64,000 nucleotides of DNA from NCBI GenBank assembly GCA_029706075.1, contig JAINUG010000048.1, positions 3,776,501-3,840,500 of the forward strand, in the 5' to 3' direction. The stretch is from Aldrovandia affinis (taxonomy: Eukaryota > Chordata > Actinopteri > Notacanthiformes > Halosauridae). The notes under the pieces were generated by a model that did no database searches, had not been told where the DNA came from, and was given only the letters and a program-made list of their open reading frames with translations. Shown here piece by piece: positions 1-64,000 of this stretch; position 1 is the stretch's first letter; every line of letters begins with the position of its first letter. A program made the position numbers and the translations under genes.

Positions 1-624
1 TGGAAGTGATACATTAATGTATCATATTCTTTGATTATTAGAAATCTAACATACTGTACATGGGAGTAGTTGTAAATGACAGTGTTTCCTTTACCCCTAA
101 TTGCCCATATAATACTGCAGACAACTTTAAAACCTTTTTTTTTATACCTCTGGCAGTTTACTGCTTACCTTTGTACCATTTCAGGTTATTCACTGGAGTT
201 GAACGGCTTAAATTTCAGTAAAAACTGGAAAATGGGGATGTTCTAAAACTTTTGACCGGTAGTGTAGTATTTGGTTGAGTTAAGAGGTATATTTGTTGAA
301 AAGTATACATCATCCATACAAACTCTTTTGTTATTTATTTTGAGGGAAAAACATAAAATCTATGACCTAGAATCAATCTAAATGCAATCCCCTTTGTCCT
401 CAAGTTTGGGTGATAGGTTCTGGCAAGGATTTATTTTTAAACAGTTACATTGCTTCCACAATGTTTTTCATACATTTCAGGAATGCCAAACTCACATACA
501 TTAAAAGGACACGCCGGACCATCAGCCTCTTCAACTAACTAGTACGTCAAACAGGAAGTACTCTCAGTCAATGAATGAACACTTTTAACACAGAACTTCG
601 AGCGACTACCCTAAACAGCAAACA
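1..624. other. Left edge, no gene; Tc1 end relic
   Basis: No open frame or exon with splice signals is seen. At about 241-266 the sequence resembles the terminal repeat of a Tc1 transposon (compare the intact element at 32053-32605, which ends in a 'ttttgaacggtagtg' type motif; here 'cttttgaccggtagtgta'). The rest is unassigned AT-rich DNA. Confidence 0.4.
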
Positions 625-1056
625 CCATCACTTCGGACAACATGAGTCTACACCTCATATACCATGTCATATACACTCCCAAAATCATATCGTAATCATA
701 TGTAATGCATGATTCATTTATAATAAATCCATATTTTATCTATGAGATGTTAGAGAGCTGTCATTGAATTTCTGACATTTTCATAATCAGCACATGACCA
801 CACCTAGGTGACCACACCACTTGGAAAAACATGAGCTAACACTTGCTATAACAGACTTTCAAAATCACACTGCTCTTTTTAGTGCATAATTATGCTATAA
901 CTAATTTATATTTTATCTATAAAAAAATATCTTATATTAGATCATCTTTCACTCAGACTATAAGATGTCCTTAGCCTGCATCATTCTGCTCAAAATAAGT
1001 CTATGCTAACTATGCCATGTCACTGTTACAAATGTGTACTGTAATGCCCACTCAGG
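625..1056 (+). pseudogene. Dead copy of receptor-1 exon 1 end and intron 1
   Basis: This stretch is a direct duplicate of 2135-2597, the last bases of exon 1 and the first part of intron 1 of receptor 1. Only the final 17 exon bases (625-641) are present. The signal-peptide start is missing, and the splice donor has changed from GT to AT at 642-643. It cannot work as an exon. Similarity stops sharply after the shared 'cccactcagg' at both copies, which marks one edge of the duplication. Confidence 0.75.
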
Positions 1057-2084
1057 GGGAGGGTGGAAGGTGAGGCTTGAGTTTGCCATGAAGAGTGTCT
1101 CCAGAGTGTGGGTGGATTTCTCCAGAAATGGGAAAAAATGTAAAACATGGTAGTTGACAATTAGTATTCGCTTACCGATATACATTGATGTGAATTATTG
1201 ACAAATTATAGTGAATGCTACTAAATAAGCAGTCCTGAGCACCAATCGGAACTGATGTGCAACTGCACATCATTAATAATTACTGAAGTACTAATTGGGA
1301 TGACCCAGGTACCACAATAAACAGGAAGCTGTGTCCACATCTTTCCACTGGATGAAGTTACATGTTGTGAAACCTGGCCCCTAAAAATAAATGCCAGATT
1401 CAATATTGTTATTGGTTAGGAATATTTCACATTTAATATGAAATATTTGCCTCAGCTGATCAATGTCTGACCTATTTGATCAGATTTAAGCAGGAAAATA
1501 TCACTGTTGCTTTCGTGTCTTTTTATTACACCAGATGGCACTGTGAAACCACTGCAGGGCTGAGCTGCTCAGCAAGAGCAACTCTTCAGCACTACAACAC
1601 CTTCTCAAAGAGGGAAGCAGTCATATGACGTGGATATACTCACTACAAAATAACACAGCCGGAAGTGTATCTGAAGAGATAAACAGGTGAGAGGTGTTAC
1701 TTTTTTTAAATCTCTGAAACCTTTTTTTTACACTGCTGTTGCTTTACTGGGAAATAGTAGCTGTGTCTGATGGGACATCACAACCCATAACACCAAAATA
1801 ACATTCTGAAACACATGTGAAATGCACTTTAGAAAAGCTAACATTAACATGTAGCTCACATGTGGTTTAACATGTAGGGTTTTGGAACGTGATGAGATGC
1901 ACACACTTAAAGAGAAGTACATAAGTGTAGTGTCACAACAAAACAAGGAAGCAGGGGCCTGAGTGGTGTTCCTATGTGCATGAGGTAAGAGAGCTTGTCT
2001 TTGTTCCCTTTTTGTCGCCTGCTCTGTTTGGTTGTTCTGGTCTCTTATGGGCCTGTGATCTCTCCAGTCCTGAGTCTCTGCAGC
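1057..2084. other. 5-prime flank of receptor 1
   Basis: No gene is seen here. The last ~100 bases before the ATG at 2085 match the 5-prime leaders of receptors 2 and 3 (before 11712 and 23974), so they are probably transcribed leader. Further upstream the similarity is lost, so receptor 1 may have a different promoter. No convincing TATA box can be assigned. Confidence 0.4.
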
Positions 2085-5000
2085 ATGGCAGTGTGGGGGA
2101 CCAGGCAGCTCACAGCTCTCCTGTTCTTCAGTCTCCATCACTTCGGACAACGTGAGTCTACACCTCTGATACCATGTCATGTACACTCCCAAAATCATAT
2201 TGTTCCATGTAATGCATGATTCATTTATAATACATGCATATTTTATCTATGAGATGTTAGAGAGCTGTCATTGCATTTCTGAAGTTTTCATAATCAGCAC
2301 ATGACCACACCTAGGTGACCACACCACTCGGAAAAACATGAGCTAACACTTGCTATAACAGACTTTCAAAATTACACTGCTCTTTTTAGTGCATAATTAT
2401 AATAATTATATTATTATATATAATTATATAAATAATTATAACTAATTTATATTTTATCTATAAAAAAAGATCTTATATTAGATCATCTTTCACTCAGACT
2501 ATAAGAGGTCCTTAGCCTGCATCATTCTGCTCAAAATAAGTCTATGCTAACTATGCCATGTCACTGTTACAAATGTGTACTGTAATGCCCACTCAGGAAT
2601 TACACAATTCCTTTTAGTATATATAATATTACTGTTACATTATGAATTGTATATGACAGCTATATTGCAATACATTAGCTCCTTTCCTCAGTTTGCACCA
2701 TTCTGTTCATAATATAATAATCCAAAACTACCAAACTATTGCTGTGAGAATGGCTTCTCACTTTAATACAAGGAAGAATTATCTGCAATGTGATGATAAC
2801 AGACCTCTGATAGATTTATCTCTACTAGCATTGTTTTTCAATGTGAAAATGACTAAGAAAAGAGAAACTAAATGACCAATAGGGTATAGAAACCTATAAA
2901 TATTAATTTGCACGAGCATAAAATAACAGTGTTCATTTCAGAAAGTGGGAAAAATATCTACTGACTTAGAGAAAATTGATTTTTGCTGAAACTTTAGTGT
3001 CTTAGAGTTTTTGTTTTCCTTCCCCGTAGCCTGTGACAGGAAACTTGAGGATCGGGCAGTCTTCATAAGGACAGGACGTGAGTCTGTCTCTCTTTCATTG
3101 CTGACTGTGTCTCCAGTCTCTCTCACTCAGCTGATATGGAAAATGGAAAGCCGGGCTGTGGCAAAGATCAAGGGCGACAACATTATAGTTTACTGGAACA
3201 GAACCACTCTCTCTCTAAATGGGACTCTCGAGCTTCACGAACCCCACAAAGGTGACAGCGGTGCTTTCCGGTTGGAGGGATATGGTGGCAATGGGAAATG
3301 CGTGTTCAGTGGCAATGTTCAATTGGAGGTGCAAGGTGAGGACTGGAACTGAGTGTAAAGTATGAAGTTGACCACAATGCACCAATGCAATTGAGTGGAG
3401 AATCAATATCAATCCTAGCAATTCATTTGGTAAAATTCACATTTTATGAGAGACAATATTGTATGGTAGTAAGCTCCTAACCTGCCATTATTCATTTCTC
3501 CTGGCCTGGATTGATTTGGGTTGATCTGGATTGATTGAAAAAAACTGATGGGACAGAGTTGATTTAATTAAATTAAAAACAAGGTCACCTTTACCTGCCT
3601 GCTGGGTCTCTTTTCTATACCATGCATGATTTTGCGGTGCCAGCTATGGGCTAAACAGTTTGTATTTTTTGCTCAAAATTATTACAATTCATATTCTGTC
3701 AGTGACAATAGTCTGTCAGTGAACAGTTTAATCCCTTTAGTGCTTAGATTACCTTTTCTGTACATTTGCATTTCTAAAAGATTCTCCATAGGTACTAATA
3801 AGTGGTAGAATTTAAATGAGCAATTGCTTTATAAGGAAGTGCAAGCTTTTAAGAAATGTGAGGTCTATATATAGTTCCTAAATTGGCAATATAGCGATTA
3901 CATTTTATTAAACTGACTGAAAAGGAAAATTAAATATTTTTTATTACAAGTCTTCCCCACACATTTCCTTATAGAAATATTGCACTTGAAAAAGTGAAAG
4001 GCATTTGGTCAGCTAAGCCAAAGTAAAATACATCGAAACTGGCATCAATACTAGATACCCAAAATATATTCCTGTAGATTTTTATATGAACATCTAAAGC
4101 AATCTAAAGTCATCATAATCACAAAATAATCCAGTTTACTTTATCATTACTTTATCATTATCTAGTATCAAGTATCATTTATGAAACACAGTGTAACAAT
4201 TTTTCTAATTGCTAGATGGCCCTCATTCCAGGATAATTGTATGCTTTTTCCATAAATACATTTTTTAAACCACATATTTGTTCATAGTTCCATTGAAGTG
4301 TGTGTGCAATTTTGCTCAGAAACAAAAACAGCAGTCATTATATCATGTCATCAAAACAGGCAATCAACCAATCAATGAATCAATTTTGTCAGAGAGCATA
4401 ATACATTTAAGTACAACCTATCAATCAAAATATGAATCAATCAGCCAATATATCAGTGAACTGATGTATCTTGTGTGACATGATGTGCTTTTCAGACCCT
4501 GTCTCTCAGCCCGTTGTGTCGTTGGTCTCCTGTGACAGCGGGCGTGCAGTGCTGAGGTGTGAGGTGGAGAGGGGGGACACTGTGTCTTTCTGGTGGGGTG
4601 TCAGGGGGGGTTCTGTGAACACCAGCCTCGAGGTCATCGCTGAAGGGGGGCCCGTGCTGTCCGTGGAGAGCAGCATCTCAGGGGAGCTGGTCTGTATGGC
4701 CAACAACAGCGTCAGCGCAGAGACCAGCGCCCCCCTCAAACCTACCTGTCATGGTGAGAAGAGGGGCATTTCTCTTAAGTTGGAAATTAATTTAAATTCA
4801 GACTGAAGTTTGCTTTAGAAATGCAAGAAAAGCTTGTAAAGCTTAGTTTAGCATTAATATTGGTGATTTTGGAATCTTGAGACAAAATTGATTTCACATG
4901 GATTTATTTTAACACATACAAATGTATCTTTAAAATGTTCTGAGATAAGACATAGATGTTTAGATGTTTTAACTCCTTGTTTACAGATTTAACTGTTTAA

Positions 5001-7384
5001 GATTTCTGATTGAACACGATCCAGGTCTGAAATCCATCAATGAATGCAACCACTTACTTACTTACTGTAAAATTACCTGTGGTAATGTTTCAAATTTCAA
5101 ATTAGTTTATTGATGATGTGTTCAAATGACAGCTGACACACACAATGGTGCTAGAAGACCAGAGCATTAGGGAATGATTAGAAATACGTTTTTATTATTT
5201 ATTTCTCACACCCCATTTTCTTCCTCACTATTATTCAGACAATACTGTATTTTTAACTCCTCTGGAGCCAAAATAATTAAAGATGACTTTATACTTTGTG
5301 CCGATATTAAATATCTTTATATATTTTTTATACAAAAAATAACAAGAATACATTACTAGAATAATTATCTTTTTAATAAAACAGTGTTTGAATATGAATA
5401 AATAAAATGTGCAAAGAAAATAATATTGCAAATGCTGTCTACAAAAAGCTTCTTTCCTCTCTTAATTTACTTGCATTGGTATTGTAAACAGTATCAAATC
5501 ATACTAGAGGTCAGTGCCTGAATTGGGCCGAAGCTCACCGGGACGCAGTCCCGCCACTTCTTAATTTTCAATGCCTGCGTCCGGGACTTAATTGTGCATC
5601 CCGTTGCTTATTTATGATGAACGGTACTCACTTAAATTAAGTCAATTTCCAACTTTTCTGTGACTTTTGAGAGGTGAAATAACCAGTTTCCATTGATAAT
5701 TAGAATATGAAATAAGATCCAGGTCGTAAAAGACTATTGTACACCCAATAATCATATTTCCATAAAAATAAGCTGCAAAATGTATGTCAATGAGGTCCAC
5801 AGTGGATTACAATTACCAGATTACAACTCACATGTGACATGTATGCTAGATATCGTACCACACGTAGACTAGTACTAGCAGCGTGTTGTGCCTAAGGTTA
5901 TAGCAGGACATAATAGTTTACATCAAATGTTTTACATTGATAATAGCCTAAACTAAAATGTTAGCATGGCTAAGTAATGCGTCAGAGAAAAAAAAAAAAA
6001 AAATCAGGATAATCCACCACTGGCTAGCTCAGACGCAAACTGTCCAGAGAACAAGAGCAGTCCTGTCAGACTGTCCCTGTCAGTCGCCCGCCACAGTGGC
6101 AGACCTGAAGAAAGTGAGTCCCTGCACTTATTTTAACCCAATTCAAGCAGTGCTAGAGGGTAGAAAAGTCCTTTATTCATAAGAAAGTATGTTGCTAGTT
6201 AACATTAGCTTTATTGCTTTTAATGTCAAACACCACTAATTCATTCCACGATTGCTATTTTTAAACGATTCACAGCTCATGTTTATAGCATAAACGTGTT
6301 TATGTTTATTGCTAGTTAGATAATCGTATACTAAATGGTAGTAAAATAATAGTATACTAGATAATAGTAGTTACTAGGTTTGGTGCTGAGCCAGAGAAAA
6401 GAGAGGAGTTGATAACATTGGCGGACAAAGTAGAGGATGTCCATAGCGATGGACTGGAAAAGGGGGGGGAGGAATGGGATCGAGAGGGCAGGTGGTAGGA
6501 CGGTGGGAGTGAACAAGTTGAAGGATGTCTGAGTCAGGGAGGGGTGAGAAGGAAGACAGTGGGGTGAGAGGTTTAGGTACTGAGATGGGTGAGGGAGGGT
6601 TAGGTGCGGGAGGGGATGGGGCATAAATGCATAATGCATAAAGTATCAACAACTACGTGTGGATGGATCAACAAGACACATAGCCTTATATTGTTATCAA
6701 TAAAGCTTTTTGTGTTAATGAATACATTAGCTGATACAAATCAATATGGATATGTTTGAAAGTGTTACCAAGTGTTTTCAAATAATTCACCATTCAAATT
6801 TGAGTTGTTTTTGTTTTCAGGGACAGGAACGTTTTTCTCCTACTACATGACAGCTCATCATGTGTTCTGGGCAGTCATCACATTTCTCCTCACACTTTTC
6901 ATCCTTCTTCAGTGTAAAGTGTTGAGAGCACAAGGTGAGAGCATGACACACCATTTATATAAAACCTTTAATTTACCATCTATGACAAATTTACCAGAAA
7001 TGACCAAATTTTACACCAAAGAGATAACATCCATTCTAAATCAAGTACTTTGCCCAGTGATTACACACCTAGGATTAGAAACTAGGTTATTCTAATTATA
7101 TGATTCTTATCATTTTATTCTACTGCATACTACCCAAAACAACCTACAGTGTTTCTGTTTATCCCCCATTTCATATACCTCTTCTCCACATCCACTGGTA
7201 GCTGTATAATGTTTGTCTGAAAATAGCTTTCAATGCTTATTATGCATATGTAAGTATGAACGATTTATTTGTTGTAGGTGAGACACAGCGGCTAAGATTC
7301 TCACAGCTTGCTGTCATGGAGGTGACTGCAAGGGTGCATGATGGAGACGTGGCCATACCTATACGAGCACAGATGTCAGCGTAG
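2085..7384 (+). CDS. Receptor 1: CD2/SLAM-like, short tail
   Basis: Predicted type I membrane receptor of 283 residues. Exons: 2085-2151, 3030-3335, 4496-4753, 6821-6934, 7278-7384. All introns are GT-AG and phase 1, and the joined frame is open. The start has A at -3 and G at +4. Residues 1-22 are a signal peptide (hydrophobic LTALLFFSL). Residues 23-124 are a V-like domain (LIWKM, LNGTLELHEPHKGDSGAF) lacking the usual B/F-strand Cys pair, with Cys near each end instead. Residues 125-210 are a C2 domain with four Cys (SC, RC, VC, TC), the two-disulphide CD2/SLAM pattern. Residues 211-248 hold the membrane helix (FWAVITFLLTLFILL), which has no basic residue inside. The tail is about 35 residues without Tyr. 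Relative to receptor 2 a 2-base deletion near the end brings the stop forward. Family call is firm; orthology to CD48, CD244 or CD58 is not claimed. Confidence 0.8.
5504..6340. repeat. Degenerate interspersed repeat in intron 3
   Basis: Part of this block (about 5940-6300) matches the interior of the inverted-repeat element in the equivalent intron of receptor 2 (13848-14402), for example the 'gttgctag-taacattag' stretch. The left part (5504-5620, GC-richer) is not matched elsewhere in the window. Ends could not be defined. Confidence 0.4.
6374..6630 (-). mobile_element. L2-type LINE fragment
   Basis: This fragment matches 40486-40645, the 5-prime part of the minus-strand L2 LINE, with the same order of blocks (gaggagtt..., rgaggatgtcc, gatggactgga, gggatcgagagggcaggtgg). 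It sits in intron 3 of receptor 1 and has no coding capacity left. Confidence 0.7.
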
Positions 7385-10030
7385 TGAAGACATGTTTTAC
7401 ATTTAGATTCACTGCTGTGTTATTTTTGTCACACATCATTTCCGCTCACAGCTTTCAGTTACAGCAAGTTTGTTCCTCTGAACAAAGGGCATTGCTGCAA
7501 CGGTGCAACATCTATATTATATTAATAGGCCCTATCATCTGTGTGATTGGTCACAACTAGAACCTTTTTTGGACCCAATGTGTCTGCAATGGTTTACATT
7601 GCTGATCCATTTTTTTGTATGGGATGCATAAAAGACTAAAAGATTTTTAAAAGTTTGGCCTATGAGTGGAAATAAGGGGTGCTCAAAGTGTTTGAATATT
7701 TTGTGTGACATTAAACAGTTGGTATTCAATTCCTAATCAGGGGAGTTATTGGGTGGAATTGAATCTTGACACATACAGACTTTACCATTATATACTGTAT
7801 AGTAAGTAAAACACTGAGGGCTCTAGTTTGGGGAGGGCGGCAGCAAAAACACACCTGGACAGTAGTGTAATTGCTCATTTTCCCCAATGCAAACAAACGG
7901 CATCACTTAACAAAATAAAAACATAACGGATTTATTATGCAGAATAATGTCCTTCGTTGCAGGACGCAGGACAATGAGTCAAAATGGGACATCTGGTCAC
8001 CCTATGCAGAGCATTACAAGTGCATCAATGAATCGTAGTTGATATTGTTAATAAACGCGTTTTAATATATGTGGCTTTAATGAACAGATACAAACTAAAC
8101 TAAACTAACATGCGCTACACCTCTTTTCCTCTTCCTCCTCCTGGACAACTATTTCAGTTTTATAAATGGATACACATGCACTAGTTTAGTATTGCCGTAT
8201 GATGTGCCGTCCGCTTATGTACTCCATTTTACTGTAGTGAAAGCAAGTCTCATCAGCTCTTCGCAAGCCATGGTGCTTGCTCTTCATTAGATATGACGCA
8301 ATTTCCAGTTCGCTATGGCAAAAGTAAAAAATGGAAAAAAGCTGATGATCTGATTGGCCATAATAAACCAAACCCTCACCACACCCACAGGTGTTCTTCT
8401 TAAACCAATCTCTTTTACAACGGAGGTGCGCTACCAACTTGTGTCACAAAACTACCGGAATGGACAAGGGCATGCCTTAAGGCACCTTCGTCCTGGATTA
8501 GCATGCTGATTGATTTGTAAGTACTGTCTTATAATGTAACAATATGTCTGTTGACCCTTCTGTAATATATCATGCCTTTTCTTGAACATTAAAATAACTA
8601 AAATGAGGAACTGAGTGGGGTCATATTTTAAAACTGCACTTAAAACATGATGGTAGTAGTGGGTCATGCAGCTGCACTTGTCTTTTTGCACTCTGGTCAG
8701 TTCTGATCAAGAAGCAGAGGAAATATGTCTAACACAAATGTGTTGTTTGTGTGACTGTTTTAATCATCAATAGGTGTTCATTGTACAGTAGGTTGATTAA
8801 AAAGACAGAGCCTGAACATATGGTCTGTAATATATTGGGCAATAGCGCCACCATGTTGAACTGACACTCATCTCTTCTTAAGCCTTTTACCCAGGCCCAA
8901 CAGTCAGAGACCAGTAAATATAGGCTGATTTGGAATATGTATAAACCATTTCCTAAGAGCACACTGCCATGGCAACCATTTTTGACTTTAAAATGTGCTT
9001 TATTTATCTGCATTAAACCAAGGGCATGGTGGAAAAACAAATGATGTACATATAATCGTATGGGCCAAACAACCACAAAAAAAACTCCAAAAAACATACC
9101 AATACAAAAACCAAAAGGTTCAAAAATAAATAAAAAGGAAATTTTTCATATCTTATGAGTTATCTTCCTTCATCTGATCCATATAACAGCCCATTCATTG
9201 CACATTTTATGCAATACTCCAGAAATTACTCGTTTGTACACGGCAAACTACAGCTGAAAAATGATCATAATTCTAACCATTGCTATACAATGCTTGGACC
9301 CTTGTTGTTCGTACTCTGCTTTGTGTGTATTAAAAATGGCCAATTTTGTTTGACCAAAAATGAAATTTATTATAGTACTTTCCTTTTCCTTTACCCCAAA
9401 CCAAAATCCCCACATCCAACCTTGTGGTACAGCCCTCCAAATAATGTAGCATTGTCCATAACCTGGTAGTCCCCCAAATAATAAAAACTATTTCCACCAA
9501 ATAACAAATGGGACACCTTTTATCCACTCTACAATTAAAATGTTTTACTGTACTGTACATTATGCGTGATAATGTTATGTAGAATCATCTGCTGCAGGTC
9601 AGATATACAGTTTTAAAAATGTATTTTGGGGAAATAGTTCTCCATGCAGTGGCCTCATAATTGTCAGATACCTAGTTTTCACATCACGGCATATGAGAGA
9701 GGGACAATATGTTTTGATATTAGGTTATTTGTTCATGGTCCATACAATATTCAAAAAGAGTGGCCTGATATCAGCTTGATCACCAACTCATGCATGTTTC
9801 CCACTCCTCTCCCCAACATCAAATGGTCTGGAAGACATTTTGGTTCCCAATCATACGGGACCCTACAGTAGAAATCTACAGTGATTTGCACTGCTGTCAC
9901 TCTTCATTTGACCATATGGGACATATTTAGCAGTACTAGGCTGCAGATCAGAATTTAAAAGATCAAATGATTTCAAACAAAAACATGCTCAATGTATGTT
10001 TCCCACTCCTCTCCCCAACATCAAAGGGAA
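7385..10030. other. Between receptors 1 and 2
   Basis: No gene is seen. The 3-prime flank of receptor 1 up to about 8700 is duplicated downstream of receptor 2 (about 14540-16350). The best preserved block is 8140-8460 against 15845-16130. It contains the 3-prime UTR of receptor 1 of unknown length. Positions 8700-9780 show nothing recognisable. Confidence 0.5.
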
Positions 10031-10300
10031 GTCCTTGGGCAACTCAAGAAATGCGGAGGCTCAGTATATGGTCTGTGCTACTTGTGTGTTTTAGCTCATC
10101 AACTACAATTTTAGTAAGACATTTTTGGTTCCCAATCACAAAATTGTTCAATTCAATTGAAAACATACGGGACCCTACAGTAGAAATCTACAGTGATTTG
10201 CACTGCTGTCACTCTTCATTTGACCATATGGGACATATTTAGCAGTACTAGGCTGCAGATCAGAATTTAAAAGATCAAATGATTTCAAACAAAAACATGA
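9786..10300. repeat. Imperfect direct repeat of about 0.2-0.3 kb
   Basis: Two adjacent copies share 'gtttcccactcctctcccc', a block with 'gggaccctacagtag', and 'gatttcaaacaaaaacatg'. The first is about 9790-9985, the second about 9990-10297 with roughly 110 extra bases. A third copy lies at about 22410-22650, upstream of receptor 3. The direct repeat marks the left end of the receptor 2 / receptor 3 duplication. Confidence 0.7.
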
Positions 10301-10791
10301 CATGTTTACAGTCATGATGTTTACAGATGTCTTCATGATTCAAAAAGTTACTGGCTAATTGAAAAATATTTTTTCAAAGTTTCTTTCAGATGATGATCAT
10401 CATCATGCTTTCTAATCTGCGGTTCCATTAGTGTATGCATGCTACCCATCTAGTGCTCACCCTGGGTACTTTAATTTACACTGGCAAATGTCAATGTCAA
10501 GGGCTGAACAGTCCAACAGAGGGGTTGGAATGAGTTGCACTGCAATGCCTGGGATAGAGAGACTCTCATTTTAGCGAGGGGGGAGGAGGTGGGGGTGACT
10601 GAAAGATACAGCATGCAAGCTTTTAAAAACTATTTTTGTTTCACTTAACAGCTTGCAAGCCATAATGTAAGTGGTGAGATGTATCTCTATCAATTACATG
10701 TGAAAGTGTTTGTGTTTGCTTTGCAATGTTGATTTTATTAAATTTTTTAAATTATTTGATTATGATGATGATTATTATTATTGTGTTAATG

Positions 10792-11208
10792 CAGTGGTTC
10801 TCAAACTATGGGTCGCGACCCCACTTGGGGTCGCCAAAGGGTCATGGTGGGGTCGCCAGAAAAATTAAACATTCAAATAAATGTAAAAATGTTTTAACCA
10901 TAGGCATTTCTTTACATTTTTTAAATGAAAAAAAATTGCCTGTTTTCTTAGCCCAGCGCAGCCACGCATCGATTAACTGTGTTCAACACTCCAAGCACAT
11001 CCATCCCATTAAGTAGGCTAAGCAGTCCGTTTAATTTTTCATAAAGATATAGCCTGTGAATGCATTTGCTACTATTTTGGAAATAGACCACCAATATGTT
11101 TCTGGAAGTTTTTCAGCGTTGTAACTGCACTATCATTTATGTATGGGGTCGCAATTTTTTCCCACCCATGAAATGGGGTCGTGGAGTAAAAAAGTTTGAG
11201 AAACCCTG
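10792..11208. mobile_element. Non-autonomous hAT-type element (MITE), 417 bp
   Basis: Terminal inverted repeats CAGTGGTTCTCAAACT and (reverse complement of the right end) CAGGGTTTCTCAAACT match at 14 of 16 bases. The element is flanked by a perfect 8-bp target duplication TGTTAATG (10784-10791 and 11209-11216). No transposase remains. An 8-bp duplication and CAG...CTG ends are typical of hAT elements. The matching region upstream of receptor 3 (about 23203-23217) has the uninterrupted site with one TGTTAATG, so this insertion came after the duplication. Confidence 0.9.
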
Positions 11209-11508
11209 TGTTAATGTATCTTCCTTACCCCCTTTATGTTGGATATCTTGTATAATCATTTAATTGCCAGTTTAGTGAAATAGTTTTTTTCCTCAAATGA
11301 ATACATAACTTCCAGATTAAAATGATAGGGATTTGAATTAAAGAATAACCTTTATTCTATAGTAGGATATAGTAGCTATATGTACTCATTAGTAGTTTCC
11401 TGGTGCTTCTACCTGGAACTTTCTATAATGTTATGTCAGTTTAATATAAAGGTCCATCAGATGCTTTGCAAGAAATAAAAACCAAACCAAATATGATTGA
11501 GTCTTAAG

Positions 11509-11711
11509 ACCGCTAAATGGGGCGGTATAGAGCAGTTTTAAGAAGTGAAGAGAGAACACAGAAGTGGTGTGTATCTTGATTCAAAACAGCAGAGGTGGTC
11601 AGAGTCGATCAGAGAGCAGCGCTTGTCTTTGTTCCTTTTGGTCGCCTGCTCTGTTTGCTTGTTCTGGTCTCATATGGGCCTCTGATCTCTCCAGTCCTGA
11701 GTCTCTGCAGC
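11509..11711 (+). promoter_or_regulatory. 5-prime leader and possible proximal promoter, receptor 2
   Basis: This stretch is almost identical to that before receptor 3 (about 23770-23973). It includes an ACCGC-N8-GCGGT inverted repeat at 11509-11526. Leader or promoter status is inferred from position and conservation only. It contains an in-frame upstream ATG at 11595, but receptor 3 carries a one-base shift here, so the upstream frame is not conserved and the ATG at 11712 is preferred. Confidence 0.35.
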
Positions 11712-14700
11712 ATGGCAGTGTGGGGGACCAGGCAGCTCACAGCTCTCCTGTTCTTCAGTCTCCATCACTTTGGACAACGTGAGTCTACACCTCTGATACC
11801 ATGTACTGCCATCTCTAATGCACACCCATTTGAATGTATATTTTATCTATAGCTACTGAATAGCTCATTTATTATTTGAGAGAGCTCTAATTCAGCATAT
11901 ATGAAGCTTTCCTTAGTGCCAATATGTGGATTTATGTCTAGCCTACTGCGTAATCAGCAAATACTGTGAATACCCTTTCTGTATTAGCTCAATCATTTTT
12001 TTAATTTCAAATTGTGTTTTTCTTTGGCCCCTCCTATCTGTCTCTGCTTAGCCTGTGAGAGACAATTTGTGCAGAGAGTGGTCTTCAGCAGAACTAGAGA
12101 GGAGTCTGTGTCTCTCTCCTCGCCAGCTGAGACTTCAACTGGATTTTCTAGTCTGATATGGAAAAGGAACGACGTGGTTGTGGCAAGAATAAGAAGCAGT
12201 AGTGTTATCTATGCTATAGATGGAACCAAACTTTTCAAAAATGGGACTTTAGAGCTTCAAAAACCAGAAAAAACTGACAGGGGAGTTTTTGAATCAGAAG
12301 GGCATGATGCCACAGGAAAATGCATATTCAGTGAACGCATTTGGTTGGAGGTGCAAGGTGAGTATCAAATTTCAAAAAAGCAGCTCAGGGCCCCAGATGG
12401 CACAACCGGCAAAGGCACTTGTTCTAAGTTCAGGTTGCCCACTGCAGCCCGGGTTCGATCCCCGGCTGCGCCAACCCAGTTCTGACTGTGAATGCCGTTC
12501 GGGGGCAGCTATTGGCTTTTTGCCAAATTGGGAGAAAAAACGTGGAAAAAACTGAAAGAAATTGTTTTGTTTTTTAAAACAGATCAAAACTATCCTACCA
12601 TTGAACAGAAAATCTATGAAAGTTATTTATGAATGAGCATCTTGTCTTTCATACAATGTATCTTCTCTTTGATAAACTGGGAAATTATTTATTTATAAAG
12701 CCTTCCTTGTTTATCTCTCAAATTATACGTTTGAAGATATGTTTACATGCAAATGTATTTCATGAGAGAGCATAATACATTGCAGTATAACGTATCAATC
12801 AATCAATCAATCAATCAATTAATCAATCAGCCAATATATCAGTTAACTGATGGATCTTGTGTGACACGATGTGCTTTTCAGACCCTGTCTCTCAGCCTGT
12901 TGTGTCACTGGTCTCCTGTGACAGCGGGCGTGCAGTGCTGAGGTGTGAGGTGGAGAGGGGGGACACTGTGTCTTTCTGGTGGGGTGTCAGGGGGGGTTCT
13001 GTGAACACCAGCCTCGAGGTCATCGCTGAGCCGGGGCCCGTGCTGTTCGTGGAGAGCAGCATCTCAGGGGAGCTGCTCTGTATGGCCAACAACAGTGTCA
13101 GCGCAGAGACCAGTGCCCCCCTCAAACCTACCTGTCCTGGTGAGAAGAGGGGCAATTGTGTTTGTTGTAAATTCATTTAACCTCAATCCTCTGTCTTGAG
13201 AAAAGCAGGAAGCTCTCTCAGGTTTTGAGTTAGATACAATTCTATTTTATTTATTTGTTGAAAATGCAAACAAAAAATAACTAATGTGTTTGCTATTATG
13301 GTTCTCCGCTAAAAATTCGGAATATTTTTAATGGATATGAAGTAAATCAATAATAGCAATATGAAATTACATATTTATTTGTAGGACCAATGCATGTGCT
13401 TTTTTGTCTTTCAAGCTTTCCCTTCATCACCATCATAAATTGAGATACATTTTAAATGTTTCATGGAGATGTTGATGTTTATTGAAAACAAATCAAGAAA
13501 AACAGGTCTGTCAAATAGAGATGACTTAAAAGTCATCAAGGTGGTTCTGCATCATTGTCACTGCTGGTCCCAGAGTAGCGACCGGTCCCATAGTTGCAGG
13601 CGGCAGACTTGTGGGAGAAAAATTGAATCAATAGAGGGTACAATTGGCCACCAAACTGAAAGAAAAAACTTGGAAAAAAGCTGAATCAGCGCAGAGACCA
13701 GTGGCACCCTCAAACTTGCCTGTCATGGTGAGAACAGGGGCATTTATTTTAAGTTGAAATTAATTTAAATTCAGACTGAAGTTGAATTCAAGAAGAGCTT
13801 GTAAAGCTTAGATTTGCATTTATATTGGTGACATATCTGTTTACCTGTGAGCCGTGAGTGTCCGAATGGAAAATAATTCACAAAGATCTACACGCAAAAA
13901 TCACACACACCAACTGTAATTTGTGTTGTTTGGCTCAGCAAGATGGGATGTGAGAAGATGGGTTCCGAAGGACGGTTTTCTAATATAAACTATAAAAGGC
14001 TATCTAAACCAGTTCAACCAAATTACCAGCTTTTGAACGAGTAGATAATGCTCTCTATAATGTTTTTGTAATGTAGCCTGTTGTAATGTTATTATCTGCC
14101 TTTGCTAGCTAGCTATTAAAAATGGAATGATACAAAGTTAATGTTAACGACTTAACTGGTAAGCTATAATAGTGAATTTAGCCACTTCATCGAAGGAAAA
14201 AACACACTATTCATAAAAAGATATGTTGCTAGCTAACATTAGTTATGTTGCCTTTAATGTGAAACAGCACTAGATAATTTTTGTAGCTTCATTTTTTAAA
14301 TTATTGCTGTTTTTAATCTGGGTTATTTTTGTTTGTTGTTCATCTTTGTAAGTTATTTGACAACTGACCCATTATATTTGCCATTTGGACACTCACGGCT
14401 CAGGGAAACATAAATGCAAAAGAATCAACAAAGACATGCCTTATATTATTATCAATAAAGCTTTGTAAGTGCCTTAGTTAATGATTTTTCCGTGTTAATT
14501 AATACATGTTTTTGTGTTGATAAATGAATTAGCTGATATGAATGAATATGGATATGTTCTAAAGTGTTACTAAGTGTTACCAAATAATTTACCATTAACA
14601 TTTGAGTTTTTGTTTTCAGGGACAGGAACATTTTTCTCCTACTACATGACAGCTCATCATGTGTTCTGGGCAGTCATCACATTTCTCCTCACACTTTTCA

Positions 14701-15201
14701 TCCTTCTTCAGTGTAAAGTGTTGAGAGCACAAGGTGAGAGCATGACACACCATTTATATAGAACCTATAATTGACCATCTAAGCAGATGCCAGTGCCCAG
14801 AAATAACTACATTTTACACCAAAGAGCTAGCATCCGTACAGATCAAGTACTTTGCCTAGTGGTTACACACCAAGGATTAGAAACTAGGTCCTTCTAATGA
14901 TATGATTCTTATTCATTTATTATACCCAAAACAACCTACAGTGTTGCTGTTGATCCCCCATTTCAAATACCTTTAGGCCACATCCACTGGTAGCTGTATA
15001 ATGTTTGGCTGAAACTAGCTTTCAAGTGCTTATTATGCATATAAAAGTATGAATGGTTTATTTGATGTAGGTGAGACACAGCGGCTGAGATTCCCACAGC
15101 TTCCTCTCATGGAGGTGACTGCAAGGGGACATGATGGAGATGTGGTCATACCTTTACAAGCACAGAGATGTCAGCTTGGTGAAGACTTGTTTTACATTTA
15201 G
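11712..15201 (+). CDS. Receptor 2: CD2/SLAM-like, short tail
   Basis: Predicted 291-residue type I receptor. Exons: 11712-11778, 12052-12357, 12882-13139, 14620-14733, 15071-15201; all GT-AG, phase 1, frame open. Signal peptide 1-22, V-like domain 23-124 (CERQF, SLIWKRNDV, NGTLELQKPEKTDRGVF), four-Cys C2 domain 125-210, membrane exon 211-248, tail about 43 residues. The V exon differs from receptor 3 at only six bases, while the membrane exon differs from receptor 1 at one silent base, so the gene is a hybrid of the two lineages. The tail has one Tyr, third from the C-terminus (FYI-stop), in no recognisable signalling motif. The hydrophobic stretch contains no Lys/Arg that would suggest pairing with an ITAM adaptor. 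It probably binds another CD2-family protein at the cell surface; ligand unknown. Confidence 0.82.
12385..12540 (+). mobile_element. tRNA-derived SINE in intron 2
   Basis: Shows a box A-like 'tggcacaaccggca' and a clear box B 'gggttcgatcccc', then a body ending 'ccaaattgggagaaaa'. The same insertion is in the same intron position of receptor 3 (24659-24820) and absent from receptor 1. It therefore predates the receptor 2 / 3 split. It shares its 3-prime tail with the SINE at 51027-51395. Confidence 0.8.
13548..13684 (+). mobile_element. Truncated SINE
   Basis: The tail 'agagggtacaattggccac' matches the 3-prime part of the SINE at 51027-51395 ('agagggtataattggccac'). The head is degenerate. 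It sits immediately before the relic exon end at 13686, close to the point where the two parental halves of receptor 2 meet. Confidence 0.5.
13686..13727 (+). pseudogene. Relic 3-prime end of a second C2 exon
   Basis: These 42 bases and the following 150 bases match the end of receptor 1 exon 3, its donor (CATG|gtgaga) and the start of its intron 3 (4712-4870). Receptor 2 already has a complete, receptor-3-like C2 exon at 12882-13139. The relic has no acceptor and no upstream half, so it is not used. It marks where receptor-1-like sequence begins inside receptor 2. Confidence 0.85.
13848..14402. mobile_element. Inverted-repeat DNA element (MITE-like), about 555 bp
   Basis: The left end 'tgagccgtgagtgtcc' and right end 'ggacactcacggctca' are inverted copies, with similarity extending a few bases further inward. 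There is no open frame of note. A related degenerate copy is in intron 3 of receptor 1 (about 5940-6300). Confidence 0.7.
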
Positions 15202-16589
15202 ATTCACTGCTGTATTATGTTTGTCACTCCTCATTTCCTCTCACAGTTACAGCAAGTTTGTTCCTCTGAACACAGGACATTGTTGCAATGGTGTGTTCAT
15301 TTAAAAAGAAAATCAGCTGTAACCGTCCATCCATCCATCCATCCATTGTCTAAGCCGCTTATTCCTGGTCAGGGTCGCGGGGGGGGTGCTGGAGCCTATC
15401 CCAGCATGCGTTCCGGGCGAGAGGCAGGAATACACCCTGGACAGGTCGCCAATCCATCACAGGGCACACACACCATTCACTCACACACTCATACCTACGG
15501 GCAATTTAGACTCTCCAATTAGCCTAACGTGCATGTCTTTGGACTGTGGGAGGAAACCGGAGTACCCGGAGGAAACCCACGTGGACACGGGAGAACATGC
15601 AAACTCCGCACAGAAAGGCCCCCGGCCTGGATTCGAACCCGAGACCTTCTTGCTGTGAGGCGACAGTGCTATCCACTGCACCACCGTGCCGCCTAGCTGT
15701 AACCGTATATTATATTAATAGGCCCTATTATCTTTTGGATCCAATGTGTCTGCAATGGTTTACATTGCCGATCCCTGTTATTTTTTTCATATGAGATGCA
15801 TAAAATACTATTAAAATATCTTTAAATAGATATTTTAATAGTTGTCCTCCTCCTGGACAACTATTTAAGTTTTATAAATGGATACACACACACTAGTTTA
15901 GTATTGCCGTATGATGTGCCGTCCGCTTATGTGCTCCATTTTACTGTAGTGAAAGCAAGTCTCATCAGCTCTTCGCAAGCCATGGTGCTTGCTCTTCATT
16001 AGACATGACAAAATGTCCAGTTCGCTAATGCAAAGGTAAAAAAGGGTTAGAAAGCTGATGATCTGATTGGCCATAATAAACCAAAGCCTCACCACACCCA
16101 CAGGTCATTTATTCTTCTGAAACCAATCTCTTTTACAACGGAAGTGCACTAGCTACTTTTGTCACAAAACTACCGGAATGGACAAGGATATGCCTTAATT
16201 CGCCTTTGTCCTGGATTAGCATGCTGATTTATTTGTAAGATTTGTAATTTGTAAAAATATGTCTGTTGACCCTTCTGCAATACATATCATGTCTGTTCTT
16301 GAGCATTAAAGGAACTCAAATGTGGACCTGAGTGGGCTGATATTTTTAAACTGCACTTATAACTTATCAAAACAATTGTAAGCTAAATAAAAAGCTTGTT
16401 TTGTATAGGGCATATAGGACAAAAGTCTTCTTAATAGCATGTAGTCTAGATTTTTTTTTTATTCAGCTAACTCATTGTTATTTTCCTCTATAAAAGTACC
16501 AGCCTCCTGTAATGGTGTTGTAGCAGGGTCGCAGGTGTGGCCATCATATCAGGTGGTAAGTGGATAGAAAAACAATTATAGTTCGCACA
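15202..16589. other. 3-prime flank of receptor 2 with repeats
   Basis: No gene is seen. It includes the 3-prime UTR of receptor 2, a dispersed repeat at 15326-15695, and sequence duplicated from the receptor 1 flank (15845-16350 against 8140-8700). Confidence 0.5.
15326..15695. repeat. Dispersed fish repeat with (CCAT)n head and tRNA-like end
   Basis: Starts with (ccat)n and 'ctaagccgctta', contains 'ggaggaaaccggagtac', and ends near 'ggattcgaacccgagacc' and 'gctatccactgcaccacc'. The same family lies at 60899-61142. Short open frames inside it are chance frames. Confidence 0.7.
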
Positions 16590-17411
16590 GGAGATCAGTG
16601 CAGTAATATAGCGAAATACATCGTTGTTGGCAGCTGCATACCATACCTATAACACTGGGAAGGAAAAGGTTAGTAAATAACTTTTTTCCTTTTTTTTTTG
16701 AGAAGTAAACAAGTATACAGTACGTATACAAAAAGTATTAAACAAGTAGGCAGTGGTGGTGACAATTGGCTAGATGTACATAATTGGTAATGGAGTCTGA
16801 AAGGGTGGGTTTTGAGTCTCTTGTGGAAGATCGCAGGTGATTCTGCGGTCCTGACCGATTGCGGAAGATCGTTCCACCACCAAGGGGTCAGGACAGAGAA
16901 GAGACGAGACTGCGAGGGTGCCTGGAGGGATGGGACAGTCAGTTTGCCAGAGGAGGTGGAGCAGAGGGGTCTGTCTGAGGTGTAGGGTGAGATGGGTGTT
17001 TGGAGGTAAGGGGGAGCTGCTTGATAAGCCAGTGATTTGAATCTGATGCGTGCTGCGATGGGGAGCCAGTGCAGTGAGGAGAGTAGAGGGGTGACATGGG
17101 TGAACTTTGGTTGATTGAACACCAGACGTGCAGCAGCATTCTGGACTGGTTGCAGTGGCTTGAGGGCATAGGACGGTAGGCCTGCCAGCAAGGAATTGCA
17201 GTAGTCCAGATCACCAGGGCCTGGACCAGGAGTTGTGTGGCTTCTTGGGTGAGGAACGGTCGGATCCTCTGGATGTTATTGAAGGAGAATCGGCAGGTCT
17301 GGGTGTTCGCTTGCAATGTGGCCCGAGAAGCACAGCTGGTCGTCCAGGGTCACTCCAAGACTGCTGGCAGACTGGGACGGAGACACTATGGAGCCTTCCG
17401 TGGTGATTGTG
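16590..17411 (-). mobile_element. 5-prime truncated L2-type LINE
   Basis: On the minus strand it encodes the C-terminal end of a reverse transcriptase ORF: NAAARLVFNQPKFTHVTPLL, then a region ending in RLKTHPFRLHY. It matches 38928-39750 of the longer minus-strand LINE. Frameshifts split the frame. Not expected to be active. Confidence 0.8.
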
Positions 17412-17990
17412 CTTTTATAACGGCAATGAAGGCAATGGATAACACCTGAGTTGATTGCTCATTAGCCTCAGGTGAGCCTGCCTGTAGTTGAGGCTGCTGC
17501 TGTCAAAAATTCCCTATCAGTCAAACACACAGTGGTGATTCATCTGCAATGAATAGGGGGGAGTTATTGGGAGTACAGTAGTATACATAGATTTCAGTGC
17601 TTTGATTTGATTTGATCACTGGAAAGGGAGTTAGAAGCTATGGTTTTAAGAATGAACCCATTTTTTAATGTTTACAAACAATCCATCTCTCACATTGAAC
17701 ATACTGTAGCATAATTGAAGTGTATGCTTATTACACAGCCATGCAGCTAAATCTGTCCAGAGCAGTGTTCGAAATGAGGGGAATCTGGGCGGATCTGGGA
17801 CCACCCATAAACCACAAGGGACCCCCCATAAGAAATACATTTTTAAGCTTGGGGGTCCCATCTTTATTTTAACATTTTTTAACAAATGTGAGCCAAACAG
17901 GACATTATAGCTGTGTAGAACCAACTAATAAAAACGGTCTTTAAGAATTATTTAAGATCTGTGAGTTCAGTCAGGCTAAAATGTGCGCAG
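17412..17990. other. Unassigned stretch
   Basis: No gene, splice pattern or repeat family recognised. Confidence 0.4.
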
Positions 17991-17998
17991 CTGGCAAA

Positions 17999-18165
17999 AT
18001 GTTACCGGGTTGCATTTAGCAGACATCCAGAGCGACTTACAAAAAGTGCATTTAAACCTGCTAAGATTAACCATGGTTAGTGCAAGAGATCGGTGTAGCA
18101 ACACTGCAATAGACATCATTGTTGGCACCTTCACTTCACTGTACCTATAACACCGGGAAAAAAGT
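17999..18165 (-). mobile_element. L2-type LINE 3-prime end
   Basis: Matches the 3-prime terminal region of the minus-strand LINE at 38840-39010 ('gcatttagcagac', 'agagcgacttacaa', 'agacatcatt', 'taacaccggga'). Non-coding fragment. Confidence 0.7.
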
Positions 18166-18195
18166 TAGTGTGTTTTTTTATTATTACATTTTTAA

Positions 18196-18920
18196 TTGAA
18201 GTGATGGGAGTTAATTGAAGTGATGGAAGCCCTGGTCCTTCCCATAGCAGAATACTGCGCCCCTGCCTGGAGCAGAAGTCCACATGTGAACAAGGTAGAT
18301 ACTGTCATTAACAGCGCCCTCCGGATAGTAACTGGTTGTCTGAAACCCACCCCTGTGTCCTACCTGCCAGTCCTAGCTGGAATCGCCCCAGCCAGTCTTC
18401 GACGGAATGCGGCTACCCTCGCCCTGGCAAGAAAAGCCCAGAAGTATGACTGGCACATCCTGCACAAAGCCACAACAACACCGGCACCACCATGCAGGCT
18501 CAAGTCTCGTCATCCCTACAAAAAGGCAGCACAAGAGATGCTACAGTCTATCCCTGAGGACTTGTCCAGAGACGCCTGGCTGGCAGCATCCTGGAAACAG
18601 ACGTGGGAGACGGCTGGGCCCTCCCGCATCCTACGATACATCCGGGACCCAGGAGACGGGGGTAAAAGGAGAAGACATGCCACGCCATCTATGGACCTCG
18701 CTGAACCGTCTGCGCTCTGGTGTTGGACGCTTCAAGTCATCTCTGAAGATGTGGGGCCTATCGGACAGTGCGGCATGCGAGTGTGGCGAGCCTGAACAGA
18801 CTGCCGAGCACATAATCACTGGCTGCCCCCTATACAGCCCACCCTCAGAAGCTGACCTTTTCGACCTAGGACCGGATACGAGGGCGTGGCTGCACGACAC
18901 TGAGTTGGCCATCTGATGAT
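18196..18920 (+). mobile_element. LINE reverse transcriptase C-terminal fragment
   Basis: Two overlapping frames (18220-18795 and 18407-18916) together read as the end of a non-LTR retrotransposon ORF. They start with the thumb-like ALVLPIAEYCAPAWSRSPHV and finish with SAACECGEPEQTAEHIITGC, a Cys/His cluster typical of some LINE C-termini. A frameshift lies between about 18650 and 18720. The clade is different from the L2 copies in this window and is not assigned. Confidence 0.7.
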
Positions 18921-18929
18921 ATACGAAAG

Positions 18930-20340
18930 AAGAAGGAGTTAATTAATTTAGAGTTTAATTGCATTAAATTTGCAAATGCACAATGACCTAAAATGATTAA
19001 CCTCTTTGTGTCAAGGCTTAAAAATGGCTATTTTCACCAGTTTGTCACTACTACTGCACCAAGCCTAATATCTCCAAAAATACACCTTGCATAGATATGA
19101 TGGAGGGCTAGTAGTTCCCTGACAGTAGACAGTATCATGAGGAATCATGTGTCAGCAATCACAAATGTGCAACCTACAATGATTCAGTCATAAGTACATA
19201 AAATGTCAAATAAAGACAAAATAATTACACCCGACTAATATGATGATTTTTCCCTCTAAAGCCATAGCAGATTCCAGATAAATAATTATTGTATGTGCTA
19301 CCCCAAGGTTGTACACTTTCCCAGAAAAGGTGGATGCAAATATCTTTTGGTGTCCCAAAATCTATCCATATATATATAAATCAGTTTTGTTGTGCAAATC
19401 TATTCAACCAGAGCACTGTTAGCCAGAATGCTTTCCAGGTGGATCCAAACAGATTGTCATGGTGTTAATAACAGCATGGGTAGTTTTGTCATATGCATCA
19501 TCCGAGTTGACACTCAAGGCATATGTGTCTTCAAAAACCTGTTGTAAGACACAAAATTGACGGCGACTTACAGCCATCATGAAGTATAAATGACTACTAA
19601 TTTCATTTTTGTTCAAATAGCCCAGAACCCAGAAGTGGCTTGTGCTTCCTGATATCACATGTGCATGCAGTGGTTCCATGATTGTCAGCGGAATTAGACT
19701 GGTCATATACATGCAGACTTGTCTCTGTCCAACAGTCACCGTGAGAAGCCAGTGAGCTTGTTTGAATGCTTAGCATCTGAACAATCTAACCATGGCCATG
19801 GCTTCCAAGTACAACCAATAGATATTCAGATGATAAACCCCAGAGCCCACATTTGGAGGCTCATGGTTGGTGCTTTGGTCAATCAGTCAGAATCCCATGA
19901 AATATACAACCTATGAAGAATACAAATTATGCATTGCCATGACTTTCCCAGACTCATTAAATATGGTTTAAAGCAATGACATATAGCAGTGGTTCCCAAA
20001 CCTCTCCCATCATGCACATTGTTTTTATAAGTTTGTGTGGTATAAATATATCTGCCCACTCATTTCAACATAGCAGTTTCTTTTCTTCAGTATGAGCATC
20101 ATATCTCCTATAGAAGTGTCCACAGACATATTTTCACAGTTTAAAGCAGTAGCCTACTTAGAAATCAATCAGTATGATTACGTGTGGGTGTGTGTAGTGC
20201 CAATTGCTGACTAGTCTACGACACTGCAATACACACCTAATTTGTGGTAATTGAATGATTATTTGAGATTGAACCTGCAACCTCAAGCTCTACCTCAAGA
20301 GTTACAAGCCCAGCCCCCTAACCATTACACTACACTGCCA
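18930..20340. other. Unassigned stretch
   Basis: AT-rich, no convincing coding or repeat signal. Short frames here have no recognisable domain. Confidence 0.4.
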
Positions 20341-20346
20341 GACTTT

Positions 20347-20884
20347 TTACAGGTAACTGCCAAATAAAAAACAAACACCAATATAAAGTGTCTGAATAGG
20401 CTATTGGGCCACCATGAGCCACTACAACAGCTTCAATGCACCTTTCCATAGGTTCTACAAGTGTCTGGAACTCTATTGAATATGGGATGCAACTCCATTC
20501 TTCCACTAGAAATTCCATCATTTTGTGTTTTGTTGATGGTGGTGGAAAACACTGTCTCAGGCTCCAGAACTGCTCCAGAATCACCCTTAAGTGTTCAATT
20601 GGATTTAGTTATGGTGACTTGCACCATTTTCATACTGATCAAACCATTGAGTGACCACTCGTGCCCTGTGGATGGGGCATTGTCGTCCTGGAAGAGAGCA
20701 CTCCTATCAAGATAGAAATATTTTACCATAGGATGAAAGCGCTCACTCAAAATGGCTTTATATATTGGTGTATACTTTGCCCTGTAAGAGGTTCAAAGGA
20801 CCTAAACCATGTGAGGGACATGCACACCATACGAAAACCACCAGAACCCTTCTTTTAAAGCTTTATTTTGGCATTTACCTGTAT
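20347..20884. mobile_element. Inverted-repeat DNA element (acaggtaactgcc family)
   Basis: Starts 'acaggtaactgccaaata' and ends 'tattttggcatttacctgt', an imperfect inverted pair. Two other members are at 48397-48622 (short) and about 62380-62796. It has no transposase; the open frames are chance frames. Confidence 0.7.
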
Positions 20885-21616
20885 TTGTATTAATTTGTAT
20901 ATGAACCAAGGAATAATAGTTGAAGTAAACTAATGGGTTTCTAAATAACCAAAATAACCAAATCCTTTCATTTAATTTGGGTTTGAGTTGTAGTGCGCAA
21001 GCTGTGTGAGTGTATATTTATTTGGTGATCATAGACTGAAGCTGATAACTCTGAAGCAAAATGAGTAAACGTTGTTACTTTTGTGGAATTTTTTCAATTT
21101 CCATTTTAGATTTTTGTGAAAATGTCAGTCAGCACTGTATTGAATGATGGTGCTCTGTGAATAAAAAAAACTGTCCAAATAATCTTACACTTAACGTAAC
21201 GTAACACTTATACCAACAAATATACATTCAAATAAGAAACATTTTCTTTATTTTTGCCAAATGTCCTCATTCATAAAAAAAAAACTGTCTGGTAATGCAT
21301 TTCAAAAGATCATGCAGACTATATTGAGCAACATCCACTGGTAAGGGTTTGATACTGTTGGTGTGAAATACTTGATCAATATATACAAACCTCTAGCACA
21401 CACTCAAGAGATTATGATTGGCAACAGTACGACTGGATTCTTTTATTATTTATTTTTCAACGTTCTCTGATCCCGACACGGGCAGAGAACCAGACCGGGA
21501 GTTTTTCAAAACAAATAAACAAAATAAACAAAATTAAATACAACAACTAATAAACCATAACCGGAAACTTTCCAGTTCCCGTTTTACTTTTTTCTTCTTC
21601 ACTTCACTTCGCTTCG
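20885..21616. other. Unassigned stretch
   Basis: No gene or recognised repeat is seen. Confidence 0.35.

Positions 21617-21682
<66 letters not shown>
21617..21682. repeat. (CTTT)n microsatellite
   Basis: An uninterrupted run of about 16 copies of CTTT. The long Lys-Glu-Arg frames on the minus strand are produced by this repeat. Confidence 0.95.
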
Positions 21683-21899
21683 CCTCGGTCTCCCACGCCT
21701 TTTCTTTCTTGTTCCAGCCACCTACTGAAGAAAGCAGAGCAGTTTTCAAGCACACCGATGTGATTAGAAACACCAGACCGGTGCGTGCGTTGGCTGCTCT
21801 GCCAGTAGGCGTGGCCGCTAATCGCCTTGATCCGCTGCTGAGACGCCTTCCACACACACCAAATGACATTTTTAGATTCAAGAAAGATATTTCTATTAT

Positions 21900-22340
21900 C
21901 AATGTATAAACCATTGTAGTTTGCTCCCCAATGGGATCTTCAAGCTGAAAAAAGTAGATTCAACTCATTCTGGGACATATTTACTTGAAGTTTTCGCTTC
22001 AGATGGCATGGGTCAGCAACAGAGGAATATAACTCTGAACATTAAAGGTAAATAATTTGTTCATTTATAGTTGTATATGGAACAATGTAGTTATTTACAA
22101 TACATATCTGCACTATACAGTATACAAGAGCTATTGCAAATAAAAAGCACATATCAAGGAAGTAGCACTTGCCGGGCTGATTTAAAAATAATCACGCTGT
22201 TTCCACAACAACTAAATAAAACATACAAATCCCCACAGCTTCCTCTTGTGGAGGTCACTGTAAGTGAGCAAGACGTGGCCATAACCCTATGAGCACAAAG
22301 CCCTATGTGCACAGTGGTGTGAAGACGTGTTCTACATTTA
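21900..22340 (+). pseudogene. CD2/SLAM-like receptor relic (V exon end and tail exon)
   Basis: At 21920-22047 one frame reads LLPNGIFKLKKVDSTHSGTY, LLEVFASDG and NITLNIK. This is the D-to-G strand half of a CD2-type V domain, ending in a phase-1 donor (AAAG|gtaaat). At about 22237-22292 the frame PQLPLVEVTVSEQDVAITL-stop matches the short-tail exon of receptors 1 and 2 (PQLPLMEVTA), and the following 3-prime UTR resembles theirs. The signal exon, the first half of V, the C2 and the membrane exons are missing. It is a deleted third short-tail gene. Confidence 0.75.
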
Positions 22341-22409
22341 CAGCAGATTCATTACTGTTACATCTAATTTTATCTTGCTTTTAGTAACGGCTGAATTGAA
22401 TTTTAATTA

Positions 22410-23973
22410 TGCAGTATATGGGCCATGCTACTTGTGTGTTTTAGCTCATCAACTACAATTATAATAAGACATTTTTGGTTCCCAATATCAAAATTGTTAA
22501 ATTCAATTGAAAACATATGGGACCCTACAGTAGAAATCTACAGTGGTTTGCACTGATGACACTGCTCATGCGACATCTTCAGCAGCACTAGGCTGCAGAT
22601 GAGAATTGAAAAGTATTTGAAACAAAAACATAACATCTTTACAGTCAGAAATATTTTTTGATAAAACAAAAGTTCATTTCAAGTTTCTTTCAGGTGAACA
22701 GCACATAACACCAAGACCTTCATATGTATTGTAAGCCTACTGTATGTGTAAAACATGGATGGAAAGCCCTGTGATGTACCACTGTATTTGAATCATAATG
22801 CTTTCTAATCTAAGGTTCCATTAGTTTTTACATGCTACCCATCTAGTGCCCACCTGGGTACTTTAATTTACACTGGCAAATGTCCCTCTGTTCCTGTAAA
22901 TAGCAAGGGCTGAACAGTCCAACAGAGGGGTTGGAATGAGTCGCACTGCAATGACTGGAATAGAGACTCTCATTTTGGTGAGTTAGGGGGGAGGAGGTGG
23001 GGGGTGACTGAAAGATACATCATGCAAGCTTTTAAAACTATACTTGTTTCACTTAACATGTAACAGATTGCAAGCAACAATGTACAAAAAAAATGAAATC
23101 TATCTCTATCAATGAAATGTGAAAGTGTATATTTGTTTGCTTTGCAATATTGATTTGATTCTTTAAAATAATGTTTTAATTATGATGATGATTATTATTA
23201 TTGTGTTAATGTATCTTCCTCAGCCCTTTTATGGTGAATATCTTGTATAATCATTTAATTGCCAGTTCAGTGAAATCGTTTTTTTCCTAAAATTAATACA
23301 TAACTTCCAGATTAAAATGATAGGGATTTTAAAAAGTTAAAAAAAGGATTTGGATTATAGAATAACCTTTATTGATTATTGATTATAATACAGTGTCTAT
23401 AAGCATTGTATAGTATGCTATTATAGTATGATTGCATTTACAATTGCATTTGTAGTATGATTGCATGTAAATTGCATTTACAATGCCATTTAAGAAAAAC
23501 AAGGAAGGAAGGCAATACCATTAAAAATTGCAAAAACGAAGATAAAGCAGGTGCACAAACCACTGCTAATGATCTGAGTAAACACAAGATTTCTAATTTA
23601 CATTAATATAGTAGTTATTTGTACTCATTAGTCTAGTTTCCTGGTGCTTCTTTCTGGAACTTTCTAATGTTATATCAGTTTAATATAAAAGTCTTTCAGA
23701 TGCTTTGCAGGAAATACAAACTGACCCTTACAAAACTGACCCTGAAATACAAACTGACTGAGTCTTAAGACCGCTAAATGGGGCGGTATCGAGCAGTTTT
23801 AAGAAGTGAAGAGAGAACACAGAAGTGGTGTGTATCTTGATTCAAAACAGCAGAGGTGGTCAGAGTCGATCAGAGAGCAGCGCTTGGCTTTGTTCTCTTT
23901 TGGTCGCCTGCTCTGTTTGCTTGTTCTGGTCTCATATGGGCCTCTGATCTCTCCAGTCCTGAGTCTCTGCAGC
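22410..23973. repeat. Copy of the receptor 2 upstream region
   Basis: Collinear with about 10050-11711 apart from the absence of the hAT element and small indels. It carries the leader and presumed promoter of receptor 3. Confidence 0.75.
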
Positions 23974-26900
23974 ATGGCAGTGTGGGGGACCAGGCAGCTC
24001 ACAGCTCTCCTGTTCTTCAGTCTCCAGCATTTCGGACAACGTGAGTCTACACCTCTGATACCATGTAATGCCATCTCTAATGCACACCCATTTGAATGCA
24101 TATTTTATCTATAGCTACTGAATAGCTCATTTATTATTTGAGAGAGCTCTAATTCAGCATATATGAAGCTTTCCTTAGTGCCAATATGTGGATTTATGTC
24201 TAGCCTACTATGTAATCAGCAAATACTGTGAATACCCTTTCTGTATTAGCTCAATAATTTTTTTTTCCACAGTTCTTAATTTCAAATTGTGTTTTTCTTT
24301 GGTCCCTCCTATCTGTCTCTGCTTAGCCTGTGAGAGACAATTTGTGCAAAGAGTGGTCTTCAGCAGAACTAGAGAGGAGTCTGTGTCTCTCTCCTCGCCA
24401 GCTGAGACTTCAACTGGATTCTCTAGTCTGATATGGAAAAGGAACGACGTGGTTGTGGCAAGAATAAGAAACAGTAGTGTTATCAATGCTATAAATGGAA
24501 CCAAACTTTTCAAAAATGGGACTTTAGAGCTTCAAAAACCAGAAAAAACTGACAGGGGAGTTTTTGAATCAGAAGGGCATGATGCCACAGGAAAATGCAT
24601 ATTCAGTGGACGCATTTGGTTGGAGGTGCAAGGTGAGTATCAAATTTCAAAAAAGCAGCTCAGGGCCCCAGATGGCACAACTGGCAAAGGCACTTGTTCT
24701 AAGTTCAGGTTGCCCACAGCAGCCCGGGTTCGATCCCCGGCTGCGCCAACCCAGTTCTGACTGAGTGCCGTTCGGGGGCAGCTATTGGCTTTTTGCCAAA
24801 TTGGGAGAAAAAACGTGGGAAAAAACTGAAAGAAATTGTTTTGTTTTTAAAAAAAGATCAAAACTTAACTATCCTACCATTGAACAGAAAATATATGAAA
24901 GTTATTTATGAATGAACATCTTGTCTTTCATGTATCTTCTCTTTGATAAACTGGGAAATTATTTATTTATAAAGCCTTCCTTGTTTATCTCTCAAATTTT
25001 ACATTTGAAGATATGTTTACATGCAAATGTATTTCATGAGAGAGCATAATACATTGCAGTATAACTTATCAATCAATCAATCAATCAATTAATCAATCAG
25101 CCAATATATCAGTTAACTGATGGATCTTGTGTGATACGATGTGCTTTTCAGACCCTGTCTCTCAGCCTGTTGTGTCACTGGTCTCCTGTGACAGCGGGCG
25201 TGCAGTGCTGAGGTGTGAGGTGGAGAGGGGGGACACTGTGTCTTTCTGGTGGGGTGTCATGGGGGGTTCTGTGGACACCAGCCTCGAGGTCATCGCTGAG
25301 CGGGGGCCCGTGCTGTTCGTGGAGAGCAGCATCTCAGGGGAGCTGGTCTGTATGGCCAACAACAGTGTCAGCGCAGAGACCAGTGCCCCCCTCAACCCTA
25401 CCTGTCCTGGTGAGAAGAGGGGCAATTGTGTTTGTTGTAAAGTCATTTAACCTCAATCCTCTGTCTTGAGAAAAGCAGGAAGCTCTCCCAGTGATTGGAA
25501 ATTCAGTTCCAAAATTTTGCATTAGATAAAATTCTCTTTTTCCTTGTTGAATATTATGTTTCTCCACTAGAAATTCTGAATCATTTTTCATGGATATGAA
25601 GTAAATCAATAATAGCAATATGAAAATTACATATTTAGTTTTGGGTCCAAGGCATGTGCTTGTATAATAGCAACCATTATAAATTGAGATAATTTTACAC
25701 TTAAATGTTAAAGGAAGCTTTATCTTATTAACCAGATGCCATGAAACCACATCTGAACTCATCAGGAAGCAAAATAATTAAAGGTTAGAAATTAACATTA
25801 TTATCATTTATGTGCTAGAATGAAATGGTTATCAACCTTTATTATTGCATACTCCTACAGTCATATATTATTTTATGATTAATGTTCTGATGAAGGCCAG
25901 ATTTTTAAGAATCTTCAAACAAAATTGAAATATCAAAATATAACAAATTAGTCCATGCTAACTGTGTTTGAGTGGAGTGTTGCTTTTCCTTGTAGTCATT
26001 TGGGCATCAGTACATTTACAGCTTGCAACAGCATATTATAACAAAAACATGAATAATTGATTGATTATCAACTTAGTGGATAAATGGGAGAAACTGATCA
26101 TTAGAACTGATAATAATCTAATAATTAGAAACTGTGCTTTGTGAAAATGTGCACAGACTAATTTGTTCAATTTAGTAGTGCATATCTGAAAAGTAAGTAT
26201 GCTAATGCAACAATCTATTTTTTGCACAGGGTGATAGTTTTGCTTGCAAAGTGCTGAATAAACGTGTTGAATAATTGCAATAAATGTAAAATTCAAATGC
26301 ATGTTCCCAATTATAGCACATCAAATCAGAATATTACGAAATTATGTAAACAGAAAAGCTTCTTGCTTCTTTTATTGCTTCCGAGTTGTCTGTATTTTAA
26401 ATGTATTGTTTTTTTGTTTCTTTTGTAGGCAGCAAAAATTCTGGAAACCTCCTGATTTTGCTATGTGTCTGTGGTAGTCTTCTGGCCATGGTCATCCTCT
26501 TTGTAGTCATCCTGTGCATCACCAGCAGGGTCAAAGAACGACCCGACATGGGTAAGCAAAATTCCAAAAAGTGAGCCAGGCTCTTGGGACTGTAAACAAA
26601 CAAACAAAACCCTTGTATTTATTTATTTTTTATACCTAAGTATTTATTTGATGCATTTCAGTAGTGGTTGTGATTACAGTGAACCATCATTGGTTGTTTA
26701 CTTTAGTTTTATTTTCCATAGTTTTATTTTGCAAAGATTTTGTGATGTGAGATCTGTGTGCTGTGATGCATTATTTGGTGCTTGTGTCTCATCTGTGGTT
26801 TGTGTTGTTTTGAAAGAAACTAATGAGGTCTACACCTTGTGGCAGGATCAGGGGTGCTGGGTTGCACCTCAGCCAAAGAACAATAATAAAATCAACATAT

Positions 26901-29338
26901 AACAGTAAATAGGAAACAAAGGGACATTTATTTGGGAAATTCTCACACCAACCAGGCAGGATGCGTGGGGGGGAGAACACACACAGGCAGTCCGTAATCC
27001 ACTCTCGTCATCTTTGTCCAAAATCCAATGTCGTAGTCCAAAGCAGGTCCTCAAAACAGTCAAAAATAGGTACACAAACAGGGTTCTCCAGGCAACCCAA
27101 TCAATCCACTAGGCAATCCAAAACACAACTTCCTCTTTCTCCAATACTCCTACGCGCTTTTCCCTTCCGGTACTTCACCCCGATGTAGGACACAGGTGCA
27201 TCTTTTATCCCATTAAGGTGTGGGGGTGGAGCCAGCGGGCTGTGATGTAATGCTCCTCAACAACCACCCTTCTCCATGTCTCCGGGCGACTGCCACAACA
27301 TCAATCAACAACCAAACTAGACTCGATCCAAACAAAATTACGCCAAATGTCACATTCCAAGGTAATTGAATACCAATACTTTGTGAGTGCCTCTGTTTTT
27401 GTTTAGTGAGTGGCAAGCTCACAATGCCTACGTCCACACTCAAAATATGCATACCAACATCACAGTAAACATGACTAGTAATAAGAATAGAAACTATCTT
27501 GGTGACATTTAATTTTTCAATAGAAAGATGGATTGCAATTTAATTTAATCCTATAAATTAAGAACAGTATTAGCACTGTTAGATTAGTATATCTAAATAA
27601 TTGTGCAATTATATACACTATATGGCCAAAAGTCAGTGGACACCTGACCAACACACCTACACTATATGGCCAAAAGTCAGTGGACACCCTACTAATTATT
27701 GAGTTCAGGTGTTTCAGCCACACCCATTGCCAACAGGTGCATAAAATCCAGCACATAGCCACAGACAAACATTTAGAATTCAGAATGGTTCGTAAAGAGC
27801 TCAGTGACTTTAAACGCGGCACTGTCATAGGATGCCACCTTTGCCACAAGTCAGTTCGTGACATTTCTGCCCTACTAGATGTGCCCCTGCACAGAGCCCT
27901 GACCTCAACACCTTTGGGAGGAATTAGAACGCTGATTGTGAGCCAGGCCTTCTCGTACAACATCAGTGCCTGACCTCACAGATGTTCTTTTGGATGAATG
28001 GGCACAAATTCCAACAGACACATTCCAAAATCTTGTGGAAAGCCTTCCCAGAAGAGTGGCAGCTGTCATAGCCGCAAAGGGGGGTCCAACTCCATATTAA
28101 TGCCCATGATTTTAGAATTGGATGTCCAACAAGCTCATATAGGTGTGATGGTCAGGTGTCCACTGACTTTTGGCCATATAGTATAGATCAAGCAAACATC
28201 ATTGATGATGAGGGTGTATGCTGAAACATTTTAATCTTTTAGCCTCTTCTGCACATATGAAACAGCACTGTGGACTGACAATCCTTCTGAAAATCTTGTA
28301 CATGTCTGAATGTTTGCTGCTCCGTAATGAGTGTGCTGTCTCCCATCCTGTTTGCTTCTTAGAGGAGGAATACACAGATATGCAATTTAAGACTGCTGCA
28401 AAAGATGTTGGAGATGAAGGGAACCATTCTACCTTTTCTGATGAAGAAATCCTGACAGGACAAACAGCAGAAGAAGGCAAGTATCTTCCATATCTGGCTG
28501 AATGACAATTAGCTATGTAACCTTGCATAAACCCACACTACACGCTCACTTATAATCTAACCTTCATACGCACACACAAAATTATATACATTTTTGAATT
28601 GTGCAAATTGGTAATGTTTACTAACATTACTAATGAAGTACAGCCTAGGTACACCCCACCTGATGGTGTAATGTATGTACTATTTAACCTGTATCATACA
28701 CCAGAAAGCAGGTATATTTAATTGAAGTGATACAATCATGGAGTATTGGAAGATAGGCTTTGACACCTTTTTCCCAGCTGGTCCCTGATAGCATATCTGT
28801 TAGATCTATATGCTGCATGTGTAACAGCATTCAGCACATGGTCACATCTGGTGCCAAGACCTCAAGAGCAAACAACATGATATCTTGCCTCCTGTGCGGT
28901 CAAGTGACAAAGCCGAGGTGATAATTGACAGGGCTAGAAATAAGGAAGACTTTAGCCAGGATTTTGTTGGCATGTAAATAACGGTCTGGTTTCCATGTGA
29001 CAGCAGATGGACTCTACATTGCGATGACTAATATCATGCAGCCTACGGAGAGCTGTTCCACATTCAGAATGAATCAGACCTTGTCTGAGGCTTCCAACCA
29101 AGGTAAGTGAAACTAGGTGACATGGATTTGGCTCTGCTAGCTCTGCTTAAGTGACGAGTGTGTATGTGCATTTATGTGTGAATACATGCGCTCTGACAAA
29201 GTCTGTTTCTCTCTATTTTGGTCAGGGTGTGGTCCATATCCCTTGCAGACAGAACGGAGCAGTGATGTGGTTTATGCTCAAATCTACATCATGAAGAGAG
29301 TCAAGAGTACCCCAGGAAAAGAACTTGACTTTGCATAA
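23974..29338 (+). CDS. Receptor 3: CD2/SLAM-like with ITIM tail
   Basis: Predicted 358-residue receptor. Exons: 23974-24040, 24327-24632, 25152-25409, 26429-26551, 28363-28476, 29007-29102, 29226-29338; all phase 1, frame open. Signal peptide 1-22; V-like domain 23-124 with two extra N-glycosylation sequons compared with receptor 2 (NSS, NGT); four-Cys C2 domain 125-210; membrane segment 211-251 (LLILLCVCGSLLAMVILFVV). The tail is about 110 residues in three exons: acidic EEEYTDM (Tyr255) and LYIAM (Tyr293), both of YxxM form, and DVVYAQI (Tyr338), which fits the ITIM consensus V-x-Y-x-x-I. ITIMs in known receptors recruit SHP phosphatases, so an inhibitory role is inferred. Intron 5 has a GC donor (AAG|GCAAGT). 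No SLAM-type TxYxxV/I motif is present. Intron 4 carries an LTR-like repeat and a Tc1 remnant. Confidence 0.85.
24659..24820 (+). mobile_element. tRNA-derived SINE in intron 2
   Basis: Same insertion as 12385-12540, at the same distance from the V exon donor, with box B 'gggttcgatcccc'. Confidence 0.8.
26838..27297. mobile_element. Solo-LTR-like or TIR element, 460 bp
   Basis: Begins TGTGGCAG and ends CTGCCACA, a perfect 8-bp inverted pair with TG...CA ends as in LTRs. Interior is non-coding, with AATAAA on the plus strand near the left end. I find no clear target duplication, so LTR against DNA element is open. It lies just outside the duplicated block that starts at about 27336. Confidence 0.45.
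27614..28184 (+). mobile_element. Deleted Tc1 transposon
   Basis: Ends carry the 'cactatatggccaaaagtc' terminal repeat. The interior keeps the N-terminal DNA-binding part of a Tc1 transposase (frame from 27785: MVRKELSDFKRGTV...) joined directly to the last part of the ORF, so most of the catalytic domain is deleted. The left end is doubled: a short inverted piece of the right end precedes the true left end. The block-A copy is at 34790-35306. Confidence 0.75.
28477..28482 (+). promoter_or_regulatory. Non-canonical GC splice donor, receptor 3 intron 5
   Basis: The exon end AGAAG is followed by GCAAGT rather than GT. This is the usual strong context for GC-AG introns. The duplicate in receptor 4 keeps GC (35595-35596). 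Any GT nearby would break the phase-1 pattern. Confidence 0.75.
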
Positions 29339-31430
29339 AGAATACATAGAGATTGTTCCATTTGCTTCCTATATTAACATCACAAGTTTGGCAGATGTAT
29401 AAGGTTAGACTGTGGTTGGGAAGGTTTTTATATTGTGGTTAGACTGAAGAGAGCCATATATTAGTACTGTGCAAAGATATGTATTAGGTCTGTAATTACA
29501 TAACTTCCATAAAATCAAGCAAGGTAAACATTTCCCAAAACTACTAAATTGATGCTACAGTATGTTAATCTGTAGAGGATTTCATGAATACATTATCAAC
29601 ATGACATGTAGATGAAGCCCTGGGTTGAATCAAACGATCAAAACAATTGTCCAAAACCTTTGAGAGAGAGAGAGAGCCTCTCCTCTCCAGACTGACTGAC
29701 TGGGTTTCTCTTTGTAAGCAATTCTTCATAGGAGAATTTGTATATACATGTACTGTATCAACAATCATATAAATGTCTTGTTATGTCATATATCTGAATA
29801 ATACCTGATATACATTTCAAATGTTCTCCCTTTCCTACATTTATTGTAATTCATTCATTTAAATGCAAAACCTTTAGAAGGCTGTGAGTCCAGTTTAAAT
29901 TGTAGAGAAGACAACCTGAAGATGTTTCACATCTTCCTTCAAAAAACATCTGACCTGCACCATATTTCATTTAAATGTGATTTAATTTAAATTAAAACCA
30001 CAGTGATAAACCACAGATGCAGTCTATGCTGCTCTTAATTTCACATTGAGTACCCCCCTGTACATCCCACATAATGTTATACTCCCACCCAATCTCTTTA
30101 AAAACAGCTTGAAACCACAAGGCCTTTATTTCTATATTTAACAGCCCTGGCTCACTTCAGTTCAGCAGTTTGCATGCATGTGACTGTTTGCATGTCTCTG
30201 TTCTTTCTGTGGGGGGCTTACCGATCCCTATTATTGGCCGGTTGTAATATTGCCTACAGGGTTGTAGTCGAGACCACCTTAAATGAGTCTGATTCAAGAC
30301 CGAGACCGACAGGAGTACGAGACCGATTAAAGGCAGAGATGAGAAAAATCCAAGTCATTTTCGATACCGAGACCATAAAAGTGCAGCTTTTATGCATTTT
30401 TCATGTTGTAAATAGAAAAAATACTGTCAGTGGTTACTGTGGTTTAATATTGTTTCAGGTTTAATAATTGAATGTTATAGTGAAAATTGTATATATTGAT
30501 CAGAATAAAATATAACAAAACAACACTCTTTTGTCTTCTCCCAGTGCATTACACATGGTTCTGTGTGTTTAGAATACATCTGTATTAACACTGCACAAAG
30601 AGAACAATTGCCATCTAAACTTTTCTAAAGATGAAGCCTCAAAGTAAATTAAAACAGTTAATACATTCTCAGCACTAAAATAATTGACGGCTGCAGTTTC
30701 CAATTCCTGGTTCATTAATGCACACTATGAACATAAATATGTTTTTAAAGGGAGGAGGATGTCCTGTGTACACATAATCAAAATGTTCACAGACACATGA
30801 AGAAAAAGAACGGCTGATTAAGAGGAATTCTGATTAAATTGGCTGATAGTTTCTATCTGTTCCTAACTATAGGTTATTTTGGTTATGCCAGTCATTGAAG
30901 CAGTCTCCGTCACAGGACATGAACTTGTGTCTTCTGGTGGCAGAGCTGGTACTTCCACCTACTAGCTGACTGGTAGCTACTCACTGTTCGTAAATGGTGA
31001 AACGGGTCTTCTTTTGGGCTTTTGGTATTGTAAAAGCAAATAAATCAGAATAAACGAAGAGAAAACAATGAAGAGTTTTCCAAAATTCTGAAGTCTGTGC
31101 ACTCTCTTCAATCACGTGCATCTTCATTAGCATCACGATGTGTGTATAGCACATTCATGATAGTAAATGCAAAACAAAGGAAACCTCATTTCGTTGTAAA
31201 GGAAAATGCATTAGTTAGAACCGTAGACAAATTTCACCAGATTTCACCAGATATGAGGGAATCAGTTATGCAACATGATGATATTACTGGTGACACTGGT
31301 TGCCATTCAGGGGGGGCTGTTTGGCCAATATGTATCGGAGAATGACGGTTGTGGGCTTAGTTTGTAGCAAAGGATACCATCGTGAGGATACAAAACTTTC
31401 CTATGTGAAACATACTCACATATCTCGTAG
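29339..31430. other. 3-prime flank of receptor 3
   Basis: No gene is seen. It presumably holds the 3-prime UTR. Positions 30240-30375 carry several 'gagacc' units (a dispersed repeat). The matching region after receptor 4 (37140-38676) has an extra 111-bp segment. Confidence 0.4.
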
Positions 31431-31437
31431 ACCCAGG

Positions 31438-34400
31438 AGAATGACACCTTTGCTGTTGTTGGTGATACAAAATGCAACATTGGAATGCTCTCGATTTGGC
31501 TGGCTCTTGTAACAAAGCAGGGTCTTTGTCACAGCTGAAAGCGGTAGCCTACTTACAAATCAATCAGCATCATTACATGTTGATGTGTGAAGTGCCAACT
31601 GCTGACTAGTCTACTACACTGCAATGCACACCTAATTTGTGGTAATTGAATGATTACTTGGGATCGTAATGCGTTGATTGCTTAACAAGTAGCTTCAGAA
31701 AGTCCTCCATTGACCTCTTGGTGTTGGAGGATGGAACAGCAGGGTCCTGACAGAGGTGGTGAAAAATACATGGCCTTACCCATAACTCCAACAGCCACTG
31801 AATACCACTACAGAAAAAACACTTCATGTGACATTTTTTTGTGGAATTCCCTGCCACTGCTCTTTGTTCCTAAAAACAGACATTGTTTTAAGCTTGAGAA
31901 TACCAAATGAATGTGATGGAATTCTTACACTTTCTTATAGATATTTTGTTTATCGTATACATGCAAAAGTAAGCTACAGAGCTGGTTTTGACACCTCTTG
32001 AGCATTCATCTGCAACTGACCACATCTAATAAACACAGAAAGATACCATATACACTACCGTTCAAAGGTTTGGGGTCACCTTCCATCTGGACTATGGCTA
32101 ATCGGGCACTCCTTCATTCTTCACCAAGATAACGACCTGAAACACACTTTGAAGTTGTGCAAGAACTATCTGGTGAAGGAGGAATGTGAACAACAACTCA
32201 AACTAAAGACCTGGCCTGCCCAGTGTCCAGACCTCAATCCCATAGAACTTGTATGGGACAAACTGGAAAGGAAGAGTCAAAGCAAAGCAACCCACAAGTT
32301 TCTCTGGGAATTGCTGTAGGATAGCTGGGAAAACATGTCGGGTGATTTCCTGCTAAAACGTATTAACCGAATGGCCACAGTTTGTAAGGCTATTCTCACG
32401 CCAAAGGGTGACTATTTTGAGGAATCCAAGATTCAATTTTCAATATAATTTTCTTGAACATTTCTTTGATGTTCATTTTGTTCATTGTTACATGTGTTTT
32501 TTGTCATTTTAAAGTATTTACATAAATGTATACGGTGTAAAGCATTGTCAATTATGAGATAAAAATAGTTTCCAGCAGATGACCCCAAACTTTTGAACGG
32601 TAGTGTATTTAAGCAACTCAGAAACAGAACAACAGAAAGCCCCCACCACTAGTTGAATAGAAAACAAGTGCTGAAAGTTAGATGCCATTACACGCAACCA
32701 CAGTTTAGATGCTGTGCACCAGCAGAGAATGGCTTCTCTCCACTCTGCCTGCAATTTAAAATTAATGAACAGGGTTGCCTTTCAGATTGTGAGTCTGTAC
32801 ATTTGCATGCAAGATGGTAAGTTCTGTTTATTTTTACACGTGCTTTTTATTCTCAAAAAATGACTTTCACTCAGGCTTCTTTCAGCGTATTGGAAAATGT
32901 TGTCAATTACATGTCAATTCATTTTCAATCCCAATTCAGCTGTGGCACAGAAGTCATCCCGAGAAGTTAGACAAGTTGGGGATACCATATTTTTGCATCA
33001 TGCCTGGAGGAACAGCCATGTTGTAGATGCTCGCTGGAGAATGTCTGATAAACGTCTAGGAACTATTCACAAAAACTGTCAGGATAAATGTCAGGTTTTT
33101 GCAAACGGATCACTTCTTCTCAAAAGGGCAACAAAAAGTGACACAGGAAATTATACAGGGGAATTGTATGACCATTCCGGACGTTTCATTTCAAGGACAG
33201 AGATTGAGGTCATCATTATGGGTAAGATCTTTAAGAGCAATTATATTGACAAAATGACTAATTGGGGTTTTGCCAGCCCCATTTCAACAAATAACCAAAT
33301 TGGATATCTAATTAATTACACATGACTACTTAAATGCAATATGATGTGGACTATCCAACTGTCTATCCAAAATAAAATGTACTGTCCCTTTGTAACAGAA
33401 AAGGCAAATGACTATAATTATAAAAAAAGCTCTTGAGAATCCAACATTTTTGATTTTGTATTTATTGTTTACCCCCAACTTTCACCTCCTCTAAGCAAGC
33501 CATTCTAAACTACTTTGATGTTACAGTGAAAGATGGCTTCAAGTAGCTGGCAGAAAAGTCATTGAGGATTTGATTGAACAGTCCCAGAATAGTACAACTC
33601 CACTGTTGCAGCCTGCCATGGCCTCAGTTTGTCTGTATTCTTTATTTCTTTTTTCTGTATTGTCATTTCCTAGAGCCTGTGTCTCAGCCAGAAATACGTG
33701 CATCTTGTATGGTAGACGGACAAGTCATGCTGACCTGTTCAGTGGACAGAGGGGATGAGGTCAAGCTGCAATGGACCGGGCTCGGGAATCTGTCCCAGCA
33801 ATTACAGTCAGAGCGAACCCTGTACCTGGTCAGTAATGCATTCGTTCACATGGCCTGTGTTGCAGAAAACCCGGTTAGCAAAAAGTCCAGCAAACCCATT
33901 ACGAAAAAATGCAGAGGTAAGAGCCTACAATATGGTCTGTGTCACTCATCCTAAACAGTATAATTAAGTAAAGATAAAGACCAACAGCTTGACAAGCCTC
34001 AAACAATCTTGAATACTTTTAACTGAAACAGGTCGTATTCCAGTTTGCATCATATTGGGACTGTTCATTGGTATTCCAGTGTGTTCCATAGCCTTTATGA
34101 AGTTATACAAGAAGCCAATAAAGAACAGTGAAGGTAAGCATAAGATTCTTGTACATTAAATATGTTTATTTCCTTCTGTTTTTGAACTCTTCATAAGTAT
34201 ATTTTCACGCCATATATGACCAATCTGATTTGACTGGCAAACACAAATTAGTCTTAAATATCATTTGGGTATTTGAATCAAACTCAAATAGTACACTTGT
34301 TATTTTATCACAATTTCACACCTTAAATTAGCCCTCATATAAACTTATATATATAAACCGCCTTTTCTCTTCTTCACCCAAATTAAGTGATATTGTCCAC

Positions 34401-34516
34401 ATTCAATTGTCAGGGAAGTCAAAGAATTACATTTACACAATGACAATAGAGACCAAAAATATATGTTGACAAAGCCTGAATCAACAAAATATTTTTGGGG
34501 AACAGTCTTTCATAAT
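31438..34516. repeat. Tandem duplication block B, copy 1
   Basis: Contains the 5-prime flank and exons 1-4 of receptor 4. It is collinear with 44531-47673 (receptor 5), interrupted only by element insertions on either side. The right edge is at 34516, where similarity to receptor 5 stops and similarity to the receptor 3 intron begins. Confidence 0.85.
32053..32605 (+). mobile_element. Tc1 transposon remnant
   Basis: Inverted ends 'cactaccgttcaaa...ggtttggggtc' and 'gaccccaaacttttgaacggtagtg' are flanked by TA. The interior encodes a decayed end of the DDE transposase (HQDNDLKHT..., WPAQCPDLNPIELVWDKLER). The corresponding position before receptor 5 (about 45770) has no insertion. Confidence 0.85.
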
Positions 34517-36491
34517 TACGCCAAATGTCACATTCAAAGGTAATTGAATACCAATACTGAGTGCCTCTGTTTTTGTTTAGTGAGTGGCAAGCTCACAATG
34601 CCTGTGTCCACACTCAAAATATGCATACCAACATCACAGTAAACATGACTAGTAATAAGAATAGAAAAGTTTAGATGGTGACATTTAATTTTTCAATAGA
34701 AAGGTGGATTACAATTTAATTTAATCCTATACATTAAGAACAGTATTAGCACTGTTAGATAAGTATATCTAAATAATTGTGCAATTATATACACTATATG
34801 GCCAAAAGTCAGTGGACACCTGACCATCACACCTACACTATATGGCCAAAGGTCAGTGGACACCCATTGCCAACAGGTGCATAAAATCCAGCACATAGCC
34901 ACAGACAAACATTTAGAATTCAGAATGGTTCGTAAAGAGCTCAGTGACTTTAAACGCGGCACTGTCATAGGATGCCACCTTTGCCACAAGTCAGTTCATG
35001 ACATTTCTGCCCTTCTAGATGTGCCCCTGCACAAAGCCCTGACCTCAACACCTTTGGGAGGAATTAGAACGCTGATTGTGAGCCAGGCCTTCTCGTACAA
35101 CATCAGTGCCTGACCTCACAGATAGGTACAAATTCCAACAGACACACTCCAAAATCTTGTGGAAAGCCTTCCCAGAAGAGTGGCAGCTGTCATAGCCGCA
35201 AAGGGGGGGTCCAACTCCATATTAATGCCCATGGTTTTAGAATGGGATGTCCAACAAACTCATATAGGTGTGATGGTCAGGTGTCCACTTTTGGCCATAT
35301 AGTGTAGATCAAGCAAACATCATTGATGATGAGGGTGTATGCTGAAACATTTGAATCTTTTAGCCTCTTCTGCACATATGAAACAGCACTGTGGACTGAC
35401 AATCCTTCTGAAAATCTTGTACATGTCTGAATGTTTGCTGCTCTGTAATGAGTGTGCTGTCTCCCATCCTGTTTGCTTCTTAGAGGAGGAATACACAGAT
35501 ATGCAATTTAAGACTGCTGCAAAAGATGTTGGAGATGAAGGGAACCATTCTACCTTTTCTGATGAAGAAATCCTGACAGGACAAACAGCAGAAGGCAAGA
35601 ATCTTCCATATCTGGCTGAATGACAATTAGCTATGTAACCTTGCATATACCCACACTACACGCTCACTTATAATCTAACCTTCAAATACAGAAACACACT
35701 CATAGACATATGTATGAAACATACATAATGTACATACGCACACACAAAATTATATACATTTTTGAATTGGGCAAATTGGTAATGTTTACTAACATTACTA
35801 ATGAAGTACATCCTAGGTACAGCCCACCTGATGATGTAATGTATGTACTATTTAACCTGTATCATACACCAGAAAGCAGGTATATTTCATTGAAGTGATA
35901 CAATCATGGAGGATTGGAAGATAGGCATTGACACCTTTTTCCCAGCTGGTTCCTGATAGCATATCTGTTAGATCTATATGCTGCATGTGTAACAGCATTC
36001 AGCACATGGTCACATCTGGTGCCAAGACCTCAAGAGCAAACAACACGATATCTTGCCTCCTGTGCAGTCAGGTGACAAAGCCAAGGTGATAATTGACAGG
36101 GCTAGAAATAAGGAAGACTTTAGCCAGGATTTTGTTGGCATGTAAATAACTGTCTGGTTTCCATGTGACAGCAGATGGACTCAACATTGCGATGACTAAT
36201 ATCATGCAGCCTACGGAGAGTTCCACATTCAGAATGAATCAGACCTTGTCTGAGGCTACCAGCCAAGGTAAGTGAAACTAGGTGAGATGGATTTGTCTCT
36301 GCTAGCTCTGGTTAAGTGACGAGTGTGTATGTGCATTTACGTGTGAATACATGCGTTCTGACAAAGTCTGTCTTTTCTCTCTACTTTGGTCAGGGTGTGG
36401 TCCATATCCCTTGCAGACAGAGTGGAGCAGTGATGTGGTTTATGCTCAAATCTACTTCATGAAGAGAGTCAAGGGTACCCCAGGAAAATAA
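32729..36491 (+). CDS. Receptor 4: hybrid CD2/SLAM-like with ITIM tail
   Basis: Predicted 338-residue receptor. Exons: 32729-32816, 32940-33221, 33674-33916, 34032-34133, 35484-35594, 36175-36267, 36394-36491; phase 1 throughout, frame open. Strong start context (A at -3, G at +4); signal sequence within residues 1-30 (VAFQIVSLYICM). V-like domain 30-123 (DARWRMSDK, NGSLLLKRATKSDTGNY), four-Cys C2 domain 124-204 (ASC, LTC, MAC, KKC), membrane segment 205-238 (CIILGLFIGIPVCSIAF). The tail is homologous to receptor 3: EYTDM (Tyr242), LNIAM where receptor 3 has LYIAM (Tyr to Asn279), and the ITIM DVVYAQI (Tyr323). A G-to-T change makes a stop five codons before the receptor 3 stop. Ectodomain and membrane exons pair with receptor 5, tail exons with receptor 3: a chimeric gene formed by tandem duplication. 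Inferred inhibitory receptor. Confidence 0.85.
34790..35306 (+). mobile_element. Deleted Tc1 transposon (block A copy)
   Basis: Duplicate of 27614-28184 with an extra internal deletion just after the left end. Same remaining N-terminal transposase frame. Confidence 0.75.
35595..35600 (+). promoter_or_regulatory. Non-canonical GC splice donor, receptor 4 intron 5
   Basis: GAAG|GCAAGA: the GC donor inherited with block A. The exon is one codon shorter than in receptor 3. Confidence 0.7.
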
Positions 36492-38676
36492 CTTGACTTT
36501 GCATAAAGAATACATAGAGATTGTTCCATTTGCTTCCTATATTAACATCACAAGTTTTGCAGATGTATAAGGTTAGACTGTCGTTGGGAAGGTTTTTATA
36601 TTGTGGTTAGAGTGAAGAGAGCCATATATTAGTACCATGCAAAGATATGTATTAGGTCTGTAATTACATAACTTCCATAAAATCAAGCAAGGTAAACATT
36701 TCCCAAAACGACTAAATTGATGCTACAGTATGTTAATCTGTAGAGGATTTCATGAATATATTATCAACATGACATGTAGATGAAGCCCTGGGTTGAATCA
36801 AACAATCAAAACAATTGTCCAAAACCTTGGGAGAGAGAGAGAGAGCGAAAGAGAGGGAGAGAGAGCCTCTCCTCTACAGACTGACTGGGTTTTTCTTTGT
36901 AAGCAATTCTTCATAGGAGAATTTGTATAACATGTACTGTATCAACAATCATATAAATGTCTTGTTTGTCATATATCTGAATAATATCGTATATACATTT
37001 CAAATGTTCTCCCTTTCCTACATTTATTGTAATTCATTCATTTAAATGCAACACCTTTAGAAGGCTGTGAGTCAAGTTTAAATTGTAGAGAAGACAACCT
37101 GAAGATGTTTCACAGCGATAAACCACAGATGCAGTCTATGCTGTTCTTAATTTCACATTGAGTCCCCCCCTGTACAGCCCACAAAATGTTATTCTCCCAC
37201 CCAGTCTCTTTAAAAACAGCTTGAAACCACAAGGCCTTTATTCCTATATTTAACAGCCCTGGCTCACTTCAGTGCAGCAGTTTGCATGCATGTGACTGTT
37301 TGCATGTCTCTGTTCTTCCTGTGGGGGGCGTTTTCCTAGAGAATGTGGGGGCAGGATATTATGAGATTGATAAGTCAGTGGACCAGGTGGGTGAAAACAT
37401 CACATGGTTTTCTAAGAGGGCTTTGTCATGTTCATGTCCTGCCTACCGATCCTTATTAGCTGGTTATTGGCCGGTTGTAATATTGCCTACAGGGTTGTAG
37501 TCGAGACCACCTTAAATGAGTCTGATTCAAGACCAAGACCGACAGGAGTTCGAGACCGATTAAAGGCCGAGACCAGAAAAATCCAAGTCATTTTCGAGAC
37601 CAAGACCATAAAAGTGCAGCTTTTATGCATTTTTCATAAATTTTCATTTTTCGTAAATATAAAAAATACTGTCAGTGGTTACTGTGGTTTAATATTGTTT
37701 CAGGTTTAATAATTGAATGTTATAGTGAAAATTGTATATAATGATCAGAATAAAATATTACAAAACAACATTCCTCTTTTGTCTTCTCCCAGTGCATTAC
37801 ACATGGTTCTGTGTGTTTAGAATACATACTGTATTAACACTGCACAAAGAGAACAATTGCCATCTAAACTTTTCTAAAGATGAAGCCTCAAAGTAAATTA
37901 AAACAGTTAATACATTCTGAGCACTAAAATAGCATTAAAATATTTGATGGCTGCTGTTCCCAATTCCTGTTTCATTAATGCACACTATGAACATAAATAT
38001 GTTTTTAAAGGGAGGAGGATGTCCTGTGTACACATAATCAAAATGTTCACAGACACATGAAGAAAAAGAACGGCTGATTAAGAGGAATCCTGATTTAATT
38101 GGCTGATAGTTTCTATCTGTTCCTAACTATAGGTTATTTGGGTTATGCCAGTCATTGAAGCAGTCTCCGTCACAGGACATGAACTTGTGTCTTCTTGTGG
38201 CAGAGCCGGTACTTCCACCTACTAGCTGACTGGTAACTACTCACCGGTCCTAAATGGCGAAACGGGTCTTCTTTTGGGCTTTTGGTATTGTAAAAGCAAA
38301 TAATAAATCAGAATAAATGAAGAGAAAACAATGAAGAGTTTTCCAAAACTTCAATCGTGTGCATCTTCATTAGCATCACGATGTGCGTATAGCACATTTA
38401 TTATAGTAAATGCAAAACAAAGGAAACCTCATTTCATTGTAAAGGAAAATGCATTAGTTAGAACTGTAGACAAATTTCACCAGATTTCACCAGATATGAG
38501 GGAATCAGTTATGCAACATGATGATATTACTGGTGACACTGGTTGCCATTCAGGGGGGGCTGTTTGGCCAATATGTATCGGAGAATGATGGGTGTGGGCT
38601 TAGTTTGTAGCAAAGGATACCATCGTGAGGATACAAAACTTTCCTATGTGAAACATACTCGCATATCTCCTGTTTG
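36492..38676. other. 3-prime flank of receptor 4
   Basis: No intact gene. Duplicate of the receptor 3 flank. A (GA)n run lies at about 36832-36865. At 37331-37440 there is a segment absent from the other copy (see findings). Confidence 0.45.
37338..37426 (+). pseudogene. Possible Ig-exon start relic
   Basis: After an acceptor-like 'gttttcctag' (ends 37339) the phase-1 frame reads ENVGAGYYEIDKSVDQVGEN then ITWFSKR, resembling the start of a CD2-type V domain (VGDTI...W in receptor 4). No second half or donor is seen. The match is short; chance cannot be excluded. Confidence 0.3.
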
Positions 38677-38821
38677 CCATTTGAACGCGACACGCGCTGT
38701 AGTCACTGCTGCTCCAAATCGTACTTTTCCCTGCAGTTTCACCGCCCGCATTTTCTGCATTTTTATACTGGTTTAAACACAAAACTCTTCTCTATTTTAA
38801 AATATTTTTCGGTTACTCATT

Positions 38822-40650
38822 TTTTTACATTTTACATTTTAAGCATTTAGCAGACGCTCTTATCCAGAGCGACTTACAAGATGTGCATTAATACAAGGTA
38901 AGAACAATCAAAGTTGGTGCACAAGATCAGTGCAGGAATACAGCGATAGACATCATTGCAGGCATCTGCATATCATACCTGTAACACTGGGAAAGAAAAG
39001 GTTAGTGGGTTTAAAAAAAATTTTTTTTTAATTAGGTACAGTGTAGAACAAGTAAACAGTGGTGACGACAGATTGACTAGATGGACAGTGTTCAGTGGTA
39101 ATGGAGTCTGAAGAGGTGGGTTTTGAGTCTCTTGCGGAAGATTGGAAGTGATTCCGCAGTCCTGACCGATTGCGGGAGGTCGTTCCACCAACGAGGGACC
39201 AGGACAGAGAAGAGGCGAGACCGCGAGGAGCGGCTGCCAGGCGCCCGGAGGGATGGGGCAGTCAGTCTGCCAGCGGAGGTGGAGCGGAGGGCTGGGCGGT
39301 GTAGGGAGTGATGAGTGACTGGAGGTACGGGGGAGCAGTACCTCTGGCCGCTTGAAAAGCAAGCACCAGTGACTTGAATCTGATGCGTGCTGCGATGGGG
39401 AGCCAGTGCAGAGAGGAGAGTAGAGGGGTGACGTGGGTGAACTTCGGCTGGTTGAACACCAGGCGAGCAGCAGCGTTCTGGACTAGTTGCAGTGGCTTGA
39501 TGGCACAGGCCGGAAGGCCTGCCAGCAGGGAATTGCAGTAGTCCAGACGTGAGATCACCAGGGCCTGGACCAGGAGTTGAGTGGCCTCTTGGGTGAGGAA
39601 CGGTCGGATCCTCCTGATGTTGTGGAGGGAGAACCGGCAGGTCCGAGTGATCGCTGCAATATGGCTCGAGAAGCACAGCTGGCTGTCCAGGGTTACCCCA
39701 AGACTCCCGGCACACTGGGACGGAGACACTATGGAGCCTTCCATGGTGATTGATGCATCAATCATCGGGGAGCCCTTCGCTGGGAGGAAGAGCAGCTCTG
39801 TCTTCCCCAGGTTCAGCTTCAGGTGGTGGGTGGACATCCATGCAGAGATGTCAGCCAGGCATGCAGAGATCCGTGCCGGGACCTGGGTATCAGATGGAGG
39901 GAAGGAGAGAAAGAGTTGAGTGTCATCAGCATAGCAGTGATAGGAAAAACCATGAGCAGAAATAACAGAGCCAAGTGACTTAGTGTACAGAGAAAATAGG
40001 ACGGGGCCTAGCACCGAGCCCTGCGGAACTCCGGTAGAGAGGGTGTGGGGAGAGGAGAGGGATCCTCTCCAGGCCACCTGGTAGGACCGGTCAGCCAGGT
40101 AAGACTCAAACCATGTCAACACAGATCCAGAGATTCCCATCCCGACGAGAGATGAGAGCAGGATCCGGTGGTCCACGGTGTCGAATGCCACCAACAGGTC
40201 GAGGAGGAGAAGGACGGAGCTAAGGGATCGGGACTTATCAGTGTGAAGAGCCTCAGTGACCGCAAGGAGAGCAGTCTCTGTGGAGTGGCCTGCTCTGAAC
40301 CCAGATTGGTTGGGATCAAGCAGGTAAGAGATGAGCAGACAGTTGATTATAGACAGCCCGCTCTAACGTTTTGGAAAGGAATGGGAGGAGAGAGACAGGA
40401 CGGTAGTTAGAGATGACAGCAGGATTCAGAGAGGGTTTTTTGAGGAGGGGGACAACCTGAGCGCATTTGAGGGAGGAGGGGACAGAGCCAGAGGAAAGAG
40501 AGGAGTTAATGACATTGGAGACAAAGGGGAGGATGTCCGTGGCAATGGACTGGAAGAGGGGGGAAGGAATGGGATCAAGAGGGCAGGTGGTGGGACGGTG
40601 GGAGAGAACAAGTTGAAGGATGTCCGAGTCAGGGAGGGGTGAGACTAATC
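38822..40650 (-). mobile_element. L2-type LINE, 5-prime truncated, minus strand
   Basis: The minus-strand frame 39262-40194 (310 residues) encodes reverse transcriptase: [29 protein letters not shown] and the catalytic YADD of [13 protein letters not shown]. It continues after a frameshift in 39092-39715 to a RLKTHLFRLHY end. The 3-prime terminus (38822-38900) has 'agcgtctgctaaatgc' and an A/T-rich tail typical of fish L2 elements. It is inserted inside the larger plus-strand LINE region. Fragments of the same family lie at 6374-6630, 16590-17411 and 17999-18165. Confidence 0.85.
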
Positions 40651-43600
40651 AACCTATAGGGTAAGCACAAACGATGGCTGCTTCCTCTCCACTCTTTTTT
40701 TGCTCTCGTTGTAGCATGTATAGTCTTAGCTCTCCTGCCGATGTTACTGATAATGTTAATTTTACATGCCATAAGTGTGAGCTTAATTTAGCGTTGGCGG
40801 AGAGGGTAGTTGAGTTAGAGGCCCGCATCCGGACTCTCAGAGAGATTAAAGACCATGAGAGTTTTATTCAGTGTGTAGAGTTCTACGCCGGATGCACCTG
40901 TGAGCGCTTCTCCCATCGCACCAGCAGAAGAGCCGACACAGCACAGCCAATTTGTCACGGTTCGGCGGGGACATAGTTGTCAGCCTAAGTAAGATCACTA
41001 GCTCCTAAAGCTGCACTTGTGAACGAACTGATCACTGATTATAAACTTGACATTTTAAGTTTGACGGTTTTAGGTTAGACCTGATGAGTACATAGCATTA
41101 AATGCATCTACCCCGGTTGGATACTCTGGTTGTCACAATCCTCGACAGTCAGGCAGAGGTGGTGGCGTGGCTGTTATTTTTGACACTAGACTACGCCTTA
41201 CTAAGAAATCTATAAACATATTCTCTTCATTTGAAGTGCTTTCCTGGGCTCCATACAGACTAATGTAGATAATAGATCTATATTTACTTCATCTTTTATA
41301 CTAGTTACTATCTACAGACCCCCTGACCCTATGCTGCTTTCCTCTCAGAGTTTTCTGACTTTTTATCAAACCTAGCAGTTATGGCAGATAAAGTTGTGAT
41401 TATAGGCGACTTTAATATTCATGTTGATAATGGAAATGATTCTCTAGTGAAGGCTTTTGCTTCTATTCTTGACTCCGTTGGTTTTGTCCAAAATGTGTCT
41501 GGGCCGACTCATTGTCATCAACATATACTGGACTTAGCTTTATCCTATGGTATTAGCATTAGCAATCTAGTTGTCTCTCCTCATAATCCTGTGCTCTCTG
41601 ACCATTTCCTTATTACGTTTGAAATTCATGCTACCACTGCTATTAGATCAAAACCAGTGTTCTACTTTAGTCGCTCCCTAAATTCCTCTACGATACCTAA
41701 CTTTGTCAGCCTGTTCCAAGAATCATTTACTGTTAATCAGGATCCCACTAGTCTACAATCTATTGATCAGCTGACAGACAATCTAAATTACACCCTGCGC
41801 AACACTCTTGATGTTGTTGCGCCTCTCAAAAAGAAAAAAACTAGCCAAAAGAAGCTTGCACCATGGTATACTGACCACACACGTGCTCTTAAACAAGCTT
41901 CTCGCAAGTTGGAACGTAAGTGGCGATCCACTAAATTAGAAGTATTTTATTCTGCCTGGAAAGACAGTCTGGTACAGTACAAATATGCTCTCTCCTCTGC
42001 AACGTCAACCTATTTGTCTGATGTGATTGAGCATAATAAGAATAATCAAAAATTTATTTTTGATACAGTGGCCAAACTGACAAAGAACCACACTGAAACC
42101 AATGCGAAGCCTCCGGCAGCCTATAATAGTAATGATTTCATGAACTTTTTCTCTGAGAAGATTGAGAAAATTAGAGATGAAATTACTAAAATGGCACCTT
42201 CTGCTGTAGCGGACACTGATCAGAAAGCACAGGCTTACCAGGACAGGGGTCCTATGGCTACTCTTGAGTTTTTTAGTGCTCTGGAGTGGACTGAATTTTC
42301 TAAATTGGTTATGTCCTCCAAACCATCTACTTGCCAATTAGACCCAATCCCAACACAACTTGTTAAAGAACTTCTTCCTGTTATGGGGCAATCCATGCTA
42401 GACATTATTAATCTGTTTCTTTCATCAGGCTATATGCCAAATTCTCAAAAAGTGGCAGTAATTAAGCCACTTTTAAAGAAACCAAACCTTGACCCAGAAA
42501 ATCTCAGTAACTACAGGCTAATTTCTAATCTTTCTTTTCTCTCAAAAATTCTAGAGAAAGCTGTAGCTCAGAGACTGACTTCATTCCTGACATCAAATGA
42601 CATCTATGAAACTTTTCAGTCAGGATTTAGGCAACACTATAGCACTGAGACTGCTCTTATTAAAGTTGTCAATTACTTACTGATATCAGCTGACCGTGGA
42701 TGCGTCTCTATTCTTGTGCTTTTGGACTTAAGTGCGGCGTTTGACACAATAGACCACCAAACTCTTCTGAGCAGACTTGGAAACCTAGTTGGACTGCGTG
42801 AACAGGCACTCTCCTGGTTTAAGTCCTACCTGTCAGATAGGTATCAATTTGTGCAGTTAAATGATGAGCCCTCTGCTCTCTTCAAGGTGGAATATGGTGT
42901 CCCTCAAGGTTCTGTTCTGGGGCCATTATTGTTCTCCCTTTACATGTTGCCACTTGGTGATGTCATTCGTAAACATGGCGTACATTTTCACTGCTACGCA
43001 GATGACACACAATTATACCTATCAATGAAACCTGGCGAAGGACAATTTGAACAGTTGGAGGCCTGTTTTAAAGACATAAAAGACTGGATGTCAGATAATT
43101 TTCTATTGTTGAATACTGATAAAACAGAGATGTTGGTCTTGGGGCCCAAAAACCTCAGAAGAGGGTTATCTGATTTATCTCTTAATCTGGATGGTTGCTC
43201 TGTTGCTGCAAGTTTGGTGGTAAAAGACCTTGGTGTTACTATAGATCCTGGTCTCTCATTTGATAGTCACATCAAAAACATTTCCAGAGTAGCCTTTTTT
43301 CACCTGAGGAATATTGCCAAAATTAGGGACTTCCTGTCATTAATAGATGCAGAAAAATTGGTACATGCCTTTGTTACATCTACATTAGATTATTGCAATG
43401 CATTACTGTCTGGCTGGTTCAATACCTCACTCAGGAGCCTACAACTCATACAGAATGCTGCTGCAAGGATCCTGACTAGAACAAAGAAATATGAGCACAT
43501 TAGTCCTGTGTTAGCGTCACTTCACTGGCTTCCTATAAACTATCGTGTAGACTGTAAGGTACTCCTCTTAACTTATAAGGTGTTGCATGGACTTGCACCC

Positions 43601-44535
43601 TCTTACTTGACGGATCTACTTCATCCGTACAATCCCCCATGTTCGCTTCGCTCACAAGATGCAGGCAACTTGGTAGTCCCTAGAATATCAAAAAATACAG
43701 CAGGTGGCAGAGCTTTCTCCTATAGAGCTCCTTTACTGTGGAACAGTCTACCCGTCTCTGTGAAGGAGTCAGACACAGTCTCAATTTTCAAGTCTAGGTT
43801 AAAAACACATCTCTTTAGTCTCTCTTATAGTCATTAGGTGCAGATGTGGAGGGGGCATAGCAATAGAGCCTTCTGGCGCAATGAGCTATCCTTACTGTCA
43901 GCAATCATAAGTGATGATCCGCCCCTATCAGGACTGCTGATGATGTGGTGGGATGGTCTCTGAGTGCCCTCATGGCTGCGTGCTCCCTGTGCCACTCACC
44001 TAATTAGTTATGCTGCCCTAGATTACTTCTGCTGGTGCAAAAGTGTTATCACTACTCTTTCCCCTGATCCGGTGTGATATTTATCATAGTCATAATTGCA
44101 CCTTTCCTCTTTTCTCCCGACTTCATGGCACCTGTCCGGAGCTCACCTGCCCCAGAGTCAACCCCCCACCCCTGCCATGTGTTAGCCGGATGCCGCTGGC
44201 CCAGACCCTAGCTGCTGGTTCCATCCCCCGCCCTGCCCTGGTATCTGGAGGGATGAGGTCCACCCCACCCCTACACTTAGAATGCCCTTCCGGCGGTCTG
44301 TTAAGCCTCATGAGCCTCAAGGACTATTTGTTTTGTTTTTCTCTGTAACCCACAATTTTCCAGGAGTTCATCTCTACCGCCTTTTAAGGGGTCAGGGAAT
44401 AATTTTCCAGTCTCCCACATTGGTTCCAATGGTTTTCTGGTTTTTTGATTCCCTCTGGAAAATGTCAATTGTGAAGCGCTGTGTGACAACCTGTTTGTAA
44501 ATGGCGCTATACAAAAATAAAGATTGATTGATTGA
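40651..44535 (+). mobile_element. L2-clade LINE, plus strand
   Basis: Contains an ORF1-like frame (40674-40976, with Cys pairs and a short coiled coil VVELEARIRTLREIKD), a damaged endonuclease (about 41070-41380: GRGGGVAVIFDTRLR and TIYRPPDP separated by a stop and frame changes), the long reverse transcriptase ORF, and a 3-prime UTR ending 'gcgctatacaaaaataaag' plus (attg)n at 44535. The insertion interrupts the duplicated unit: flanking 'atctc' is present on both sides. Confidence 0.85.
41381..43837 (+). CDS. LINE ORF2 (endonuclease end plus reverse transcriptase)
   Basis: An 818-residue open frame. Residues 1-85 are the end of an APE-type endonuclease ([13 protein letters not shown], then [10 protein letters not shown]). 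A linker follows, then reverse transcriptase blocks: [58 protein letters not shown], and the catalytic [13 protein letters not shown] around residue 545. The C-terminal part ends [13 protein letters not shown]. This is the catalytic protein of an L2-clade element, which copies its own RNA at a nicked target. The 5-prime endonuclease part lies in other frames with a stop, so the element is probably no longer autonomous although the RT is intact. Confidence 0.9.
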
Positions 44536-47500
44536 TCTCGTAGACCCAGGAGAATGACATCTTTGCTGTTGTTGGTGATACAAAATGCAACATTGGAATG
44601 CTCTCGATTTGGCTGGCTCTTGTAACAAAGCAGGGTCTTTGTCACAGCTGAAAGCGGTAGCCTACTTACAAATCAATCAGTATCATTACATTCATTCAAG
44701 CTTTATTTATACTCGAAAATTACACTGAGTAATTACACTCATTTGCAGCGTCGTCGAGTAGTTACATATGTTCATTGGACAGCATCAACAATCAATGTAT
44801 GAACAATTTAAGAACATGCAGCTCAAAGTGCTTTACATTAAAAAGGATAGAAGCAGCTCACAATGCAGCATAAAAAATTTAAAAAACTTTCTGAGAAATG
44901 TAGAAACAGAATCTCTAAAATGAAAATCAATATTAATAATATTATGGTTTCTAAAAAAAAAAAAATACAGTTTCAGAGAAATTTAAAAACAATTACAAAT
45001 TGTGGCGATCTGCTTAGTCACCAATGTTCTAAACCGACCCATGGACACTAGACTACTTAGTTTCAGTGTACCCTGCAGGGCATTCCACGAGTCTGGGGCA
45101 CAGAAACTGAAGGCAGATCTACCAAGTTCAGTACTAACTCTAGGTGTTCTAAGTGTAAGCCAATCATTGGATCGTATACCATAGGGTCCAGAGGTCCATT
45201 CTAATAATGAAGTGATATAATTTGGGCAGTCTCCAATTATGGCTTTGTACAGAAATAGATACCAGTGCAATTCTCGTCTCTCTGCCAGAGAGGACCATCC
45301 AACATGTGGATGTGTGAAGTGCCAACTGCTGACTAGTCTACTACACTGCAATGCACACCTAAATTGTGGTAATTGAATGATTACTTGGGATCGTAATGCG
45401 TTGATTGCTTAACAAGTTGCTTCAGAAAGTCCTCCATTGACCTCTTGGTGTTGGAGGATGGAACAGCAGGGTCCTGACAGAGGTGGTGAAAAATACATGG
45501 CCTTACCCATAACTCCAACAGCCACTGAATACCACTACAGAAAAAACACTTCATGTGACATTTTTGGGGGAATTCCCTGCCACTGCTCTTTGTTCCTAAA
45601 AACCCACATTGTTTTAAGTTCGAGAATACCAAATGAACGTGATGGAATTCTTACACTTTCTTATAGATATTTTGTTTATCATATACGTGCAAAAGTAGGC
45701 TACAGAGCTGGTTTTGACACCGCTTGAGCATTCATCTGCAACTGACCACATCTAATAAACACAGAAAGATACCATATTTTAAAGCAACTCAGAAACAGAA
45801 CAGAAACAGAAACCCCCCACCACTGGTTGAATAGAAAAAAAGTGCTTGAAGTTGCATGCCATTACACGCAACCACAGTTTAAATGCTGTGCACCAGCAGA
45901 GAATGGCTTCTCTCCACTCTGCCTGCAATTTAAAATTAATGAACAGGGTTGCCTTTCAGATTGTGAGTCTGTACATTTGCATGCAAGATGGTAAGTTCTG
46001 TTTATTTTTACACTTGCTTTTTATTCTCAAAAAAGGACTTTCACTCAGGCTTCTTTCAGCGTATTGGAAAATGATGTAAATTACATGTCAATTCATTTCC
46101 AATCCCAATTCAGCTGTGGCACAGAAGTCATCCCGAGAAGTTGGACAAGTTGGGGACACCATATTTTTGCATCATGCCTGGAGGAACAGCCATGTTGCAG
46201 ATGCTCGCTGGAAAATGTCTGATAAACGTCTAGGAACTATTCAGGATAAATGTCAGGTTTTTGCAAACGGATCACTTCTTCTCAAAACGGCAACAAAAAG
46301 TGACACAGGAAATTATACAGTGGAATTGTATGACCATTTCGGACATTTCATTTCAAAGACAGAGATTGAGGTCATCATTATGGGTAAGATCTTTAAGAGC
46401 AATTATATTGACAAAATGACTAATTGGGGTTTTGCCAGCCCCATATCAACAAATAACCAATTTGGACATCTAATTAATTACACATGACTACTTAAATACA
46501 ATATGATGTGGACTATCCAACTGTCTATCCAAAAGAAAATGTACTGTCCCTTTGTAACAGAAAAGGCAAATAACTGTAATTATAAATAAAGCTCTTGAGA
46601 ATCCAAAATGTGTGATTTTGTATTTATTGTTTACCCCCAACTTTCACCTCCTCTAAGCAAGCCATTCTAAACTACTTTGATGTTACAGTGAAAGACAGCT
46701 TCATGTAGCTGGCAGAAAATTCATTGAGGATTTGATTGAACAGTCCCAGAATAGTACAACTCCACTGTTGCAGCCTGCCATGGCCTCAGTTTCAGTCTGT
46801 ATTCTTTATTTCTTTTTTCTGTATTGTCATTTCCTAGAGCCTGTGTCTCAGCCAGAAATACATGCATCTTGTATGGTAGATGGACAAGTCATGCTGACCT
46901 GTTCAGTGGACAGAGGGGATGAGGTCAAGCTGCAGTGGACCAGGCTCGGGAATCTGTCCCAGCAATTACAGTCAGAGCGAACCCTGTACCTGGTCAGTAA
47001 TGCATTCGTTCACATGGCCTGTGTTGCAGAAAACCCGGTTAGCAAAAAGTCCAGCAAACCCATTACGAAAAAATGCAGAGGTAAGAGCCTACAATATGGT
47101 CTGTGTCACTCATCCTAAACAGTATAATTAAGTAAAGATAAAGACCAACAGCTTGACAAACACTTTTGAATACTTTTAACTGAAACAGGTCGTATTCCAG
47201 TTTGCATCGTATTGGGACTGTTCATTGGTATTCCAGTGTGTTCCATAGCCTTTATGAAGTTATACAAGAAGCCAATAAAGAACAGTGAAGGTAAGCATAA
47301 GATTCTTGTACATTAAATATGTTTATTTCCTTCTGTTTTTGAACTCTTCATAAGTATATTTTCACGCCATCTTTGACCAATCTGATTTGACCGGCAAACA
47401 CAAATTAGTCTTAAATATCATTCGGGTATTTGAGTCAAACTCAAATAGTACACTTGTTATTTTATCACAATTTCACACCTTAAATTAGCCCTCATATAAA

Positions 47501-47673
47501 CGTATATATATAAACTGCCTTTTCTCTTCTTCACCCAAATTAAGTGATATTGTCCACATTCAATTGTCAGGGAAGTCAAAGAATTACATTTACACAATGA
47601 CAATAGAGACCAAAAATATATGTTGACAAAGCCTGAATCAACAAAACATTTTCAGGGAACAGTCTTTCATAAT
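44531..47673. repeat. Tandem duplication block B, copy 2
   Basis: Copy of 31438-34516 with the 5-prime flank and exons 1-4 of receptor 5. It carries a 0.6-kb LINE insertion (44692-45302) and lacks the Tc1 of the other copy. Confidence 0.85.
44692..45302 (-). mobile_element. LINE 3-prime fragment
   Basis: The minus-strand frame reads SNDWLTLRTPRVSTELGRSA, FSFCAPDSWNALQ, a reverse transcriptase C-terminus of a LINE family other than L2. The 3-prime tail 'aataaagcttgaatgaatg' is at the left end. The block B copy (31594 region) has no insertion. Confidence 0.75.
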
Positions 47674-48739
47674 ATTTCAGATCTATACAGAAAATAAGCA
47701 CAACCAGTACACCAAAAACCACCAATGTTTTTTTTTTTTTTTGAAAAAATTCAATTCTGTTATTATTCCTTGACAATTTGTACAGGTAGTATTACTCTGT
47801 TCGGGGAGAAGGCTAGAAATCTACAAATTCAAAGTTTTCAATATTTAACATGATTCATACCTACCTGCCTCATTAGAACCATTGTAACATCCTGTTATCC
47901 AGCCTCTTGCTGAAAAAAATCCCTGTAAGAACTCTTAAACTTTGATGATCTGGCCTCTGGTTTTACCTGTCGTTGTTATTTGCTTGACAGAAGTCCTTAC
48001 CTAGTGCAACTCATGTTTTTACATATTATCCATTCAAAGAGTAGAATATTTACAGAAGACATTCAGGGGTACAATGGCTATGCCACACCGAGGAGTTAAT
48101 GTTCCTCCATCACAAAGACAACATATCATCTGCTTTGAACATATTGTCCTGCAGCTGTGTCTGTTGGCAGTTTTGGTTTTAGACCTGTCACAGCAAGGTG
48201 ATGAGGGGCTAGCAAAATGTTTAATTTGGTAAATGTCTGTACATTAATGGTCATTTTTTAGATGCAGAGGAAAACATCTACATTGCAATGCAGGGGTGCC
48301 AGGAGTGGACGACCAGAGCTCAGGAAAAGGAGGCCACAGAGATGGACAACTCCCTTTATGGTAATAGATCCAGTTGATAATTGCAATGACTGCATATACA
48401 GGTAACTGCCAAAATAAATAAAGAAAAAAAACATAAATAGGGCGTTGGGCCATCATGAGCCACCAGAACAACATCAATATGCCTTGGCATGACCCTAAGC
48501 ATGATGGGATCTTAATTGCTTAATTAACTTGGGAATCACACCTCTGTGGAAGCACCTGCTTTCAATATACTTTGTATCCCTCATTTACTCAAGTGTGTCC
48601 TTTATTTTGGCAGTTACCTGTAGATTCATATGGCCCCACAGTTCCTCCAATCAGCAATAATGTTGATCAATGTCACCTGTACAATATACAGTTCTCACAG
48701 ATTCATGCACACAATGACATCCTCTATGCTAAATCATAA
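45903..48739 (+). CDS. Receptor 5: CD2/SLAM-like, distinct tyrosine tail
   Basis: Predicted 299-residue receptor. Exons: 45903-45990, 46114-46383, 46838-47080, 47189-47290, 48262-48360, 48642-48739; all phase 1, frame open. Signal, V-like (30-119), four-Cys C2 (120-200) and membrane (201-234) parts are near-identical to receptor 4; V lacks four codons present there. The tail is unrelated in its second half: AEENIYIAM (Tyr241, YxxM form, similar to LYIAM of receptor 3), DNSLYVPP (Tyr267), HLYNIQF (Tyr281) and DILYAKS-stop (Tyr296). None is a strict ITIM or SLAM ITSM. Receptor 5 has no equivalent of the EEEYTDM exon. The last exon starts 19 bases after a MITE (48397-48622), and its acceptor (ggccccacag) has a weak pyrimidine tract, so exon 6 is the least certain. 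Confidence 0.77.
48397..48622. mobile_element. Short MITE (acaggtaactgcc family) in receptor 5 intron 5
   Basis: Ends 'tacaggtaactgccaaaata' and 'tattttggcagttacctgta' are perfect inverted repeats of 20 bp. The element fills most of the 281-bp last intron of receptor 5, so the branch point and acceptor context of the final exon may lie in transposon DNA. Confidence 0.9.
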
Positions 48740-49205
48740 AGTGAAAAAATCAGGGCTTGAAGCTTGAGCTTAAATGCATTTGTTTGATCCTGAGCAACGC
48801 GCCACATGGATTTGAAAATCAAGGTATACAAACTAATCATGTTTTTTAAAATAATTTCATTTACAGTGACCTGCAAATCTCTATGCCCAAGTCCACACAG
48901 TGGTACGACCAAAGTCACAGAGTAAATGGTGGTCATGTCTGTGTGAAAGAAAACAAAATAAATGGAGTATTGTAAATTCTGTGGTCCACCAAAAGCTTCA
49001 ACATGCACATGTACTGTATATTGATACTATGAATTTTTTTTATTTGCACATTTTTTAAAAGGCATGTTATTCTGTCCTTTTGACAATGTTACAAATGTTA
49101 TAAATGTTAAGCACAGTTTACGACTTGTGATGAATTATAATTATAATTCCAAATCATTAATGAAATGTACAATCCTTCATTTCATCCATATTTTAGGCTA
49201 TCTAT

Positions 49206-49777
49206 ATACACTATATGACCAAAGGTCATTGGACACCCCTACTAATTATTGAGTTCTCAGGGTTTGGGATAGGCCCCTTAGTTCCAGTGAAGGGTATTCT
49301 TAATGCTACAGGATACGAAGACATCTTAACCAATTGGGCATTTTCAACTTTGTGGCAACAGTTTGGGGAAGGCCCTTTGCTGTTCCAGCATGACTGTGCC
49401 CCTGTGCACAAAGCGAGGTCCATAAAGACATGGTTAGATGAGTTTGGTGTGGAGGAACTCGATTGGCCTGCACAGAGCCCTGACCTCAACCCCACTGAAC
49501 ACCTTTGGGAGGAATTAGAACGCCGATTGCGAGTCAGGCATTCTCGTCCAACATCAGTGCCTGACCTCACAGATGCTCCTTTGGCTGAATGGGAACAAAT
49601 TCCCACAGACCAACTCCAAAATCTTGTGGAAAGCCTTCCCAGAAGAGTGGCAGCTGTCATAGCCGCTAAGGAGAGTCCAACTCCATATTAATGCCCATGG
49701 TTTTAGAATGGGATGTCCAACAAGCTCATATAGGTGTGATGGTCAGGTGTCCACTGACTTTTGGCCACATAGTGTAT
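49206..49777 (+). mobile_element. Deleted Tc1 transposon with C-terminal transposase
   Basis: Terminal 'cactatatgaccaaaggtc' at left and 'gacttttggccacatagtg' at right. The frame 49215-49691 encodes the catalytic end of a Tc1 DDE transposase (FQHDCAPVHKARSIKTW, WPAQSPDLNPTEHLWEELER). The N-terminal DNA-binding half is deleted. The copy at 59150-59719 has the same deletion. The antisense open frame is a shadow. Confidence 0.9.
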
Positions 49778-49789
49778 ATATATGGCCTA

Positions 49790-51020
49790 TACAAAACATT
49801 TTTACTCAGGAGAACAATTTGACCTCTAAGTACTTCACTAAGCTCCGCTGACATAATTAAAAACAGCTGCATTATTATTATTTGTATCAGTGTTTTATGA
49901 CATTCTTGAATAACAAATACCACATGAGTAAAAATGTTGTGTTAAATTTCAATAAACAATGAAAACAAAAAGATCTTGGTATATAGACTGTATGTATAAT
50001 CACTTTTTCAAAACAATCACACATAACTTCTTGTTACTTAACTAGCTAAGGGCACAGATGCTGCAGTTAACTCATACAACTGTCACATAAGCCTGTAATC
50101 AATTACAGACACAACTGCACTCCAGTCAATGGTGAACATGCTGTACTATATTAGTGCAACATTATACTTTATTAAATGTTTTGAGAATGGCTCCTATTCA
50201 AAACCACTGACTTGTACTATCATTATCTTAGCTGTTTCATTGCATATTTGGCTGAAATTCACTCAGATAGCGTTGTAAAATATATTCCTTGACTCTCCAA
50301 CTGATCCGTTCAGGCAGGGTCCCCATTTAAAATGTGGTTGCATTTAACCCCTGATCGAGCTACCATGAGTCAGTTCTTGGTAACCCGAATGGCCAAGATG
50401 ACAGCCCGAAAGCTCCTATACCACCACGCTAGAGGGGAGTGTCATACAGTTAATGCTAAACACCAAGGAATTAACCAAAGGTGAATGTGAAATCGAGCCT
50501 TCCGTTTTTTTCAACAATACAGGAAAACCAGTTTTCAATCAGAGATTTTATTGAAATGGACATTGTTAACACAATGTGACAGAGAACCACGTATCAACTT
50601 CAACTCTGCACAGTGGTAGGTGGATAGCACCAATGTACAACGTGGTAGTTCGTAGCCAAACATGTGTGTTCTGTCGGTTGTTCGAGTTTGAACAAAATGT
50701 GGTGATCATTAATTGCTCAAATTAAATATGGTGTGGTACTTTTTTCACCATTAGATGTAACCTTATTTATTTTTTAGATGAGACATGCTTAATGTTACAT
50801 TTCAGTTAGCTTATCGATAGTTCAAGCATCATGTGTCAACCATTCCTCCATGGCAGCCTGGAGCGCTGAGCGACACAGCCAACACAGCAGCAGCAGCAGC
50901 TGTTGATAGTTTATGGCTGTAAACCACAGTGAAATTAAAGGTTTTGATGCTCATTTGAATTTCCTGTCTTATTCAGCTTTTAATCAAAACCTCTTTTAAT
51001 CAAAAGCACTTAAAACATAG
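49790..51020. other. Unassigned stretch between receptors 5 and 6
   Basis: No gene or repeat recognised. Receptors 5 (+) and 6 (-) converge here. Confidence 0.4.
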
Positions 51021-51026
51021 TTTTTG

Positions 51027-51395
51027 TGGGCCTCGGATAGCGTAGTGGTCTAACACACTCGCTTTGACTGGTGCTTTGTGTATGTGAGCTGCCTATTGCG
51101 GTTGCGGTTCGAAACCCGACTGTGCCAGACTGGCCCTGGCCGGGAGCCCCGTTTGGGGGCGGAATTTGGCTGTCTGCCCCAGGGTGAGGTGGGAGGGTGA
51201 GCTGGCATGAACTTGACGAGAAGTGGGAAGGGTGTCTACAGAAAGGGGGGCAAGTTCCATCTCGGAGCAGGTGGATCATCGCTGGCCTCGGGGAATTAGT
51301 TTGTCCCGGAGGATGTGCGGCGAGTTCTTGGGGGAGGGCAAATAGAAATAAATAGAGGGTATAATTGGCCACTAAATTGGGAGAAAAACAGGAAG
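51027..51395 (+). mobile_element. tRNA-derived SINE, near full length
   Basis: Box A 'tagcgtagtggtctaa' and box B 'ggttcgaaacc' spaced as in tRNA genes, then a long body and the tail 'aattggccactaaattggg'. The tail is shared with the SINEs in receptor 2 and 3 introns. Confidence 0.85.
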
Positions 51396-51728
51396 AAATC
51401 AGAAACAAAAACATAGTTTTTGTGATTTAATATTTTAATGTGCTATACTTCATTGGTATCAGAAACAAGTTTGCCAACGTTCCCACATGAAAGTTATGCG
51501 CTGCCTTGTGGGACTGCCTGCCACAGTCAGCACTGGTACATTCAGGATTGGATCCCAGACTGTGAAGCTCATTCACATACTGGAACCCAATGTATTAGCA
51601 GGATGGGCCACCCCACAGATATATTTATTATATTTATTGTCTAATATTCTGTATAGTTTTACTTAATATTCCTTATTTTGTGTTTTATATTTTGGCACAT
51701 ATTACATTTTGTTATTGCCCCCTGGAGA

Positions 51729-54240
51729 TCAGATGAAGGTGGACATCTCTGGTCGCATGGTAATATTGGTGTAGATCCCCTCTTCCTCTAGGATGGAGGG
51801 TGGCGGTGGTGGGAACTCGTCCGTGCCAGTCACCTCACAGGTCTCTAAGACTTCTGTGGGAACCATGGTAGCTATGAGGATGCAAACGTCAAGAACACAG
51901 AGTCATGCAAGAACAACACACATACATTCACTGTTCATAAATTTTAACAAGACACCTTTCTTTAAAATCAATCAAATCCATTATCTTGTCATTAACCTTC
52001 GCCTTGAAATTATATTAACTTCAAGTTTACTTCTGAATACTCCATTCTCTCTGTTTAAGCAATATCATTCATTTTTACATTTTAAATGACATCAACATAT
52101 TACAAAAATCTTTCATAATGCTTAAAATATTGCAGTGTAGTGTGCACTGTGTACAGTGCATGAAATAATTGTGATTTTAGCTAATTGTATTATAATAAAG
52201 CCTAACAAGCAATTGCAAAAATATAAAAAGGTTAAAAGAGACTCCACTTACTCAATTCAAGGCTCTGTCCATGCCTATGCCATAGGTTATGCCTTAGACC
52301 ACAATACCCAGTCACAGATAACATTGCCACAATGATAACACTAAAGCAAGGTGCAAGGATGTATGCAATTTTATCTCGGTTGGTACCTTCAAGATAAAAT
52401 CACAAATAAAGAAACAAATTATAGTAACACATAGCGACTTTTGAAATACTGTGACAATGACAACTGGCCTCCATCATACGACTCTCTTACCCATGCATGT
52501 AAAAGACACAGAGACATTCTGGTCAGGGTATTCCTTGAGCATGCAATACAGTTCCCCAGTAAAATAGTCCAAGACCAGGTCATTTTTCTCCAGAGAACTT
52601 CCATTTAAGATCCACAGAGTCTGGAGCTCTGAATTCACCGAACAGCGATACTTTGCTTTCACATCAGATAAGCAACTGTACTCAATTAAAGGCTGGGGCA
52701 CTATGGAGGAGACAGAGAGCACCACAACTGAGAAATTGCCAATTGTCAACACCATAGAGTAAGTGCTACAGTGAAGTGTTTGTAACAGTTGCCCCATTAA
52801 AAACCATATGGCATTACGCATACCATGTGATACTTGAAAAGATCAAAATGAAAAGCACATAATGTAGTAGTTGCATGCCATAAACCACTAATGGTTGATT
52901 ACAATGTTGATCCTTTAACATTGTGGTGGTATTCAATAAAATAATGGTTACTTTTACAGAAAACCATATAAGGTGATTGTACATAATGGTTTCTTACACC
53001 AAATCAGCAGAAGTTGTGGCACAATGATTTCACAAAACTCAGAAAGGCATACTGTACTGGTTATATTGCATAAACCACTCTTACATACTGCCATTTTGCA
53101 TACCATGTAAACAATATAATGTAGTGGATAGAGTGCATATACTATGCATTGGTTATGCATTACAATGTAAGTAGTGTATAACACAGATGATGCATTACAT
53201 ATAATGTGTTTGTTTGCATTGTGGAATTACTGTACCTCTCATGACCAGCTGTGCTGACCATCTGAGTCTGAGATCCCCATCAGATACGTCCAGCGTGTGA
53301 TTCCCCTCATCACTGATGTCCGCTCTGAGCAGCGTGCACTTTCCAGTGGTAAAGATCTTTACACGGCTCGAGTACTCCTCTGTGTACACAGGCCTGGATT
53401 GCTGGAGCTGAGCAATGAGGGATCCGCTTTTTTCCCATTTTGCATCAGAAATGTTGGAGAGTCCCACAAGGTTTTCCTCAAAAACAGCTACAGGGGCCCC
53501 CAAAACTCCATGCACCTCATGGAATCCTTTCACACCTGCAGAATACGAAGAGACAAGACATGCCCGTCCATCTTTGCAGCCACGTAGCCACGACCCCAAA
53601 TAAATGAAATGATCCTGATGCATAGAACACAAAACCAAGCTCTACTTACATATGAGGATTACATTGATCACAGCATTGTGTATACATTTGCCTGCCATAT
53701 CAAAGAGCTGCACCTCATACGGTCCAGCATCCTTATCCTGAAGTTTTTCCAGCTTCAAAGTCCTGTTTTCATGAAACGTCAACCTGTCTGCATATCTCTG
53801 ATCCACATCATTCTTTTTCCATTTGAAAAGATAGATGTTGTTTTTTTTCAATGTCAGGTCAGAGGTGCTGTCCAACTTCTCTAGGTTGAGAGGGAAGAGT
53901 ACAGATTCTCCCTGGAACTTATGAACTGTAGACTTATGAACTGAATTTCCATTCGCTGCAATAAGCAGAACAAGTTCAGTAAAATGACTGAATGAAATAT
54001 GACTGCAATAATAATGAATAATTAATTAAAATAACCTTTAAAATAATTTGAATTATTCAAAATGATTTAAAAAATGTATTACATTTCTATTGTCAATTTG
54101 TCATGTAATGCAAGAATGGTATGCAGTGCATTTAAATTAATTGCATTGCACAATAAAACTATATTGATTGAATCATATTTACCGGATACAAAATATTGTG
54201 CATTCCAAATAAATGGCAGAAAATAATAGCTCCAATCCAT
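51729..54240 (-). CDS. Receptor 6: three-Ig CD2/SLAM-like, minus strand
   Basis: Predicted 377-residue receptor. Exons in transcript order: 54240-54183, 53955-53650, 53535-53236, 52700-52491, 52386-52252, 51853-51729; all GT-AG, phase 1, frame open. Signal peptide about 1-20 (MDWSYYFLPFIW; G at -3, G at +4). V-like domain 1 (residues 20-121; FKWKKNDVD, NRTLKLEKLQDKDAGPYEV, 102 codons like receptors 1-3). V-like domain 2 (122-221; DAKWEKSGS, DISDEGNHTLDV). Four-Cys C2 domain (222-291; YSC, YRC, LYC, FTC). Membrane segment 292-336 (YILAPCFSVIIVAMLSV). Tail with PPPPPS and one tyrosine in EEGIYTNITM (Tyr364): ITIM-like but Gly at -2, also Y-x-N, the form bound by GRB2 SH2 domains. An in-frame ATG at 54300 gives a longer, less signal-like start. 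V-V-C2 order is unusual for the family. Confidence 0.8.
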
Positions 54241-55779
54241 TGCCCAAGCCAAGACAAGCCGAGCTGAATGTCTAGCTATGCAGCGGACAATGGTTTGCAT
54301 GCAGCATTATCTTCAGCTCCTCTTAAACCACAATCTATTAGACTGTTGTTAGATTCACTGAAGAACTGATACCATGTAATTCTCAGATGGGAACCAAAAG
54401 TGCACGTAGTCACCATTAATGGGGACCAATAAATATCACAAGTGCCAGTGACACGTGAGACTGAGCTCATAGACTAAGGGGTGTTCATCACCTGAGTGCA
54501 AGACTATGCTCTAAGGTAACATCAAAAATGAAGAGCAGAAGCATGAGTTGTACAAAAACAACATTTGAATAAAAAACAACATGATGACAACAAGGAATGT
54601 TTTTGATATTAAATAGCTCAGGGCGTCTGCAAGCCAACATCAAGTGCTCAAGAATGAAAAGAAAGTAGACAAACTCCAGCTCTGTTAACAGTAGGTTGGC
54701 TAACTAAAAAAACAATAGTTATCTAGATAATGTTTCTCAAAAAAACATCTAATAATAGTAGGTTGACATTTTAAAGGGAAATGGTAATCTCACTTACTGT
54801 ATCTACCAAGCTGAATTACATTCAGCACATTAATTTGTATGATCATGTAGGTAGCTGGCTAGCTAAGCAGTAAATGAGTGATCATGCAGACTTCACATCA
54901 CTAGGCTAATCGAAATGTTTGCAGAGGTTAAATGAAGGGATTTTTCTTGAACACTAAATATGTGCCATTACAGGGTGGTGATATCTCGTAGAAATATGTG
55001 TAGCTTACAAAGTACTGCTCAGTCAATTTATTGGAATTGCTCAGTGGGGACAAGCCCCCTTCCCTTTTTGACAGGAAGTTCATCTGCTGCTGACTATTTT
55101 AAGCCAGTCTGCAAGCACAGAGAAGAAGGCATTGTTATTTAAAGGGAAGCAGGCTCATGAAAGTAGTAGTACTTTATCAGGTCCTCCCAAGTACAAACTC
55201 ACTGAGTTTCATCTTTGTATGATTCTTCCCATGAATGCCTATCCAGCTGTGCTGGCTCCGCCTTGAGAATGTTTACTCTTTGGTGTTCCTAACACAAAGC
55301 ACGCTGAATGAGTTTGGAATTAAAATGTCTTACATTTTAAATGTCTAAGGGAGTACTTATGCTTCATATTCACATTTTTATGAGGTTTTGGTTGTTTGAA
55401 CAAAACACTTTTGTTTGTATTTTTGTTAATTGGCTTGATATTTTTCATATAAAAATAAAATAAAGGCCAGCTGCTGAACTTTTGTTCACTTGTTCAAATT
55501 GTCACTTTACTACTTATTTAGAGATTGGTGATATATGACAGATATATTGGAAGGTTGTTGGGTTTTATTGAAAAGCATGCTGTTTGAAAAGTTATATCAG
55601 TGGAGACAATTTCACCCAATAACAATAATGTTAATGGTATAATTTACATTTATTCAAAATTCAACAAAATTATCTAATTCTAATATATTATGGCAATATG
55701 AGTATTTTCATCTAATAATGGATAAAAAGGATAGCTACGCAAAGATTACAGCTTTCATCCTTGCTTTTCTCTGCACTTG
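54241..55779. other. Upstream of receptor 6
   Basis: No gene seen; presumably includes the receptor 6 promoter, which I cannot place. No recognised repeat. Confidence 0.4.
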
Positions 55780-56522
55780 CACTGAGTGGCTGATTATGGT
55801 TACATAATTTGTTTGGGGCTACAAGAAGGCATTAACCTATGGAGTGAGAAACTTTCCATACTGTCACCTCCTCGATGTGTTACCACCACTGTTATGCTGG
55901 TTATCCTTGATCAGGTGTGGATGGTTTGGAACTCTCATGGCTGCGTGTTTTCTCTGTCCCTCTCCTAATAGGTATGCTGCCATAGCTTACACCTGTTGGG
56001 GCTATCTGTATATTTCCTATGCTTGTGCTCCCCTGCTCTTACATAATGCTACTGGCTATAGCACTGCTTTTTTTTTCTGACTGCATGTTCTCTTCTCTGC
56101 CTCGGCCTCTGACTCGGGGGCACCTGCCCCCGAGCCCTAGATCCTGCGAGAAGTGTGAGCTGCCCCCATCAACCCTCAACCCCACGCCAACCCCAGTTCC
56201 TGGATCTGGACCCTCTCCACGTGGTTTAGCCCCCCGTTGACTACCTAACTCAGGAGGGGCAAAGTCTTTCAGCCCTGAGCCACCTTGGACTGACCATGAC
56301 ATGGTCTTTTTGGACATACCCTGTGCCGGCCAGAAGAGGATGGGCTCCCCCCCTTTTTAGTCTGGTTCCTCCCAAGGTTTCTCCCTACCAAGGGAGTTTT
56401 TCCTTGCCACTGTTGCCTTTAGGCTTGCTTTTGGGGGTCTAGGCCTGGGTTCCCCCTCTGTTAAGCGTTTTGTGACAATTCTATTGTGAAAAGCGCTATA
56501 CAAATAAATTTGATTTGATTTG
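55780..56522 (+). mobile_element. LINE 3-prime end
   Basis: A LINE 3-prime UTR-like stretch: 'ggagtttttccttgccact', then 'gaaaagcgctatacaaata' followed by (atttg)n. The 3-prime end resembles that of the L2 element at 40651-44535. It includes a perfect 10-bp inverted repeat CTCGGGGGCA / TGCCCCCGAG around 56112-56133. Confidence 0.65.
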
Positions 56523-56767
56523 ACTAACCAGGTGCACAGTAATAGTCAGACCAGCCTCTTTTGATTAGAGGCCACAAATTTAATTGCATTTGATAACTGT
56601 GTTGTAGTTGTAGTGTACATGTTTTCAATCCTCAATATAGAATAAATGATCGAACCAACCACAAAAATCTTTAAAGAGTCCAGTTGAGTTGTTTAAAAAA
56701 AAAAAATAAAAAAAAAGGATGCCTTTCTGTTTTCATTACATATTTTCAGCAAGCATTCAATTTTTTC

Positions 56768-56870
56768 CACCTACATAACAACCCTTCATGTTTTGTGGGA
56801 AGTCAACACATCTCTCCTCACAATTTTCATTCTTCATCAGTGTAGATAGCACAAAAACAGGCCATCTATG
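56768..56870 (+). pseudogene. Relic membrane exon of a short-tail receptor
   Basis: Aligns along its length with the membrane exon of receptors 1 and 2 (for example 'catctctcctcacaatttt' against 'catttctcctcacactttt', and 'cttcatcagtgta' against 'cttcttcagtgta'). The acceptor is lost, there is a one-base deletion near the start, and TAG appears where the receptors read on. Paired with the tail relic at 58053. Confidence 0.75.
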
Positions 56871-56879
56871 TTCTGTAAT

Positions 56880-57390
56880 GCAGTTTACTTGCATTTCAAG
56901 CAGACCCCAATATCCAAAATGAACTTATATTGTGCATGAAAGAGACAGCCTTCATACAGAAGGTTCACTTCTGGACTTTTTTTTCGATTTCTCCTTGGGA
57001 CTATGTACGTATTATTGTTATGATTATTATGTATAGGGACAACTTTTATTTAAAAACTACAGGAGGGACTCAAGTACCTTGCATCTGTCCCCATAACCTG
57101 TTGGACAAGAAAACATTGTTATTAAACACAGTGCGGTCACACAATGTTTAGATAGTGGTTGCACAGCATTTACATTCAAAATCTGAAAATCACCAGTCTC
57201 TTCCTTACGCTGTTCCAGCACCAGCGTGAACATTTTTTTTGCCAAAGGACAGGTAATGTTCAAACTAATCCTCATAATTTCATACAAACCTATTTGCTAG
57301 TTTTTAGACTAGTGAAAATTGTTAGTATTTCATAAGAACTATTTTTACACACTTATATCATATTTTATACAGCTTTTGTACATTATTTTG
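56880..57390. other. Unassigned stretch inside the receptor relic
   Basis: No coding or repeat signal recognised between the relic membrane and tail exons apart from the SINE that follows. Confidence 0.35.
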
Positions 57391-57395
57391 TACTT

Positions 57396-57715
57396 CACTT
57401 TATGCTCTAGCATGGCACTGGCAATGCCAAGGTTGTGGGTTCAATCCCACGGGACTACACGTCCGTTGTTCGGATGGGATGGTAAAAACTGACAACCTGA
57501 CTCTCTGTGGTCATAAAAGATCCCATGGTGCTTCTCGAAAAGAGTAGGGTGTTAACCTGGTGTCCTGGGCAAATTCCTAACCAAGGCAATATACGTATAT
57601 ACAATTCATTCCCTCCCTCCTTGCCTCCCCACTGTGTATCTGATGTGTAGCGCACTATGGCTGCTGTTCATCCGCATTCATCCAGGTGGGTGCTGCACAT
57701 TGGTGGTGGTTGAGG
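57396..57715 (+). mobile_element. tRNA-derived SINE (second family)
   Basis: Box B-like 'gtgggttcaatcccac' near the start. The body ends in 'caggtgggtgctgcacatt' and a 'ggtggtggttgaggtgag' run. It differs from the SINEs at 12385 and 51027. Confidence 0.65.
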
Positions 57716-58052
57716 TGAGTTGCTCCTATCATTGTTCCTTGAACTTTTGTTTCTTTTAGGGGACAGAGAGGGAACTTTCCACGTTTTCCTCCACCAAGCA
57801 ATGGCTAGTTGGTTAAACAACTAACTGGTTTGCAAATTTGGTACTAAATTGAGCTGCACCCTGGCAGCCACAACCCCCAAGAAAAGGGAGTTAGTCATAG
57901 TTGGGGATTCGGTTATTAGAGGTATATTAGTGTATTCACATGAAAAGGAGTCTCGGATAGCATGTAGCTGGAACATGTAGGCAAGCTTCTGGCCAGATCA
58001 GGAAATTCTCATCACACAATTGATATGAGCATGAAACTTGTTGTGATTACAG

Positions 58053-58170
58053 GTGAAACTCAGCAGCTGAGATCATAACGGCTCCCTCTTGTGGAGGTGA
58101 CTGGAAGTGAGCAAGATGAAGGGACTTCAGTTTATGCGCATGGAAGCAGCGTGATGAAGGCATGTTTAAA
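58053..58170 (+). pseudogene. Relic tail exon of a short-tail receptor
   Basis: After an acceptor (tgattacag) the phase-1 frame reads ETQQLRS then TAA. The following bases (CTCCCTCTTGTGGAGGTGACT) match the tail exon of receptor 2. The stop makes it non-functional. With 56768-56870 this is the end of a dead short-tail receptor. Its 'agtgagcaaga' resembles the relic at 22.26 kb more than receptors 1 and 2. Confidence 0.75.
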
Positions 58171-59140
58171 AAATGTACATTCAAATTGTTGTTTTTCTAT
58201 GACCCGATTTCTTTTACAGCAATGTACATCTTGTCACACACTGTATCATACAGTAGATGTGTGTACACAATGTCACAATTGCCGGGTATGGGTGTGTGAC
58301 ATTTGACCGTCTCCGAGACAAACCAGCCGAGAAACAAACACTCCAAAATAAATGTTTCATTTTAACAACAAAAAAAAAGATCACATGCATAGTCTGGCAC
58401 TCTGCTTTTTGTATCAAGTTTAGAAATCATAGAGAAACTTGTACAGCTCTATTAGGTCCCGTCTGTTCCTGTCGGCTGAAGAGGTTCGGGGAGCGGGCTG
58501 TGGGACTCCGGAAGCCCAGTTCAGACTGGTGCGGGAGCTGGAACTGCTTTCCAATTCATAGGGAGAAAAAAGAGAGGCTTGGTCGCTTTCCCCCTTTGTG
58601 CAGCCACTCCTGATTACAAAACGAGAGATGGCTGTCTCCCGGAACCGGCAACAGACAGCTGCTCGGATTCCTTGTGCAACATTTACTTCCAGTGAAGCCA
58701 CACTGGGGAGCTGTCCTGGGTCCTGGAGGACTGCCCGCTCCCGTGTCACACGTCATTACTGGTTAACCTTAAAATTTGATAAAATAATTTAATTAAAATG
58801 TTTTAAAGATAACTAATTTTGGAAAGATATCTATTGAAACCTGAAGGTACTATAATCATGACACCTGTTTGTCATTTCTAAATAATGCATACATCATGTT
58901 TTTACCTTTCTGATTGGGCTGATACAAAACCCTGCCTCTCACCCTACCATGGAGCAAACATTTCGCTGTACAAGCCAACATCTTGGGCTCATTTTTGGCA
59001 TCAGTTTGCCGATAGTGTTTAATCTTGATCTAAACCAATAATTTCCTTAACTAAATGTGTAGCTTTCCATAACTACATGGCTTGAAGTTTTTCACTGGTT
59101 AATATTTGTTTTGAAAACACCCTTATCCAGGATAATTTGT
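58171..59140. other. Unassigned stretch, GC-richer at 58440-58760
   Basis: No recognised gene. The GC-richer part has overlapping open frames on both strands without a recognisable domain; it may be an old retro-insertion or a regulatory region. Confidence 0.35.
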
Positions 59141-59149
59141 ATTGCTAAT

Positions 59150-59719
59150 ACATTATATGGCCAAAAGTCAGTGGACGCCCCTACTAATTATTGAGTTCTC
59201 AGGGTTTGGGATAGGCCCCTTAGTTCCAGTGAAGGGTATTCTTAATGCTACAGGATACGAAGACATCTTAGCCAATTGGGCGCTTCCAACTTTGTGGCAA
59301 CAGTTTGGGGAAGGCCCTTTGCTGTTCCAGCATGACTGTGCCCCTGTGCACAAAGCGAGGTCCATAAAGACATGGTTAGACGAGTTTGGTGTGGAGGAAC
59401 TCGATTGGCCTGCACAGAGCCCTGACCTCAACCCCATTGAACACCTTTGTGAGGAATTAGAACGTTGATTGCGAGCCAGGCCTTCTCGTCCAACATCAGT
59501 GCCTGACCTCACAGATGCTCTTTTGGCTGAATGGGCACAAATTCCCACAGACACACTCCAAAATTTTGTGGAAAGCCTTCCCAGAAGAGTGGCAGCTGTC
59601 ATAGCCGCAAAGGGGGGTCCAACTTCATATTAATGCCCATAGTTTTAGAATGGGATGTCCAACAAGCTCATATAGGTGTGATGGTCAGGTGTCCACTGAC
59701 TTTTGGCCATATAGTGTAT
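59150..59719 (+). mobile_element. Deleted Tc1 transposon
   Basis: Same structure as 49206-49777: intact ends, C-terminal half of the transposase only, here broken by a stop (frame 59142-59468). The shared internal deletion shows both copies were moved as non-autonomous elements. Confidence 0.9.
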
Positions 59720-59724
59720 GTGTT

Positions 59725-60890
59725 TATACCCCACATTTAACACTGCACATATGCAGTGCAAAATACTGTGTGTCCGTGTGTTCATGTGTGTGACAAACAG
59801 TCCTACTTAATATATCTAGGACAATGTATTTACAAACCTGAAGTAGCCCTAAAAGGAAATGCATACATTGAACACAAAACAGCTTGTGTTGTCACACACA
59901 GGCAATGGAGAACTGCACTTTTGGATTAGTCTATTCAGTTTACCCTCAATCTTATCTCAATTCTTAAAAGACCAGAATGGATTTCTAACAGTTGTCTGGT
60001 TCGGATCCTTGGCAAGCTACTGATGTTGTGCAGTTCAGCAAGCTCTTTGAGCAAATGTTATAAATACATTCAGCTGAATAAACTGTAAAGCTAGAGAACA
60101 ACAGGTTTTCTCTGAGCAAGGGTGTCTGCTAAAAACACTGTGCTAAAAAAACTCTCTGGCAGCTCTGCAAACCACATAGTAGATGAGAGCTGTACTGCAC
60201 AGGAAAGGGCCTAAACATGGCTCCTTTCTTCATCTCTAACTAATACTAGAAGGGAAACCGCATGCTTTATTTGTACATGCAGAACACATAACTTAATTAT
60301 TTTATTTAATTTTTGCACCTATACGGTAGCTGTACCCGTTGCACACTTCAAGTGAGATTATTTTAGTTTCAGAGCTGAGACTGCATAATCTTACAGCTTC
60401 ACAGAAGGTACACAAATATAGATAACTTGATGACTGCAGTGTGCATGTGGTTCTATCTGAAAGTGGCAGAAAGTATGTTATATGTCATCCCTTTGTAAAA
60501 AATAATCTGTACTTTTAAAATGATTTGACATCACTGCACGAGAGGTAGTGTTACTAAACACACAACAACAGAAGTGCCATTCTAGAAGTTTAGAAGTGTA
60601 GTGTTGGCCATAGTCTTGCATTGCCTTTTGACCTTTTTAATATTTAATTGTGTTCGGTATTCAGAGTGCTGAACCTTAAACAGGGGCATTTGACTGTTTA
60701 AGACTACTGGTTTCAGGAACAGACATTTTTATTAAATTCTCACTTGCCTGAGATTGCCGTACAATAGCGGATTAAACCGTAAATGATTTTGCAATATTAC
60801 ATTTGTGAAATTTCAACAAATGTGGTTTAAATGCAAATAATGAAATTTTTATTTAACCAGGCAAGCCATTAAGAACAAGTTCTTATTTAC
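59725..60890. other. Unassigned stretch
   Basis: AT-rich, no gene or recognised repeat. Confidence 0.35.
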
Positions 60891-60898
60891 AATGGCGG

Positions 60899-61142
60899 CC
60901 TGGGTACATACCTGGGTACATACACCATTCACTCACACACTCACACCTACAGGGCAATTTAGACTCTCCAATTAGCCTAACATGCATGTCTTTGGACTGT
61001 GTGAGGAAACCGGAGTACGGAGGAAACCCGCGGACACGGGGAGAACATGCAAACTCCACACAGAAAGGCCCCGGCCGGGATTCGAACCCGGGACCTTCTT
61101 GCTGTGAGGCGACAGTGCTATCCACTGCACCACCATGCTGCC
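60899..61142. repeat. Dispersed fish repeat (same family as 15326)
   Basis: Shares 'caatttagactctccaatt', 'ggaggaaacccg' and 'ttcgaacccgggacc' with 15326-15695; the (CCAT)n head is missing. Confidence 0.7.
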
Positions 61143-61584
61143 TAATAATGGTGAAAATGATTTACGAATGATCAGACACCCAACATCCACAGTGCCAAAT
61201 GTTTTTATTGACACACCCCCTATTGTGCTGCCCAGCCCATGTTGATGCAAACGTTTTTTACTGCAGACCAGAGAAAAACTGTGATGGATAGATGGGAAAG
61301 TGCTTGATGACTAAAACATATATGAAGTTAATTGTAGTCATACATCGTTTCACAAAATTAACTTGGAATTGGACAATCACCACAAGTTGGATACAAGTCC
61401 AAGGTCTCTGTATCATTCTCAGAACAATTAATAATGAAAAACAATAGATGTCATTATAGACAGATACATACCACACTTTCTAAACAGGGAGAGAAAGTAC
61501 AATATAGCACAATACAGTAGAATATAGTACAGTTCCTACCTCCCTGGTACGATTGTAAAATAAGTTCCAAACAGCAGTCAACAT

Positions 61585-61772
61585 GCATCCAACTCTTCCA
61601 CTTCCACCTGTTAATCAAGTAGTTTTGTAAAGGACAGTGTTACAGGAAGGTCACAACAGAGGAAGTGAAAACATTTTATCCTGTCATTTTTATTCCAACA
61701 TAAGTACAATTTATTACATTTAGCAGTCAACACAAATGTGCATACTTATATGTTGTGTGTAAAAGCTATGAG
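61585..61772. repeat. Direct repeat, copy 1 (partner 63778-64000)
   Basis: About 190 bp nearly identical to the right end of the window. No coding frame assigned. Spacing 2.19 kb. Confidence 0.85.
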
Positions 61773-62379
61773 TGCATGTGGTATTGTTTCTGAAAGTATC
61801 ATTAACAATAATGTGCCTGACCACCTCTATAAGGCCACTAAAAAACCCTTGGTTGTCATGCTGTTTGAGAGGAAATTGGTTTCTAGCTTCCTGTTTTTCT
61901 GATGGTTCAGACACGTACATAGATCTAGGTTGATGAGAAATCCCCCCACCTCAGATTTAAATACACACACAGAAATAGAGAGAGCATCAATCTGCTGGCG
62001 CTGGTGCTGTGGTCAGGTAAAAACTGTGTATGTCAATATGTCAGAAACTAAGTGATGACAGTGTGGACCAATACATTTATAAAATCATTTCTTACCTGTC
62101 ATGGTGAGAACCACACTCTAAACTGAGATCATTTATGCACAAAGGCTAAGAAACAAAAGCAGCATGTGTGTTTCTCCCACTCAGTCAGTGAGTGTACAGT
62201 AAGCGTTTTTATTTACAAAATGACTTACTTTTTAGTTGCTTGTGAATAACAAGCAACACTCCTCCAGGTGTTATGCCATGTGTGTATACTTATCTCAGTT
62301 AAAGCACATTGTTGTTACCAGACATATGTAAGGCTAATTGAATGAGGTAGGCCTGGCAGGTATTTGAGGGCTGCAACAC
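61773..62379. other. Unassigned stretch
   Basis: No gene seen. 'cttacctgtcatggtgagaa' at about 62092 resembles the C2 exon end and donor of receptors 1-3 (CCTACCTGT..GGTGAGAA), but nothing upstream supports an exon. Confidence 0.35.
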
Positions 62380-62796
62380 TCTATTTGAGGGATGCAAGAC
62401 CATTCTTTCATGAGAAACTCCATAATTTGGTGTTGTGTTGATGTTGGTGGAAAACGCTGTCATAGGCACCACTGTAGAACCAAGTGTTGGGTTGAAATCT
62501 GGAGACTGAGACGGCCATATTTTATATCATTTTCATGCTCATAAATCCATTCAGTGGCCACTCATGCCCTGTGGGTGGGGGCATTGTTATCCTGGAAGAG
62601 CCAACTCCCATCAAGATGGAAATGCTTCACCATAGAATGAAGGTGATCACTCAGAATTGCTTTGTGTTTATTAGCTTTTACCTTGCCCTCTAAGGGGTTG
62701 AGTGAACCATGCCAGGAAAAGACACCACACCATAACAGACCTGCCAGAAGCCTTCATTTACTCAAGTGTTTCCTTTATTTTGGCAGTTACCTGTAC
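62380..62796. mobile_element. Inverted-repeat DNA element (acaggtaactgcc family)
   Basis: Interior matches 20347-20884 ('gttgatgttggtggaaaac', 'cctggaagag', 'tcaagatggaaatgcttc'). It ends 'tattttggcagttacctgt'; the left end is eroded. Another fragment of the family, inverted, lies at about 63655-63760. Confidence 0.65.
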
Positions 62797-62799
62797 AGA

Positions 62800-63654
62800 G
62801 TGAATCATGGATAAATCATGAGGGAGCTTGTTGTTTCACCAGATGTGGTCTAGGTCTGTTCTCTGAAAATGTTGTAGTGTTTCAATTTACCCCAGTGACA
62901 AAGTTCTGAAGTATATGAGCAATTCAGCAGCAATCTTCTTACAAACATACAGAAGTGCCAGGTATAACACACAGTCTCTATGTGACCTTTTTGTTTCAGT
63001 GTAACTAATACAGACGGGCTTAGGCCTGCAATAAGGGTGAAGAGTGAACCTGGCAAGATCGCCATCTAGTGGTTTAATCTTGGACAATAGCATCTGCAAG
63101 TTTGCACAGCGTTTCTGAGTGTGTTGTGGCTTTTTCTTTTCAAGCTTTTCCTAAGTAATTACATCAAATTTGAGAAATTATTTAAAGTATACTGTTTGTC
63201 TGGGTGAAATAATAGTGTTTGAAGAAGACAGATGCTAAAATGTCCTGCATACAACATAGAACTATTGTCTTATGGTTCTCTGAGCTTGGATAGGTGATAT
63301 CTTCAGCTCTGGCATATATCCTCCAATAAATATTGATATTTACCAGATAATGGTTGCTCTTGGTTCATTTTAATAAACATCAAACGGTCCTTTGCCACTG
63401 CATGCTATTCAATTATGACTCACTTGCTATTTTGCATTTGCAAACTGTCTCAAGACTGTGGCCACAATGTGCTGAAAATTCTTGCTGAATGTTCCTTGAA
63501 CACTTTTGAATACCGTGCTCAAAACCCTAGACGTGCAGGTTGCCTTAGAGGCTATTAAATACAAATAGCAGCACCAGATGAAGTTCCTAATGTGACCCGT
63601 GCAATGATAACCTTTGGGTTCACAGAATGGACACTTATGGGAAATGGTGGAGCG
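62800..63654. other. Unassigned stretch
   Basis: No gene or recognised repeat. Confidence 0.35.
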
Positions 63655-63777
63655 GCGCTTGAGACAATGCTTTCCACCACCATCAACAAAACACCAAAAT
63701 AATGGAATTTCTCATGGAAGAATGGTGTTGCATCCCTCCAATAGAGATTCAGACACTTATAGAATCCAATAGAATAG

Positions 63778-64000
63778 CATCCAACTCTTCCACTTCCACC
63801 TGTTAATCAAGTAGTTTTGTAAAGGACAGTGTTACAGGAAGGTCACAACAGAGGAAGTGAAAACATTTTATCCTGTCATCTTTATTCCAACATAAGCACA
63901 ATTTATTACATTTAACAGTCCACACAAAGGTGCAACTTATAGTGCATAAATGCATACAGCCACAAATACTTAGGCTGCTGTTGTGTGTAAAAGCTATGAG
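63778..64000. repeat. Direct repeat, copy 2, cut by the window end
   Basis: Copy of 61585-61772 with about 35 extra bases before 'ttgtgtgtaaaagctatgag'. Similarity still continues at the last base, so a tandem duplication extends to the right. Confidence 0.85.

Follow-up and report, generated by a model that had tools for sequence, protein, structure and literature searches.

Receptor 4, a gene lying between receptors 3 and 5 in a cluster of CD2-like receptors of the fish Aldrovandia affinis, was made, at a probability that we put at roughly 0.8, by one non-homologous tandem duplication of about 7 kb. The cluster lies in a window of 64,000 nucleotides (contig JAINUG010000048.1, positions 3,776,501 to 3,840,500), in which receptors 3 to 5, the duplicated blocks and the joint are all read on the forward strand. 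A single tandem duplication of about 7 kb would have arisen by an end-joining or replication-type route, with its ends in receptor 3 intron 4 and in the intron following the membrane exon of receptor 5. Receptors 3 and 5 would thereby have been left whole at the outer edges, and the gene in the middle would have received the upstream sequence and the signal, V, C2 and membrane exons of receptor 5 together with three tail exons of receptor 3.

The first-pass annotation had proposed that 27336-34516 is present again, in tandem, as 34514-47673, and self-BLAST bears this out, with all matches direct. The matching pairs are 27333-29931/34511-37114, 29999-30217/37111-37329 and 30231-31426/37464-38669 in block A, and 31575-32051/45302-45777 and 32608-34516/45779-47673 in block B. 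In copy 1, block A (27336-31426) comprises the end of receptor 3 intron 4, the receptor 3 tail exons and sequence downstream of them, and block B (31575-34516) comprises the ectodomain and membrane exons of receptor 4 and the start of its intron 4. In copy 2, block A' (34514-38669) contains the receptor 4 tail exons, and block B' (45302-47673) contains the ectodomain and membrane exons of receptor 5. Self-BLAST, exon models and base-level comparison agree in placing the ends of the duplication inside receptor 3 intron 4 and inside the receptor 5 intron past the membrane exon, as had been proposed. The stretches described as later insertions were confirmed to be present in one copy each, their later arrival being a reading of that pattern. 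One of them (38670-45301, to which no strand is assigned), found in copy 2 only, carries two reverse-transcriptase frames and a UnaL2 LINE 3' end and is probably a later insertion. The other (32052-32607), found in copy 1 only and presumably a Tc1-like element, has inverted ends, and copy 2 has an empty TA site in its place, a combination suggesting that it inserted after the duplication. In addition, 148 bases of copy 1 (31427-31574) are without counterpart in copy 2.

The proposed switch from the intron of receptor 5 to that of receptor 3, with an overlap of AAT (34514-34516), holds base by base. The sequence 34498-34516 is identical at each base to the receptor 5 intron, ending at 47673, and from 34514 onward 22 bases are identical to receptor 3 starting at 27336, with the first mismatch at 34536; AAT is the only unbroken sequence common to both parents at the switch. 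When 200,000 pairs of points were drawn at random within the two introns, 6.5% showed an overlap of at least 3 bases, and therefore AAT is weak evidence for any given repair route. A search for similarity to receptor 5 continuing past 34516, one of three observations named beforehand as able to overturn the proposal, was run and gave nothing significant beyond the joint (best E 0.45); before the joint, likewise, there is no significant similarity to receptor 3 (best match 56 bases, 68% identity, E 0.01). Throughout the 1.22 Gb assembly the joint is present once, the sole further matches being its two parents. A transposon-made breakpoint was considered and, on the 27336 side, rejected: a repeat with TGTGGCAG...CTGCCACA ends, which we take to be solo-LTR-like (at least 63 matches, from 40 of 1071 candidates scored), stops about 38 bases before 27336, and the joint does not coincide with the end of this repeat.

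The two halves of the unit have diverged to the same extent, with substitutions at 121 of 3919 sites in the tail half and 69 of 2366 in the ectodomain half (p = 0.76). This count excluded 29932-29998, 30218-30230, 31427-31574 and 32052-32607 of copy 1, 37330-37463, 38670-45301 and 45778 of copy 2, and every gap column; 37111-37114 entered in two segments. Across 18 full 300-site windows, with five part-windows excluded, there was no excess spread of divergence (p = 0.26). Divergence between the copies is thus about 3% and even across the unit, which supports an equal age of the halves, in agreement with the prediction of one event. Two ages for the blocks, as BLAST identities of 92-95% in block A and 96-97% in block B might indicate, were rejected, because the excess consists of indels and the gap vanishes when substitutions alone are counted. 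Equal divergence of the halves is equally expected under the two other histories considered below, a two-step origin and a false duplication.

The same sequence, identical in every base, would result if a larger duplication of receptors 3-5 had been followed by a deletion fusing the first receptor 5 to the second receptor 3. This history needs two events where one is enough, and a remnant of the lost stretch, looked for at the joint in base-level and similarity comparisons, was not seen there; we regard it as improbable. It is also conceivable that the assembler set two diverged haplotypes of receptors 3-5 in tandem, a false (heterotype) duplication, in which case receptor 4 does not exist. 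Such errors, false chimeric genes included, are documented in vertebrate assemblies, where falsely duplicated regions are described as 1.5 to 1.8 times as heterozygous as correct ones (PMC9516828), and no other locus in the assembly corroborates the joint. However, the contig is 5.9 Mb long, and the window has no N, gaps between copies being one of the four marks listed in that source (PMC9516828). A divergence of 3% exceeds the genome heterozygosity of 0.22-0.95% in the three species tabulated there (PMC9516828). A joint of 3 bases would, moreover, be too short for an assembly overlap, and therefore reads would have to cross it or be chimeric. Two flank stretches each have one full-length copy in the assembly, a result still compatible with false copying limited to the duplicated part, and one of the two also gives many short repeat matches. 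Taken with this evidence, an assembly error seems very improbable to us, and we proceed with the single tandem duplication.

The gene models describe what such a duplication would have joined. Receptor 3 (23974-29338) has exons at 23974-24040, 24327-24632, 25152-25409, 26429-26551, 28363-28476, 29004-29102 and 29226-29338, with a GC-AG donor after 28476. Receptor 5 (45903-48925) has exons at 45903-45990, 46114-46383, 46838-47080, 47189-47290, 48262-48360 and 48867-48925. Receptor 4 (32729-36491) consists of four receptor-5-type exons (32729-32816, 32940-33221, 33674-33916 and 34032-34133) followed by three receptor-3-type tail exons (35484-35594, 36172-36267 and 36394-36491), all seven of them open and with splice sites present. 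Models and self-alignment thus confirm the proposed make-up of receptor 4, a receptor-5-type ectodomain and membrane exon on a receptor-3-type tail. The claim that the two parts were joined in frame stands as far as the frames in the models are open, yet it is no coincidence: all internal introns of receptors 3, 4 and 5 are of phase 1 in the models, and since every joined intron is, in-frame joining is automatic. When the membrane-and-tail protein of receptor 3 was compared with the genome, seven of the eight matches at E ≤1 fell in receptors 3 and 4 and the eighth elsewhere (E 0.035); close copies of the tail exons are found in those two genes only. Similarly, four of the 65 genomic matches of the receptor 5 protein are below 1e-40, all four being exons for the V and C2 domains of receptors 4 and 5; these are the only genes with close copies of the receptor-5-type V exon.

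The gained tail is of ITIM type. Among receptors 1-5 the pattern [SIVL]xYxx[ILV] occurs, as VVYAQI, in the tails of receptors 3 (last exon 29226-29338) and 4 (last exon 36394-36491) and in none of the tails of 1, 2 and 5. Alone this match is weak, because some match to the pattern also appears in 14% of shuffled receptor 3 tails and 11% of shuffled receptor 4 tails. Compared with that of receptor 3, the receptor 4 tail has N in place of the second YxxM tyrosine, lacks two single codons and, its stop lying five residues earlier, is shorter by five C-terminal residues; for each difference the change could be in either copy. Receptor 5 shows no clear mark of an activating receptor, with one YxxM and a predicted membrane segment without charged residue. 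Four exon pairs of receptors 3 and 5 were compared by shuffling. The similarity of receptor 3 exon 7 to the last exon of receptor 5 was reached by 12 of 5000 shuffles in an unused frame and by 4694 of 5000 in the spliced frame, and that of receptor 5 exon 5 to receptor 3 exons 6 and 5 by 240 and 1718 of 5000, respectively. Given this likeness between the ITIM exon and an unused frame of its own last exon, receptor 5 may once have had a tail related to the ITIM tail.

The first-pass annotation had further held that an inhibitory version of the receptor 5 ectodomain was created in one step. The ends of the duplication, the equal age of the halves and the exon make-up agree with a single step, and the inhibitory character is suggested by one ITIM, VVYAQI. 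According to this model, receptor 4 would be transcribed, reach the surface and bind the ligand of receptor 5, and its VVYAQI would recruit SHP-type phosphatases and thereby oppose or tune receptor 5. A common ligand is not assured, because the V domain, the ligand-binding part by precedent in the CD2 family, differs: the V exons of receptors 4 and 5 are separated by 8 nonsynonymous changes, 1 synonymous change and a four-codon indel, and over 234 codons the two genes show 11 nonsynonymous and 3 synonymous changes. Relaxed constraint would account for this pattern no less than diversification. The duplication could also be real and receptor 4 a silent or decaying by-product rather than a working inhibitory receptor; dN is about equal to dS against receptor 5, and a tail tyrosine is missing and the stop earlier than in receptor 3, whereas all seven exons of the model are still open at a divergence of about 3%, the splice sites present and the ITIM kept. 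We consider a silent receptor 4 less likely than not.

In the CD2 family the V domain lacks the canonical pair of cysteines, and the C2 domain has four cysteines. The V exon of receptor 5 has one cysteine (76) and that of receptor 4 has two near each other (76, 80), and in receptors 1-3 two cysteines lie at far ends (24, 113) and do not form the canonical pair, the strands having been placed by eye. The canonical V-domain disulphide is thus absent from the V exons of receptors 1-5, and each C2 exon has four cysteines. Receptors 3 and 5 were used as queries in phmmer searches against PDB. For receptor 5 the first matches were CD2 (1hng, E 2e-10; 1hnf, 5e-8), with chains of JAM and CEACAM coming next (3e-7 to 1.5e-5), and its ectodomain is, by predicted sequence, CD2-like, with CD2 as the best solved relative. 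The architecture is that of CD2, CD48, CD58, CD244 and SLAMF6, a noncanonical-cysteine V domain with a four-cysteine C2 domain. Unlike that family, receptors 1-5 have no ITSM (TxYxx[VI]), the SLAM-branch motif, in their tails and one ITIM, VVYAQI, among them, and receptor 3 ranks Fc receptor-like 5 (2e-9) above CD2 (1hnf, 3e-8). A literature search on fish CD2/SLAM receptors returned no useful fish study among the matches listed.

Making new receptors by such a fusion is, by analogy, already known from human antibody-receptor genes. FCGR2C of humans and great apes is described as a product of non-allelic homologous recombination between modules of about 80 kb, combining an FcgammaRIIB-like ectodomain with an ITAM-like tail (PMC6563257). 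There as here, the middle gene takes its 5' part (ectodomain) from the downstream gene and its 3' part (tail) from the upstream gene, and a signalling tail is swapped through duplication of a tandem module (PMC6563257). The fish unit differs in its size of about 7 kb, in 3 bp of identity at the break and in the ITIM type of the gained tail; with only AAT in common between the parents at the switch, homologous recombination of the FCGR2C type is not what is found. This suggests that homology between genes is unnecessary for such fusion, and because introns are of phase 1 throughout, most such joints would be readable. Tandem duplication also shuffles exons into new chimeric genes in Drosophila yakuba (PMC5460883), whereas the exons joined here come from a pair of immune-type receptors that lie in a single cluster. 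Between the ectodomains of receptor 2, which has no motif, and receptor 3, which has the ITIM, one tract has diverged by about 2% within far more diverged flanks, resembling the gene-conversion pattern described for Siglec-11/16 (PMC5701461). In contrast to Siglec-11/16 and the CEACAM paired receptors, the ectodomains of receptors 4 and 5 match through duplication, not conversion.

One ITIM tail cassette might thus have been paired with different ectodomains by two independent routes, conversion of exons 1-3 in receptors 2/3 and chimeric tandem duplication in receptors 4/5, each leaving an ITIM/non-ITIM pair with the same outside; we offer this as a tentative proposal. If it is true, selection favours matched pairs as such, and a fish CD2-like family has become a system of paired receptors, as KIR, Siglec and CEACAM are. 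In pairs of inhibitory and non-inhibitory receptors, subsequent recombination often obscures how the pair began. In this cluster, where the copies have diverged by about 3%, every base of the joint can still be read and both parents adjoin it, and because of this the step that puts a new tail on an old ectodomain is directly testable.

Exon models of five Ig-type receptor genes (receptors 1 to 5) were built from splice sites and phase, and their internal introns are of phase 1. In these models, receptors 1 and 2 have short tails without a tyrosine motif, receptor 3 has a tail of the ITIM type, and receptor 4 consists of signal, V, C2 and membrane exons of the receptor 5 type followed by tail exons of the receptor 3 type, in agreement with the chimera proposed in the first-pass annotation. 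The halves were also said to be joined in frame; the frame is indeed kept, but automatically, because all introns are of phase 1. Seven of the eight genome matches to the membrane-and-tail protein of receptor 3 lie in receptors 3 and 4, and the remaining one is elsewhere and marginal (E 0.035). Among the 65 matches to receptor 5, E falls below 1e-40 in four, which correspond to the V exon and the C2 exon of receptors 4 and 5. In both receptor 3 and receptor 4, the intron that follows the first tail exon has a GC-AG donor (GCAAGT at 28477 and GCAAGA at 35595, respectively).

Self-comparison of the window finds both blocks twice, 27336-31426 recurring at 34514-38669 (tail half) and 31575-34516 at 45302-47673 (ectodomain half), which confirms the tandem duplication and its ends. 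At the joint the receptor 5 intron passes into the receptor 3 intron through AAT (34514-34516), and the overlap is no longer than this, as first described. Similarity to receptor 5 well past 34516, named in the annotation as evidence against the joint, was searched for and is absent (best E 0.45); before the joint, the best receptor 3 match is 56 bases (E 0.01). The joint sequence is single in the 1.22 Gb assembly, in which the window belongs to a contig of 5.9 Mb (C2000). Since overlaps of at least 3 bases occur at 6.5% of random point pairs in the two introns, AAT would fit either end joining or a slip of the replication type and is proof of neither.

Halves copied at once should be equally diverged, and they are: the tail half has 121 substitutions over 3919 aligned sites and the ectodomain half 69 over 2366 (Fisher p = 0.76), with no excess spread of divergence among 18 full 300-site windows (p = 0.26). 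This is as expected of the one-step origin that had been claimed, but it does not single that origin out, as the same equality is predicted by a larger tandem duplication of receptors 3 to 5 followed by a fusing deletion, an origin that we consider unlikely, and by two haplotypes laid in tandem by the assembler. False haplotype duplications do yield false chimeric genes, chiefly where heterozygosity is raised (PMC9516828). However, the window has no gap, the joint is far too short to be an assembly overlap, the copies have diverged by 3%, and two flank stretches searched each have one full-length copy only, so that a false receptor 4 is slightly less probable still. Assuming that 2-5 neutral changes occur per billion sites each year, a real duplication diverged by 3% would be some 3 to 8 million years old.

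Copy 2 alone contains 6.6 kb of sequence with two reverse-transcriptase frames, about 0.6 kb before the first exon of receptor 5, and copy 1 an inverted-end element (32052-32607) whose empty TA site is present in copy 2; both look like later insertions. A UnaL2 LINE end and a DDE transposase fragment (49197-49688) are also present in the window; together with the inverted-end element they hint at the genome of a ray-finned fish. A solo-LTR-like repeat (26837-27301; ends TGTGGCAG...CTGCCACA) has at least 63 matches, among the best 40 of 1071 candidates scored, and stops about 38 bases short of the duplication start. A local duplication near the first-intron region of receptor 1 (625-1056 and 2135-2597) shows 4.4% divergence.

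Among solved structures, CD2 matches the ectodomain of receptor 5 best (E 2e-10), followed by JAM and CEACAM chains from 3e-7; for receptor 3, Fc receptor-like 5 ranks above CD2, and a Pfam scan of receptors 1, 3, 4 and 5 gave general Ig domains only. The V domain is without the canonical cysteine pair, and four cysteines are present in the C2 domain, the pattern of the CD2 family. None of receptors 1-5 showed an ITSM, and therefore membership of the SLAM branch is not claimed. A sixth receptor candidate on the minus strand (51729-53955) has two V-like and one short C2-like open frames, and its tail contains PPPPPS and GIYTNI. More distant V-type relatives also exist; one, a V-type exon fragment downstream of the window (L009:7731-7847, minus), is 36% identical to the V domain of receptor 5 (E 1e-5 in a 60 kb search), and the cluster seems to continue there. 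Other contigs (such as C1884, C779, C2173 and C2413) carry 52 of the 65 receptor 5 matches (E 6e-4 to 0.9), 49 of them covering the C2 stretch, so that in other parts of the genome the family may be much larger.

The receptor 3 tail carries YTDM, YIAM and the ITIM VVYAQI. Receptor 4 retains YTDM and VVYAQI but has NIAM in place of YIAM; two single codons are missing from it and its stop comes five residues sooner. Receptor 5 has YIAM only. No charged residue was found in the predicted membrane segments of receptors 3-5, and thus nothing points to an activating adaptor. The last exon of receptor 5 (48867-48925) resembles the receptor 3 ITIM exon (YAQ) in a frame that the splice model leaves unread (12 of 5000 shuffles) and not in the spliced frame (4694 of 5000), so that receptor 5 may already have had a tail of this kind when the duplication took place, or earlier. 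It is safe to say that an ITIM-type tail was acquired by receptor 4; the further step first proposed, from a non-inhibitory to an inhibitory receptor, is an inference. Between receptors 4 and 5 there are 11 nonsynonymous and 3 synonymous differences (8 and 1 in the V exon), too few to separate relaxed constraint from diversification.

The closest precedent is FCGR2C, which has identical geometry and differs in having arisen by homologous recombination (PMC6563257). The chimera is therefore already known in kind, and receptor 4 is a clean further case. Between receptors 1 and 2, dS is 0.91 in the V exon (3030-3335, 12052-12357), 0.10 in C2 (4496-4753, 12882-13139) and 0.11 in membrane/tail, a contrast that may reflect mosaic history or conversion. 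Exons 1-3 of receptors 2 and 3 lie in a shared tract that is about 2% diverged (about 11527-13215 and about 23770-25480); sixteen 100-site windows up to 13137 contain 33 mismatches. To the left of the tract the windows are 13-22% diverged, and to the right divergence rises through a single transitional window of 9% to 19-30%. Such sharp bounds look like the mark of gene conversion, which would have given a second matched pair. Two mechanisms in one cluster, this conversion-like exchange and the duplication that made receptor 4, thus each seem to have yielded two receptors that share their outside, one with an ITIM and one without.
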